From: Lineus longissimus
Taxonomy: Eukaryota; Nemertea; Pilidiophora; Heteronemertea; Lineidae
Direction of reading: 5' to 3'
Length of the DNA stretch: 64,000 bases
NCBI RefSeq assembly: GCF_910592395.1
Contig: NC_088310.1
Coordinates: 11,355,501-11,419,500 of the forward strand
Shown here: positions 1 through 64,000 of the stretch, one piece after another
How positions within the stretch are numbered: the first letter of the stretch is position 1
How the letters are laid out: each line of letters starts with the position of its first letter
Position numbers and translations under genes: made by a program
The notes under the pieces: generated by a model
Told to the model about the DNA's origin: nothing
What the model saw: the letters and a program-made list of their open reading frames with translations, nothing else
Database searches by the model: none

Positions 1-2
1 CC

Positions 3-1543
3 TGTGAGGAAGAGGCAACAACCCTGATAAGGCACCACTTTTGGCCGTCATCACCTAAGAAACCAAAGATGTGCTTCGACTTCCATATCATGGAAATGCT
101 GCGGGTGTTGTACCTTCAGGTTCCTGTACCTGTGATGGATTTTTGCGAAGCACTGAAGCTAATCTATCACCCTTTTGTTGTTACAGATAACCCAGTAAGT
201 GATGCCTTGAAAATTTGTGACATATGTTAAACTGGAAGTGAAAGAATAACCAAAATGCCTTTTCAAAACCCTTAAAAATATTTAGCTTGAGTACGACATT
301 TCACATGACTGGCTTGCATTATTTTCCTACTCCTCTTTGGAGAGTAGCTAGTAAATTTTGTGAAGTACACAGACATAATTTATCCTTATTCACAAGCTTC
401 AGCCTACATATGAAATTCTAATTATGGATATTCTGTTGAGGACCATTATTCCATCAGCGGCAAAGACTTTTATGGAAGTGTGTACATGTGAACAATCGGT
501 AGTTCAAACAGGTTTTTATGTTGACATGTTTTCCTTCTCACATATTCTTCAAGTAAGTACAAGGTGCTAATCAACGAATCCTTTGAAGAATACCGGTACT
601 TCGTGCATCAGATGAATACATTATCAGGCATCAGCCCCAATTTTAGTGAGCGGCTGTTTGAATGCCCAGCATACCCACAGGTATTGTATGATAAAAGGGT
701 CGTTTGACAGCTTCGAAAATTGTTAGGAATGCCTTGACCTGTGAGATCAATCAAAACTGACCCACCTTTTTTAGCAGAAATATAACCACATGAAGTATTA
801 AACTGGCATTTAAATCAGGCGTTGGGGACAAACTATTTGGCACCAAAAAATATACTCCAAAGAAAGACGTCATACCATGTGGAGTCACTGAAGACACTCA
901 GGCACCTGATTTTAAAAATGATGCACCTTTGTGCAACTGACTACTTAATACAATCTTGTGATGACATATGATTTACATGACATTAAAAGGTGGTCTCTAG
1001 TTGTGTCCTGCAGAATTGGAACCAGTAAAGGTGGATAAATATGTGAGGTCCAGTGTAGTTTCTGAGCTGAACAGTGCTGTATCTGTCGACCCACCCTCCT
1101 CCAACCTGTCTGTGTCGCTGTTTCTCACAATTTACAGGCGAGGAACTGTCCCTACCTGTACAACAACAGAATAGCATAGCACAGTTTTAGTGTTGCCCTG
1201 ACAAAATATACTTCCAATGTTTGTACGGACCTGTATGGATGATATTATTACTGGATCAAAGAAACAAGTTAATTGTGATCCATTGGTTATTTCATCAAGA
1301 AATCAACTTAAAATACATTCCTGTAAATATATTAGTTCACATCATAAGTATTTTTCAAAAATTTTGTTTTGTTTGCAGAAGGATGAATATCCAAGAATTC
1401 TTTCAATGGATGCCAATTTTGGTCTGGTTAGGAAGAAAACTTCTGGTGAAAGCGTGGCAAAACCAAAACACGAAGGCTTATACTTCCTTGACCAAGATGA
1501 ATTTGTGAGGTCCAGTGACATTTCTGAGCCAAACAAAGATGTT
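3..1543 (+). CDS. KDZ-type transposase-like gene, partial, three exons
   Basis: Three consecutive exons can be read at 3-194, 558-680 and 1379-1543, all phase 0, with donors gtaagt, gtattg and gtgagt and acceptors ending in AG. The joined peptide begins with a Cys-rich piece containing PKMCFDFHIMEMLRVLY, continues with a YRYFVHQ segment and ends with SMDANFGLVRKK. This order and the Asp in the DANFGL block match my knowledge of KDZ (Kyakuja-Dileera-Zisupton) transposases, where this block carries the first catalytic Asp. Only the N-terminal part of the domain is present: the window starts inside the gene, and a LINE tail follows at about 1765. I infer either a remnant of a KDZ element or a gene derived from one. 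The exons are open, so decay is not obvious in this part. Confidence 0.6.
1045..1165 (+). repeat. Diverged direct duplicate of the KDZ exon 3 end
   Basis: About 120 bp here resemble 1498-1615, including the shared words gtgaggtccagtg, tttctgag and cctgtctgtg/cctgactgtg in the same order. The 1045 copy lies in the intron before exon 3 and lacks a clean donor, so it looks like an old partial exon duplication. Confidence 0.5.
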
Positions 1544-1764
1544 GTGAGTATTGATTGTCAATCCTCCTGCCTGACTGTGCCACTTTCTCTCAATTTTTGA
1601 GGCATGGAAACTGCCCATAGAATCCTAAAAATCGCTTAATTTTCAGTGTCATCCATCAATAATGCCATTGGCCTCATTTTTGGCCTTTTTCTGTAAAGAT
1701 ACCTTTTTTTCTGTTTCGTTGACGATGTGCTGAAATGGTGTTTTTCCACTAAATATCATACAAG

Positions 1765-2220
1765 CCTTATATGGAGGAATTGTTTGTTGCGTGGCGGAAG
1801 TGTCTGCGACGGGTTTTAAATCTACCATACAGGACTCACAATGATTTACTGCCGTGCATTGTTCACGACTTTTGTATTGAAATTGAATTAGAAAAACGGT
1901 TAATGAATTTTATGGGTGGTATGCCTTCATCTAAGAATGTATTTGTCAGCTTGTGTTTTAAACTTGTGTGTCAGGGGAGTGAATCTTCACTGGGGAGAAG
2001 TGTCAACATGTTGTATGCAAAATATGGGTTAGATAGGAACAATGTGGACAGCTGGGGAGATATGTTGAGGGTTTTTTATATAGTGAATGATAAGAACGGG
2101 CAAAATAGGTTAGCGGAACAGATTAGCGAATTGATGGTCATGCGAGACGTAGGGGATGCGGCGTTTAATCATAGGGAATTAACAGAAATGATTGATTTTC
2201 TGTGCACTAGTTAAAGGTAT
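1765..2220 (+). pseudogene. 5'-truncated LINE: C-terminal end of a reverse transcriptase ORF
   Basis: An open frame of 147 codons (1771-2214) ends in TAG-less TAA context and has no domain of its own, but it resembles the last 140 residues of the LINE protein encoded at 10444-13425: both share the block AWR.C.R...LPYRTH..LLP, a G-T/M-x-S-x-N segment and a final MRD/MRDR..LTEM...CT ending. I infer the 3' tail of a 5'-truncated non-LTR retrotransposon inserted just after the KDZ exons. It is not expected to be functional. Confidence 0.65.
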
Positions 2221-2391
2221 AACGGCTTTTGATTTCTCAAAACCATTCTTTTTATACAATGGCAAGTTTACTAACTAAATAAGGTATACACTGATATCCC
2301 AACATGATTGATTTAGCAGGTTCAGCATAATCAGCTTTTGTAAATTGTAAATCCCGCCACCTGCGAAAACGAAAAATCACTCGTCGGCCAG

Positions 2392-2409
2392 ACAGGAAGT
2401 GACGTCATC
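2392..2409 (+). promoter_or_regulatory. Composite ETS-CRE site upstream of the P2X7-like gene
   Basis: The sequence acaggaagtgacgtcatc joins an ETS core (GGAAG) to a perfect CRE (TGACGTCA), about 40 bp before the ATG at 2445. This composite is known from animal housekeeping promoters. No TATA box is evident. Its role here is inferred from position and motif alone. Confidence 0.45.
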
Positions 2410-2444
2410 TCAGGCATCTCAGGAATATCAGAACCAAACAAAAC

Positions 2445-4293
2445 ATGGCGAATGCATACAGCGAAAGCGATTCTTCATCAATTTGTAGCGATTGCAGTAC
2501 TTCATCGTCTGCTCTCAGCCAATTTCTTGCTGCCGATTACGATAGTGGTGATGGTGATGAGTTATTCGACGATGTTGGGGATCCAGAGCCAGTTCCTGGA
2601 CCGATAGAACCCTACATGTTTGAACCCGTACCTGAACAAGTGGAAGTACAGCATCAGCATGAGCATGTACAGGCGCAGGCAGCTGTACTGTAGTAGCAGA
2701 AGAAGAACAGCGGCCAACGAGGCGAGATAATCTTGACTGGTATGGAATATTACAGTTTTATTGTTTTATCTAGACACCCGTGCCCAGCATGTTGGAGACG
2801 GAGGCCATCATTTTCAACTGTTCAAGCACTGTCTCCACTGAACACTATAAATGAAGAGCCTACCTACCTACCAGTACCATCGCCAACTATCTCACGGCCG
2901 TGAGCTAGGTAATTTTTACTTGTGGAGAAATCCCTCGGTCTTGTTACTATGAATAGCCTGCCGACCACCGCGCCAACGGCGGGTTGAGTAACCAAAGTGG
3001 CTTGGTATATAATAAGGAATACGACCAGGAGACCCGGGCTCGCGATTTTCAAAGTTGGTCAAGCAAATCTCCTGCTACACCATCGACGAGCCGTGTAGTT
3101 GGTTCCACATTGTAGCATACACCACCAAGATAAGAAATTACCATATAATTTTCCCTTTTCATCATTCTGTTTACGTTTATAAAGCCTTGCTAGTTTCTAT
3201 TCTTGGTTCATAAGAGTATCTCGATATGGGTTCTTCGTAACCATGTACGAATTCTTGGCATATGAACCGATCTTACCTGTTTTAAACTGATTTTCCGGCG
3301 AAATAGCGAAGAAACTCGCACGGGATTTGGCGCATCAGCAAATTTCTCCGCCAGTTGACGAAGTACCAAAAAACTGATTACGCAGTAACCATTCCTGGCA
3401 CATGACCTAATTATTATTCACTTCCGATTTGGGTCCCTCCCTTTTATTATCATAATCGACGCGTTCAAAGTTGGTCAAGGGAAATTACTTCATAAATCAT
3501 GCAAATTACCACGAAGGCGTCATATTTGCAGATCAACCAATCAGATCGGAGATTCCACAGGAGTCATGTGATCAAATAAATTGTTAAGGCACATTGTTGT
3601 CTAACGGCCGTGATCTATAGCCTACCGGTACCGTATACCATATTCACAAATCCTCATGACTTTACGCAGTGCATGAGCTATTGTCCGTTTGCGGGTGTCC
3701 TTTTGTTCAATCCCAACTCACAAAAGATTTGTGTACTCTTATTAACGTTGCGTGGACTTACTTCGTGAATAAAGTCGACCAAGTACTACTACCATGACAC
3801 TGCTTATTAATCTCATGACTACAATGTCACTGTCACTGATATGATAAATACAGGCCTATATTGCTATCATTTCAGGTGTCACTGCGACAACTGTCAGATC
3901 CAGCAAAAAGAGGATGAATGTACGTGCTGCCACGAGATCCAAAGGGTCCAAGACAAGATGGCAGAGATAGAGGCCGAGGGGACGACATGTATCATCCAAC
4001 ACCCAGGATTCATGTCAGTTTGCCTGGACCATCATGTCCTGCAGGTGGCCTGGCTTCAATACAGACAGCAGCATGGTCGGGCAGCATATGATTGGCCGTA
4101 TGAGAAGAGGATGCGGCACATAAGCTACAGACAGTTAGCGAGGTGGTGTTGGGGGTTTCTGGGGCGGGATGTCCGTGTGGTTTTGCCATCATGTGCGGTG
4201 AGTCGGATAAGGGCACAGTTCATGCCCCCCGGACTCGAGGAGGATGCTGAATTCAGAGGTTTTCATCAAGGGGACTCGACTACTAGACACTGA
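2445..4293 (+). CDS. P2X7 intracellular-domain-like protein, two exons, apparent frameshift
   Basis: Exon 1 runs from the ATG at 2445 to a donor after 2739 (gtatgg); exon 2 starts at 3876 after ttcag and ends with TGA at 4291-4293. The product has a Ser/Asp/Glu-rich N-terminus, an IEPYMFEP motif, then a Cys/His-rich domain: WCHCDNC, CTCCHEI, HPGFMSVCLD, YRQLARWCWGFLGRDVRVVLP and SCAVSRIR. This is the signature of the P2X7 C-terminal (zinc-binding, ballast-like) domain as it occurs in stand-alone invertebrate proteins; there is no membrane channel part. The splice junction restores WCHC exactly. The reading frame of the exon 1 start (2445-2693) and the frame needed at the donor differ: a stop at 2691 must be bypassed by a 1-2 nt indel between about 2663 and 2690. 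So this copy is frameshifted, mis-assembled or decayed. It is convergent with the THAP gene, 281 bp away. Confidence 0.75.
2740..3875 (+). other. Intron of the P2X7-like gene
   Basis: No coding signal seen. It contains a short direct repeat (ttcaaagttggtcaag at about 3048 and again at about 3464) and otherwise unique-looking sequence. Confidence 0.5.
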
Positions 4294-4574
4294 CTACAAG
4301 TACAATGACATTGACGAACAAGAAATATTGTGTTCAGTTGCATGTATTTGTTCATCTGTACAAAATTTTTAAGTTTCAAATTTTAAATACATTGCTCATA
4401 TAAAATGCCAATACTGGTGATGTTATGTTTGTTAAACAGGACCCGTACAAAATCAATGATGACTAGGCCCAAGGCCGGGGATGCAATTTGTGATAGCTTC
4501 AACTTGATGGTCGTCAAACCAAATTGGCTCCCACCACATACAGTTTACACAGGAATCTAGAAGTCCAACACAAG

Positions 4575-7500
4575 TTACTTCCCCACATGCTCCACGTAGC
4601 GTTTTCCACTCTGGTATTTGTTGATGGCTTCCTGCTTATCCGGATGTTCGAAGGCACTGGAAAGTGGGGGTGGGGGTTCTTCATTCTGACAGATTTCTCC
4701 AGCTCGGATGATTCTGCACACCTCTTTCTGAAGTTCAGTCACATAGTCTGAAAAAAGACAGTTGTGATGATGAACAGCAATTAGTCAGCGGTGACCTAGG
4801 AAAAGGGGCTGGTCAATATTTCAAATTACATGTGTTCATTTGAAAACTGCCAGCACATTCTAATTACAGGATGTTTTGAAGCGTTTCCCCATTCACTTGA
4901 AAGACTGGCTAGGGACACTTTTCATGGACCACCCTGTAGTTTTACTTTGGAAATGGTACTCATCGGCAGGTGAACATCATAGATTCCTTCACCTGGCCTA
5001 TTTTTTGAGAACAAAATAATACAGACTTACTGAATGTGCACTTGGTCAGAACACGTTTCACTGAAAAGCCTCCCTTCTTGAATTTGGGGAATGAAATGTT
5101 GAATTGTTCTTCCCCATTCTTTAGTTTGGCTTGGTCCCTGCCACTGTTCTCATTGAAGTGGAGTCCAGCTAACTGTAGCCTACAAGTAGAAACATATTAA
5201 CATGTGAATGTGAGCAGTCAGTTTGGCATAATTATGTATGCTTATGCTTATGTAGGCTTTAAAAAACTACATTGATGGGTACAACAATTTGAAAGCTCGA
5301 CAAACATGAAGACTTTTGTGAGTGAGACTTGCCTGTTCTTCATGCCTAAGTATCCAAAGTGATACATTTTTGGTGCAAAATATATGACTGTGGCATGGTA
5401 CCCCTCCAGTGTAGATGTCTGCCCATCTGGACTAAGCTTCCTCACAGACTTGATCAACGTCTTCGACAAGAGGATGTCTACCAGCTTCTCAAAAACTTCA
5501 GTGCCTTAATGAAACAGAAATAGACATAAATATTGTGCATGATGCGGACATTTTACATGAAGAGTACGATGTACTGCTAGCTAGCATATGTCTAGTGGTC
5601 GATGATGTCCTCAAGTAACCTTGGAGAAATTATGTTGCAAGGAAAAAAATAATGTCAATTCTTAAAGTATTTTAGCTTGAATTACCTGGCTTAAACCAAT
5701 CTCTCACAATACTTTCATGCAAACATTTCGGAACGATACGGTTGCGATGATTGTGGATGTCCGCCAAATGATTGCCAATTGAAGACCATTTTGCCTCCAG
5801 CATATCTGGATCTCCATCACTTGTAGCCGCACACCAGTATAAGTGATGCAGGATGCCTCGAATCCACCTTGAAACCTGGGCAAACTTCTTCATGGCGGCC
5901 AAGGCTGTCAGCTTCTTCTTCTTCTTCTGAATTTATTGCATTTAGGCTAAAAAAAACTTCAACCAAACCCATACAAACTTACATGGACTGTGGTTGATTT
6001 TCCAAGTTGTATTCAACTACAGTATAGGAAGATGCAATGGTTCATCTATATCAGTAACCCAACTTACTTTTTGCGACATGCCATACATCGAGGTAATGAG
6101 TCACATTTGGCTTCGTCTCCCTCAACCACTTCTGTATCTGAAGGTGTCCATCAGTTGCCAAAGATGGTGTCAAGTCTGGCTTGGCCGCTTCAACTTTACT
6201 CAGGCACCTCTTCAAACCCTCGATCTCCATGTGGTAGCTGGACTTCACCTCTGTACTCTAAAGAAATACAATGTCATGTGATTCAGATTGGTATCACCAT
6301 TCTTTTTAGGACTAACTGGCAATTCTTATAATGCCATTATGGAGTAAGTTATTGCCAAACTGCATGTACGATAATATCAATGTATAAAATCATAGTTAAA
6401 ATACCTGAACAAGTTCTGTGAAAATCAAGACATTCCTTCTTGTGTCGTGAAGACTATACGAGCCGTACTTGGCACAATGCCCCATCGAATCAATTCGAGC
6501 ATCTCCGGCGAATGAGGCATCAGTTTCTAGGGCTGCCAAGTTTTCTTCACTCTGCTTCCCCCATACATTCCTGATTGCTCCGTGGAGATACTTCTTCTGG
6601 TGAGTGAAGTATGTGTCCTTCGTGTAGATTTGGACACCCCAGAAGTCAAGTACACGAAGGGCCTTGGTTGGGAGCGCACCAGCAAACAAGATGGCAGCCG
6701 ACAGGGAAATATTGCCATCTGCGATAGGTCCTTCTTTTGGTTGACTTGTCCAATGATTCGTACCATCACAGGATAGGCAGTCTTGTTCGATTGTTATAGA
6801 AGTCCCATTTCTTGTCGATATCTTTGCAGTTGCCCCACGCACACAACAAATGCGGCATATTGAGAACAGATCGAGGAGTTCCTTTTCATATACAACATAC
6901 TTTTTGCCCTTGGCTTCTTCACCTCCACCATCATCATCTATTGTCCTGAAATATACAAACATTCACTTCGTGTTATTTATGCAGCCATGTGTGCCGTGTA
7001 ATATGTGAAAGAATTTGTTTGACACCACTGTTCTATTCTGAAAACTATTATCCTATACCATTATTATAATTTTTATCACAACTGTCATTAACCCTTTAGA
7101 TCCTAACCGGCCGCTATCCGTCCGGAGTACTTCGTCGATATATCCCTAACCGGCCGCCAGTATGTACCACATTTCAAGCGACACCATCGCCATTTTTACT
7201 TGAGCAGGTTTTCGGCCTGTTAGGGGTCTATTGATGAAATAATGATCACGTTTAGTAGCTGGCTGGTACTGGGGGGGGCTCTTGTGGGTCTTTTTTCGGT
7301 GAAAATTGCTGAAATGCTCCAGGGAAATACGAGGAACCACAAAAAAAATGTCCAGGATCTAAAGGGTTAAGAATGAACAATACTCACAAATCTTGAATCT
7401 TCTCCTCTTCTGGTTCCCCATCAACATCATAGGGATCATCAAAGAAGCTCTCCCCACTTTCAGATTTCTCCGCTCCCCAAGACACATCCGCTGGCATGGT

Positions 7501-10086
7501 ATATGGAATCAACTTGGCTGGAGACGGCAAATTCCCCTGGATGTTTACACTTTCATCTGGTACATCTGGTACTTGGGCATCTTTGGGAGGCAACAGAGTC
7601 AATGGAGGCAGTCCAGCTATGTTGCACTCAGTTGCTTTTGATCTTACAGTTGTCTGCTTTTTAGGGCGTCCTAAAAAGAATACGAAAAGATGTCTGTCCA
7701 ATGTACCACTACCAGTATACATAATATATTCTTGGCATTTAAATGAAGTTTAGAAATTGTAGTGTGGAGGGGTGGTATTATGATCACTTGAAAGTATGGT
7801 CATGGCGTCTAATCAATTACCTCTTGATCTTGGCTCAGATCTCGGAATGACTGGAGTAAATGCCTCTAGTCGTGGCAGAGATATTGGTGTGACCATTAGA
7901 GGTGACTCGACTTCAGCTTCAGGTAAAGAACTTGATACATCCAGATCTGGGTTAGGCTCATTTGGCGAATCTTGCTGCTCATCAGTTGCTGCGGGCTTGC
8001 TGTCATCTAGTACCTGCAATAATAACTGAAAGAAAAAAACATTACTGCAGTGTAAGGAAGTATGTCTATCTAAAATTGAGGAAGGACATGGCAGGCCATA
8101 CAACAACAAAATACAATGTTTTCAGGACATGAACATAAACCTTACCCTCTTCCTCTCTCTTTTCTTGTAAGCTGATCTTCCACCAACAGCACCACTGCTT
8201 GTGCTAGGCCTAGGTTCATCAGACCCATTCTCGAAGTTCGAGAATGGGTCTGATGAACCTATATCATCAGAGATCGAGTTCGAGTTGAACTCCATCTCTG
8301 ATGATACACGCTTCATGGGAAGGTTCTTAGAAGGTATGGTAGGCACTGCATCTTTCTTCAATCTTCGGCACCTTAAAAAGTCATGGTGTATTATCAATAC
8401 AATGCGGTTGAGCATGGTTTGCTCTGCAAACTGTCTAACAAGAACATGTAGTTGAGTGCCAAGTGGAAATGTCATAACCATTGAACGAAGTCATATGACA
8501 CATCACACAAGACTACTAGACCATGCCTGCCTGCATGCAAGGCCCTATGCATATGCACAACCTACATGGCTACAGCCGACTCCACTGGCTGGCTGTAGCT
8601 TGCTACATTTATAGTGAAGAGGCCCACATGAATGGCTTGTGGTATTCGACTCGATGACTCGACGACGCGATGACTCGATGACGCGATCAAGTTGGAATCT
8701 TTTTAAAGAATATCACTGCCTGGACTGTAATTTATACATAGAATCATAAGTGGAGGAAAATAAAAAAGAACCGATCATTACCAACCCCTTTCCAGCTGTT
8801 TTCACCGTATCTAATCCGACCATTTTTCGTTTCCTACAAGTTCGCATTTTTGATAAAACCATGCGCCATGTTGCTATGCAAGCTTACCGTCAATACAGCT
8901 GAATACACCTAAATATAGCTGGTTCAGATCAACCTCCTACCCAGGTTCTTTACGAGCAGAAATTCCAATGTTAAAATGACACGCGAGTTCCTGGAGACAA
9001 GGTTGGCTCTGGATATCCGTTCAGCACGGCAATATTAAATGTCCTATACACCTTTCCAGAAATGGGGCGCTGAGTGTCCGAAATAGTGATGTCATAAGGG
9101 GAAACTAGGCCTGTGGTGGAGGGACAAAGGAGATAGTCATGGTTGACCAACACACTTGGATGCCTTTAATGACGGACAAGGGGGAAAAAGTTAGTTCCAA
9201 TGCAAGCCACCAATTTCGGAAAGCATGTATAGGGGCTGATGTATTGGGGGGGGGGGGGGGGGGGGCAGATGTCAAGGGGCGGAAGAGGGACTGAGTGACT
9301 GAGTCTAAAAAACTGCACATATGCGAAATTCCGATTGTTGACAGACTACCACATGACATCTGACATTGGCCACTAGAAGCTTGTTTGTCAATTAAATCTC
9401 CGGTCATTTTGCATGCTATGAAACTTCCGCGAGTCCTTTAAATATCAAAATCAATCGCGGGGACCAATCTTCAGTGGCCATGGCTGGGGGGGGGGGCACA
9501 TCCTTCTACATACCGTAGCTGGGTATGGGAAGGCCGAGCTAAAACCTCTGCTGTTGCAGCGGTAGCCCGGAGACCAGGATCATGGGATTCCGTATTTTAG
9601 CAAAATCCATAGCAACGATCGCGTCATCGAGCCATCGCGTCGTCGAGTCATCGAGTCGAATACCACAAGCCCACATGAATACCATGTCAATGTCAGGCCT
9701 GGCTTATGTATCATAATCACCATGTAGTGATGTAGCCAACATGCCCACATAACCTCACCTGAGTATTCAACACAATAATATTTCGATAGCTGCGTCTAGG
9801 AATTTATTAGGGCTACAGAATCAAAATGTGCTTACTTCTTCTGAAACCCACTTTCGTTCTGGGCAAACGATAATGGTACTTCAAAACAATCGTCAGTGAA
9901 GTGTTTTGAGCACACTACGGCCGAAGTGTTGGTCGGTTTCGGATCCACGAAGTCCGCTCTCGTTGTTTGTACAAACTTCACCCACTGACGTCGAATTGCT
10001 GGTTTTTTCGGGAATGAATGCGTCGAAAGAGCACTCGATGCATCGGCCGTGGCACTACAGCCGAACAAAACACATCTATTCACCAT
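4575..10086 (-). CDS. THAP-domain transposase-type protein (Kolobok-like), ten exons
   Basis: Exons (plus coordinates, read right to left): 10086-9836, 8371-8146, 8025-7821, 7670-7388, 6945-6405, 6257-6068, 5926-5686, 5504-5333, 5179-5031 and 4747-4575. About 809 residues. Exon 1 is a C2CH THAP zinc finger (CVLFGC, HSFPKKPAIRRQWVKF, CSKHF). Exons 2-4 are a low-complexity acidic linker with an SRGRPKK AT-hook-like motif. Exons 5-10 hold an RNase H-type transposase core: a zinc-ribbon-like CRICC...CLSC, QPKEG..GN.SLSAAIL, first Asp in GDARIDSMGHCAKYGSY, second in ATDGHLQI, DVWHVAK, and Glu in TSTLEGYH. This order matches THAP-carrying transposases of the Kolobok type (family knowledge). Exon 8 uses a GC-AG donor (cag|gcaagt). 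Phases agree at all junctions except exon 6/7, which is off by one base next to a run of five A. It is either a transposon gene or a domesticated descendant; no terminal inverted repeats were established. Confidence 0.75.
8211..8261. repeat. Perfect inverted repeat with 25-bp arms inside a coding exon
   Basis: Arms 8211-8235 and 8237-8261 are perfect reverse complements around a single G (centre 8236). It lies in exon 2 of the THAP gene and encodes the Ser/Asp-rich stretch SSDPFSNFENGSDEP. A one-base loop makes this a near-perfect palindrome. Confidence 0.85.
8262..8306. repeat. Second adjacent inverted repeat, 20-bp arms
   Basis: Arms 8262-8281 and 8287-8306 match at 19 of 20 positions with a 5-nt loop, directly abutting the previous palindrome and still inside THAP gene exon 2. 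Confidence 0.75.
8634..9671. mobile_element. Non-autonomous MULE-like element with 9-bp target duplication
   Basis: Terminal inverted repeats 8634-8688 and 9617-9671 match at 54 of 55 positions and begin GGCTTGTGGTATTCGACTCG. They are flanked by a direct 9-bp duplication CACATGAAT (8625-8633 and 9672-9680). The 1,038-bp body has no convincing ORF and includes a run of G at about 9246-9266. Long TIRs, GG termini and a 9-bp duplication fit Mutator-like elements. It sits in intron 1 of the THAP gene, where splicing would remove it. Confidence 0.85.
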
Positions 10087-10320
10087 ATCAATTGATATTT
10101 CGTATGATATCGCAAGAAACTATTCACATGCAAATGCACTGCACCGCCATGATATTCCCGAGAGAGATCGCTCGGCCTTCCTTTGTTGTCGTCATCGCCG
10201 AAGATTCCCGAAGATTCCCGAAGATTTTCGTTTTTGTAGGATGGGCGTGGTCTGGGAATAAAAGTTGAAAGAAAACGAACCACATTGCTTGAAATCGATT
10301 TTTTTTGGATTTATTGTTGT
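10087..10320. other. Upstream region of the THAP gene
   Basis: Presumed promoter region on the minus strand. It contains a short tandem repeat (gaagattccc, about three units, 10199-10229). No TATA box or clear initiator was identified. Confidence 0.35.
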
Positions 10321-13300
10321 CTTAATTTATTTATTTATTTCGTACGAAGTACAATAGACAGTGAGTTAATAGGGTGCATGTACATGTATATTTGTGCAAT
10401 TACAGGCGTTATAATAAGAACATAGTTATTACATACAGTTTAATCAAGTCTCATCTGTACACACTACATTTAGCATCTGCTCCATCTCTGTTTTACTTAG
10501 AATAGAATAATCCCAGCGGTCGCGCATTCTCAATAGGTCCCTAATTACTGGTCCGTTAGGCTCCGTTTCCTCAAATGTCTCCTTCTTTACTGGTAGGTTG
10601 TCTATAGTACACTGGAACAAGTCGCATATTTTCAGCAGATTTCGTGATGCACTCGTTCCGCCCAGAAGAGTCAATTCGACACTTATTGAAACTCTCTTGC
10701 TTTCACTGTTCATACAGCTTTTAAAGAATCTCGCAAATCTCTTAAAAACCTGGATATCGGACTGTTCATCTCTACAAATAGACGGCAGCAGTAAACAATG
10801 GGTTCTGCAGGGTAACCTGAATAACTTTCGAATGCAATTTCTCCAAGCAGTGTTGAATCTGCTGAAGGATCGGTGAGAATAGTCCCATAGAGCGCTACCG
10901 TACAATGTCATAACATATGATTTAAACAGCCTGTACTTTACTTCGAAATCACAGAAACCGAATAATGATAACAGACAGTTTGTTCGTTTGTACATTTCCG
11001 CGATGACATCGTTAATGACGTTATCCTTAACGTCAACGCCAACCATGTGTCCTAGGTGTTTTGTGTGGTCTTGGGCAATAATTCTGCCGTTCCATATAAT
11101 GAATATCTCCTCGTTTGGCTTCTTTATACCGTAGAAAAGCAAAATGCTCTTTGTGGGATTAAACGTGACATGATACTCCACTGAGAAAGTATCGCATATC
11201 TTCAACATTTCCATCAACCCGCTTTTCATTGGAGATAGAATGACAATGTCATCGGCGTAGCCAAAGGCCCCCATAAACACGTGACCAACATGACATCCCA
11301 GTTTGGAACATTCCAATCGTTGAAGGAGTACATCCATATATATACAAAAAAGAATTGGGGATAAAACTCCCCCCTGTTTAATCCCGTTTTTAACACTAAT
11401 TGGCCTGCTCAGTGCGGTTTTCCACTTTACCCGACACTGTTGAGTCGCGTAAAGTCTAGCAAGAAATCTGGCTATAAGTGGACAACACCCTTTCTTTTTG
11501 AGTAGAATAAAAAGTTTGATATATTGGACTCTATCGAACGCTTTACTAGCGTCTAGGAACATAGCGTACACATTGGACCCATTCTTTCTGAAATAGTCGA
11601 TAGTTTGTTGCATGGTAAAGGTGCATTGCGTGGTAGAACCTTTGCTTTTAAAACCGAACTGTAAATCTGATGACTTAAACGTGCCGGGGCACTTCTTAAT
11701 CACAATGTGGTCGAAAACTTTCCCAAGAATGTTACTCAACGTTATACCCCTATAGTTTTCTGAGTCGCTCAAAGATTTTCTAGTGTTTTTAGGAATAGGA
11801 ATGATAACTGAGTTTTTGAAAGCTTCAGGGACATATGAGTGCGTTAGCATACCCGTGAATAGTGCAGCCAGAAGTTCATCTAAGTCTGTAGTGCCATGTA
11901 TTAAATGATCCGAGAAGAGAATTTTATGCCCTTCATGCTTTCCTTTGTTTAAAAGTTTAACCGCACCGCGGACTTCTGCCGGTGTGATCACGTGGCTTTT
12001 GCAAGCACACTTATTCTGCATACAGCCATTGCCGATGTCTCTGTCCAGTGAATTAATCAACTCATTCATTTCTGCCTGGTCGTACCCCACAGACGAATAA
12101 AGTTGTTCATATTTGTCAGCGAAACTCTCAGCTATTGAATGTTCATCATTGGCATCGTCTACTTTGTTTGGAGTTGGTTTCTTGCCTCCCTTTACTTTGT
12201 TAACCATTTTCCAGAAATCTTTATCATCGTGTTGTAAATGGGCCTCGGCAATATGCATTTGTCTCTGCGCGACGTTCTGTTGTTTTAGTCCTTTTATAGC
12301 TAAGTGATATCTAGCTCGGGTTGTTCTCCTAATATCAGCAACCACTCCGTTTCGCGGACTCCCGGCATCCTTCCACATGGAGTGCCAGAATATTGCACGT
12401 TCGCGCACATCTTTAACGTGATCGTTCCACCCTGGAATGCCTCTGTTTTGGGTGTCCTTAGGTCGACCTTGAACAGGTAAACATTCTAAACCTGCGTTAA
12501 CGCATGCTTTAACAATAGAGTCGTGAACATAGTCGATTTCGGCTTTGTGGTCATTACACATGAAGTTCCGACAACCTGACATCCCGATAGGGAGGTCTAT
12601 TTCGCCCAACTTATTATCTAGACATGTCTTATACGCTTGAATATCGGTAGCTGAAACCCTATTCCAGTTCACTACCGGTTCATTTCTCACTGCCGCACCA
12701 TTGTCCTCATAATCAACGCTTAAATCTGTTGTCAGCATAATTGGGGAGTGATCTGACAGGTTGTCAACCTCGTGACATACCTCGCATGTTAAAACGTTCG
12801 GAACCATATCCTCAGACACGAAAAAGTGATCAATTTTGGACCGGGCAAAGTTTGCCTTACTTTCAAACGTGTAATCTATATTTGGCCCGCTACTAGCCGA
12901 GCTAAGCGACTCGTTACCTATAAAATATTCCAGTATTTGGGTATTTCTACTGAATATACGAAGTCTGTCCACATTAAAGTCACCACCGAGAATAATGCTG
13001 TTAAAGTTTTCGGTAGCGCATAGTGCGCTCACACTTTGTAATGTTTCTAGGAATTCATCAACTTTATCTTCGCCAGGCATGTACACATTGATTATCAGAC
13101 ATCTGTGATTGGCATGTTCAGCGATGACCGCACATATTCGCTTTGAATCCATTTTTACTGGAATTACCTGAGCCTTGATACTATTATTCCACAGTATAGC
13201 AGCGCCCCCATACGGTCTCCCAACGAGTAACTCCGTTTCGTTCATACCGGACACCCCATAACAACAACAGTTATCTAGTTCCCTCTCGAATCTATGAAGC

Positions 13301-13690
13301 CCGTCGCTGAACTGCCAATGCTCTTGTATCAAAACAAAGTCACACTTGTCTAGTAACTTTTGGATATAGTTCATCCTACCGGCCCCAAGGCCTTGAGAGT
13401 TGTAGCTTGTAACTATCAAGTTCATAACAAACGCACAGATCAAAAAGATATTGTTTTTACTGTTATTACTACTTATCATCAACTGGTGGTTGAGTGTTCT
13501 TAGGCATCTCTGTTTTTCTGCCCTCCCTTGGAGGTGGAATATACTTCCGGACACCAACACCCCGAGGCCACACGGAGTCAACGAACAACTTTGCAAGTTG
13601 GTCTTTAATGCATACTTAGACCTTCTAAACCCACATGTTGGTGCCATTCAGTTATACCTTTAAATTCTTTGAACCTTGATTTTTCACGGA
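10320..13690 (-). mobile_element. Non-LTR retrotransposon (LINE) with APE endonuclease and RT
   Basis: The element is on the minus strand. Its 3' end lies near 10325, where the minus strand carries a short (aaat)n-type tail, typical of CR1/L2-like LINEs. The long ORF is described separately. The 5' limit is uncertain, near 13.7 kb; no convincing ORF1 was found there, so the element may be 5'-truncated. No target duplication was established. Confidence 0.7.
10444..13425 (-). CDS. LINE ORF2: AP endonuclease and reverse transcriptase
   Basis: The frame is open for 1,067 codons (from 13647), but I place the start at the internal ATG at 13425 because homology begins there with NLIVTSYNSQGLG; this gives about 993 residues. 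N-terminal APE-type endonuclease: QEHW, GGDFNVD and LSDHSPIM carry the expected Glu, Asp/Asn and His. The RT domain follows, with PIPKN, ENYRGITLSNI, FLDASKAFDRV, GIKQGGVLSP and GYADDIVIL (catalytic Asp residues present). A C-terminal region with YGSALWDYSHRSF and LPCRTHCLLLP resembles the fragment at 1771-2214. No stop or frameshift interrupts it, so this copy may be young. The product would nick target DNA and prime reverse transcription from the nick. The clade (CR1/L2 group) is my guess. Confidence 0.85.
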   Translation of the reverse strand: MNLIVTSYNSQGLGAGRMNYIQKLLDKCDFVLIQEHWQFSDGLHRFERELDNCCCYGVSGMNETELLVGRPYGGAAILWNNSIKAQVIPVKMDSKRICAVIAEHANHRCLIINVYMPGEDKVDEFLETLQSVSALCATENFNSIILGGDFNVDRLRIFSRNTQILEYFIGNESLSSASSGPNIDYTFESKANFARSKIDHFFVSEDMVPNVLTCEVCHEVDNLSDHSPIMLTTDLSVDYEDNGAAVRNEPVVNWNRVSATDIQAYKTCLDNKLGEIDLPIGMSGCRNFMCNDHKAEIDYVHDSIVKACVNAGLECLPVQGRPKDTQNRGIPGWNDHVKDVRERAIFWHSMWKDAGSPRNGVVADIRRTTRARYHLAIKGLKQQNVAQRQMHIAEAHLQHDDKDFWKMVNKVKGGKKPTPNKVDDANDEHSIAESFADKYEQLYSSVGYDQAEMNELINSLDRDIGNGCMQNKCACKSHVITPAEVRGAVKLLNKGKHEGHKILFSDHLIHGTTDLDELLAALFTGMLTHSYVPEAFKNSVIIPIPKNTRKSLSDSENYRGITLSNILGKVFDHIVIKKCPGTFKSSDLQFGFKSKGSTTQCTFTMQQTIDYFRKNGSNVYAMFLDASKAFDRVQYIKLFILLKKKGCCPLIARFLARLYATQQCRVKWKTALSRPISVKNGIKQGGVLSPILFCIYMDVLLQRLECSKLGCHVGHVFMGAFGYADDIVILSPMKSGLMEMLKICDTFSVEYHVTFNPTKSILLFYGIKKPNEEIFIIWNGRIIAQDHTKHLGHMVGVDVKDNVINDVIAEMYKRTNCLLSLFGFCDFEVKYRLFKSYVMTLYGSALWDYSHRSFSRFNTAWRNCIRKLFRLPCRTHCLLLPSICRDEQSDIQVFKRFARFFKSCMNSESKRVSISVELTLLGGTSASRNLLKICDLFQCTIDNLPVKKETFEETEPNGPVIRDLLRMRDRWDYSILSKTEMEQMLNVVCTDET

Positions 13691-13719
13691 TATGTAAATA
13701 GATCGTTGTAAACAAGCAC

Positions 13720-15124
13720 TTAGCACCCAGCACAACTCTGTAAATGCACCACATGTGTCAGAACTATTTCTCGACGAATAAACACACATATAATTGAAAA
13801 TTTGTTTTCCCTTTTATGACTCAGAAGGCCTGCAACAGACCTGCAAAAGGTCCAATCCATGCCAATCACCAAAATTGGATAGGAAGCAATTGACATTTCA
13901 CCCATTGAAACATGAACCCGGCGTCTGCTGTCTGTTAGGCAGATGGGACATCTTCTCAGTCGTTCTTGAACTTCTTTAGTCATACCAAGCCATACGAACG
14001 CTTGGGCAAGGTATATTTTTGTCTTCCAAAGCCCCATGTGACCTACTTCTCGATGGGTACAATCGATCACAGCTTGGCGATGTCTGGAGGGCGGGAGAAG
14101 GCGGGGATATTTGGCTGCTGACTGGTAGGGTGGGCGCATGCTGTTTAGTGCACCTTCGACGATCCTCCGGGTCCGCTCCCTGGTTCTAAGTCTTGTGGAA
14201 TTCTTGTTTCTCTTCGATGCCGATCTCACCATAGATCCATTAATCATAGATTAGTCGCATCGCATCACCTATAGGCTGTTAAGGAATATCCTCAGGTTTG
14301 ATCCAGACGTTCGAGTCAATCACAGCTACCTCTGGTGGCTCATCATCGCACGTCATGGCTGTCCCTAATACTGCAAATCCGTACAAGCTGCATACCAATG
14401 CCTGTGACTATGCTGATGGAGCCATCTTAGTTCAAGATGATGAGAACGGACAAGCCGGTCGAATATATCTTGTATTTGAGGTAGAGGGTATCTGTCCTTG
14501 ACCGTGATATCGTTCAGCTTTCGGTAATCTACACTGAATCTGTGGTCCCATCCTTCTTAGGCACCAAGGTAATAGGTGACGCGCCCATGGGCTTGAACTG
14601 GGTCGGATGACCCTGTCATGTAGCACCTCGTCTATGCACTCATTAACTAATTGGCGTTTCGGTAATAATGGTGTTTATTAGCTTGTTGAATGATTGGTGG
14701 ACCCTCGGTTCGTATGGTCATGAGTATAAAATCACAAACACCATTTTTGTCCCCCTTGGCTGAGAAGTTGTTCGCATTCTTCGTGTTGAGGGAGTTTGAA
14801 CCTATCTGGTGTAAGTTCGCCAAGGCTACCTAAACCAATGGTGAGCTGATCGATGGAAATCGGCCATTTATGGCCAAACCAGGTCAATTGTTGCGACGGC
14901 ATATCCACAAATGCTGATCCCTTGTGCAGTGCATCTACACCGATGATGAATTCGTGATCTATATTATCGTCAGTACCTATCACAGGCAATTGTCCAATTT
15001 TCTGCAGTTTAACATTCGACCATACAGTATGATCTGTTCCCCCGTAATTGTTTGAAGATTCGTTGATGAGCTGAAATAAAATCTCATCCTCGGGAGAAAA
15101 ATGGGACAGGACAAGTAAATCCAA
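13720..15124 (-). pseudogene. Rearranged Ty3/Gypsy pol remnant
   Basis: On the minus strand, from high to low coordinates: the C-terminal part of a retropepsin region (14732-15124, with IGVDALHKGSAFVDMPSQQL), a short frameshifted RT start (14432-14640, VIRPSSSPWA.. then a shifted [13 protein letters not shown]), and an integrase zinc-binding domain (13720-14247) with H-x-H-C-C spacing in VIDCTHREVGHMG and CPICLTDSRRR followed by a GMDWTF core start. Most of RT and all of the integrase catalytic core are missing. A piece of RNase H lies between, on the opposite strand. Not functional. Confidence 0.65.
14298..14501 (+). pseudogene. Gypsy RNase H fragment in inverted orientation
   Basis: The frame contains [20 protein letters not shown], which matches the start of Ty3/Gypsy RNase H (usual form: kPF.L.TDAS..G.GAVL.Q). 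It reads on the plus strand while the flanking protease, RT and integrase pieces read on the minus strand. The usual TDAS is TNAC here, so the first catalytic Asp is lost. Confidence 0.55.
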
Positions 15125-15178
15125 TCATCATTTTGGCTAAAGTTGATACTGTTGCTTCGGGTAGGAGACGACACTGCT

Positions 15179-15631
15179 TATGGCAAGCGGAGTGTCCAGT
15201 TATTCAAACAACCTATATTTATTCAATAAAACTTGGTATTATGGCTGAAAACTAAGTTTGTTTGAAATAAATAAATCAAACAACCTACCGTATATTTTCT
15301 CCTATTCAATCAGGTTATTTGAAAAAAATATAAGTTTATCTGTGAAAAAGACAATTATCTTTCGTCTTAAAGTTAGTTTTTTTCCATAAACCTATATTTT
15401 ATGATAAAAATACTGGTTTTCCAACACAAAACCTGTAATTTATTACCTAAAATGTGAGTTTTCGCACCGAAATGTCCATTTATTCAATAAAACTTGTTTT
15501 ATTTAGAAAATATATAGGTTGTTTTAAAAAAACAATACTTCTTTCAAATAAACTTAGTTGATCAGCCATAAAACCAAGTTTTATTGAAGAAATATAGGTC
15601 GCTTGAATAACTGGACACTCTGCTTGCCATA
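15179..15631. mobile_element. MITE with TATGGCAAGC termini
   Basis: Imperfect terminal inverted repeats of about 85 bp start TATGGCAAGCGGAGTGTCC at 15179 and end GCTTGCCATA at 15631. The body is AT-rich with no ORF. No clear target duplication. The outermost bases match the foldback element at 28969-30031, suggesting one family. Confidence 0.7.
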
Positions 15632-15639
15632 CACACACC

Positions 15640-15761
15640 GTTTGTCCAGTTATTAAAAAAACCTCTATTTCTTTCAAATAAACTTAGTTGATCAGCCATA
15701 AAACCAAGTGTTATTGAAGAAATATATCTTGTTTGAATAACTGGACACTCAGCTTGCCATA
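15640..15761. mobile_element. Partial second copy of the same MITE family
   Basis: The segment repeats tgtccagttatt near 15645 and ends with GGACACTCAGCTTGCCATA at 15761. Its left terminus is degraded. It lies directly next to the full copy. Confidence 0.6.
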
Positions 15762-15883
15762 CACACGTTGCTGTCCTGTTATAAAAAAGGAAGAGGATAT
15801 GTACACAGCATGCTGTGTATGCAACATACAGTAGTTTTATGTTCACAGCGTTTTATATTAATGTTCATTAGGCTCATTATAAA

Positions 15884-16720
15884 CGGCTGTTATAAAACGC
15901 GGATTCCGCGGAAATCCGCGGAATCCGCGCGTACCTGGTTCCGCTGGCCACCGTCAGATGTAGTGGTAGTCAGATGTAATGATAATTGTGTTTCGATCTA
16001 TGCTAGGTCGAGGGCTCCAACATACAGTAATCAATGCCAGCCAACTGTAATTATATCATGTGCTAATATGCTTTTTACTACATTGTTCTACAGAGATGGC
16101 TAGTGTAAATGTATGGTATACATGAAGTTTAAAGTAAAAACTTTTCCTCGTATTTTATGAATATTAGCCATTGGCGCCCTTCTGGAACATTCTTAGACTC
16201 TCGATGGTAGGTCTAGCTACTCGGACCGAAGATCGCCCAGCGTAGTGTGTGATTCAGTTTACGTTTAATCCGACATGAAATGATAACCAGGCTTATTTAA
16301 ATGTCCTTGTCAATTAACCATTCGCATGGTGGTATTTTATTTAATGAATATACAAAAATGCGGTGGGGACTATAGGCAGCAGCAGTGGGGCTAATTTAGC
16401 CATCTTTAGCCATCTTCAGGCGACGATTCATCCTTGGTAAAAAAGTATCAAAAACCCGTAGTACAATGTATATGTGATTAATAGAATAACAGTCCTGTCT
16501 GTATTTCAGTCCACAGTGTCTGTTTATAGTACTTACCTTCCCTCAAAATAATGTAATGAAATACAGTTATTACGGAACGATTTAGTTCTCTAAATTCGTG
16601 CTGCGTGCAGTGACCGTGCAGAGCGTATGAACGACTACCACTACATCTGACGGTAGCCAGCGGAACCAGGTACGCGCGGATTCCGCGGATTTCCGCGGAA
16701 TCCGCGTTTTATAACAGCCG
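15884..16720. mobile_element. MULE-like MITE with hairpin-forming TIRs
   Basis: Terminal inverted repeats of 88 bp (15884-15971 and 16633-16720) start CGGCTGTTATAAAACGCGG and differ at only about one position. They are flanked by the 9-bp direct duplication CATTATAAA (15875-15883, 16721-16729). Each TIR itself contains a perfect 15-bp-arm palindrome built from ggattccgcgg. The 837-bp body has no convincing ORF. Confidence 0.85.
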
Positions 16721-16729
16721 CATTATAAA

Positions 16730-17104
16730 GCCCCGCCTCCGATTTTATGCTACCTGCTGTGAATCCTAGCAACGTTTTCTCAACATGCTGTGTATACAAT
16801 GTATAGGCACGCGCAATGTCTAGAGCACACAACAGACTTCACTGGCTGGAGAAAACTGTTTTGGCCATATGGCACACATGCCATCCAAAAACCGGGGCTC
16901 CATACGCCTTAGATTTACATGAGGGTCATAGCCAGATGTAGAATGGGGTCAGACAAATCATAACGGGACCATTGTCACCTGAGGTACCAAGAATCAAGGA
17001 GACAGATTCAGCAAACAGCAATTTAGCAGGTCTTTAAGCTCCAAATGTTGAGTAGAATAGAACTGATTACAGGATTTTGACGGCTTGCGTGTTTTCCACC
17101 ATGC
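16730..17104. other. Intergenic stretch, nothing recognised
   Basis: No ORF, RNA gene or repeat structure that I can support. Confidence 0.4.
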
Positions 17105-17600
17105 ATGCATTCAGTCCGGGAAAAGGGTGACCAAATTCCGGATGCTGTTGGTGAGCATGACATGGACCTACTTTGTTCAACGGAAACGTGGGTGACATCA
17201 CTAGAAAAGGACATGCTTTATTTGAAGTTACTCACCCCTCCAGGATACAAATTTGTGCATTTCCCACGCCCTAATAACGCTGGATGGTGGTGTGGGAATA
17301 CTGCACAAGGAGTCACTGGTAGTGTCAAAACAGGCTTTACGTCTGAGTATGGACAGTTTCGAAGCATGTAGTATCAACTTTGACTTAGGGTCACATGTCC
17401 TGTGCGTGGCGATAGTATATAGGCCCCCTCCTCGGAAGAACAAGTTGAACACTGCTCACTTTTTCTCAGAATTCTCACCATGGCTTCTGGATCTCACGTC
17501 ATGTGCGGGCGACTTACTTCTGGTTGGAGATGTAAACTTTCATCTCGACATCCCAGATGAACTGGACACCCGCCGCTTCAGTGAACTTGTAATCCGCAGT
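17105..17600 (+). pseudogene. LINE endonuclease relic
   Basis: Two overlapping frames together give the order of an APE-type endonuclease: DLLCSTETW, LLTPPGYKFVHFPRP, then after a frameshift near 17260-17290 GGVGILHKESL, AIVYRPPPRKNKL, FFSEFS and LLVGDVNFHLD. This arrangement is typical of CR1-like LINEs. Homology stops near 17600, and no RT follows. Broken and truncated. Confidence 0.65.
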
Positions 17601-17719
17601 AAAGTTGTTATCTTTACCTGGGATGTTATATTTATAAATATGTTTAGTCTCTGGCCAGTCCAGAGTATTTCTGTATATTTCTGTATATTTCTGTATAGGC
17701 CTATGTAGGGAATCTTGAA

Positions 17720-18051
17720 TGTTACGACCTGGTGTTATGTAACTCTTGTATCTCTTTGACGCCCAGTGTTCGGCAGTGCCATATAGACCGGTGTGCAAGG
17801 GATAGTAGTCCTAGGGCTGATAGTCCGTGTAACAATAGCCCGCACTGCTAAATGTTTTGGTTAGGGTTAGCGGTACAATAGATCATGCTGCTTAATTGAT
17901 CAAATACAATGCTACCGGACTATGACCCCAGGGGGACTATATCCGCTGTCACACCGGTCAAGGAATAACAACACCTTCATATATTATATCGTCTCTATTT
18001 CGTTCACCACCGTATTGAAGAACTCGGAGTTACTGCCAGCTAGGGGTAACA
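17720..18051 (+). repeat. Probable 5' LTR of the Gypsy element
   Basis: It starts TGTTAC and ends GTAACA, the usual TG...CA inverted ends, and the putative primer-binding site follows 5 nt later. A 174-bp MITE (17786-17959) lies within it, so the original LTR would be about 160 bp. No second LTR was found to confirm it. Confidence 0.55.
17786..17959. mobile_element. 174-bp MITE, copy 1
   Basis: It starts GACCGGTGTG and ends CACACCGGTC, with imperfect inverted ends of about 25 bp. A second copy in inverse orientation is at 47301-47472 and is highly similar along its whole length. No target duplication is clear. Confidence 0.7.
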
Positions 18052-18056
18052 TCTTT

Positions 18057-18072
18057 TGGGGGCTCAGCCGGG
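18057..18072 (+). other. Putative primer-binding site (tRNA-Pro-like)
   Basis: TGGGGGCTCAGCCGGG matches the 3' end complement of tRNA-Pro at 14 of 16 positions and lies 5 nt after the LTR end, the expected place for minus-strand priming in LTR retrotransposons. Confidence 0.5.
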
Positions 18073-18617
18073 CCAATGTGTGTGTGAACAGTGTTTTAAT
18101 TCATGAATTCATGACATTTCTCCATTTTGAGACAGTGCAGTGAAATTTTGAATCGGACTGATTCTTCCGTTGAATTTCTGAGTAGTGGATCCGAATGCAG
18201 TGTTTGTATGCCGCTGAAGTTGTGGTGCTGTCTCGCTAGACGTATTTCGAACGTTGTTCGTGGTATTCGTGTAAATATGGCAAGCTGCCATATTGGAAGG
18301 AGCGCCAGTTTCTTGCATGCAATACGAGCAGTTTTTTAGCCGGTATGTGTTCGTGCCAGTTGGCCCACAAACTTTGTTTCGTGAACGATGGGTGTGGTCG
18401 TGTAATGTTTGCACGACGTGTACCTTCCGCTTGATTGACTGCGCAGTGGACTATAGACGTTTGTTGATTGACGATTTTGACTTGTGACCGAGGACAAGCA
18501 CTCATTGACTTGACATTTTACTCTAACTTCATTTTGACTTTAACCCTGAGTTATCATTAACTTTTGTGACCGTATATCGTTTTATGATATGATTTGACAT
18601 GATATTGAGGGATCATT

Positions 18618-18983
18618 TCATTTCATATCATTCTTGACTTGTTTATGTTGAGTTGGCCTAGGCTTATTGGTAGAGTATGACAAAATACCCCGACCGGTAC
18701 CTTTAACTGGTGGTTGTCCCCTATTGATATCAGACAACGGATGAACCAACTCTTTGTCAACATATTCATCCTCCAATGGAGGCATCTGGTCAACACGACG
18801 AACATTCTCCATGTCCACATATTCTATTTCTCCTGCATCTTGACCATCAGTACTCACGGTGCTGCTTAACGCATCTACTATCTGCTGACGATCACCTGGG
18901 TGCAATTGTTTTAACATCGCCGTTATGTCGTGAAACATAGCAATTCTGTCACTATGTGACTCTTCTTTGCCTCCCTCGGCCAT
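18618..18983 (-). CDS. 121-residue ORF, possible gag N-terminus in antisense
   Basis: The ORF starts with ATG at 18983 (MAEGGKEESHSDRIAMF) and has no stop for 121 codons. It is hydrophilic with an acidic middle (EIEYVDMENVRR, PLEDEYVDKEL) and ends with a GRGILSYSTNKPRP stretch. That last stretch resembles KGRGLPIHSTPKAPLPP in the plus-strand gag at 19.7-19.8 kb. Because it lies between the LTR and gag of the Gypsy element but on the other strand, I suspect an inverted or foreign gag N-terminal segment. It could also be a chance ORF. Confidence 0.35.
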   Translation of the reverse strand: MAEGGKEESHSDRIAMFHDITAMLKQLHPGDRQQIVDALSSTVSTDGQDAGEIEYVDMENVRRVDQMPPLEDEYVDKELVHPLSDINRGQPPVKGTGRGILSYSTNKPRPTQHKQVKNDMK

Positions 18984-19612
18984 AATAGAAGAAATTATAA
19001 CTATACGTAGACAAAGTTCTAGAACATATGTAAATATACTGCAATAATAGTCTGATGAGCTAGAAACGAACAATCTGAAAATCAAATATATTTTTCCAAA
19101 TTGGTACCTGTATGTAAATAAGAGCTGCTGGAAATCTATATGCGAGTTAAATAAAGTACTCGGGATTGGACTCTGATACTGAAATTGCAATATGGCTTAT
19201 TATAAAGGGAATGCTGAAATTAAGGCTTGGTCATCTAAAGGCATTCTGCAATTGAAAATACTCACTTATCTTTTACCTAAACTATGGATTATAATTATGG
19301 ATTATGAATGAGAGCTAATAATATCAACGCTGCACCCAAAATTTTTACACAAGTCTACAATAATTTCACCAAGTCCAAATCAACCTAAGATTATTCCCTT
19401 AAACAATAAACAACATGCCATATCAACGATTTAGACCTTGACCCGAACTACATGCATCCATACAACACTTCCTCACTCACCACAAGCACATTATTCACAT
19501 TCATCATACAGTAGTACATGCATGCCACGCAAAATGACCGAAATTGTGAAAATAATACCACTGCAAATATAATCATCCTGCTATAACTGCTGGATGACAA
19601 ACTAAGCTAAAC

Positions 19613-20715
19613 ATGCATTGGCAAACCCGCATATTAGCAATTAGGCAAAATATTTCACTAAAACACGTTATCTGCAGGGCAAGGAAAGGCTCGGGCATTA
19701 ACCCTGCCGAGACCGGTGGACCTATTGACAATAAACCACCGGCTAGTCAGGTTTATACAAAGGGAAGGGGTTTACCCATTCATAGCACCCCAAAGGCCCC
19801 TTTACCTCCTATAGGTTCTGAGCGGAAACGCTCTGGGTTATACTCTAGTCACCATTCTTCGTTTTCTGCCGGTAATGAGTCCAGATATGTTGTAAATACA
19901 CCTTGTTTACCAAATTTTACAGGCGATAAAAAGTCCGAGGTATCGTACAGACAATGGAGGGTTGAGACTAAAGGTCTCTTGCAAGATGTTGGCTTTCCGA
20001 TGCAGACGATTTTGACTGCAATTAGGAGGTCATTGAAAGGTATGGCCGCCGAGTGTTTATTGCAATATGGGGATGACATCAACCCATATGATGTGATAAC
20101 TGATTTTGATAGGTTGTTTAGAGAGGTCCTTACCTCCGAACAAGTACTGGCAAAGTTTTACGCAGCATCCCAGGAGCCTGACGAAGGTGTCACTACCTGG
20201 GGATGTAGGCTTCGAGAGATTTTGTCTCGATGCCCTGATGAGGAATACAGGACGGGGAAGTATGCCGCAGCTATCTTGCGTCAGAAATTCTTTTCAGGGC
20301 TTAAGCATGACAAGATAAAGACAGCCGTCCGTCATTTTTTGACCAGGGAGAAGACTTTAACAAATTGTTAGTTTCTGCTCGTGCGGTGGAGCAGGAGTCT
20401 GGGGTTATCAAGCCCACGCCTGTCAGTCAGCTGTCAAATAGCTCCACAGCTCCGGAGGTTGAAAAGATGGATCTGATTTTGAAGAAAATTGGGGCCTTAG
20501 AAGGACAAGTAGCGGACTTGAGAAAAACTCAAGCCCGCGAAAATGCAAAAGCCAAGGACGCATTATCTTCTTCGGGTGTTTCTTCTTCTACTACTGTGCC
20601 TGTTGTACAAACGTCTGGCGGTAAAAGCAAAACTACCCCGTTCGCTGGTCGGTGCAATTTTTGTCACAAAAAAGGGCACAATGTTGCTACGTGTTATCGC
20701 CGTATCAAACAATAG
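19613..20715 (+). pseudogene. Gypsy gag with CCHC zinc knuckle, one frameshift
   Basis: Two frames, 19613-20371 and 20365-20715, join at about 20350 by a single-base shift: EDFNKLLVSARAVEQES reads across only if the frame changes. The first part has a gag capsid-like region (NFTGDKKSEVSYRQWRVE, LRQKFFSGLKHDKIK). The second ends with the zinc knuckle CNFCHKKGHNVATC (C-x2-C-x4-H-x4-C). Gag would package element RNA into particles. The true start is unclear; recognisable sequence begins near 19690. Confidence 0.7.
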
Positions 20716-20814
20716 GCTGGTAATTTAAACAGGCAGGAACCCGCGGACGGAGGCATCCGCGGGCGAAAACCGTAAAGCCTCAAACCAGTAGACAAGTATC
20801 GAATGCGTTAGTGG

Positions 20815-20905
20815 GGAAGCCTGCTGAGACGACAGTTGTTCTGAATGATCAGAAAGTTGATTGTTTGGTTGACACCGGTTCTGTTGTTTCAACTATTGGC
20901 TCACT
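20815..20905 (+). pseudogene. Gypsy protease, N-terminal half
   Basis: The translation includes VDCLVDTGSVVSTI, the retropepsin active-site Asp-Thr-Gly loop. Homology stops at about 20905, where foreign sequence begins; the other half resumes near 25183. Confidence 0.6.
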
Positions 20906-21039
20906 GTCTATAGTGACCATTAAAGTTGCATGGGTTTTTTAACCTCATTTTGCGATAACCTCGTTTGTCCATAAGGGCTGACCGATTCGGGCGCAATCGG
21001 CATCATTGGCTGTGTTTGGCATCATAAGCGCGCAGCAGA

Positions 21040-24000
21040 AAAGCCGAAGGCTTTTCTGCGAAGCGCTACTATGGTTAACGTGCATACGACGTATCCAATG
21101 TAAACAATGTTTCTCAAGTCTATGGATTCGTTTCAAATGGCTTAAATTTGACTTAAAATGGCCGCCAGAAGAGATAAACGCGCGAATGAAGCAACTCGAC
21201 TATTCTGAGCTCCGAGAGAGAACCACATGAATATTCACACGGTTTTTTAATCACACTTCAATTTCAGGCGGTTTACCCCCCGACATATGTGTTTTGATTT
21301 TTGAAACTTTAGTAATAATATCCAAAAGATGCTTAAAATGGATATAATCCCGAATTAATGAAGCAAAAGACAGGAAGGCGTTTGAGGCGTTTCGAGAAAA
21401 AAAATGTTATTTTGAGATTTCAATAAACCTTTTGAACGAATTCCACATGGGCCGTGGTGCGATCCGAAGACACCTCAAGGAGGAATGTATGTTTTTATGG
21501 GGTACCATTGGTTTTGCAGATCTTCTGTTTTTTTCTAAAGAATAATCAATATTCGCTAGCAGGCTTTTTATGCTCCCAGGTATGAAGAGGGTTCTATGTT
21601 CCTTTTGTTCTTTGTTCATCAGTCTGGTGTTCCTCAAGAGTAAAGTGTCTTCAAGTCTGACATGTTTTAGCCAGTGCATTGGGGGGAAGGCCCCTCAAAC
21701 CCCCTATTGGCCTCTCAATAAGTCCTTCCGAGCTGCTTACCCTGGGGCGCTCGAGTGGAACCCCCAAACCTTCATGATAGTGCAGTCCTCTAACAGGCTA
21801 AAACATGGCCAGCAAAAACCCTTTCCAACCAATTTTTTATGCATTAACCATTCGGCAACATGTTGGATGGGGAAAAACCTGATCCCTAGATCCCTGACCC
21901 CTTGAATTGGTTGCCCAGGTACGACCACAAGCAATTGCCTCAAGGAAGCCACCAGTACGACCTCGTGGGAGTCTTGCCAATATCATGCCAGTGAAAAGGA
22001 AGGGTAATGATGGTTGAGGGTTGCAGTTAGGGTACCATCAAAGGAGTACCTCTTCCTCGCTCTGTCAAAGGACTGCACTATCATGAAGGTTTGGGGGTTC
22101 CACTCGAGCGCCCCAGGGTAAGCAGCTCGGAAGGACTTATTGAGAGGCCAATAGGGGGTTTGAGGGGCCTTCCCCCCAATGCACTGGCTAAAACATGTCA
22201 GAAGGACGGGGGTTGGGGGGGGGGGGGGGAGGGGCTCTCCATGGCGACAGTTGCGCGAGTTCAATAGAGCTTGCACTTTATATTAGAATCTGCCAGAGTC
22301 CCAGACTACGATAGTCTGGACACCTTTCGGGGGGGGGGGGGGGTGACATTTTCCATTTCTTTGCCGGCTATTATGGCGATGGAGTTGAGTTACTGCTAAT
22401 GCGATACACGGAGAAAAAAGTCTATCAAAACAGAAAATTGGCGGAAGGAACTATAGCAGGGTCCCAACCAGGGGGTTTGGGGGGTTTCCCCCCAACCTAA
22501 AGGCGCTGCGCGCTTACTAGGGCACTGCACTGATAATATTAGGTGTGTCTAGTGAAGTGATTTTGGACAACAAACCATCGTATATATCTGTTTTTTTCGT
22601 TTTTCCATTTAATTTTGCCACGCCCCTTTTCCAGGGTGTTATTCATATTGATTTATTATGGTCATATGTACGTACATTCGTACAAGGGGACGAGCTTACT
22701 ATGTTCCAACAAATCGAGTACATTCGCAAAATGTTGATTTTTTGGACGCGTGTGAGTAGTGCAAATCGGCCACAAACAATTTATTCCATTTGATTCCATT
22801 TGATTCCATCGACAAATATTTAAAGAAAAGAACGAATATCGTGCCAGTTCGATAGTTTCAGGTTTGATTAGTAAGGTTTGATCCGGGGGTGTGATAATGA
22901 TATGCTACATTAGCCGATAATCAACCTGGGATCGATGAAGTATTGCAGGCGTATGACTGTATGCAACTAAGCTTATGGTGAGCATTCGGAACGAGGTAAT
23001 CACCGTAATTCCCGTCATCCATTAATGTTTACATCGTTCACTGCTTGCTTTCCGTACAAAATCAGTAAGTTTTCTGATGTCGAGGTGATAGAAATACTCA
23101 TCGAAGTGTCAATTAGTTGTCTGTGAATCGCTGGCAGCATTGGTATGACCTGGTTTGGGTGACACTGACTGACAGAGTTGCACTTGCAGCCTGATGCGGA
23201 TGGCCGGTGAATTCTGAAGTCAACGTATACGTATAGGCCGGACATCCTAAACAGCGTCCACCAGCGTCCACCAGCGTCCACCAGGTTTCAAAGTTATCAA
23301 AATTATATTTTCTTGACATAAATCAATAATATCATCAGTGCAGTGCCCTAGTAAGCGCGCAGCGCCTTTAGGTTGGGGGGACCCTGCTATAGTTCCTTCC
23401 GCCAATTTTCTGTTTTGATAGACAGTTTTCTCCGTGTATCGCTTTAGCAGTAACTCAACTCCATCATCATTAATATCCGGCAAAAAAAGCCCCCCCCCCC
23501 CCCACCCCCGTCCTTCCGACATGTTTTAGCTAGTGCATTGGGGGAAAGGCCCCTCAACCCCCCTATTGGCATGGCCTCTCAATAAGTCCTTCTGAGCTGC
23601 TTACCCCGGGGCGCTTGAGTGGAACCTCCAAACCTTGATGATGGTGCAGTCCTTTGACACGTTTACCCAGAGCGAGGAAGAGGTACTCATTTGATGGTAC
23701 CCTTACTGCAACCCTCAACCATCATTACCCTTCCTTTTCACTGGCATGATATTGGCAAGACTACCACGAGGTCGTACTGGTGGCTTCCTTGAGTCAATTG
23801 CTTGTGGTCGTAATATATTCAAGGGGTCAAGGATCAGGTTTTTCCCGCACCAACATGTTGCCGAATGGTTGATGCATAAAAAATTGGTTGGAAAGGGTTT
23901 TTGCAGGCCAAGAGACTGGAAGACACTTGACTCTTGAGGAACACCAGACTGATGAACAAAGAACCTGAGGAACATAGAACCCTCTTCATACCTGGGAGCA

Positions 24001-24505
24001 TAAAAAGCCTGCTAGCGAATATTGATTATTCTTTAGAAAAAAACAGAAGATCTGCAAAACCAATGGTACCCCATAAAAACATACATTCCTCCTTAAGGTG
24101 TCTTCGGATCCCACTACGGCCCATGTGGAATTCGTTCAAAAGGTTTATTGAAATCTCAAAATAAAATTTTTTTTCCGAAACGCCTGCCCGTCTTTTGCTT
24201 CATTATTTCGGGATTATATCCATTTTAAGCATCTTTTGGATATTATTACTAAAGTTTCAAAAATCAAAACACATATGTCGGGGGGTAAACCCCCTGAAAT
24301 TGAAGTGTGATTAAAAAACAGTGTGAATATTCATGTGGTTTTCTCTCGGAGCTCAGAATAGTCGAGTTGCTTCATTCGCGCGTTTATCTCTTCTGGCGGC
24401 CATTTTAAGTCAAATTTAAGCCATTTGAAACGAATCCATGGACTTGAGAAACATTGTTTACATTGGATACGTCGTATGCACGTTAACCATAGTAGCGCTT
24501 CGCGC
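21040..24505. repeat. Large inverted-repeat (foldback) structure, about 3.5 kb
   Basis: Long stretches of 21040-22540 recur as reverse complement in 23325-24505: for example 21050-21420 with 24165-24505, 21420-21660 with 23935-24165, 21800-22080 with 23640-23925, and 22340-22540 with 23325-23500. A 135-bp block at 21655-21790 occurs three times (also inverted at 22070-22205 and direct at 23520-23665). The centre, 22545-23320, is a single-copy spacer with a triple agcgtccacc repeat at 23253-23284. No ORF looks real. It lies between the halves of the Gypsy protease, so it probably inserted there. Confidence 0.8.
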
Positions 24506-24509
24506 TTAA

Positions 24510-25180
24510 AATAGGTTATTTAAAACATATTTTGCAAGTTTTATTGCAATATAGCTTCACAATCTACGTCATTATGTCTTTAGTGGCCGCATCAGGGACA
24601 CCATGCTAAGTCACATAAGCTAAAGTGTGTCGTGGAGGTGTGTCCGCCAGACTACCGCGTGATTGGTTGACCTAGTTGATATCTGTGTCAATTCGTTGTT
24701 TTTGCGACGACCAATAATGACGAATCATCAGCAAGAGTATTGACTTGTCGTAGTGGCCGGTAAGGGCGATGGGACGAGGCCTTATCACTAAGTCCGTAGT
24801 GTAACTAGTTGTAACAACCCTTCTTGGTTTATGCACATTTTGGAGTATTTATACCCTTAAAGAAGCAAATGCTTTCAACACATATAATCTGTGCCTCTTA
24901 ATGATTCAGCGATATCTAGAAATCATCACTTGCGTGTTTCCAGGGAATGTAAAGATTTTTTTTTATATTTTTGCATTTTTCTCCAAATATAGGGTTTAAA
25001 ATGTGCCTTAGCCTGATTATACTTCTAAGCTCTTCAATTAGTACTCGCATTTTAGTCTGGTGGTCCGCCATCTTGGATTCAGTAAGTGAACCAATTGGTC
25101 CAGTCCCTGTTGACAACATTATAGCAATCATTTCTCACAGTGAGCCATTATCGCCGAAGGGCTTGTCTCTTCTTCTTTTC
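24510..25180. other. Stretch between the foldback and the Gypsy protease remainder
   Basis: No coding signal. It may belong to the same insertion as the foldback, because the retropepsin sequence resumes only at about 25183. Confidence 0.4.
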
Positions 25181-25182
25181 TA

Positions 25183-27006
25183 GATCAATATCTTCCAAAT
25201 CTGGAGATACAACCCTTGTCGCAGATTCTAGATATCCAGAGTGCTACTGGGGATAAGCTCCCCTATAAAGGGTTTGTAGAGTTGCCTCTTACAATAAACT
25301 TACTAACATTGGATATTTTATTACTCGTCGTTGCGGATACAGCATATAATGCATTAGTTCCTCTCCTTCTTGGTACAAATGTTCTATGTGAATTGTCTAA
25401 GGACAGAAGTTTGATCGAGGATACTATATGACGTGACACTCTCAAATGCTATGACATAACACATGATCCGATCGGTACGGTTCGCACCAATAAACCAATC
25501 GCCGTAGATAGTAATGCACAAATTTCTATTAAAGGGATTACTCGGTGTAACACCGGTCGTCCGATGAATGTTGTTACAGATTCTTGTGAAACCTTACCAA
25601 GAGGTTTGATTTTGGTATCTTCATTACAGAAGATTCCCTCTGCAGGTAAGACAAAGAAAGTGGCTGTTGTGCTACAAAATATTACATCTCAACCTATTTC
25701 TGTTCCAGGAAGATTTGTAATATGCAAATTGACAGAGGCCAATTAGGATATCAAACCACCTGTTTTAGATGCGGTCGACGATTCTCTTCTTTCAGATAGC
25801 ACTCATGCTACAGAAACCTATGGTACAGTTCCTAAGTCTGATGAGTATGACGTTGATCGATCTCCTTTTCCAGATGCTTCTAATGCTGGGATAAACAGTG
25901 GTCCTCTGTTGGATTCCGACTTTTTGAAACTTTTTAAATTTCAGGAAGACATTGACTATGATCATTTGTCCGATCTACAGTCTCGTTTGGTGAAATGGAA
26001 ATCAGCATTTTCCCAACACGACTCTGATTTAGGTCGTACCAACCTGTGAAAACATCGTATAGATTTGTCAGACAACAAACCATTCAAGATCCGTCATCGC
26101 ACCATTCCTCCTACTATGTATGATGATGTCCGAATCCATTTGAAACAAATGCTTGGAAGTGACGTTATTCGGGATTCTATGAGTGCGTATGCTTCTCCGG
26201 TCGTTATTGTACGTAAAAAGGACAACTCTCTTAGGTTTTGTATAGATCTGAGGGAGCTTAATAAACGTACAATCAAAGACGCATAGTTTACCCAGGATTG
26301 ATGAGACCCTCAATGCTATTGCTGGGTCCACTTGGTTCTCATGTCTAGACATGAAGGCGGGCTATTGGCAAGTGGAGATAGAGGAATCTCAAAAACATCT
26401 CACAGCTTTCTCGGTAGGACCGTTAGGATTTTATGAGTGCAATGTTATGCCATTCTGGGCTACAAATGCTCCAAGTACATTTCAACGTTTGATGGAACTT
26501 GCTTTGCAGGACATAAATCTAGAAATCTGTCTTGTTTACTTGGATAATATTATTGTTTTTTCAAAGTCTGTGGAAGATAATTTGAATAGGTTGGAACTTG
26601 TTTTCGAGAGGATGGTGAAAGCTAATGTGAAGCTCAAACCCTCTAAATGTCAGTTTCTGATGAGACGTGTAAAATATCTTGGTTATATTATTTCAGAGTA
26701 AGGTATTGAGATGGATCCCGATAATGTCGAGGCGGGCCGGACTTGGCCGCGGCCCTCGTCTGTTGATGACTTCCGACGTTATCTTGTATTCTCGTCCTAT
26801 AATCGTAGATTTGTAATAGATTGTGCCATGATTGCTTAACCCCTTAACGATTTACTGCATTGTTCTTCTGGGAAGAAGAGCAAGGACAAACCTCCTTGGT
26901 TATGGGGTGAAAAGGAACAAGCGGCATTTGATAAACTGAACATATTACTGTGTGAACCACCAATCCTCGGTTTTGCCGACTATTCTTTACCGTATGAGTT
27001 GGAGAT
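25183..27006 (+). pseudogene. Gypsy protease remainder, RT and RNase H start, decayed
   Basis: Protease C-terminus: ALVPLLLGTNVL near 25365. RT from about 26050: SAYASPVVIVRKKDNSLRFC, DLRELNKRTIKDA (stop from a lost base at about 26284), then CLDMKAGYWQVEIEE, APSTFQRLM and VYLDNIIVFSKSVEDN. The catalytic box is YLDN, not YLDD, so the second catalytic Asp is lost. In-frame stops occur at about 26047 and 26700. A partial RNase H start (KEQAAFDKL..LCEPPILGFADYSLPYELE) is cut at 27006 by a TA-flanked element. Not functional. Confidence 0.75.
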
Positions 27007-27213
27007 ACTCTAGTCTCGGCTTTTTATGGTGTGTTTGCAATATGCAGGCCATTCCCCTTCACAAACTACGTAGAGCATGGTTACTCACCGCTTTTGTGAT
27101 GAAACGGCCAATCAGATGGCGGAGCAATTCCGAAGTGTGCTATGGTCGATTTCGCGGTTATGCTAAACACTCAGGCAGTTTGTTGAATCGCTCCTATGAA
27201 AGAGATCTGACCT

Positions 27214-27546
27214 ATGAGCAGTTCCGAAGTTCCAGTGTCAATGGTATTTCCAAAATTGGGTCCGGGGTGGTTTTTTGAATTGTTTGTTGTCAACATTGTG
27301 AGCAATGCCTGTGCCTGTGGTGCCGTGAGTCACCAGGTTATCGAAAATGGATTCGAGGCAGCTTTACGCCAAGGCCAGGTCGAGGCTGGACCACTTCCAC
27401 AACTTGACGAAGAACATGCAGATGGAATTGAGTTCATGGCCATGCTAGATGATGAAGTGGATCAGGCCTATAGTGCTCTGCAGGATGCGAGAGAACACGG
27501 ACTGTGCCTTTGTACTGTCTGTGTCAACATTAGTTGTCCACCATAA
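27214..27546 (+). CDS. Unrecognised 110-residue ORF inside the TA element
   Basis: The ORF starts MSSSEVPVSMVFPKLG and contains an acidic stretch (LDEEHADGIEFMAMLDDEVDQAY) and a C-terminal CLCTVCVNISC. I recognise no family. The last 14 bases lie in the nested MITE, so the natural C-terminus may be lost. It may be chance. Confidence 0.25.
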   Translation: MSSSEVPVSMVFPKLGPGWFFELFVVNIVSNACACGAVSHQVIENGFEAALRQGQVEAGPLPQLDEEHADGIEFMAMLDDEVDQAYSALQDAREHGLCLCTVCVNISCPP

Positions 27547-27785
27547 ATCACCTTCGTGGCACTTATTTACCCACCAAATCTCTAAAAACTTCCCCATAAT
27601 AATCTCTGATTTCTAAACCTGCATTCAATGGTATTTCAACAGAACTACCATGTTTTGCTGCAATGAAATGCAGAAAAATACTACTGAATGCAGGTTTCCC
27701 AAATCTGAATTTGATTTTGTGGAAGTTTTTAGATAAGAATTTGATGGGTAAATAAGCGCCATGAAGCCGATTTATGGTGGGTAAC
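27533..27785. mobile_element. 253-bp MITE with TA duplication, nested
   Basis: Inverted repeats of about 100 bp start GTTGTCCACCATAAATC and end GATTTATGGTGGGTAAC. TA flanks both ends (27531-27532, 27786-27787). Most of the element is palindromic. Confidence 0.7.
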
Positions 27786-28584
27786 TAATTTTGACCCAGA
27801 CAGAAGCCTGAATATCTAAGCAGATCCATGACGTCGACTTATGTCATGACGTCAGTCACGTTGGCAAGAGGAAAAACCATTGTTGTTTTCGGCCGTTATA
27901 CAACATCGTCGCTGCATGTGCTTACTGTGTACATTACCGAGTGACGTACTGCACATCTTAGCAATCTATGGGTAATAAGGTTCACGTTGGTTCACGTTGG
28001 CTTTTGTCCTTAGCGACGTTTGACGTGTTTAGAAAAAAATGGCCTGTGTTGAAACGTGTAAACAGGTTCCCCAATCATCCCCCTGGATATATCTATCTAT
28101 CTCATTTCTTGTTTACCTCGATGCAAAAAGTTCAATTCTGAATTGAGACTGTAGTCATTTCCTATGTTTAGAGAAAAATGCACCAAACGTTGCAATTTTA
28201 AGGAAAATTTAGACACCCAGGCAGTTTATGGTTCATACTCAGAATGTAAAATTCGCGCATTTCTTTTGCGACACCCTGCATTATAGCATTACTTTTATTT
28301 ATCGTAATAACAGTGTGAAGTAAAACTTTCAATATTACAAACTGCATCAATTTCGGTCATACATTGAACATTAAAAGATTGGATGTAATGAACCATAACT
28401 TTCCCTGTGGCTCAATCAATTTCACAAGGACCGCGTCCCATGCTAGCAGTCACACGATTCAAATGTGAATGACAGACGTTCAGCCATTCATATGGTGGAG
28501 GCGGTCTTCCATTACAAATCACCACTGTGTAGGCGGTAGGCCGTGGAGATAATGAACCCACCATAAAAAGCCGAGACTAGAGTA

Positions 28585-28968
28585 TATGGAATAAATTCTT
28601 AAACATACCAAACAGAATTAATTTCAACATGTTTAAACACTTTCTAAAGGACATTTAGAATTTTTTGATGTATAACTTGATTTTGGCCCGTAGGGGGTTA
28701 ATGTGCATTCCTACGCGTGGGAAAAATGCATTTTTGAATTTAGCTCCCTCATATTACCCTAATATCATCACTTAAAATTTGCCCGCTAATTTGTCAAACG
28801 AAATTATTTTTCTAGACACTTTTTTCACACTGGGCCCATGGCCTAAGTGTATAACGTTTAACAACAGCAGAATGGGGTGGACTGTAGCCCGCATATCTAA
28901 TATCTAATGGCTGTTATCGTATGTAATTATCCGAGTTTGGCAGGAGAGAGACCTAGGCCCTTTACGTG
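28585..28968. other. Stretch between two elements, nothing recognised
   Basis: AT-rich, no ORF. The interrupted Gypsy pol does not resume here. Confidence 0.4.
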
Positions 28969-30031
28969 TATGGCAAGCCAGAGTGGACACAATTCGTATT
29001 TAATATCCTTATATATTGTTATTTTATGTGGATATATATTCATATTTTATGTCCATATATATTCCGACCAATCAGAATGAATTTCTTTATATGCACAATA
29101 ATTCATTTTATATACACATAAATTCCATTTTATGTCCACATAAAATCCGATTTTATGTCCATATAAATTATTTTATGTGGAGATATATTGGTATTTTATG
29201 TCCATATAAATTAGATTATATCTACACATAAATTAGACCGGACGAATTTATCACCACATAAATTCCCATTTTATATGGACATAAAATCAGCCAATCAGAA
29301 TGCCGCTTTATATGTGCTTATATATTCCACTTCCGTATTGAAAACGTCTACTTCCGTATTAGAATCGGTCACTTCCGTATTAAAATACTTTTGGCCAATG
29401 GGAACCATCGTTTCATTGGCGCGCGCAACTCCATTGTATTGTGGGCGTGCAGGGGAGTGAGCGTGGCATTGTGTTAAGTGTGCAGAGTTCAACAGTCAAC
29501 CCTCTGCCTATTATCTGCTGAACAATGACTCTTCCGACCCACAATGCAGCTGCGCGCGCCAATGAAACGATGGTTCCCATTGGCCAAAAGTATTTTAATA
29601 CGGAAGTGACCGATTCTAATACGGAAGTAGAAGTTTTCAATACGGAAGTGGAATATATAAGCACATATAAAGCGGCATTCTGATTAGCTGATTTTATGTC
29701 CATATAAAATGGGAATTTATGTGGTGATAAATTCGTCCGGTCTAATTTATGTGTAGATATAATCTAATTTATATGGACATAAAATACCAATATATCTCCA
29801 CATAAAATAATTTATATGGACATAAAATCGGATTTCATGTGGACATAAAATGGAATTTATGTGGACATAAAATGGAATTTATGTGTATATAAAATGAATT
29901 ATTGTGCATATAAAGAAATTCATTCTGATTGGTCGGAATATATATGGACATAAAATATGAATATATATCCACATAAAATAACAATATATAAGGATATAAA
30001 ATACGAATTGTGTCCACTCTGGCTTGCCATA
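28969..30031. mobile_element. Foldback element with arms of about 480 bp
   Basis: The left arm (28969-29440) and right arm (29538-30031) are near-perfect reverse complements around a 97-bp centre. Ends are TATGGCAAGCC...GGCTTGCCATA, flanked by the 6-bp direct duplication TACGTG (28963-28968, 30032-30037). The arms are built of short words such as ttatgtccatat and acttccgtatt. The right arm carries an extra 21-bp tandem copy near 29838-29881. No coding capacity. Confidence 0.85.
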
Positions 30032-30380
30032 TACGTGAGCCTATTGCGTATGAGGTGATCACTTTTTGTATAAATGCAGGTCTTTCAGGCCTGTGGTGGC
30101 ACACTTACGGAGGTGAACGTGCGGAAAGGTAAGTGCGCATTCGTCAAAAACGCGTTGGACTTCCTCGATTTTAGAAACCTATGGTTTGGCCAAATATTCC
30201 AACCATATTAGGCATATGTAGTAGCATGGTACTGTGATATACATGTAGTTCATTGTAATAGTTTATACTCTTATCTCCAGAACTATGACACCAGATAACT
30301 CCACCTCGAACTGGTCATTTAATATTCACCATGCCTCACAATTATGACCTGCTTATTTCTGGTTGGTTGATGCAATACAG

Positions 30381-30601
30381 AAGAGGATGGTACCTGCCCA
30401 CCAATTTCCCGTCGAGAGGTCCTCCGTGTGATAGGCCTTGCTTGGGGTCGAATGACGGAGAAAGCAGTTCGCCTTGCCTGGCAAGCAAGCAGATTAGTAC
30501 AAAATAATGATTTAGAAATAGACGTCAACGACCTAGTTGTTGAAGAGGAAGAGGAGGGCAAGGGTCCCGAGTTTTTGCCCCTCCTAGATGTTGATGACTA
30601 A
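30381..30601 (+). CDS. Possible terminal exon of an unrecognised gene
   Basis: After a plausible acceptor (gatgcaatacag) the frame reads EEDGTCPPISRREVLRVIGL, then AWGRMTEKAVRLAWQASRLV, then an acidic tail (VVEEEEEGKGPEFLPLLDVDD) and TAA at 30599-30601. The helical Trp-containing part is vaguely like C-terminal segments of pogo/Tigger-type proteins, but I cannot name the family. A possible upstream 5' exon ends at about 30120 before gtaagt, with tataaat at about 30071. Confidence 0.3.
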
Positions 30602-31668
30602 TGTACAGTAATATTCTTTTCTTGCGAACTTGCGTCTTTTTCTGTGTTTTGTCAACGGTACTTGTGTCGCAATAAGAATTGATAATTGTCCTAAATCTGT
30701 TGATGTTGGCAATTTCAACACAATTCCGTGTCATTTGACTGGTGCCATGGGACATGTGCCCTAAACACCTGTCTACTTCTAACCCCGAATATTCATTGTA
30801 AACCCTATACCCTGCCAACCACATTCATACTGCCAAGCGGCAAGAAGGTCTACATGAAATGACATGGTTAGACCGTCTCAGCCAGTGTACGGAAACATTG
30901 AAACTGATGAGTCGGTATAGCTCGACTGACAATAGCAAACGTCCAACACAGTGTCTTCATAGTAAAGCACGCCAATTGCATGACACAATAGGCCTACACC
31001 GGGTGCGACGGCGATCCTCCAAAGACACCAAACCGCAATACTCGTATGTAATACCTCGAGTTATTCCATTGAAATCACCTACTCCTGGTACAGGTCTATA
31101 AAACTAGGGAATTATAGATCGGGTTGATCGAGGCCGAGGTAAGTGGGATTTTCCCGTATATAGAATTGGCCTTGGGTTACGAGTTTTAGAGAACTTGTAA
31201 GGTATTTGTCCATGGTTTGGGTTATGGACCGAACATCCCACGAAAACGAGGCATTTTCAGTCAAAGCGAGGCATCTCTGTCGTCTGCTAACGGAAACAAA
31301 ATAATTTGAAGTGTTATCCCCTTCCAACAGCAAAGAGCTCCTGGAATGGGACCAAACATCCGGGAATGGGACCAAACATCCAAGCAATGGCGTACGAAAA
31401 TCATTTTGATAAGGTTTTTTGGTTGCATTTGTCTGTCATACTCGTCTTAAATTAGAGAACCGGTTTTCGCAAAACTGTCTCATCAAACAGATCATTTTGA
31501 GCTATATGATAATGCCAATTATGTTACGTACTAAGTATATCCCAAAAATCCGGAATTTGAATAGTATTGTCGGCCTCAGAAATATTTATCGAGGGTATTC
31601 AGGTGTGACGAGAAGCGAACATAATTCATTTCTATTGGTCAAAATGATTACCGAGATTAACTGTCCAG
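30602..31668. other. Intergenic stretch
   Basis: No supported gene. One short tandem duplication (gggaatgggaccaaacatcc-like, 31344-31382) is present. Confidence 0.4.
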
Positions 31669-31745
31669 TTTAGCTCACTTAGTAGCACTGCTGGCATGGT
31701 ATGTATTTTGCCAAATACATCGTGGGTTCGACTCCATTTGGAATC
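31669..31745 (+). ncRNA. tRNA-like pol III sequence (pseudo-tRNA or SINE head)
   Basis: An A-box-like tagctcacttagtagc is followed about 45 nt later by a perfect-looking B box (gggttcgactcc) and then a run of T at 31746. The T-stem and acceptor stem pair poorly, so it is not a convincing functional tRNA. Confidence 0.35.
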
Positions 31746-31869
31746 CTTTTTTCAATTCCTTTTTTCACATTATTATCATTCAATTACATGTACTTTTATT
31801 TTAAATTGTTCAATTCCTTTGCTATGATATTTTTTTATAAAAGTGCACTAGATTATTTTGAAGTCGAAA

Positions 31870-32800
31870 AGTAATTGCCCTCTCAATCGAAAATAGATAT
31901 ACATGTAAGTTTCCTTACTGTTTTTTTTGTGAGAAAACCACGTGGAACGACTTACACGAGAAACGCGTTGAACTGCGCGGAAAGGTCCTGCCGAACCACA
32001 TGGCCATTTTATGAGGTGCCAAACGCCATGCCAAATCCAAAAATATCCACTAACGCGGGCTATTACGTCCACGCACTTTTGTGCACGTTCGCATACACGT
32101 AAAACGTACTGCAAAAGGTCTTTATTAATAAGGTCGATGTCGTCCGCGAAGCGGAGATCGCTGATCACCCTCTGAGACTGATGGTGAATTAGCGCTTCAG
32201 ACATGATATTCTCCTGGAAGATGTTGCACATCCGCTCTCCTACTGATATTGGGGAACATTCGCTGAATTCCTCTCCTCTCTTAACCATGCTGGTTAATGC
32301 CCTGTACAATACTTCAATAAAGTTTATGATGCCTCTGATGTTATTGAACCGCCGCATAACTGCCCAATACGATCAAAACACTTCTTATAGTCTACGTAGG
32401 TGTGGAATATATGATTCCCTAGCCTTAGCTCCTGCACTTAAAAAACACTCTCGGGTTGAAGATATGTTCTGCTGTTGATCTACCCTTCCTAAAACCAGCT
32501 TGCGCTTTGGAGAAGATAGCTTCTGATTGTGGCTGTAGGCGCCTCAGCAGTACTTTCAACAGGGTCTAGCTTTGGTGACTACATAGGCTATTGTTCTGTA
32601 GTTCTGGCATTTCCGTACGTTACCTTTCTTTGGGAGTGGGAGGACAATGGGTGTTGTCCAATCATGTGGCCATTCTCCAGTTCTTGCATGCCGATCCTGG
32701 TGTAGGCTTTCACTACAGGCTCACCACCAGTAGCCAGAAGCTACGCCGGTATGTTGTCTATACCTGGAGCCTTTCCGTGTTTGAGGCTTTAATTGCTGTC
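31870..32800 (-). pseudogene. RTE-type LINE reverse transcriptase relic
   Basis: On the minus strand, degenerate frames include IFQENIMSEALIHHQSQ and VISDLRFADDIDLI, the RT block with the FADD catalytic motif in the form typical of RTE/BovB-like LINEs. Upstream sequence (32360-32800) has scattered matches with many stops. Non-functional. Confidence 0.6.
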
Positions 32801-33419
32801 TGAGCTAATTGCTGGGGGGGGGGGGGGGGGGTAAATTGGCCATATTTAGGTGACTAATCTGCACAGTGTGGGCACTGGGACGTGTTTGATTCACCACTAA
32901 ATATATTCATCGTAAAGGCGTGGATAGTTTTGACGTATTATGAGATGGGAGAGACCCATATTGGCGACTTCATGTAACTTTATCTTGCCTACTAAGCTGC
33001 TGCCTAGAGAGTTTCTTAGAGTACATCTCCTTAGTTCATAGGGTAGGCCCTACTAAAAATTGAAAAAAAGAAAAAAGAAAGAAAAACAAACTTGGAGAAG
33101 TATTTGATTTTAATAGGAGAACAAATATTAGGAAGTTAACAAACATGTGAATACTCTCAACTCGACTGTATAAGACCAGATCATATATTTCTTGCCCGCC
33201 CATCATATGTTAATCATACATGTAGGATTACCCAAAATCACGATTCCAACCAATGAGGTCTGACGAGAATTTATACAGGCCTAACACCCCTAATCTGGAT
33301 GAATATCATTGTGAAACATAATAAACGTGGTATTGGGCGGTAGTATCAACCTGGTATTATAGAGCCGAGTCTAGAGTATTTTAATGTGACTTAAGGCCTG
33401 TGTACACTAGTAAAATATT
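32801..33419. other. Non-coding stretch with a G run and a diverged element end
   Basis: A run of G lies at about 32814-32830. At about 33361 there is a partial match to the TIR of the element at 27008-28582. No gene is seen. Confidence 0.45.
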
Positions 33420-33580
33420 AGCAACATTTTTACAACATTTCCAGTTGCAACAAATGTTGCAAAAATGTTGCGTAGTGTGTTCGGAGCAAAACGCGTCTTA
33501 CAACCTGTTGTAAAATTGTTGTAAAATTGTTGCAAATTAAATGCAATTCAATTCTTTGTTGCATGTTGTAAAAATGTTGC
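33420..33580. repeat. Inverted repeat rich in TGTTGCAA words
   Basis: gcaacatttttacaac (about 33421) is matched by its exact complement gttgtaaaaatgttgc (about 33565). The interior repeats ttgttgtaaaa and ttgttgcaa. It may be a small MITE; ends and target duplication were not established. Confidence 0.5.
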
Positions 33581-33689
33581 AAACTCTTCAGCCAATCAGA
33601 AATAGGATTTGCGTCATGTGATCTACCTGAGGTCATGTGACTTGAACAAGAAGCAGGTATAGCAACTCTCAAGTGAGTGTCTTGCTTCG

Positions 33690-34817
33690 TAGGGTGATGA
33701 AACCTTTTCTAGAAGTTTCATCCATTCGCAGGAAATTTTTTGTATGACGGCTTGTCAGTCAGCCGCAACTCCTTTAACAGGCAATGGTATGCCCCATGAT
33801 CCACCCTCATTTTGATCCAGGGCCTGGTCCATATTCTCTTTGGTTATTTGTAGACAACTGGAGTATTTGGAATGCTCGTATTATCTTAATTCATCCTAGT
33901 CATGAGGTTTCATCAAAGTGCGCAACGAGCATTGTTCGTGGATCACTTGACAAGTTAATGTCCAGCTGTGCTTTGATTTACGTTTGTCGTGTTGTGACAC
34001 CCCATATATTGTTTAGTTTATGTTTTTTGACACCCTGTAGTAGTATAGTTGGCATAGGTGGCAGCACTGGTTGGGTGAGAGTGAACTTGCAAGATGGAGG
34101 ACAGCTGAATACATGGTTCAATTCAAGACGAGTTTAATTTGATGAGAAAAGTTGTTGATTTACACCAAGAGTTAAGAGTTTGATTTATTCATACAGTCCC
34201 AACAATACAACGTTGAATAAGGCCGTATTAGACCCTGTGTTTGGTATGGGTTGTGTGTTGTGTGCCTCGCTTGGTGAATGTTTGCATTAGGGTACCGATC
34301 TAGTAGGGAAGGATACTTGTGATGGTAACGTTTCGTGTAGGCGTGGTTCTCTCTGACATCATTCTTGGGTTTCCTGTTTCTGTTGCGGCCCCTGGCACTA
34401 GTCCGGGAGGAAAGTATTTTATATTCCATGGCTGCCTGAGAGACTTGGAAGCCCCTCGCTCAGTTTAGCTCTGACTTTACAGTCTCCTAGGTGCTATCTA
34501 GAGGGGCTTCAGTCTCTCAGGCCTATTCGCCCGTTGGTTAAATTTAGACGAACGTGTCTTGTAAAATTCACTTCGCGATGATTGAGTATTGGGAGAGTGT
34601 TGGGAGTGTATTGAGGAAAATAGTCAGTCATCTAAAGGTTTGGAGGGTACTAAAAGTTAAAAGTTGAATCCAAACAATTTAGTGAGTGCATGTTATTCGT
34701 GTTATCAGGCAGTATTAGGCTACGATCTTTTTGTGGTCTTTATCGTGGAACAAGCAGAAGATATTCAGTGTGAATCTTTTTACTAAGTTTTCAATTGAAT
34801 TGTACATGTATTTTCAG
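33690..34817. other. Region upstream of the acyltransferase-like gene
   Basis: No coding match is seen. It probably includes the promoter and a non-coding first exon of the following gene, because an acceptor (ttttcag) precedes 34818. No core promoter motif is identified. Confidence 0.4.
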
Positions 34818-34829
34818 GACCGCTGCAGA

Positions 34830-36374
34830 ATGCTTCGTTTGATATCCACAGTCGTAGGCAGTTCCAAACCTCTCACAAGATGGGCTCCACTCAGGCTACA
34901 GGCTAACGCGAAACTGCCTGTTACACTTACTAGACCTCCCACTCGGCCCGTTCGCCTCTTCGCAAGCTTCATCGGCAATGATGACAATGTACGTTACAGC
35001 AGGTTGGAACCTAGAATTGAACGGAAACTAGGGGAATATGAAGATTTCTTCTTTGAAACGGGACGTGACAAGGGATGGGCCCAGATCATGATGTTAGTGT
35101 CGGTTCAATCGGAGAAGGAGTTGTCCTCAGAGAACATTAGTAGAGCCTTTGCGAACTTACAGAGACGACACGCAGCCCTGCGCATGGCTGTCATTTTGAA
35201 GGATGGAAAAAACCACTTCGCAGAAGTTCCCGATGCACCCGACTTGGAGATTCTCCAAACCAGTGATAGCAAAGCCATAATGGCCAGCGAAGAACAAACG
35301 GGGTTCGACTTCGGGCAGTTGCTTTGGAGATGCAAGATCCTGCAACCTGAAAAATCCGAACAAGGATTTCTCTACCCGTTCATCTTCGTCATACAAGCCT
35401 GTTTGACTGACGGTACCGCAATTCATAGCGGTCTGTACCCCAGTCTTCAGGACTATTTGGAAGCATCCTTTGAGCAGAAAGAAGACCTTGACATAGAAAG
35501 TCTGCCTCTCCTGCCTCCTCGCGAGCATCTTTTAGATCAGTTCGAATCTATCCTAGACCAGGAGGGAGCTGGACAAGGACAACATACTCAAATCGAAAAT
35601 AAAATAAATCAAGCGGCCCTTGCGGCTAAATTCTGTGAGTTGCATAAGCCTAGTAACCCACAAAATTGTTCCGGAGTGGTCGATTTTGTTTTCGATCAGA
35701 AGCAAGTGTCACAACTTGAAAGGGCAGTGGCGCAGCAAAATGTATCAATGAATTCGGCCTGCGCTGCTGCCCATGCGATGGCTGTATACATGTTCTTGAC
35801 GGATTTAGGGGCGGATTTAGGGACGATGTCTCTGCCATCCCTGTACGTTGTCGAGCTCAGGCGCTACGCGACACCAAGGTTCCACGCAACGCATTCTGGT
35901 GCCTACGTAGCCCTTGCTATAAACAACATAAAGCTCAATGCAGAAATGGTCGCAAGTGAAAACAGAAGTGGGGTACTCTGGAAGCTCGCTGCCTCAATCA
36001 AGAAAGAAACAAGGGAACGCTTAGCCGAAAACGAACCACTGTTCGAGGTTAAGGCGTTCCTAGGAGATTATAAACGGTTCCAGTCCGACCGGAACGCGTA
36101 TTACCGCGAATGTGATCCATGCCCTGAACTGTTCTACACATCCAATTTAGGACATATACCCGTAAATTGCGGGCAGGGAAAAGTTACCATAAAAAAAATC
36201 CAGCTTTTGAAGGGCGCTAGGGAACCGGCGGCATTTGGTCACAACATCACGAGCCTTAACGGTCAGCTCCAGTGGGAGATCTCGTACAATAAGACGATTG
36301 TGAGCGATGAACTGGCGGAAACATACTTGTCACTGGTAAAGGGCGAATTTGAGCGATTCCTAATAGAACAGTAG
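34830..36374 (+). CDS. Condensation/acyltransferase-fold protein with altered HHxxxDG motif
   Basis: A single open exon encodes 514 residues. I chose the ATG at 34830, 12 nt after a splice acceptor (ttttcag), over upstream ATGs in probable intron sequence. Residues 1-47 (MLRLISTVVGSSKPLTRW...) are rich in Arg, Ser and Leu without acidic residues, like a mitochondrial targeting signal. The rest matches the CoA-dependent acyltransferase/condensation fold (family knowledge): an early LQRRHAALRM block (about 111-120), an active-site region, and the C-terminal SNLG...NCGQG block with a final beta-rich LNGQLQWEISYN. The usual HHxxxDG reads QACLTDG (189-195): the Asp-Gly is kept, but both His are replaced. 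It may therefore be catalytically altered or a binding protein. Substrate is unknown. No frame damage. Confidence 0.75.
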   Translation: MLRLISTVVGSSKPLTRWAPLRLQANAKLPVTLTRPPTRPVRLFASFIGNDDNVRYSRLEPRIERKLGEYEDFFFETGRDKGWAQIMMLVSVQSEKELSSENISRAFANLQRRHAALRMAVILKDGKNHFAEVPDAPDLEILQTSDSKAIMASEEQTGFDFGQLLWRCKILQPEKSEQGFLYPFIFVIQACLTDGTAIHSGLYPSLQDYLEASFEQKEDLDIESLPLLPPREHLLDQFESILDQEGAGQGQHTQIENKINQAALAAKFCELHKPSNPQNCSGVVDFVFDQKQVSQLERAVAQQNVSMNSACAAAHAMAVYMFLTDLGADLGTMSLPSLYVVELRRYATPRFHATHSGAYVALAINNIKLNAEMVASENRSGVLWKLAASIKKETRERLAENEPLFEVKAFLGDYKRFQSDRNAYYRECDPCPELFYTSNLGHIPVNCGQGKVTIKKIQLLKGAREPAAFGHNITSLNGQLQWEISYNKTIVSDELAETYLSLVKGEFERFLIEQ

Positions 36375-37306
36375 TGCTGTTACCGATGTGATCGTGGAAA
36401 CGGGTTCGATTTCAAGTTAATGTTATATACATGTTTATAACTGGTGGTAGTGGTTGGGGAAGCGCTGCATTGGGCCCATGTTGTATTTCTGCTTCACGTT
36501 AGCCAAGTGGTGTCATATCGCGTGGTACGCCAGGCAAGTGTTTAGTTCATACAGGGTGTTATTTTTTTTTTACTTTTTGAAATCTTAATAACTTTTTTAT
36601 CAATTATAGTATGCAGAAAGCAACTTCCGATATGGAAAGTAGAGGCTATAAGAATTTTTTTTTTTGGGGGGGCGGGGGTATAATGCGCATTGTAGTGACA
36701 AGTGGGTGTTATGCAATGGACCTCTGAAAAAGATAGGCAATTTCTGAAACAGCCGGTAGATTTTCCACTGGCGACCCCCTAATACATTGCAAGACGGCAT
36801 TCTGGAAAAGACGGCATGGGGGGCTGAGTTCAGCTTCTCCCTGAAGTTGGCCCTGTTCCGGACCATACGGAATTGTTGACATAATTACGGAGCAATTGGC
36901 CTGAAGTGCGATTATGTACCCCATATTCTCCAGAACACACTCTGAGTGTTAGAGTTGAATAGACTCCGGTTTAAAAAATGAAATCACTACAAAAATCCGT
37001 TGCTCAGCAGAATATGGCATCTTGTCACCGTGAATACCTTAGGGATTATGTCATTTGCCGTATTGCAAGACTTTTGAGTGATTGGTGACTTATGAAATAT
37101 CTTCCCTTCATATTGCATGGCACTGTACATTTTTTGTTTACTGACGATCCTGCCCTGGTTGAATAAAATGACATGTAAATTGGATGGCTTGTTAGGCAAT
37201 TACTATTGGACCGTTTCATGAAGGTGTTTTTCTAACAAAATTCTCAAAGCCTCTATTTTCCATATCCAACGGTGTGTCCCTATATCATTGTTCTAAAGTT
37301 TTAAAG
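36375..37306. other. Downstream of the acyltransferase-like gene
   Basis: Non-coding, with a T run followed by a G run at 36653-36676. Nothing else is supported. Confidence 0.4.
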
Positions 37307-37310
37307 TTAA

Positions 37311-37790
37311 AGGTCACCTGCAACACTTTCTAACTAAGGGAAAAAAGAATAGGGCATAAGATAACAAACACAGTGGTGAAAACCGCATAAATATCGAACT
37401 ACCCATCTTCAAGTTATGGCAGGTAGAACATTCAAACATTCCAGGTGGTGCAGGAAGAACAAACTGATGATGTACATTGTGCTGTACTGAAATAAAGCTT
37501 TTATAGTTTCATGCCTATATTTTGAAATTGTACATTTAAACATGTTCATGAAAAGCTCATACCTGTGACAAGGTAATTAGAATATAAGCATGAAACTATC
37601 AAAACTCTTTTTTCAGTACAGCACAATCTACATCATTAATTTGTTCTTCCTGCACCACCGGGAATGTTTGCATTACATACTGCTATATCTTTAAGATGAG
37701 TAGTTTGATTTTTATGCGCTTGTGTTTCTTATGTTATCCCTATTATTTACCCCAAGTTTAAAATTTTAATAGAAGCGTTTCAGGTCACCT
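37311..37790. mobile_element. 480-bp palindromic MITE with TTAA duplication
   Basis: The two halves are imperfect reverse complements over about 230 bp each. Termini are AGGTCACCTG (37311) and CAGGTCACCT (37790), flanked on both sides by TTAA (37307-37310, 37791-37794). TTAA duplications are typical of piggyBac and Kolobok transposons. Confidence 0.75.
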
Positions 37791-37794
37791 TTAA

Positions 37795-38380
37795 GATTTA
37801 AAAAAGTTAAAGTATTTTTTAACATCCTGCAGTTTAGTCTATTTATTTCCTGTATACATATTTATTTCTTGTATACATACATATACATAACTTATAAATA
37901 CAGACATAAAAATAAAATCTCGGTTGCCGCAACAATAATTTGTCTCCCCTTCTTGCATATGGAACAATAGCGAGGATTTAGCACCATCCCCACTCCCACT
38001 GAAACTCCGAGAGCGAAAAGTAGCCACCAAAATGGACGACCGCGATTTAAATGATTTTATGGATGGTTTCCACTCCTGGAAAACCATCACACGTGGCGAA
38101 TGGAATCAGCATCTTTAATCTATTTTGCTCTAATATCATGAATATTGAAGTCGTATTCCTATTCGTAAGAAATTGGCACGGATAGGAAAACTACTTCGAT
38201 ATTTGCGGTTTATGCGCGCAATCGATATAAGACGCCAAATCCTCTTCGCATTATGACAGTGTTTTGTGGGAAATGTTCCCTTTAAGGATTGGCCAGTCGT
38301 GCTTGCCCTGGTCTGAAACTGACCAAACCACGATCAGGAATGGAACTTACAATGGTAACCATGGCCTATCCTGAATGGGC
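37795..38380. other. Intergenic stretch
   Basis: No supported gene or repeat apart from short AT-rich words. Confidence 0.4.
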
Positions 38381-38383
38381 TTA

Positions 38384-38993
38384 AGCCCGCAGCATACTAG
38401 CCGCCAACTTTGGCGACAAGAATCGCTTAGCTGACGCCTCTCGACGCCGAAGTTGGCGGCAGTGGATCCCGGTCAGAGCACACCTGCCCAGAATCGGCGA
38501 CCAGTAGCGTCTTTTCCGCCACTTTAGGCTGCCATTTTGAAATCATGTGACATCAAGACGCATACTGATTGGCCATAGCCTCGCCGCCGACGCCAATTCA
38601 GGCGGCAATCCGTAGCACACCTGACCTCTTCTTGCATTCAAACGCGGCGACAATCGTCAAAAATCAAACTTGTTAGATATTTGGCGTTTAGTTGCGGCAA
38701 GTGGCGTTTAGTTGCGGCAAGTGGCGGCAAGTGGCGGCAAGTGGCGGCAAGTGGCGGCAAGTGGCGGCAAGTGGCGGCAAGTGGCGGCAAGTGGCGGCAA
38801 GTGGCGGCAAGTGGCGGCAAGTGGCGGCAAGTGGCGGCAAGTGGCGGCAAGTGGCGGCAAGTGGCGGCAAGTGGCGGCAAGTGGCGTTCGCCGACGCCGT
38901 TCGTAGCAGACTAGGGATTATTCAGGCGTTCAGGACTCTTGCGGCAAAAAACGCCTGTGAACGCCGAAGTTGGCGGCTAGTGTGCTACGGGCT
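38384..38993. mobile_element. Harbinger-like MITE carrying a minisatellite
   Basis: Terminal inverted repeats of about 32 bp start AGCCCGCAGCATACTAGCCG and match the right end with two or three differences. TTA flanks both ends (38381-38383, 38994-38996), as in PIF/Harbinger insertions. The interior contains the perfect 10-bp tandem array. Confidence 0.75.
38721..38880 (+). repeat. Perfect 10-bp minisatellite, 16 units
   Basis: The unit gtggcggcaa is repeated 16 times without error, preceded by two 20-bp units (gtggcgtttagttgcggcaa). The unit has no stop in any frame, which produces several long but meaningless ORFs. Confidence 0.95.
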
Positions 38994-38996
38994 TTA

Positions 38997-39469
38997 GAGT
39001 GGTTGAGTTAGGCCTATGTTAGTTAGACACTTGTATAATAGAATGAGTATGTAGGATTTTTAGAAGATATAGCTAGCGCACAAGAGCCAAGACAACCTTC
39101 GAGAGAGGACAAGAACTACTGCTTGTGGAGAAGCCAGGAATACCTTGCTGGACTGTATGGAGTGAGAAAATACACTACGCCCGCCGCACGCCATTCTTAC
39201 AGTTTCATCAATGGGACAGCGTCCATCAAATAATTTAAATCACAAGTATCAAGTACAAGGTGGCTACTATTCCCTCTCGGATTTTCAGTCGGAGTTGGAG
39301 TCGGAATTGTGATAATCCTCGCTAATAAAAGCTGACGAGTCAAACTCCAGAACACCATTAAAACAATCATGCATAAAAACCAAGTCATTGATTTTCCAAC
39401 GATATTAGAGAGGTGACAGGGATAAGATATATGCAATATATTTACATAAGGTATATCGGGGCCAAGAAT
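38997..39469. other. Intergenic stretch
   Basis: No supported gene. It may include the 3' end of the LINE relic that follows. Confidence 0.35.
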
Positions 39470-39650
39470 TCACGTGACTCTCCTTTGTACTTGCTAATTG
39501 AGTCAAGGTCGCGTCTGTTATGTGTGTCAAACATTATTGCACCATGTTCCAGGCGACTTTGCACAAGCGATTGATAAAGCATTTAATACAAATTAACATT
39601 GGCATTACGTCCACAAACTCGGAGAATCATACCCCAAACAATGGGCCATA
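39470..39650 (-). pseudogene. LINE RT C-terminal relic
   Basis: The minus strand reads LYQSLVQSRLEHGAIMFDTH and continues RRDLDSISKYKGESR, the segment after the RT palm in CR1/Jockey-type LINEs. Short and without the catalytic part. Confidence 0.5.
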
Positions 39651-40599
39651 TGAATAAAAACTAGCATTTGCTTTCTCTACCGATTTTGAAGCATTTGCTA
39701 CGTAGCTAATGCTCGGAAATGTAAGATATTGCCACAAGTCAAAGCAAACACTTTCTAGTAACTAGAGTTTGGTTCGAAAGGGAGCAAATGCTTGTCTTCA
39801 TATGAATAAAGTGTAGCGTAGGCTTTTAACTCGATAGGAAATGCTTCGATTTTTGAAGGTTGCTCCGGAGGTGACTTGAAAGTTGAAGTAAAAGGTTTGT
39901 CATCTTCCGAATGGCTGATTTCATGCGTTTTGGTCACGAAAATTGTATTTGCCATGAAGAAAGCCATGTCGTGTAGATACATATCATTCACTGCATCGAT
40001 TTAATGAGGCCACGTGTAGCGGAGAAATTTACAATTTACTCGGAGGATACTCGAGATGGGTCTTTGAGCACGAACGACCAAATGATAAGTGCTTCTTCAT
40101 TAAATCTGCTTCGATCTTGCGAGGTGGAGAACTATTTTTTCTTTCAAAGTAATCATTCCAAATAATTGCAAAGGGCTCTCCCTTAGCAGTAGAGGCTCTA
40201 TGATGTATAACGTATCAGAGTATTTAACGGATGCAGGACTAGATGACAGATGAGTCGGATGATGATGACACGAGAGAATGTGACAACGCGTTCAGAACAT
40301 TTAGCACTTTCGCATCTTTTCATCAGGAGACCTCTTGAGCCCCATCCTCGAATACCAGTGTCAGTCGTGTGCTCCTCTCGCATACATAAAACTAAAAAAA
40401 AAAGGTCATAGTTGCCAAGTGAAAGGCCCTGAAGTTCAGGATGCTCGACCCCCTTATAGAAGCAAACCACAAACTGAAATAGATTACCAGCACAGACCAT
40501 TCATAAGAAAGGTTTACAAAAACGAGCATAATGTTCTACTTTAAGCAAATACTGCCTCTACTTCAAGGAAATGCTAGTTTTTATTCATATTGCCCAATG
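39640..40599. repeat. Inverted repeat pair about 930 bp apart
   Basis: A 32-bp stretch at 39640-39671 (tgaataaaaactagcattt) recurs as reverse complement at 40567-40599. The sequence between has no recognised coding region. Confidence 0.6.
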
Positions 40600-40639
40600 A
40601 CACAGGTAGAACTCAGAGTTCGGCCCAGGAGTGTCGCTG

Positions 40640-40870
40640 TAGAATGTCGCCTATTGTAATCTGCACGCTTGTAGTCATAGACAACACGTGACACACTGCG
40701 TCGACGCGGCATTTTAGTTCGCAAGTTCGATACAACAGAAAAGTGATCCGAGTCGTACATCCCTGGCCATGTTTCTGTGTCACGAAATCGTTCCGGCTGA
40801 TTGGTTAGAATTAAATCGAGAATATTGCCGCGTTTATGGGTTGAACTGAATACAAGCTGTGATACAACTT
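40640..40870 (-). pseudogene. LINE endonuclease C-terminal relic
   Basis: The minus strand reads STHKRGNILDLILTNQPERF and then MYDSDHFSVVSNLRTKM, the last part of an APE-type LINE endonuclease including the SDH motif. It lies upstream (minus strand) of the RT relic at 39470-39650, so both may come from one internally deleted LINE. Confidence 0.6.
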
Positions 40871-40989
40871 CTATATCCGGGGTCTACTTGATTAGTATTC
40901 AAAATGGCTCCACCATAGACCCTGGAAACTCGTGCACGTCATATGCTGAGTCACCGCCAGAATCTGGGGTGACAGAGTACGATTGACCT

Positions 40990-41735
40990 ATGACCCGTCT
41001 ATTCGGGCACTACGTGTCAGCACTGTTTCAACATGACCAACAACCGTTTGTAGCCGACCAAATAATTGTAAAATTGAGCAATTATTCCAGGGTGAATACA
41101 GGTAAAGAAGCCTTATACTTAAATATAAAAATTAATTATCAAAAGGGATTTTGAAATAATATTTTCATAGTGCACGCGAATGGCATTTATAACACGTGCT
41201 TCTCCGGTTCTATTCCGCATGGCCAGACTAAATGACGCAATGTCCTTGTAGAGGTGATTAATTGTTTATATCAGCATTAGCTCATATATCATCCGTGTCC
41301 ATAAAGTTCTATGCCGCCAATTGATTTGTGATCGCAATAGGGTAAATGGTTATGTAGACTGATAAGTCGCCCTTTTCCCTGATTCAATTTGCAATGAATA
41401 TGCCAAGTGTCAAAACATTATTTACATCTTATTTGCATTTCAAACGTTATTCGTTGACCAATCAAATATGTTTCAGCTTAACATGATACCAGGGGTAGTG
41501 CAAGTGACCAGAGGAGTGCGCACTGACCCCTGGGTAAACGAGGTGGGCTGTGAAAGTGAAAAGTCATGTACGAGCTGGCAAAACTCCCGATTAATTGGAG
41601 GAAGGGAGGGAGGGGGAGGGGGCATAAGAGTGGACGTTGTCTCCACCGGCTATTATGATCAATGAAAACTGACATAACGGGATCCGAGTTTTAGTTACTA
41701 CAGCTTGCTTGATTATCAGAACAGTTCCGTCACTA
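40990..41735. other. Intergenic stretch
   Basis: AT-rich; nothing supported. Confidence 0.35.
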
Positions 41736-41745
41736 CATTTTAGGG

Positions 41746-42331
41746 GATATCAGGACAATTCCCCCCGGACAATCTCCCAACGTCAATTGCCCCCGACAAC
41801 CCCTCCTAGAAAATTGCCCACGTCAAATTGCCCCCAGCCAAATTGCCCCCCCCCCCATGAAATTGCCCCCAAGTATTATATTGCCCTTAGAAAAAAATCA
41901 TAAGATCGTCATATTTTAATGAATTATACCTTTCATGGCGGTGAAAGATCAGTTTCTTACCAATGATTCAAGGAATCTTTGAGTTTCACCAATTCCATCA
42001 TACATTGGTTCAAGATTCCTTGTAGTCATAGCAATACACAGACAACTTTGAAAAATGGAGTTCACTACGACTGGTCGAATTCTTCCTCTCTTAGATGGGT
42101 TTGCATAGGAGTTGGCTGGAGGGAGGGAGTCTTGGGAGTGCAAACGGTGGAGAAAACACCCTTGTAAAGAAAGAGTTCAGCTCCAGAGGGGGATTTTTCA
42201 CTGGGGAACAATTTGACTGGGGACAATTTTACGCGGGGGGGGGGGTTACCGGGTGGCAATTTTCAGGGGGGAATTGTCGCGATCGGGGAGGGGGGGGGGC
42301 AATTGACTGGGGGAGGGGGAATTTCTAGAAC
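41746..42331. mobile_element. Foldback MITE built of CAATTGCCCCC words
   Basis: The left side (41750-41890) repeats words like aattgccccc; the right side (42190-42331) repeats their complement (gggggcaatt, ggggacaattt). The middle has an 11-bp-arm hairpin (caaggaatctt/aagattccttg). A 10-bp direct repeat CATTTTAGGG lies at both edges (41736-41745, 42332-42341), a likely target duplication. Several G/C homopolymers are present. Confidence 0.65.
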
Positions 42332-42596
42332 CATTTTAGGGTGGTGGAGACGAGGCGCCATATAATTATCTTTATACCAATTTAAATTTACATGTATGCC
42401 AAAGCTAATTCTTTGCGTCAACGCTGGAAAGTCGATAAGTAATCTCATATTTCTTCACCGCCAACATTTTCATTACATCAAAAATGATGGCACTTAATTG
42501 CACCAGTTTCCTCAACACTACGTATATATTCTCATTATACTGAAAGAACACATACAACCATGGTCATTTGAAACTGCCGCCGTGGTTGCAGCAAGA

Positions 42597-45579
42597 ATGG
42601 TGGGGCAAGCCGGAGCGGCAGTCACAATGGCAGCCTCACCAGTAGTCTCTAACACATCTTTAGCTTCGATTGTCAGCGCCGAGGTGCTGGTTCTTCGGTG
42701 GGTTTACCTCATCACCGTTAAGTACGCCTGGATAGTCATCGTGGCCTTTGGGCTTTTTGGGAACTTGATGTCCATTGTGATAACACTACAAAAGGACAAC
42801 AGGCGAATATCAACATGTAACTACATGACTGCCCTAGCATTGGCTGATACGATTGTCCTCATCAACGAATCGGCTTGGAGAACATTTTTCCATGTTTGGA
42901 ACGCAGATTTTCCGACCGAGCTAGACATGCAGTGAGTTCGATTCTACTATTATTTTTGCCCCCCGCCAAAATACCATGCATTATAGGCCATGGTCCTAAT
43001 CCGGAATTTTGTCATTCGTCACAATATTTCGGGGTTTATAAAGTGAAAGTGCTCTAATTATGATTAACTATGGTGATATCTGACGAGTGTTTAATGCTAT
43101 CCATTCATGCCCGTCACGAAAATTTTTATGTTCGTGAATTATTGGGATCATGAGCCCAACATGCTGGTGAACGTCGCGGCAGATGTGTCTAAATCACACT
43201 GGCTACCTCTGGGTATGTTGAGTGAAACGTCTATTCCGAGCAGTTTTCTTCCTGAACCAGGTTAGTATGGTACAACGGATTTTCTTTCGCAATCATTTCC
43301 GGTTTTTACCTTGCTGAGATGACCATTGATAGACTGATCATAGTCAGATTTCCCATGGCTGCTCCCAGACTCTGCACAACACGCCGTGCCTGGTTGACCA
43401 TTTTCGTGACATTCATTGTGATATTTGGTCTCAATCTCTACGTAATGTTTAATTTCAAATATGTGCATAACAAGTATACAGGTAAGGAACATAATTTTAT
43501 CACCCGACTCCTTTGTGTTTGTTTTGCCTAGAGAATTCGCTTAATATCGGTTGTATAGATAGACACGGTACTTAATTAGTGCATTTGACGGATGATTAAA
43601 TTCTGGACAAAACCAGCTCGTTTTGGCGCGCCTGGCTTTAATATTGCATAAAGGTTAACCGCGACTCTAGAGCGGCATTCTCATTCATTTCACCGTCTGC
43701 CGACTCTCTAATGACACATCGCGTCCACACTGGTAACATCAGAAAGTTTGTTAGCAGCTCTATTGATACCGCCACCTGGAGTAGGTCTTGGCCGACTCTA
43801 GGAATTACCACAGGGCCTAATTTCAACGCACCAACCCTGAAGAGTACCCTCGACGTGTGGCCAAAGCTGTTAATCTGAAATTTACCTGAGCACGAACATA
43901 ATATATAAAGGGAAATAAAATTTTTTAGGTAATTTGTGTGTGTGCGGATCTTGACATCTATTCGCAATGCCCACAAACACGCTATCGACATGACTCAACA
44001 TGAGACGGTGAATATAGGCCTAGCAAAAGGTTTTTCAAAACAACATCACGGAGAAGAATCACCTTTGAGCCAACGTATGGCTGCAATTCTGACTGCTTTC
44101 CAAGAACTGTGCACCAAGCCGCAATGAAGCCGCAATGAAGCCGCATTCCAATTCGAATTCGTAGTGTGACGCCCTTAATACGCATTAAGCATTGCATTCG
44201 CAATGAGCTTGCGCATAGCGTAACTTCCCGCTTTTCCGCTCATGTTCCTGCCTTTTCACATTCACCCAAATGATGCGAACTCAGCATTTTCCGACGTTAC
44301 CATTGTCCATTTAACGAAAAATACATAAAGATAATTGTCATTAAAAAAACGCGACCATTCCAACATTTCCATAGCCACAGTTTGCTCTCGATCATGGGCG
44401 CATCCATTCAATCAGCTAACAGACCCAGCAAATGTAATTTGAAATTATCGTTTTTATTTAATGACAATTATGTTTATGTGTTTTTGGTTAAAAACGATCT
44501 TGAAACGAGCCGCTGATTTTGTTCCTTACAATTTAATTTAAATGTCGTCACTGAGTGTGCGAGTTTGCTTTATACCCCTCGTTTTTCGCTTGGTATGGAT
44601 CTCGTGAGACTAGAGTGGCATCCATCTTGGATCGAGCGCGGGAGTGAGTTTAACAATGCAATAATAGGTAGCTTATCTATACTGCGCATTCGGTTTAACC
44701 CGTTTTAATCCGAATTGAATGCGCATTTGGCCAAGTGTGACGCGGCCGGCTAGAAAGCGATTTAACCCAACCGTTTTCCGGAGGGCGCTCCGGAAAACTG
44801 TTTCAATTCGCCTTCAGTGTGAACGTAGTTGTGATACTGATCGTGTCAGTGAAGTAGGGTTTGTTCGCGTGTAGATTTGATGTAGATGCAGCGTGTATTA
44901 TTATGATCTCTGTCATATCGCGATTTCATTGATGTTTTGCTGATGACTCGTTATAAGCAGCCTTGGTTTTTTCTTCATCTTACTGCTACCTGCAGTAAAA
45001 AGCGCATTTAGACTGTTGATAAGGTGTGGTGTTTTTTCATGGAATTATAACCATTGGTGCGAGTTCTTTTCAGGACACGGAACATTGCTGATGACAGTAG
45101 AGAATGCTCCTGGACTGGAAAAGCTAGGAACCACAGCACAATTAGCTATTGGAACAATCTTACCATTTGTTATCATTGTATCATGCAACCTTTGGATTTT
45201 TAAAGTGTTACACAGGGCATCAAAGAAAAGCATTAGAATGGGCCTCAGCAAAGAGAGCCAGAAGATCCGAGAGAAAGAAACTACCTACTTGAGCAGGATG
45301 TTACTCCTTGTCAGCTTTGCATACGTCATAACGTCGATTCCTTTAAGAATTTTTGATGTCATCATAAGGATACCGGAAGTCCTGGCGCCGTACGACCTTC
45401 AAGAGGAGTACTGGAGTCTGCGGTATTATTGCCAGTATTTTGTAATGGAGTGTCTCTGGGAGATGAATTTTGGTATCAACTTTTACCTTTATTGTATCGG
45501 TGGTGGAAAGAAATACAGAAATGACGTCAGAGAGAGGTTACGAGTTATATTTCCTTGCTTTAGAAGGTTAACAGTCTAG
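42597..45579 (+). CDS. Rhodopsin-family GPCR, three exons
   Basis: Exons 42597-42931, 43261-43481 and 45074-45579 join in frame (353 residues); donors are gtgagt and gtaagg, acceptors end in ccag and tcag. TM1 has the GN motif (LFGNLMSIVITL), TM2 has LALAD, TM3 ends with TIDRLIIVRFP in place of DRY, TM6 has ITSIPL where CWxP is usual, and TM7 reads GINFYLYCIGGGKKYR in place of NPxxY. A conserved-looking loop with KKSIRMGL and KIREKETTYLSRM precedes TM6. The layout is that of class A peptide-type receptors; the ligand is unknown. I chose the ATG at 42597 because it gives a short extracellular N-terminus with an NTS glycosylation site; an in-frame ATG at 42498 is possible. It would sit in the plasma membrane and signal through G proteins. 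Confidence 0.8.
43482..45073 (+). other. Intron 2 of the GPCR gene
   Basis: It contains repeat-like material at 44100-44840, including a gaagccgcaat triplication (about 44118-44147) and a perfect short hairpin (gttttccgga/tccggaaaac, about 44772-44799). No coding signal. Confidence 0.5.
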
Positions 45580-47300
45580 TGTTGATCGCATAAGTGAAAA
45601 CATTCAGTTTGCGGCTTTGTAAGATCTAATCTCGAATGGAGCAATCATGTCAAATGAATAAGGTTAAACACTTTCATAATAGCTATGTGTGCGATACCGT
45701 GGGACAGAACATGAGATTAGATGCATGATCTGCTGCCGACTTCAATGACTATTGTTACATAGCCTGTACGTTATAATGAGATCTCAATAAGCTTTCTTTC
45801 TTTTCGCGAGTATGCCATAAATTTTTAGTAATTTTAGTTGTAATAGTTTGTTTTTTTTTTTTAAATTAGAATCCCACCTGAGTCACCATGAAACGTGGGG
45901 GAGGATGTTTGGATTCTTGTCCTAACTCAAGCCGATAGAAGACTTGAGTCAGACAGATTTAAAAATGAATTGTTTTTGTAATAACTGTTTAATTAGATTG
46001 AACAAAATAGTCATTGGCATAATCAAGAAAGTGTTATTATCGAAACCTGAGTTCCCTTAAACGAGGCTTACCCTTGGAAATCAAGATGAGAACTGACTCA
46101 ACAAAAACCCTACCCCCTCACAATCATATGTTAATCAACCCAACCCCAAATATGTCCAATCAGGTATTCCTCTCAGGTCCGTAACTACCTTCAAGACCTC
46201 GTTCCTCTTGAGCCCCAGATCTTCCGGACCCTTGGAACCTATCCCAAATACTTAACGTCTGGGCCTAGTTCTTTCGTATGGCTTCTAAGTCTCTAAAAGT
46301 ACTATAATTATCAAATGATCATAACCCTTGCTGCCCCAGTAAACAATCCTTTTAACATAGTTTTCCCAAACAAACAATTACTACAGCGTTTTATAACCAG
46401 GAACGACCAGCTAGTTAACATCCCTCCCCGTCGACACAAGGCAATGTCCCCATTGCGAAATATATACATACATATACATTTATTTAAATCAGGAAATTGT
46501 TGTTAATAGATACAATCATCATATCAAAATGTGCAAAAAAAAAAAAACCCAACTTATTATACCATAGGCCTATCCATTCTTAACGCCAAAGAAACCCTAC
46601 GGAACATCTTTAATTTGCATTGAATACCTTTCGAATTAACCGAAATTGCCAACAAAATAGGCCTTATCCTGACTGAAATCCTCATTATTTCCCACCACTC
46701 TAAACAAAAACTCGGGCCTCAACGTACAAGTGCTTGCATAATATTATGAACAATTCCAATGCGATTGACAAAACAAGAGATCAATCTTCAATTTCCATGA
46801 ATAAGTGAGTGGAACCGGATTCGGTAATCCCCGATTCTCATTATCTATACGTTTAAAAGTTAATGTTCCTGTATGAACGTGTACATAGTTCTCCACGGTA
46901 ATATTCTAAAGCCTTCCACGATCTTCGCCCATTTTGTGTCATTCAAACTTACCTATGGAACACTTTTGCATGTTACTCCATTTGGGCTCAAACACAAGAG
47001 TATCCCTTTAATTTTCTAAAGGGAGAACTGAGTTAACAGCTCGGCCGCCAGGCGGCGCCCTGACCGATCCCGCGAGATCGCGCCGATCTCATGCCGCCAT
47101 ATTCAGTCTTTACTCTTGTGCTTCTACGAAGCACATCGTTTTTTCAAAGCTGCCGTGAATTCGATTTAAAACCAAATTCAACCAGCCAAGTCTAGACGAT
47201 TTTTGGGTTCATTCACCTACGGAGTAGACCGCCAAACTAATCTTGGCATTAGTATTGTCCAGTCTATTTAATTATAGACCTTTCTTAGCTAGCTTAGTCG
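45580..47300. other. 3' flank of the GPCR gene and intergenic DNA
   Basis: Non-coding. Possible polyadenylation words occur, but none is decisive. No repeat structure is recognised except a few homopolymers. Confidence 0.4.
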
Positions 47301-47472
47301 ACCCGGTGTGACAGCGGATATAGTCCCCCTGGAGTCATAGTCCGGTAGCATTGTATTTGACCAATTAAGCAGCATGATCTATTGTACCGCTAACCCTAAC
47401 CAAAACATTTAGCAATGCGGGCTATTGCTACACGGACTATCAGCCCTAGGACTACTATCCCCGCCACACCGG
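47301..47472. mobile_element. 174-bp MITE family, copy 2 (inverse of 17786-17959)
   Basis: It starts ACCCGGTGTGACAGCGG and ends CCACACCGGCT. The whole segment is the near-identical reverse complement of the copy in the Gypsy LTR at 17.8 kb. Confidence 0.7.
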
Positions 47473-47523
47473 CTCCATTATTTTGATCTTGGTAGGGTAG
47501 ATTTACGTAGGCTATTCTCCGCT

Positions 47524-47560
47524 CTATTGTAATGAACAAGACTCAGATCCATTACAATAG
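47524..47560. repeat. Hairpin just upstream of the DIRS gag
   Basis: Perfect 11-bp arms ctattgtaatg (47524-47534) and cattacaatag (47550-47560) around a 15-nt loop. It may be part of the DIRS left terminal region. Confidence 0.55.
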
Positions 47561-47572
47561 TGTTTAATTCAA

Positions 47573-49869
47573 GTGGGCATGTTTTCCTTTCCATTAATAA
47601 TTGCGTCCTTTCTGGCCTACTTGGGGTTTCCAGTATTTTTATTGTCATTGGTACCATTTTTTATATGGCGTACCCCTCCGACGGCATCCTTTGTCTCACC
47701 ACAAAGGAATGCGTCTGGTGGCGGGAAACGGGCCGCGAAGACGCCTAAACCCTCTTCCGGTTCCGTTTCCGGGCATATAACCCGGAGGTCTACCAAACCT
47801 CCCGCCACCACCCCTTCCGTCAGTCGAGTTCCGGTTCCGGCCGAGGCTGCGAAGGATGCGGGATCAGACATTATCAATGTCTGTGGCCCCAAGGGAGACT
47901 TACATCCAGTAAGTCTCCAAGGGTTTAATATACCCCAGACCTCAGGGAACCTTCCGGTTCCTCTGTCGTCCGCTCCCCCGAGTACAAGCCCTTTGTACCC
48001 GCGGGAGCACCCTGCTTTCGGTCCGCCGATTGCAGTTCCGGTTGCTGACGCGGGTTCCCGTTTATCAGTTTATCAGTAACCGAAGACTGGGGGTTTTTCT
48101 CAGTCTTTACTGCGAAATAACCCCAGTCCTCACGGACACAGTAGAGTAGGGACGGACTTTATAACGCCACCTCCGAAACGCCATGCGTCTTCGGTAACAG
48201 CGTTTCCGCCCTCCGTACCTCCTTCTAAAAGGGCAACCGGTAGCTCCATACCGGCGAAGGAGTAACGGGCATTTCCGGTTTCGGACTTCGTCCTGCCGGA
48301 AATGCAGGCACCTCCCTACGTTGGCCAACCTCTTAGGTGGAACCAACCGGAAGTGCCACCCCCTCCTCGTAGCAGAGGCGTCGTTCCCATGGAACGAGCT
48401 ACGCAGAGGGGACATCTGAACTCTGGTTCAGAATATGGGCATCTTCCGCTTCCGGAAGACCCATTCGCCCGTACATACGGCTTCGAGGGTTCGCTTATGC
48501 GCTAACCCTCGCCTCAACCGCCCGTCGTTGAGAGAAGCCGCACGTCGGGTCCGGAACCCGAGTCGGGACAGCAACTGTCCGAGCTCATCCAGATGGTAGC
48601 GGGTCTTACTGATAGACTCAGCCATCTGGAGCAGGGTTCCGGTTCCTCTGGTGCGCCTGGTCCCATCGGATACCCACCATCAGACTCCTTTATTTTAGAG
48701 GAACTTTCTGAGAACGAGAGTTCTCAGCCAGGCTACCGCTCCCCCAATCAGGAGGAGCTGTCACCAGAGGAGGCCAGTATCTTGTCGGATATGAGGACAC
48801 TCAGATCCTTGATCAGAGCATACCTCCCGCAGGATCTGTGCCCTACCCCGCCGGAACTGCCAGCCTTATCAACACCGACCTTTTCACTTTGGGAACAGGA
48901 AGTGGATCCCAATCCACAGGTTTCTCAGGGCTCCACTCGGGCACTTGAATTCCTTCCTTCCTCCCCGTCGGTGGTAGCAGTCTCTGAACTTTTGGAGCGT
49001 ACAATCAGAGACTCCCAAGGCGCCCACCAACGTACTCCGTCCCTGTCCTTCCGGCAGCCGGACCGGAAGCTTGGTGTAAACCGGGGAAGTTGTTCACGGC
49101 ACAACTTTCTCCCGTTAGGCAGTACCGCGCTGACTGTTATCGAGTCAGCTCGGCCGGCTGTCCAGCTGCAGCATCGACTTCCATATTAAAGGACGATGTA
49201 CAGCTGGACCAACTTGTGCCTAGGGTGACCTCCTCCTCGGCTTACCGAGAACTTAGAGCACAAGAGGGTCTGGCCAAAAACACGTTAGCGGTGCTCTCCT
49301 ACGCAGAGCACACTAACCTGGCCCTAGCCAGATCCCTAAAGGATAATGAGTCACTATCTGATGACACAAAATCGCTTGTGACATCCTTGTCACATTCGAT
49401 TAGGCACGCTATTGCTCTGTCCGCCAAGACCGCAGCAAATAGCGTCCTACTCCGTAGAGACGCCGCACTGGGCTCTCTCAATGTCATCAGATCCCTCCAG
49501 CTGGAACGGGCCTTAAGAACCGCTCCTATGGACGGTTCTTTCCTGTTCGCAGATTCTGTACAAGAGGCGGCTCAAGTACAGAAAGATTGGGACAAATTAT
49601 ATGCCCCCACTGCGACACAGAGGGCCAAGACCTCTCTACCTAACGCTAGAAAGATAGAGAGGCCCCAGCAGGCATCGGGTTCAATCCCGTACGCCAGGCA
49701 GGTCCTGCTTAGGCCTACCCCGCCTAGTCAGCCTGCTCCTGCTGGATCCTTCCGACGGGAAGCGGAGGGTCGCCGGACTGGAAAGAGGAAAAATACTTCC
49801 TCTAACCAGGGTGGATCCGGTCCGACTAGGCACTCCTTTCGTCCAAGGGGTGCAGGCCGGAAGAAGTGA
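47573..49869 (+). pseudogene. DIRS gag-like ORF with three in-frame TAA and one frameshift
   Basis: A Pro/Ser-rich frame runs from 47573 and is interrupted in the same frame by TAA at 48077, 48263 and 48503; after 48506 it continues (LSELIQMVAGLTDRLSHLEQ) to about 49100, then a frameshift leads to the last part (49090-49869), which has YRELRAQEGLAKNTLAVLSY and a basic C-terminus (GKRKN, FRPRGAGRKK). The last part resembles the conserved gag region of DIRS elements. The stop at 49867 overlaps the start of the RT ORF. Confidence 0.6.
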
Positions 49870-51973
49870 CTCCCCCCTCCTTTCTCCTCCCGGACGCAAA
49901 AAGGAGCCGACTCCGGTAGTCGGGGGCCGTCTGCAAAAAATTGCAGACGTTTGGGACGATTGGTGCCCCAAGGGGTCCCCAGTCCCAAACATGTTGAGGT
50001 ACGGAGTGAAGCTAGATTTCAACCGTACCCCCCCGACTACTATATATCCAACCCCAGTTCAGCCACCGAAGGACCCAGTCAAGGCCTCTGCCCTCCAAGC
50101 AGAGGTCGCGACATTACTGGAGAAGCAAGCTATCCAGGTCCTTCAAAATCCATGTTCCCCCGGCTTTTACAGCCACGTTTTCTTGGTTCCCAAGAAAGCA
50201 GGGACATGGAGGCTGATCATAGACCTTTCCAAGTTAAACACCTTCTTGAATGTTCCTCATTTCAGGATGGAAACCACCAGGTCTATAGCAACGGCGATAC
50301 AGCCCAACGATTGGGCGGTATCGATGGATTTAACGGATGCGTACTTACATGTACCGATCCATCCATACTATCAACACTTCCTTCGATTCCATTACGAAGG
50401 AAAGACGTATCAATTCAGGGCCCTGCCGTTCGGTCTGGCATCGGCACCCCTAATTTTTACGATGATAGTCACAGCCTTCGTCGCTCCCTTTCACGTGATG
50501 GGGTTCAAGCTCCATCACTACCTAGACGATTGGCTACTCCGTTGCAAATCGCGGGAACTACTACTGCAACAACTTCAGGTTCTAAAGCAAAAAGTAGTTT
50601 CCGCAGGTTGGATTATCAACGAAACAAAGTCAGAATTCATACCATCCCAAGACTTCGTTTACGTTGGAGTTCGGTTCCTTACGGCCATAGGGAAAATGCT
50701 GCCCCCCCTAGACAGGATAAAGAAAATTATTCATCTCGTCACAGAATTCAGAGGAAGGACTCAAGCTCCCGCAAGGCGATGCTTGAGCCTTTTGGGACTT
50801 CTGAATTCGGCAGCAGACCAAATCCCTCTTGGCCGTCTATATATGCGTCCCATCCAGATGTTTCTAATGTCTCTATGGAAACCCCACAGGGACCCATTAG
50901 ACAAGTTGGTATTGATACCTCAATACCTACTCAAGAACGTCTGGAACTTCTGGGAGTCGGAGACTCGTCTCCAAAGCGGTGTAGATCTTGCTCCACCGCC
51001 CCCAGAAGTGTCCCTGTTCACAGATGCTTCTCTACTCGGGTGGGAAGCACATCTGAACAGCGGGGACATGTCCATAAGGGGTCTATGGACAAGGGAGGAG
51101 ACCATTCTTTCAATAAATATATTGGAAATGAAGGCTGTCCTTCTTGCCGTGAGGGCTCTTTCCCTTCACCTGAAGAATCGGAGAGTAACCCTGTTCTCCG
51201 ACAATTCTACAGTAGTAGCATATGTCAGGAGACAGGGAGGCACAAAGTCCGGCATTCTTTGCCAGCTAACTTGGGAGCTTTACCATCTTTGTGCCGACCT
51301 TGGAGTATCGATATGTGCCAGACACATACCGGGCAAACGCAACATCCTTGCCGACGCCCTGTCCCGTCAGGACAAACTAGTCCAGACAGAGTGGACACTC
51401 CATCAGGAGATTGTAGACGACCTTTGTCGCCTTTGGCAATCTCCGAAGGTAGATCTGTTCGCCACCAGGCTGAACAATCGCCTTCCCATCTATTACTCTC
51501 CACTTCCGGACGAAGAGACCCTGGAAGTCGACAGCCTTACAGCCTCTTGGGTCGGGCTGAACGCATATGCGTTTCCACCCCTCCCTCTCATCCAACCAGT
51601 CCTGAACAAGATCTTGACCAGCCACCCGGTGAGAATAACTCTCATCGCACCTTGCTGGCCAAATCAGGCCTGGTTCCCAGCCTTGCTGGAGCTCCTGATA
51701 GACCACCCCAGGAGTCTTCCTACTTGGAAGCACCTCCTGTGGCACCCCCTGGGGAGATGCTACCACCAGAACCCTGGATTTTTCAAGTTTCACGCCTGGA
51801 ACTTATCCAGTTGCATCTCCACCAGAGAGGCTTTTCGGACATCGCTGTCAAACGCATGTCCACACCTCAAAGGGGGTCAACCCTTGATGTGTATCAAGGA
51901 AAGTGGTCTACCTTCACTTCCTGGTGCAGGGAGAACGGAGTTAATCCGACCTCTCCCTCTATATACAGATTAG
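49811..51973 (+). CDS. DIRS reverse transcriptase-RNase H
   Basis: 720 codons without interruption. RT: GFYSHVFLVPKKAGTWRLII (about 118-137), catalytic Asp in SMDLTDAY (173), LPFGLASAP (205-213), and HHYLDD (235-240) with both Asp kept. RNase H: FTDAS (Asp405), NILEMKAV (Glu439), LFSDNST (Asp464) and NILADALSR (Asp515), a full catalytic set. It is followed by the DIRS/Ngaro-typical PKVDLFATRLNNRLPIYYSP region. This enzyme copies the element RNA into the circular DNA used by the tyrosine recombinase. The start at 49811 overlaps gag by 59 nt. The last 70 codons overlap the recombinase in another frame. Confidence 0.9.
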   Translation: MDPVRLGTPFVQGVQAGRSDSPLLSPPGRKKEPTPVVGGRLQKIADVWDDWCPKGSPVPNMLRYGVKLDFNRTPPTTIYPTPVQPPKDPVKASALQAEVATLLEKQAIQVLQNPCSPGFYSHVFLVPKKAGTWRLIIDLSKLNTFLNVPHFRMETTRSIATAIQPNDWAVSMDLTDAYLHVPIHPYYQHFLRFHYEGKTYQFRALPFGLASAPLIFTMIVTAFVAPFHVMGFKLHHYLDDWLLRCKSRELLLQQLQVLKQKVVSAGWIINETKSEFIPSQDFVYVGVRFLTAIGKMLPPLDRIKKIIHLVTEFRGRTQAPARRCLSLLGLLNSAADQIPLGRLYMRPIQMFLMSLWKPHRDPLDKLVLIPQYLLKNVWNFWESETRLQSGVDLAPPPPEVSLFTDASLLGWEAHLNSGDMSIRGLWTREETILSINILEMKAVLLAVRALSLHLKNRRVTLFSDNSTVVAYVRRQGGTKSGILCQLTWELYHLCADLGVSICARHIPGKRNILADALSRQDKLVQTEWTLHQEIVDDLCRLWQSPKVDLFATRLNNRLPIYYSPLPDEETLEVDSLTASWVGLNAYAFPPLPLIQPVLNKILTSHPVRITLIAPCWPNQAWFPALLELLIDHPRSLPTWKHLLWHPLGRCYHQNPGFFKFHAWNLSSCISTREAFRTSLSNACPHLKGGQPLMCIKESGLPSLPGAGRTELIRPLPLYTD

Positions 51974-52485
51974 TTGATTTCTTTATTGAATTATTCACGG
52001 AAAGACAACTATCTGTCACGGCTATAAAAGGGTACAAGTCCGCCATCGCTTCTACCCTCCGTGTTTTAAGCACCTGGGATCTTCGTTGGGAGGACCAAAT
52101 AACCCCTCTTTTCAGAGGAATGTTATTAGAGCGTCCTAGACCGTTTCACAACACCCCTAAATGGGATCTTTCTGTTGTCCTTAAGGTGCTCAGGAGGCAT
52201 CCTTTTGAACCCATGTCTATTTCATCCATGAAATATCTGACACTCAAAACGGTCTTTCTAGTAGCCTTGGCTACCGCCCAACGGAGATCAGAGCTCCATG
52301 CACTTTCTTTTAAGAAGCTGGCTTTTAGAGAGGGAGGGGAGGTTATCCTGGCTTTCATACCAGGCTTTCTGGCGAAGAACCAGGGACCGGCTGCCTCTCG
52401 GCCCCCGGTTACTATTCCCTCTCTGTCAGGAACGATCTCTTATGATCTTCGTGACAGAACTTTATGTCCCGTCCCATCGCTAACC
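51757..52485 (+). pseudogene. DIRS tyrosine recombinase, C-terminally truncated
   Basis: From the ATG at 51757 the frame reads PWIFQVSRLELI, GSTLDVYQGKWSTFTSWC, TAIKGYKSAIAS, LLERPRP and KTVFLVALATAQRRSELHAL; the Arg of the last block is the first catalytic Arg of tyrosine recombinases. The frame then enters the 49-bp repeat array at 52485, right after DRTLCPV. The catalytic H-x-x-R and the nucleophilic Tyr are missing. The open frame that continues to 52698 is repeat sequence only. Confidence 0.8.
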
Positions 52486-54737
52486 CGCAACCTCGCCATG
52501 CTCCAACAGCCTCAAATTGATATCGGGTGGGTGATTATATCATCGCTAACCCGCAACCTCACGATGTTTCAACAGCCTCAACGTGATATCGGGTGTGTGA
52601 TAATACCATCGCTAACCTGCAACCTCGCCATTCCTCAAGTGGTGGGTGATAATACCATCGCTAACCCGCAACCTCGCCATGTTTCAACGAGTGGGTGATA
52701 ATGCCATCGATTACCTGTAACCTCGCCATTCCTCAACGGGTGGGTGATAATACCATCACTAACCCACAACCTCGCCATGTTTCAACGGGTGGGTGATAAT
52801 GCCATCGCTTACCTGTAACCTCGCCATTCTTCAACGGGTGGGTGATAATAGCATCGCTAACCTGTAACCTCGCCATGTTTCAACGGGTGGGTGATAATGC
52901 CATCGCTTACCTGTAACCTCGCCATTCCTCAACGGGTGGGTGATGATACCATCGCTAACCTGTAACCTCGCCATTCCTCAACGGGTGGGTGATAATACCA
53001 TCGCTAACCCACAACCTCGCCATGCTTCAACGGGTGGATGATAATACCATCGCTAACCTGTAACCTCGCCATTCCTCAACGGGTGGGTGATAATACCATC
53101 GCTAACCCACAACCTCGCCATGCTTCAACGGGTGGGTGATAATACCATCGCTAACCCACAACCTCGCATGCTTCAACGGGTGGGTGATAATACCATCGCT
53201 AACCCACAACCTCGCCATGCTTCAACGGGTGGGTGATAATACCATCGCTAACCTGTAACCTCGTCATTCCTCAACGGGTGGGTGATAATACCATCGCTAA
53301 CCCACAACCTCGCCATGCTTCAACGGGTGGGTGATAATACCATCGCTAACCCACAACCTCGCCATTCCTCAACGGGTGGGTGATAATACCATCGCTAACC
53401 CACAACCTCGCCATGCTTCAATGGGTGGGTGATAATACCATCGCTAACCCACAACCTCGCATGCTTCAACGGGTGGGTGATAATACCATCGCTAACCCAC
53501 AACCTCGCCATGCTTCAACGGGTGGGTGATAATACCATCGCTAACCCACAACCTCGCCATGCTTCAACGGGTGGGTGGTAATACCATCGCTAACCTGTAA
53601 CCTCGTCATTCCTCAACGGGTGGGTGATAATACCATCGTTAACCCACAACCTCGCCATGCTTCAACGGGTGGGTGATAATACCATCGCTAACCCACAACC
53701 TCGCCATGCTTCAACGGGTGGGTGATAATACCATCGCTAACCCACAACCTCACCATGCTTCAATGGGTGGGTGATAATACCATCGCTAACCTGTAACCTC
53801 GCCATTCCTCAACGGCTGGGTGATAATACCATCGCTAACCCACAACCTCGCCATGTTTCAACGGGTGGGTGATAATACCATCGCTAACCCACAACCTAGC
53901 CATGCTTCAACGGGTGGGTGATAATACCATCGCTAACCCACAACCTCGCCATGCTTCAACGGGTGGGTGATAATTACATCGCTAACCTGTAACCTCGCCA
54001 TTCCTCAACGGGTGGGTGATAATACCATCGCTAACCCACAACCTCGCCATGCTTCAACGGGTGGGTGATAATACCATCGCTAACCTGTAACCTCGTCATT
54101 CCGCAACGGCTGGGTGATAATACCATCGCTAACCCACAACCTCGCCATGCTTCAACGGGTGGGTGATAATACCCTCGCTAACCCACAACCTCGCCATGCT
54201 TCAATGGGTGGGTGATAATACCATAGCTAACCTATAACCTCGCCATTCCTCAACGGGTGGGTGATAATACCATCGCTAACCCACAACCTCGCCATGCTTC
54301 AACGGGTGGGTGATAATACCATCGCTAACCTGTAACCTCGTCATTCCTCAACGGATGGGTGATAATACCATCGCTAACCCACAACCTCGCCATGCTTCAA
54401 CGGGTGGGTGATAATACAATCGCTAACCCACAACCTCGCCATGCTTCAACGGGTGGGTGATAATACCATCGCTAACCCGCAACCTCGCCATGTTTCAACG
54501 GGTGGGTGATAATACCATCGCTAACCCACAACCTCGCCATGCTTCAACGGGTGGGTGATAATACCATCACTAACCCACAACCTCGCCATGCTTCAACGGG
54601 TGGGTGATAATACCATCGCTAACCCACAACCTCGCCATGCTTTAACGGGTGGGTGATAATACCATCGCTAACCCACAACCTCGCCATTCCTCAACGGATG
54701 GGTGATAATACCATCGCTAACCCACAACCTCGCCATG
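52486..54737 (+). repeat. 49-bp minisatellite array 1, about 46 units
   Basis: The monomer contains gggtgggtgataatacc, atcgctaaccc and acctcgccatgcttcaac. Two main variants alternate (cccacaacc...catgcttc and cctgtaacc...cattcctc). The first three monomers are distinctive (extra agcctcaaattgatat-type segment) and recur at the start of arrays 2 and 3. No spacers, so not CRISPR. Confidence 0.95.
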
Positions 54738-55013
54738 CCGTACTTCACTGCCGTGGAAGCAAATGTGATCACGGAAATTGGGGCGGAAAGCACTCAAAAG
54801 GTGTTGATTTCGTTTAATGTTTCGATTTTTTCAAACAACAGTGTTTATGTCATTGACTCGATTTGCTTGGCATCGTCGATATTTGATTCAAACATGTTTT
54901 TTCGGCCTTCGATGTGGCGACACACTCGTTTCGCCCAGTCCACGCGTCTAAAAATAGCTCGGTGGCTTTTGGCGCGAAATGTGAATGAAACAACAGGGGC
55001 GAAACCTTTTGAT
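54738..55013 (+). promoter_or_regulatory. Leader between array 1 and ORF1
   Basis: Frame is not conserved between the two units here (small indels near 54817 and 54990 relative to 60100 and 60270), so it is probably untranslated and may hold the promoter. No TATA box or known site is evident. Confidence 0.45.
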
Positions 55014-55679
55014 ATGAACGAAACTGTACCAAGTAGAATGCCATTGACAGGAAGAAATCGAAGAACAGTGGCGGATGAGGCAAAACGGATTGGCGTGGCA
55101 AACCAATTCTATGAAAATTTAGCTGATGCTCCTCAAGAAGAACTGGAGGCTGGCAATCTGATGCGCTGTCCATCACAGGTCGTTCTGCGCAAAGCGGTGT
55201 CAGAAATAGTGGCGAAGGAAATCCTTCATCATGATTTCATTCAAGAGGTGATGTTGCTAAAACGCGTGTATTTGGATGAAGATGGAGATGTTCCAGGTAT
55301 GGGATATATTCAGAACATTTCTGCGGACCCATTCTACGTTCATTTGTATTCCCGGAGGCAAGTTGACCTGATGTGTGACTTGTCCAAAAATGGCCAGTTG
55401 GATCTATATTTTGATGCAACAGGAAGCATTTTGCAGAAGATACCCGAGCAGCACAGATCACTCTTGTACTCACTTGTCATAAAGGATGTAGAGGACCTGC
55501 CTCCAATCTCTGTTGCTGACTTTTTGACAACTGACCATACCGTCCCAGCTCCATGCCATTTTCACAGCTGCATTCTCAGAGTAGGTGTAGTTCAGCAAAA
55601 GCATCGCATAAATCCGAGGAAAGTGGAAACCGACTGGAGCTGGTCCCTCATTCAAAGCAGTCTCCAAACATTTAACTGA
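55014..55679 (+). CDS. Transposase-like ORF1, copy 1 (ends at in-frame TGA)
   Basis: 221 residues from the ATG at 55014 (MNETVPSRM), chosen because the frame upstream is not conserved in copy 2. It has a basic N-terminus, then a region with YFDATGSILQKI (Asp134) and VETDWSWSLIQ (Asp207). The spacing and context fit the first and second Asp of an RNase H-like DDE transposase of the MULE-like kind. TGA follows at 55677, and ATG of ORF2 comes immediately after in the same frame, so the predicted catalytic core is split by one stop. Copy 2 differs at three residues and has the same stop. Confidence 0.6.
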   Translation: MNETVPSRMPLTGRNRRTVADEAKRIGVANQFYENLADAPQEELEAGNLMRCPSQVVLRKAVSEIVAKEILHHDFIQEVMLLKRVYLDEDGDVPGMGYIQNISADPFYVHLYSRRQVDLMCDLSKNGQLDLYFDATGSILQKIPEQHRSLLYSLVIKDVEDLPPISVADFLTTDHTVPAPCHFHSCILRVGVVQQKHRINPRKVETDWSWSLIQSSLQTFN

Positions 55680-56628
55680 ATGTCAGTCAAAGCGTACCTC
55701 AATATATCAATGAGTGTACACCAACGTACCTACAGTTTGGTGGGGGAATTGACGGTGGTACATCTGTGCACCGCACATATGATGCACAATTTAGCAATAA
55801 ACCTAAGAGACACAACCAAGAAGATGAAACCTCTGAGAAAAATGCTGATGCAGATGTTTCCCTGTTTAATTAATACAACTGGGCTAAAGGAAGCATCTGT
55901 GGTATTTAAAGACTGCTGCCTCATTCTCAAGAGTCAACGCCTGAGCAAGTCTGTGAGTGAGGCCGTAAAGAGAATTACGGACATGGCACCAGCACTGAAC
56001 CAAGAAGATGACGAAGAGGTGACGAACCCTGGGCCTATCGGTGATGGCGATCATGATCCATTCATCGATGGTGGAACAATTCGAGAAGCATCACCATTCA
56101 CCGAGTTCTTTCAGAAGATTGCCGATGGCATCGAACTCAATGAAGATAAAGATGATGAGCCAAACCCGCACAAGTCGGAGGAGCACTTGGATCTCTTTCT
56201 TCGCAAATATATGCCCATCTACCCTTTGATCAGTGGGATGCTCCTTGGAAATCTGGAACGATATCTACCAGATGCCATTGAAGCTCGAGAAGGCGAAGAT
56301 GAAGAGAAGGAGACCCGTTGAAGCATGGTTTAAAACCATCAAAATAGATGTGCTACGGAGAAAGCGTGGGCTGAGGCCTGCTCTCTTTATAAAAGCACTC
56401 AGGAAAACAATGCGGGGTAGGCTGAGAGAAAGAGACTTTCCGCACATTCAGAAGGGAAAGAAGGGCAGAAAGACGCCGAAGAAGAATAAGACAAAGGGGG
56501 TGTATCAAAAATCGAGGTCCAAGAAAAGAGGACAAAAAGCAAGGCGAGGGAGTAAGCAGCCAGAGAGTGATACAGCAGATAGTATCACTATAGAATTATC
56601 CGAAGAGACCTGGTGCAGAGATAAATAG
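55680..56628 (+). pseudogene. Transposase-like ORF2, copy 1, frameshifted by a 17-nt deletion
   Basis: It starts MSVKAYLNIS directly after the ORF1 stop. It has a C-x-x-H motif in VVHLCTAHMMHNLA (Cys30, His33), as found between the second Asp and the Glu in MULE-type transposases, then an acidic region and a very basic tail (KKGRKTPKKNKTKG, RSKKRGQKARRG). Compared with copy 2, 17 nt are missing at about 56314, giving a stop at 56319; the downstream frame (from 56233) carries the basic tail to TAG at 56626. Allowing for the indel, the intact length is 321 residues in both copies. Confidence 0.6.
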
Positions 56629-56655
56629 AAGACACCAGTTCATAAGAGAGGTGGT

Positions 56656-58479
56656 ATGAAACAGTCTGCACGAAAAAAAGAAAAAAGTGGTGCAGGTAAA
56701 GAGAAGAAGCAGTGTGCAGACAAAGATCAGGTCAAACGGACTAATGGAGATATAAAGAAGCCAGCTAGAACACCAAGGGTAGCGGCTGGCCATGCCAAAG
56801 CATCAGTTAAAAATCAGGTTCAAGAACATTCCGGGCCTAAGGCATTGAGGGTTGACCGCGGTTTTAGAAAAATGGGTAACCGGAGGAACAACTGTTGGTT
56901 AAATGCTTCAGTTCAAGCTATCATGTCGACTGCAGCCGGAAAAGGACTAAGGAGTGCACCAAAAGATATGTTTACAGATGAAGAAGATCGTGGGAAAGCT
57001 GTGCTTCCACTCCTTGTAAAATACGGTGATCACCATGGTGACACAATACCCTGGTCAGTAATCGAAAGAACCCTTAGAAAAGTGACAAAAAGTAGTACCA
57101 ATTTAGTTCTTGGTCGACAAAATGATGCACAAGAATTCTTCCAGAGATGCCTTGGTTCTATGATGCATGCATTGCAAATAAACAACTTTCCCATAAGTCA
57201 AACAATCCGATGTCACGAATGCGGCAGAGTAGGAGAGCCAGTGAATACTGAATCCACAGAGCTGATTGTCAACGTGTCCAAGGCCGGAGTAACATATCTA
57301 CAGGATGTAATAGATAATTACATCAGAGAAGAACCGTTGCCCGATTGTAAGTGCCCCTGTAATGGAGGTATTATGCACAGGGAAACTGCAATACGTCGCC
57401 CACCAAGTGTTCTTGTTTTTGTGATTTCACGAAATCAAGGTGAAGCGGGTGGCAAGTTGAAATCCCGTGTTGAACCTGCAGATGTGTTGACTATGAAACA
57501 CCTGCAGGGAATATCATCCTTTTCGCTGCGGTCCATAATTGTCCATCGTGGCGCGAGTGCCCACGTCGGCCACTACGTCACTCATGTAAAGGAAGAAGAC
57601 GGAACGTGGGTACGCTGCGATGATGATAGCATTGATGTTATTCCGAAAGACAAGGAAATATCTAATCAAAGCTACGTCATCATATATGAAAAGCAAAAGG
57701 CGCAAGCGAGTCCCAACAGCGAGCTGAAGGCTAATGTGGAGGTCAACCAGCAGACAGAAACGAAAGGTTGCAGCAGCACCACAAGCCCCGCCACTGAAGA
57801 AGATCTTCAACGACAAGCCCTTGTTTCTGTGCTTGGAAGCATCAGAAGCAAAGCGGAAGAGACCATCGTAGAATTCGGTACACATAGCCTGACCAACAGA
57901 GATATGCAAAGGATACTGGGAATCGGTTGGCTCAAAGACAAAGTAATAGATGCATATCTTAGTCTGATATGTAACAGAAGCAAGATGGAAGGATTCCCAA
58001 GGGTGTTTGCTTTCCAAAGTCAATGGTTCGTGCAGTTGAGTAAAGAGGACAAGACCCCAAAGGATTTGATAAAATGGGCAAAGAACGAGAATCTGATGAA
58101 TTACGAGTTGATATTCTTTCCAGTAAACACAGGATGTCATTGGTTCTTGATCGCTGTCGACATGGTGCGGAAAACCGCCACGCTCTATGACTCTCTCGAA
58201 ATTCCTGGATGCATGGATGGAAGACTGGATTGTGCAAGACTTGCAATCAAAGTAGTTGAAGCCAACATAGAGGCAAACACACCGTCGATTGAATACTCAT
58301 TCACTGCACATCAGGCACTGGTCACACAACAAACAAATACGAATGACTGTGGCGCATATGTTTGCTATTTTGCGCGATGTGCCAGTGCCAAAGTACGTAG
58401 CGACATGAAAGGTTCCGTTGAGACGCAACAAGAGAGAGCAAATACTATAAGCAGTCTGTACAGAAACAAGCTAGATTAA
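56656..58479 (+). CDS. USP-Ulp1 dual-protease fusion, copy 1
   Basis: 607 residues, uninterrupted. Residues 1-65: Lys-rich. USP domain (about 66-346): Cys box GNRRNNCWLN with Cys80, QNDAQEFF (155-162), zinc-ribbon-like CHEC (186-189) and CKCPC (231-235), His box GHYVTHV with His306, CDDDSIDVI with Asp322/323, and the closing SYVIIYEK. Ulp1/C48 domain (about 405-590): WLKD (425-428), CHWFLIAVD with His495, YDSL with Asp512, QQTNTNDCGAYVC with Gln559 and Cys565. By family knowledge the first half would cleave ubiquitin conjugates and the second SUMO/NEDD8-type conjugates. It lies 27 nt after the TAG of ORF2, in the same frame. Compared with copy 2 it differs at five residues; here the usual WLND is WLKD. 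Start chosen at the first ATG. Confidence 0.85.
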   Translation: MKQSARKKEKSGAGKEKKQCADKDQVKRTNGDIKKPARTPRVAAGHAKASVKNQVQEHSGPKALRVDRGFRKMGNRRNNCWLNASVQAIMSTAAGKGLRSAPKDMFTDEEDRGKAVLPLLVKYGDHHGDTIPWSVIERTLRKVTKSSTNLVLGRQNDAQEFFQRCLGSMMHALQINNFPISQTIRCHECGRVGEPVNTESTELIVNVSKAGVTYLQDVIDNYIREEPLPDCKCPCNGGIMHRETAIRRPPSVLVFVISRNQGEAGGKLKSRVEPADVLTMKHLQGISSFSLRSIIVHRGASAHVGHYVTHVKEEDGTWVRCDDDSIDVIPKDKEISNQSYVIIYEKQKAQASPNSELKANVEVNQQTETKGCSSTTSPATEEDLQRQALVSVLGSIRSKAEETIVEFGTHSLTNRDMQRILGIGWLKDKVIDAYLSLICNRSKMEGFPRVFAFQSQWFVQLSKEDKTPKDLIKWAKNENLMNYELIFFPVNTGCHWFLIAVDMVRKTATLYDSLEIPGCMDGRLDCARLAIKVVEANIEANTPSIEYSFTAHQALVTQQTNTNDCGAYVCYFARCASAKVRSDMKGSVETQQERANTISSLYRNKLD

Positions 58480-58576
58480 AATGAATAAAAAATCTATGCG
58501 TGCTGCTTCATGTATTATTGCTGCTGTGTATACGTCAAGATCTTTTCGCTAATTAAACTATCATGTCAAAGTTAGG
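58480..58576 (+). other. 3' flank of the USP-Ulp1 gene, copy 1
   Basis: It contains aataaa at 58485, a possible polyadenylation signal 6 nt after the stop. The flank recurs at 63780-63876 with one or two differences and leads directly into the next array. Confidence 0.5.
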
Positions 58577-60026
58577 TCGGGTGGGTGATAATACCATCGC
58601 TAACCCGCAACCTCGCCATGCTCCAACAGCCTCAAATTGATATCGGGTGGGTGATTATATCATCGCTAACCCGCAACCTCACAATGTTTCAACAGCCTCA
58701 ACGTGATATTGGGTGTGTGATAATACCATCGCTAACCTGCAACCTCGCCATTCCTCAAGTGGTGGGTGATAATACCATCGCTAACCCGCAACCTCGCCAT
58801 GTTTCAACGAGTGGGTGATAATGCCATCGATTACCTGTAACCTCGCCATTCCTCAACGGGTGGGTGATAATACCATCGCTAACCCACAACCTCGCCATGT
58901 TTCAACGGGTGGGTGATAATGCCTTCGCTTACCTGTAACCTCGCCATTCCTCAACGGGTGGGTGATAATAGCATCGCTAACCTGTAACCTCGCCATGTTT
59001 CAACGGGTGGGTGATAATGCCATCGCTTACCTGTAACCTCGCCATTCCTCAACGGGTGGGTGATAATACCATCGCTAACCTGTAACCTCGCCATTCCTCA
59101 ACGGGTGGGTGATAATACCATCGCTAACCCACAACCTCGCCATGCTTCAACGGGTGGGTGATAATACCATCGCTAACCCACAACCTCGCCATGCTTCAAC
59201 GGGTGGGTGATAATACCATCGCTAACCCACAACCTCGCCATGCTTCAACGGGTGGGTGATAATTACATCGCTAACCTGTAACCTCGCCATTCCTCAACGG
59301 GTGGGTGATAATACCATCGCTAACCCACAACCTCGCCATGCTTCAACGGGTGGGTGATAATACCATCGCTAACCTGTAACCTCGTCATTCCGCAACGGGT
59401 GGGTGATAATACCATCGCTAACCCACAACCTCGCCATGCTTCAACGGGTGGGTGATAATACCCTCGCTAACCCACAACCTCGCCATGCTTCAATGGGTGG
59501 GTGATAATACCATAGCTAACCTGTAACCTCACCATTCCTCAACGGGTGGGTGATAATACCATCGCTAACCCACAACCTCGCCATGCTTCAACGGGTGGGT
59601 GATAATACCATCGCTAACCTGTAACCTCGTCATTCCTCAACGGATGGGTGATAATACCATCGCTAACCCACAACCTCGCCATGCTTCAACGGGTGGGTGA
59701 TAATACCATCGCTAACCCACAACCTCGCCATGCTTCAACGGGTGGGTGATAATACCATCGCTAACCCGCAACCTCGCCATGTTTCAATGGGTGGGTGATA
59801 ATACCATCGCTAACCCACAACCTCGCCATGCTTCAACGGGTGGGTGATAATACCATCACTAACCCACAACCTCGCCATGCTTCAACGGGTGGGTGATATT
59901 ACCATCGCTAACCCACAACCTCGCCATGCTTCAACGGGTGGGTGATAATACCATCGCTAACCCACAACCTCGCCATTCCTCAACGGGTGGGTGATAATAC
60001 CATCGCTAACCCACAACCTCGCCATG
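58577..60026 (+). repeat. 49-bp minisatellite array 2, about 29 units
   Basis: Same monomers as array 1. The first dozen or so monomers and the last fifteen or so match array 1 in order, variant by variant; array 1 has roughly 16-17 extra monomers in the middle. Confidence 0.95.
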
Positions 60027-60297
60027 CCGTACTTCACTGCCGTGGAAGCAAATGTGATCACGGAAATTGGGTCGGAAAGCACTCAAAAGGTGTTGATTTC
60101 GTTGCTTCGATTTTTTCAAACAACAGTGTTTATGTCATTGACTCGATTTGCTTGGCATCGTCGATATTTGATTCAAACATGTTTTTTCGGCCTTCGATGT
60201 GGCGACACACTCGTTTCGCCCAGTCCACGCGTCTAAAAATAGCTCGGTGGCTTTTGGCGCGAAATGTGAAGAAACAACAAGGGCGAAACCTTTTGAT

Positions 60298-60963
60298 ATG
60301 AACGAAACTGTACCAAGTAGAATGCCATTGACAGGAAGAAATCGAAGAACAGTGGCGGATGAGGCAAAACGGATTGGCGTGGTAAACCAATTCTATGAAA
60401 ATTTAGCTGATGCTCCTCAAGAAGAACTGGAGGCTGGCAATCTGACGCGCTGTCCATCACAGGTCGTTCTGCGCAAAGCGGTGTCAGAAATAGTGGCGAA
60501 GGAAATCCTTCATCATGATTTCATTCAAGAGGTGATGTTGCTAAAACGCGTGTATTTGGATGAAGATGGAGATGTTCCAGGTATGGGATATATTCAGAAC
60601 ATTTCTGCGGACCCATTCTACGTTCATTTGTATTCCCGGAGGCAAGTTGACCTGATGTGTGACTTGTCCAAAAATGGCCAGTTGGATCTATATTTTGATG
60701 CAACAGGAAGCATTTTGCAGAAGATACCCGAGCAGCACAGATCACTCTTGTACTCACTTGTCATAAAGGATGTAGAGGACCTGCCTCCAATCTCTGTTGC
60801 TGACTTTTTGACAACTGACCATACCGTCCCAGCTCTATGCCATTTTCACAGCTGCATTCTCAGAGTAGGTGTAGTTCAGCAAAAGCATCGCATAAATCCG
60901 AGGAAAGTGGAAACCGACTGGAGCTGGTCCCTCATTCAAAGCAGTCTCCAAACATTTAACTGA
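60298..60963 (+). CDS. Transposase-like ORF1, copy 2
   Basis: 221 residues with the same Asp134 and Asp207 motifs as copy 1 and three substitutions (Val for Ala29, Thr for Met50, Leu for Pro180). It ends at the same in-frame TGA (60961-60963), followed at once by the ATG of ORF2. The leader before it (60027-60297) differs from copy 1 by small indels, supporting this start. Confidence 0.6.
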   Translation: MNETVPSRMPLTGRNRRTVADEAKRIGVVNQFYENLADAPQEELEAGNLTRCPSQVVLRKAVSEIVAKEILHHDFIQEVMLLKRVYLDEDGDVPGMGYIQNISADPFYVHLYSRRQVDLMCDLSKNGQLDLYFDATGSILQKIPEQHRSLLYSLVIKDVEDLPPISVADFLTTDHTVPALCHFHSCILRVGVVQQKHRINPRKVETDWSWSLIQSSLQTFN

Positions 60964-61928
60964 ATGTCAGTCAAAGCGTACCTCAATATATCAATGAGTG
61001 TACACCAACGTATCTACAGTTTGGTGGGGGAATTGACGGTGGTACATCTGTGCACCGCACATATGATGCACAATTTAGCAATAAACCTAAGAGACACAAC
61101 CAAGAAGATGAAACCTCTGAGAAAAATGCTGATGCAGATGTTTCCCTGTTTAATTAATACAACTGGGCTAAAGGAAGCATCTGTGGTATTTAAAGACTGC
61201 TGCCTCATTCTCAAGAGTCAACGCCTGAGCAAGTCTGTGAGTGAGGCCGTAAAGAGAATTACGGACATGGCACCAGCACTGAACCAAGAAGATGACGAAG
61301 AGGTGACGAACCCTGGGCCTATCGGTGATGGCGATCATGATCCATTCATCGATGGTGGAACAATTCGAGAAGCATCACCATTCACCGAGTTCTTTCAGAA
61401 GATTGCCGATGGCATCGAACTCAATGAAGATAAAGATGATGAGCCAAACCCGCACAAGTCGGAGGAGCACTTGGATCTCTTTCTTCGCAAATATATGCCC
61501 ATCTACCTTTGATCAGTGGGATGCTCCTTGGAAATCTGGAACGATATCTACCAGATGCCATTGAAGCTCGAGAAGGCGAAGATGAAGAGAAGGAGACGCG
61601 TGACACCAATGCACCCGTTGAAGCATGGTTTAAAACCATCAAAATAGATGTGCTACGGAGAAAGCGTGGGCTGAGGCCTGCTCTCTTTATAAAAGCACTC
61701 AGGAAAACAATGCGGGGTAGGCTGAGAGAAAGAGACTTTCCGCACATTCAGAAGGGAAAGAAGGGCAGAAAGACGCCGAAGAAGAATAAGACAAAGGGGG
61801 TGTGTCAAAAATCGAGGTCCAAGAAAAGAGGACAAAAAGCAAGGCGAGGGAGTAAGCAGCCAGAGAGTGATACAGCAGATAGTATCACTATAGAATTATC
61901 CGAAGAGACCTGGTGCAGAGATAAATAG
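60964..61928 (+). pseudogene. Transposase-like ORF2, copy 2, frameshifted by one lost base
   Basis: It matches ORF2 of copy 1, including Cys30-x-x-His33, but one C is missing at about 61505, so the first frame stops at 61512. The second frame (61509-61928) continues through the region deleted in copy 1 (about 61595-61611) to the basic tail and TAG at 61926. The two copies carry different lesions, so the parent element had an intact ORF2. Confidence 0.6.
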
Positions 61929-61955
61929 AAGACACCAGTTCATAAGAGAGGTGGT

Positions 61956-63779
61956 ATGAAACAGTCTGCACGAAAAAAAGAAAAAAGTGGTGCAGGTAAA
62001 GAGAAGAAGCAGTGTGCAGACAAAGATCAGGTCAAACGGACTAATGGAGATAAGAAGAAGCCAGCTAGAACACCAAGGGTAGCGGCTGGCCATGCCAAAG
62101 CATCAGTTAAAAATCAGGTTCAAGAACAATCCGGGCCTAAGGCATTGAAGGTTGACCGCGGTTTTAGAAAAATGGGTAACCGGAGGAACAACTGTTGGTT
62201 AAACGCTTCAGTTCAAGCTATCATGTCGACTGCAGCCGGAAAAGGACTAAGGAGTGCACCAAAAGATATGTTTACAGATGAAGAAGATCGTGGGAAAGCT
62301 GTGCTTCCACTCCTTGTAAAATACGGTGATCACCATGGTGACACAATACCCTGGTCAGTAATCGAAAGAACCCTTAGAAAAGTGACAAAAAGTAGTACCA
62401 ATTTAGTTCTTGGTCGACAAAATGATGCACAAGAATTCTTCCAGAGATGCCTTGGTTCTATGATGCATGCATTGCAAATAAACAACTTTCCCATAAGTCA
62501 AACAATCCGATGTCACGAATGCGGCAGAGTAGGAGAGCCAGTGAATACTGAATCCACAGAGCTGATTGTCAACGTGTCCAAGGCCGGAGTGACATATTTA
62601 CAGGATGTAATAGATAATTACATCAGAGAAGAACCGTTGCCCGATTGTAAGTGCCCCTGTAATGGAGGTATTATGCACAGGGAAACTGCAATACGTCGCC
62701 CACCAAGTGTTCTTGTTTTTGTGATTTCACGAAATCAAGGTGAAGCGGGTGGCAAGTTGAAATCCCGTGTTGAACCTGCAGATGTGTTGACTATGAAACA
62801 CCTGCTGGGAATATCATCCTTTTCGCTGCGGTCCATAATTGTCCATCGTGGCGCGAGTGCCCACGTCGGCCACTACGTCACTCATGTAAAGGAAGAAGAC
62901 GGAACGTGGGTACGCTGCGATGATGATAGCATTGATGTTATTCCGAAAGACAAGGAAATATCTAATCAAAGCTACGTCATCATATATGAAAAACAAAAGG
63001 CGCAAGCGAGTCCCAACAGCGAGCTGAAGGCTAATGTGGAGGTCAACCAGCAGACAGAAACGAAAGGTTGCAGCAGCACCACAAGCCCCGCCACTGAAGA
63101 AGATCTTCAACGACAAGCCCTTGTTTCTGTGCTTGGAAGCATCAGAAGCAAAGCGGAAGAGACCATCGTAGAATTCGGTACACATAGCCTGACCAACAGA
63201 GATATGCAAAGGATACTGGGAATCGGCTGGCTCAATGACAAAGTAATAGATGCATATCTTAGTCTGATATGTAACAGAAGCAAGATGGAAGGATTCCCAA
63301 GGGTGTTTGCTTTCCAAAGTCAATGGTTCGTGCAGTTGAGTAAAGAGGACAAGACCCCAAAGGATTTGATAAAATGGGCAAAGAACGAGAATCTGATGAA
63401 TTACGAGTTGATATTCTTTCCAGTAAACACAGGATGTCATTGGTTCTTGATCGCTGTCGACATGGTGCGGAAAACCGCCACGCTCTATGACTCTCTCGAA
63501 ATTCCTGGATGCATGGATGGAAGACTGGATTGTGCAAGACTTGCAATCAAAGTAGTTGAAGCCAACATAGAGGCAAACACACCGTCGATTGAATACTCAT
63601 TCACTGCACATCAGGCACTGGTCACACAACAAACAAATACGAATGACTGTGGCGCATATGTTTGCTATTTTGCGCGATGTGCCAGTGCCAAAGTACGTAG
63701 CGACATGAAAGGTTCCGTTGAGACGCAACAAGAGAGAGCAAATACTATAAGCAGTCTGTACAGAAACAAGCTAGATTAA
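61956..63779 (+). CDS. USP-Ulp1 dual-protease fusion, copy 2
   Basis: 607 residues, all catalytic residues as in copy 1 (Cys80, His306, Asp322/323; His495, Asp512, Gln559, Cys565). The five differences are Lys33, Gln58, Lys65, Leu284 and Asn427. Asn427 gives WLND, the usual Ulp1 form, so copy 2 is probably the better representative. It follows TAG at 61926 by 27 nt in the same frame, as in copy 1. Confidence 0.85.
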   Translation: MKQSARKKEKSGAGKEKKQCADKDQVKRTNGDKKKPARTPRVAAGHAKASVKNQVQEQSGPKALKVDRGFRKMGNRRNNCWLNASVQAIMSTAAGKGLRSAPKDMFTDEEDRGKAVLPLLVKYGDHHGDTIPWSVIERTLRKVTKSSTNLVLGRQNDAQEFFQRCLGSMMHALQINNFPISQTIRCHECGRVGEPVNTESTELIVNVSKAGVTYLQDVIDNYIREEPLPDCKCPCNGGIMHRETAIRRPPSVLVFVISRNQGEAGGKLKSRVEPADVLTMKHLLGISSFSLRSIIVHRGASAHVGHYVTHVKEEDGTWVRCDDDSIDVIPKDKEISNQSYVIIYEKQKAQASPNSELKANVEVNQQTETKGCSSTTSPATEEDLQRQALVSVLGSIRSKAEETIVEFGTHSLTNRDMQRILGIGWLNDKVIDAYLSLICNRSKMEGFPRVFAFQSQWFVQLSKEDKTPKDLIKWAKNENLMNYELIFFPVNTGCHWFLIAVDMVRKTATLYDSLEIPGCMDGRLDCARLAIKVVEANIEANTPSIEYSFTAHQALVTQQTNTNDCGAYVCYFARCASAKVRSDMKGSVETQQERANTISSLYRNKLD

Positions 63780-63876
63780 AATGAATAAAAAATCTATGCG
63801 TGCTGCTTCATGTATTATTGCTGCTGTGTATACGTCAAGATATTTTCGCTAATTAAACTATCATGTCAAAGTTAGG
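63780..63876 (+). other. 3' flank of the USP-Ulp1 gene, copy 2
   Basis: Same as 58480-58576, with aataaa 6 nt after the stop. Confidence 0.5.
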
Positions 63877-64000
63877 TCGGGTGGGTGATAATACCATCGC
63901 TAACCCGCAACCTCGCCATGCTCCAACAGCCTCAAATTGATATCGGGTGGGTGATTATATCATCGCTAACCCGCAACCTCACAATGTTTCAACAGCCTCA
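63877..64000 (+). repeat. 49-bp minisatellite array 3, start only
   Basis: The first two to three monomers are identical in type and order to the start of array 2, showing that a third unit begins and continues beyond the window. Confidence 0.9.

What the first reader, a model, noticed from the sequence alone, without database searches (positions are those of the whole stretch)
56656..58479. A mobile unit encodes a deubiquitinase-type and a deSUMOylase-type protease in one protein
Seen: one 607-residue frame holds a full USP domain (Cys80, QNDAQEFF, two Cys pairs, His306, Asp322/323) followed by a full Ulp1/C48 domain (His495, Asp512, Gln559, Cys565). Known: Ulp1 proteases occur in several transposon groups, and USP and Ulp1 are separate families. 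Inference: a fusion of both, carried next to a transposase-like gene, could let the element strip two kinds of host modification from its own transposase or from host silencing proteins. I do not know of a described element with this pair.
Basis: partly seen in the sequence, partly recalled or inferred. Interest (0 to 1): 0.88.

Follow-up and report, generated by a model that had tools for sequence, protein, structure and literature searches.

The report
Transposase fused to two modifier-stripping proteases

Summary
The 607-aa frame at 56656-58479 has a USP domain (Pfam UCH, E=3e-25) and an Ulp1 domain (Peptidase_C48, E=6e-18; nearest solved structure SENP1). A near-identical copy lies at 61956-63779. 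But it is not a self-standing protein: it is the 3' part of a longer gene whose transposase-like part is broken in this window (TGA at 55677, TAG at 56626, one further deletion per copy, 5' end replaced upstream of 55017). At 5 of the 8 junctions examined (C2, four on C20) the frame runs on from the transposase-like part towards the USP. A separate source record, P0005, encodes transposase-USP in one frame. A second lineage, 37-40% identical, keeps both domains and the catalytic residues, but carries a stop codon in the USP. Reading: a transposase-USP-Ulp1 fusion from an unclassified DNA-transposon group; its likely role, removing ubiquitin and SUMO from the transposase or nearby host proteins, is inferred and untested. 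Transposons with Ulp1, OTU, VTD or a single USP-type domain are in print; nine literature searches found none with USP and Ulp1 together. New variant of a known kind.

The parts
56656..58479 (+). Open frame of 607 aa with USP and Ulp1 domains (copy 1); 3' part of a longer gene
56875..57687 (+). USP (UCH) domain, residues 74-344
   Evidence: Pfam PF00443, E=3.1e-25; PDB USP36, E=7.2e-10
57928..58407 (+). Ulp1 (Peptidase_C48) domain, residues 425-584
   Evidence: Pfam PF02902, E=6.1e-18; PDB SENP1, E=1.8e-21
55017..56628 (+). Remains of the transposase-like part and basic linker (copy 1): TGA at 55677-55679, 17-nt deletion near 56315, TAG at 56626-56628
54739..55016 (.). Sequence found in the C3 copies in place of the N-terminal coding part that C2, C17 and C20 copies have
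52590..54738 (.). 49-bp minisatellite, 43.9 units, upstream of unit 1 (starts about 52474 with 66-bp units)
58566..60027 (.). Minisatellite between the two units: 66-bp units, then 26.9 units of 49 bp
60301..61928 (+). Remains of the transposase-like part of copy 2: same TGA and TAG, plus a 1-nt deletion matching position 56224 of copy 1
61956..63779 (+). Second USP-Ulp1 frame (copy 2), 99% identical
63877..64000 (.). Start of the next minisatellite array; runs on past the window end

Best explanation
The frame is the C-terminal part of a decayed transposon gene. Better-preserved copies point to one polypeptide of roughly 1,670 residues: acidic repeats, a Cys/His cluster, a transposase-like core, a basic linker, a USP domain and a SENP-type Ulp1 domain. 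Shown: the two domains; the continuous frame on C2 from the acidic repeats to about USP residue 142, where one frameshift breaks it; sense codons at 5 of 8 junctions; the in-frame transposase-USP protein P0005; and conservation of the catalytic residues in a second lineage. Inferred: that the core is a DDE-type transposase (motif reading only), that both proteases are active, and that the fusion carries them to the element's own DNA-protein complex, where they remove ubiquitin (stabilising the transposase or changing histone marks) and SUMO (opposing SUMO-dependent silencing or SUMO on the transposase).
For: Both domains over curated cut-offs in both window copies. Continuous 1,216-aa frame on C2. 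TAG in 3 of 3 C3 junctions but a sense codon in 5 of 5 others. P0005, 806 aa, transposase-like core and USP in one frame. C9 lineage, 37-40% identical, keeps C80, H306, D322/323, H495, D512, Q559, C565. Window against C9: pS 0.80/0.79 with pN 0.43 (USP, 262 codons) and 0.38 (Ulp1, 175 codons). Repeated family on at least five contigs. Precedents: Ulp1 or OTU at the C end of Ginger1 transposases and a C19 domain in a Trichomonas transposase (PMC2836005, passages); active Helentron deubiquitinase domains (PMC9741609, passages).
Against: No intact full-length copy was seen. C9 has a TAG in the USP (at the Q155 codon) and a frame change between transposase-like part and USP. P0005 ends before Ulp1, and P0004 and P0006 show no USP. 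The third lineage (C17b, C10) gives no Ulp1 hit in the two 10-kb loci searched. The transposase-like core matches no Pfam family and no MULE profile. Many within-family dN/dS values are near 1, and the linker's pN (0.50, 39 codons) is only a little above the USP's. Activity, substrates and expression are untested; structure models failed.
Confidence: 0.6

Rival explanations
1. The element makes two proteins from adjacent or overlapping frames: a transposase and a separate USP-Ulp1 accessory protease. The TAG on C3 and the frame change on C9 are real gene ends.
For: TAG in 3 of 3 C3 copies with a Met 27 bases after the stop codon; on C9 the two frames overlap by 59 nt in different frames.
Against: 5 of 5 other junctions are open in the same frame; P0005 is fused in frame; the C3 copies carry other lesions in the same region.
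Confidence: 0.2
2. The proteases act mainly on the element's own long protein, as a self-cleaving polyprotein, rather than on ubiquitin and SUMO.
For: The product would be a long multi-domain fusion; viral maturation proteases related to C48 are known (recalled).
Against: The Ulp1 domain is nearest to SENP1 and SENP2, and the other domain to USPs; no cleavage site was sought or found.
Confidence: 0.1
3. On C3 the USP-Ulp1 frame has outlived the transposase and is kept by the host as a separate protein.
For: The 607-aa frame is open in 3 of 3 C3 copies while the transposase part is broken in all three; the nonsynonymous share is low in some pairs (one-sided p 0.02-0.15 in five pairs, not corrected).
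Against: Few changes; Fisher test against the transposase part p=0.23; the copies are recent duplicates, so an open frame is expected for a time; no expression data.
Confidence: 0.06

Closest known systems
Ginger1 DNA transposons (PMC2836005; passages read)
   Same: C-terminal ubiquitin/SUMO-type protease domain (Ulp1 or OTU) on the transposase.
   Different: Gypsy-integrase-like core; one protease type per element in the table seen; no USP. No integrase hit here.
Trichomonas vaginalis IS5-like protein XP_001314237.1 (mentioned in PMC2836005)
   Same: Transposase domain together with a Peptidase C19 (USP-type) domain.
   Different: transposase_11 core; no Ulp1 mentioned. Sequence not compared here.
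Mutator-like elements with Ulp1 (PMC2836005; L026 in this genome)
   Same: Ulp1 domain in a DNA transposon; order of motifs in the core looks similar by eye (recalled pattern).
   Different: No Pfam MULE hit; negative profile comparison; Ulp1 here is far nearer to SENP1 than to the Ulp1 of L024-L028 (22-24% identity); no USP seen there.
Rehavkus and aphid Phantom elements (PMC6446971; passages read)
   Same: Minisatellite after the transposase frame.
   Different: They have TIRs, and Rehavkus a PHD finger; neither was found here. Ulp1, ubiquitin and protease do not occur in that paper's main text.
Helentrons with VTD or OTU deubiquitinase domains (PMC9741609; passages read)
   Same: A transposon that carries one or two types of deubiquitinase; tested zebrafish VTDs reacted with ubiquitin (two of three also with NEDD8) probes.
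   Different: Rolling-circle Rep/helicase element; VTD/OTU and not USP/Ulp1; the tested ones did not react with SUMO probes.

Membership tests
USP deubiquitinase (C19, PF00443) | Profile match over the domain | tested here: met
   89.7 bits, cut-off 23.9
USP deubiquitinase (C19, PF00443) | Catalytic Cys, His, Asp in order | tested here: met
   C80, H306, D322/D323; conserved on C9
USP deubiquitinase (C19, PF00443) | Cleaves ubiquitin | not testable with these tools
   no assay
Ulp1/SENP (C48, PF02902) | Profile match over the domain | tested here: met
   65.9 bits copy 1, 68 bits copy 2, cut-off 20.7
Ulp1/SENP (C48, PF02902) | Catalytic His, Asp, Gln, Cys | tested here: met
   H495, D512, Q559, C565 align with SENP1; conserved on C9
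Ulp1/SENP (C48, PF02902) | Cleaves SUMO | not testable with these tools
   no assay
Mutator-like element | MULE transposase domain (PF10551) | tested here: not met
   no hit in the frames scanned; none of 127 listed MULE places (150 of 235 candidates scored) coincides; hhalign prob 0.7% against five MULE frames, two pairs of which look like near-duplicates
Mutator-like element | TIRs and 8-11-bp target duplications | tested here: inconclusive
   nothing better than a 12-nt exact or a 19-nt 89% inverted match on C2/C9; ends not fixed
Ginger | Integrase-type DDE core | tested here: not met
   no integrase family in Pfam scans of the transposase-like frames
Rehavkus | Minisatellite before the 3' TIR | tested here: inconclusive
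   array follows the coding part on C3, C2 and C9, but no TIR fixed
Rehavkus | PHD finger in the transposase | tested here: not met
   no PHD hit
Helitron/Helentron | Rep/helicase protein | tested here: not met
   no such family in the frames scanned; not every frame of every copy was scanned
DDE transposase (general) | RNase H-like fold with D, D, E | tested here: inconclusive
   acidic residues and a C/H motif conserved in alignments, read by eye; structure model pLDDT 35.6

The most novel reading that the evidence does not exclude
An undescribed group of eukaryotic DNA transposons has a transposase that is itself a dual eraser: one chain cuts DNA, removes ubiquitin through a USP domain and removes SUMO through a SENP-type domain, so the element brings its own anti-silencing or transposase-stabilising activity to the sites it binds.
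Probability: 0.35. Interest if true: 0.8.

Novelty: new variant of a known kind. Interest (0 to 1): 0.6.

Why it matters
Ubiquitin- and SUMO-removing domains turn up in unrelated transposons, and why is open. A transposase that carries one of each, conserved in two diverged lineages, would make the question testable with a single protein: which modifier must be removed, and from what, for the element to move or escape silencing. It also points to a transposase group that current Pfam models do not recognise.

Tried and rejected
Considered and set aside. (a) Chance or artefact: both domains pass curated cut-offs and recur in diverged copies. (b) Helitron/Helentron: no Rep/helicase in the frames scanned. 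(c) PIF/Harbinger: on C2 and C9 the array is followed by a further gene, and the last ~75 nt of that module match the terminal repeats of a Harbinger element (L042, DDE_Tnp_4). The array-plus-gene module also stands on C11 without the core in the 8.5 kb fetched, so I do not count it as part of the element with confidence. (d) A constant 3' module: it is 93% alike on C2 and C9 over 4.5 kb against 37-40% for the protease halves, which suggests exchange of 3' parts. C2 and C11 also stay alike past the supposed end, so that end is not a clean boundary there. (e) Viral relatives: one scan of viral contigs with P0004 gave none.

Led nowhere. Protein searches with P0001 and with A5 returned nothing at E<=0.001; A5 did not return P0005, one of its own members within the length range, so these blanks are no evidence of absence. 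Structure models were too poor (mean pLDDT 30.2 and 35.6), so no fold search was run. Rfam on 801 bases at the C2 5' end was empty.

Full report
What was checked. The frame 56656-58479 (+) translates to 607 residues and a TAA. hmmscan against Pfam gives UCH at E=3.1e-25 over residues 74-344 and Peptidase_C48 at E=6.1e-18 over 425-584; a Peptidase_C98 match (16.6 bits) is below its cut-off of 27. phmmer against PDB chains puts the C-terminal half nearest to SENP1 (E=1.8e-21), then SENP2. The N-terminal part searched alone is nearest to USP36 (E=7.2e-10).

A second copy. The window holds another near-identical frame at 61956-63779, head to tail at a distance of 5.3 kb. The units are separated by a 49-bp minisatellite: 43.9 units at 52590-54738 and 26.9 at 58711-60027. 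Copy 1 has Lys at residue 427 where copy 2, C2 and C9 have Asn.

The neighbouring gene is the other part of the same gene. The 607-aa protein has 22 matches there: 14 belong to this family (three on C3, two pieces on C2, four on C20, two on C17, and one each on C9, a second C17 place and C10), and 8 are weak matches to one domain only (such counts are lower bounds). Six other places (one on C2, four on C20, one on C17) match the window unit only from position 55017 on; upstream of it they share a different sequence that continues the protein N-terminally. On C2 a 1,216-aa open frame runs from acidic repeats through the transposase-like region to about USP residue 142, where a 1-nt deletion breaks it; a 466-aa frame holds the rest. 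Junctions found by an exact 17-mer in the sequences compared: TAG in 3 of 3 C3 copies, a sense codon in the same frame in 5 of 5 others (C2 one, C20 four; two of the C20 copies end soon after). C17 lacks this stretch, and C9 is too diverged for this test. All three C3 copies also carry a TGA at the place of 55677; copy 1 has a 17-nt deletion near 56315 and copy 2 a 1-nt deletion at 56224. The 607-aa frame is therefore the part of a longer gene that is still open on C3.

A separate record. A profile of the C9 and C2 transposase-like regions found 3 proteins at E<=0.001 among 5,252 candidates. P0005 (806 aa, 9 member sequences, 3.9-kb contig, about 50% identical to C9) goes in one frame from the transposase-like region into a USP domain (UCH E=3.7e-5, 23.9 bits, exactly at the cut-off, residues 592-801) and ends there. 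P0004 and P0006 show no USP. P0005 supports transposase-USP, not Ulp1; its organism is unknown.

Other lineages. On C9 a relative (37-40% identity) has a 708-aa transposase-like frame followed by USP and Ulp1, with a TAG at the Q155 codon and a change of frame between the two parts. The catalytic residues are conserved; of the second Cys group (CKCPC) two of three Cys align. pS is 0.80 and pN 0.43 for the USP (262 codons), 0.79 and 0.38 for Ulp1 (175), 0.79 and 0.50 for the linker (39). With pS saturated this shows long-term constraint, only moderately stronger in the domains than in the linker. A third lineage (second C17 place and C10, 98% alike over 686 nt) has a USP, and on C17 a transposase-like region upstream, but tblastn finds no Ulp1 in the two 10-kb loci. 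The pair is thus shown in two lineages of this genome. Within the window family dN/dS runs from 0.14 to above 1, mostly as expected of decaying copies.

What kind of transposase. The transposase-like regions of the two lineages are homologous: 22% identity, hhalign 98.9% over 551 columns. They match no Pfam family above cut-off and none of the 127 listed MULE-domain places of this genome (150 of 235 candidates scored). A profile comparison with five MULE frames (two pairs of them look like near-duplicates) is negative at 0.7%; three shuffled controls gave 0.0-0.2%; the profiles are shallow. By eye the order D(ATG), D, C/H motif, E and an N-terminal Cys/His cluster resemble Mutator/hAT-type transposases; this is recalled pattern reading. 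The AlphaFold models are too poor to test it. A minisatellite after the transposase is described for Rehavkus and aphid Phantom elements (PMC6446971, passages), which is a likeness and no proof of membership.

Mobility. Copies on C2, C9, C17 and C20 share no flanks with each other in the comparisons made beyond the shared parts, as expected of a mobile family, but no terminal repeats or target duplications could be fixed, and C2 shares its 3' surroundings with C11. The C3 copies differ: the window and a locus 170 kb upstream share at least 3.2 kb of the adjacent DIRS-like element at 99.7% and the same junction with the array. They come from a segmental duplication; the two units in the window are a tandem one, perhaps made by recombination in the arrays (inference).

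Mechanism. Best reading: a transposase that carries a USP and a SENP-type domain and uses them where it binds. Removing ubiquitin would stabilise the transposase or alter histone ubiquitin; removing SUMO would counter SUMO-dependent silencing or act on the transposase or repair factors. The architecture is shown in pieces; activity, substrate and benefit are inferred. Ginger transposases carry Ulp1 or OTU, a Trichomonas transposase carries a C19 domain, and a role of the ubiquitin pathway in transposition was proposed (PMC2836005, passages). Helentron VTD domains are active on ubiquitin probes and not on SUMO probes (PMC9741609, passages).

Novelty. Nine full-text searches of open papers listed no paper that I could recognise as describing a transposon protein with both a USP and an Ulp1 domain; I saw listings, and passages of four papers. 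Repbase and most subscription papers are not in that library. I rate it a new variant of a known kind.

Noticed in passing
window 48506-52473 (+): DIRS-like retroelement (RVT_1 E=1.5e-23 in frame 49658-51973; tyrosine-recombinase-like C end by eye) that runs straight into the 49-bp array; the same junction occurs on L009.
   Followed up: partly
L013 (C2), L021 (C9), L043 (C11): After the array an SGNH-hydrolase-like gene (by eye; no Pfam hit above cut-off) and a 3' end; the last ~75 nt match Harbinger-type terminal repeats at 29 further listed places.
   Followed up: partly
L015-L017 (C20:9530001-9558000): Four partial head-to-tail copies of the element, three of them about 2.5 kb apart.
   Followed up: partly
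L026 3375-5264 (+); L024, L025, L027, L028: Other Ulp1-bearing frames; L026 also has a SWIM match just below its cut-off (19.3 against 19.6 bits), as in Mutator-like elements; about 22-24% identical to the Ulp1 here.
   Followed up: partly
L014 about 1750-1830 (C2 5' region): A 78-nt stretch at the shared 5' boundary recurs at 39 other listed places at 82-87% identity (40 of 206 candidates scored); no Rfam match.
   Followed up: no
L013/L014 flanks (C2): An 11-nt direct repeat (seen by eye) lies on both sides of the C2 copy, outside the shared parts; could be a target duplication or chance.
   Followed up: no
window 10444-13647 (-): LINE-type frame of 1,067 aa with endonuclease (E=1.1e-11) and reverse transcriptase (E=6.5e-28) domains.
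   Followed up: no
window 44947-45579 (+): 210-aa frame that looks like part of a seven-helix receptor (by eye, not searched).
   Followed up: no
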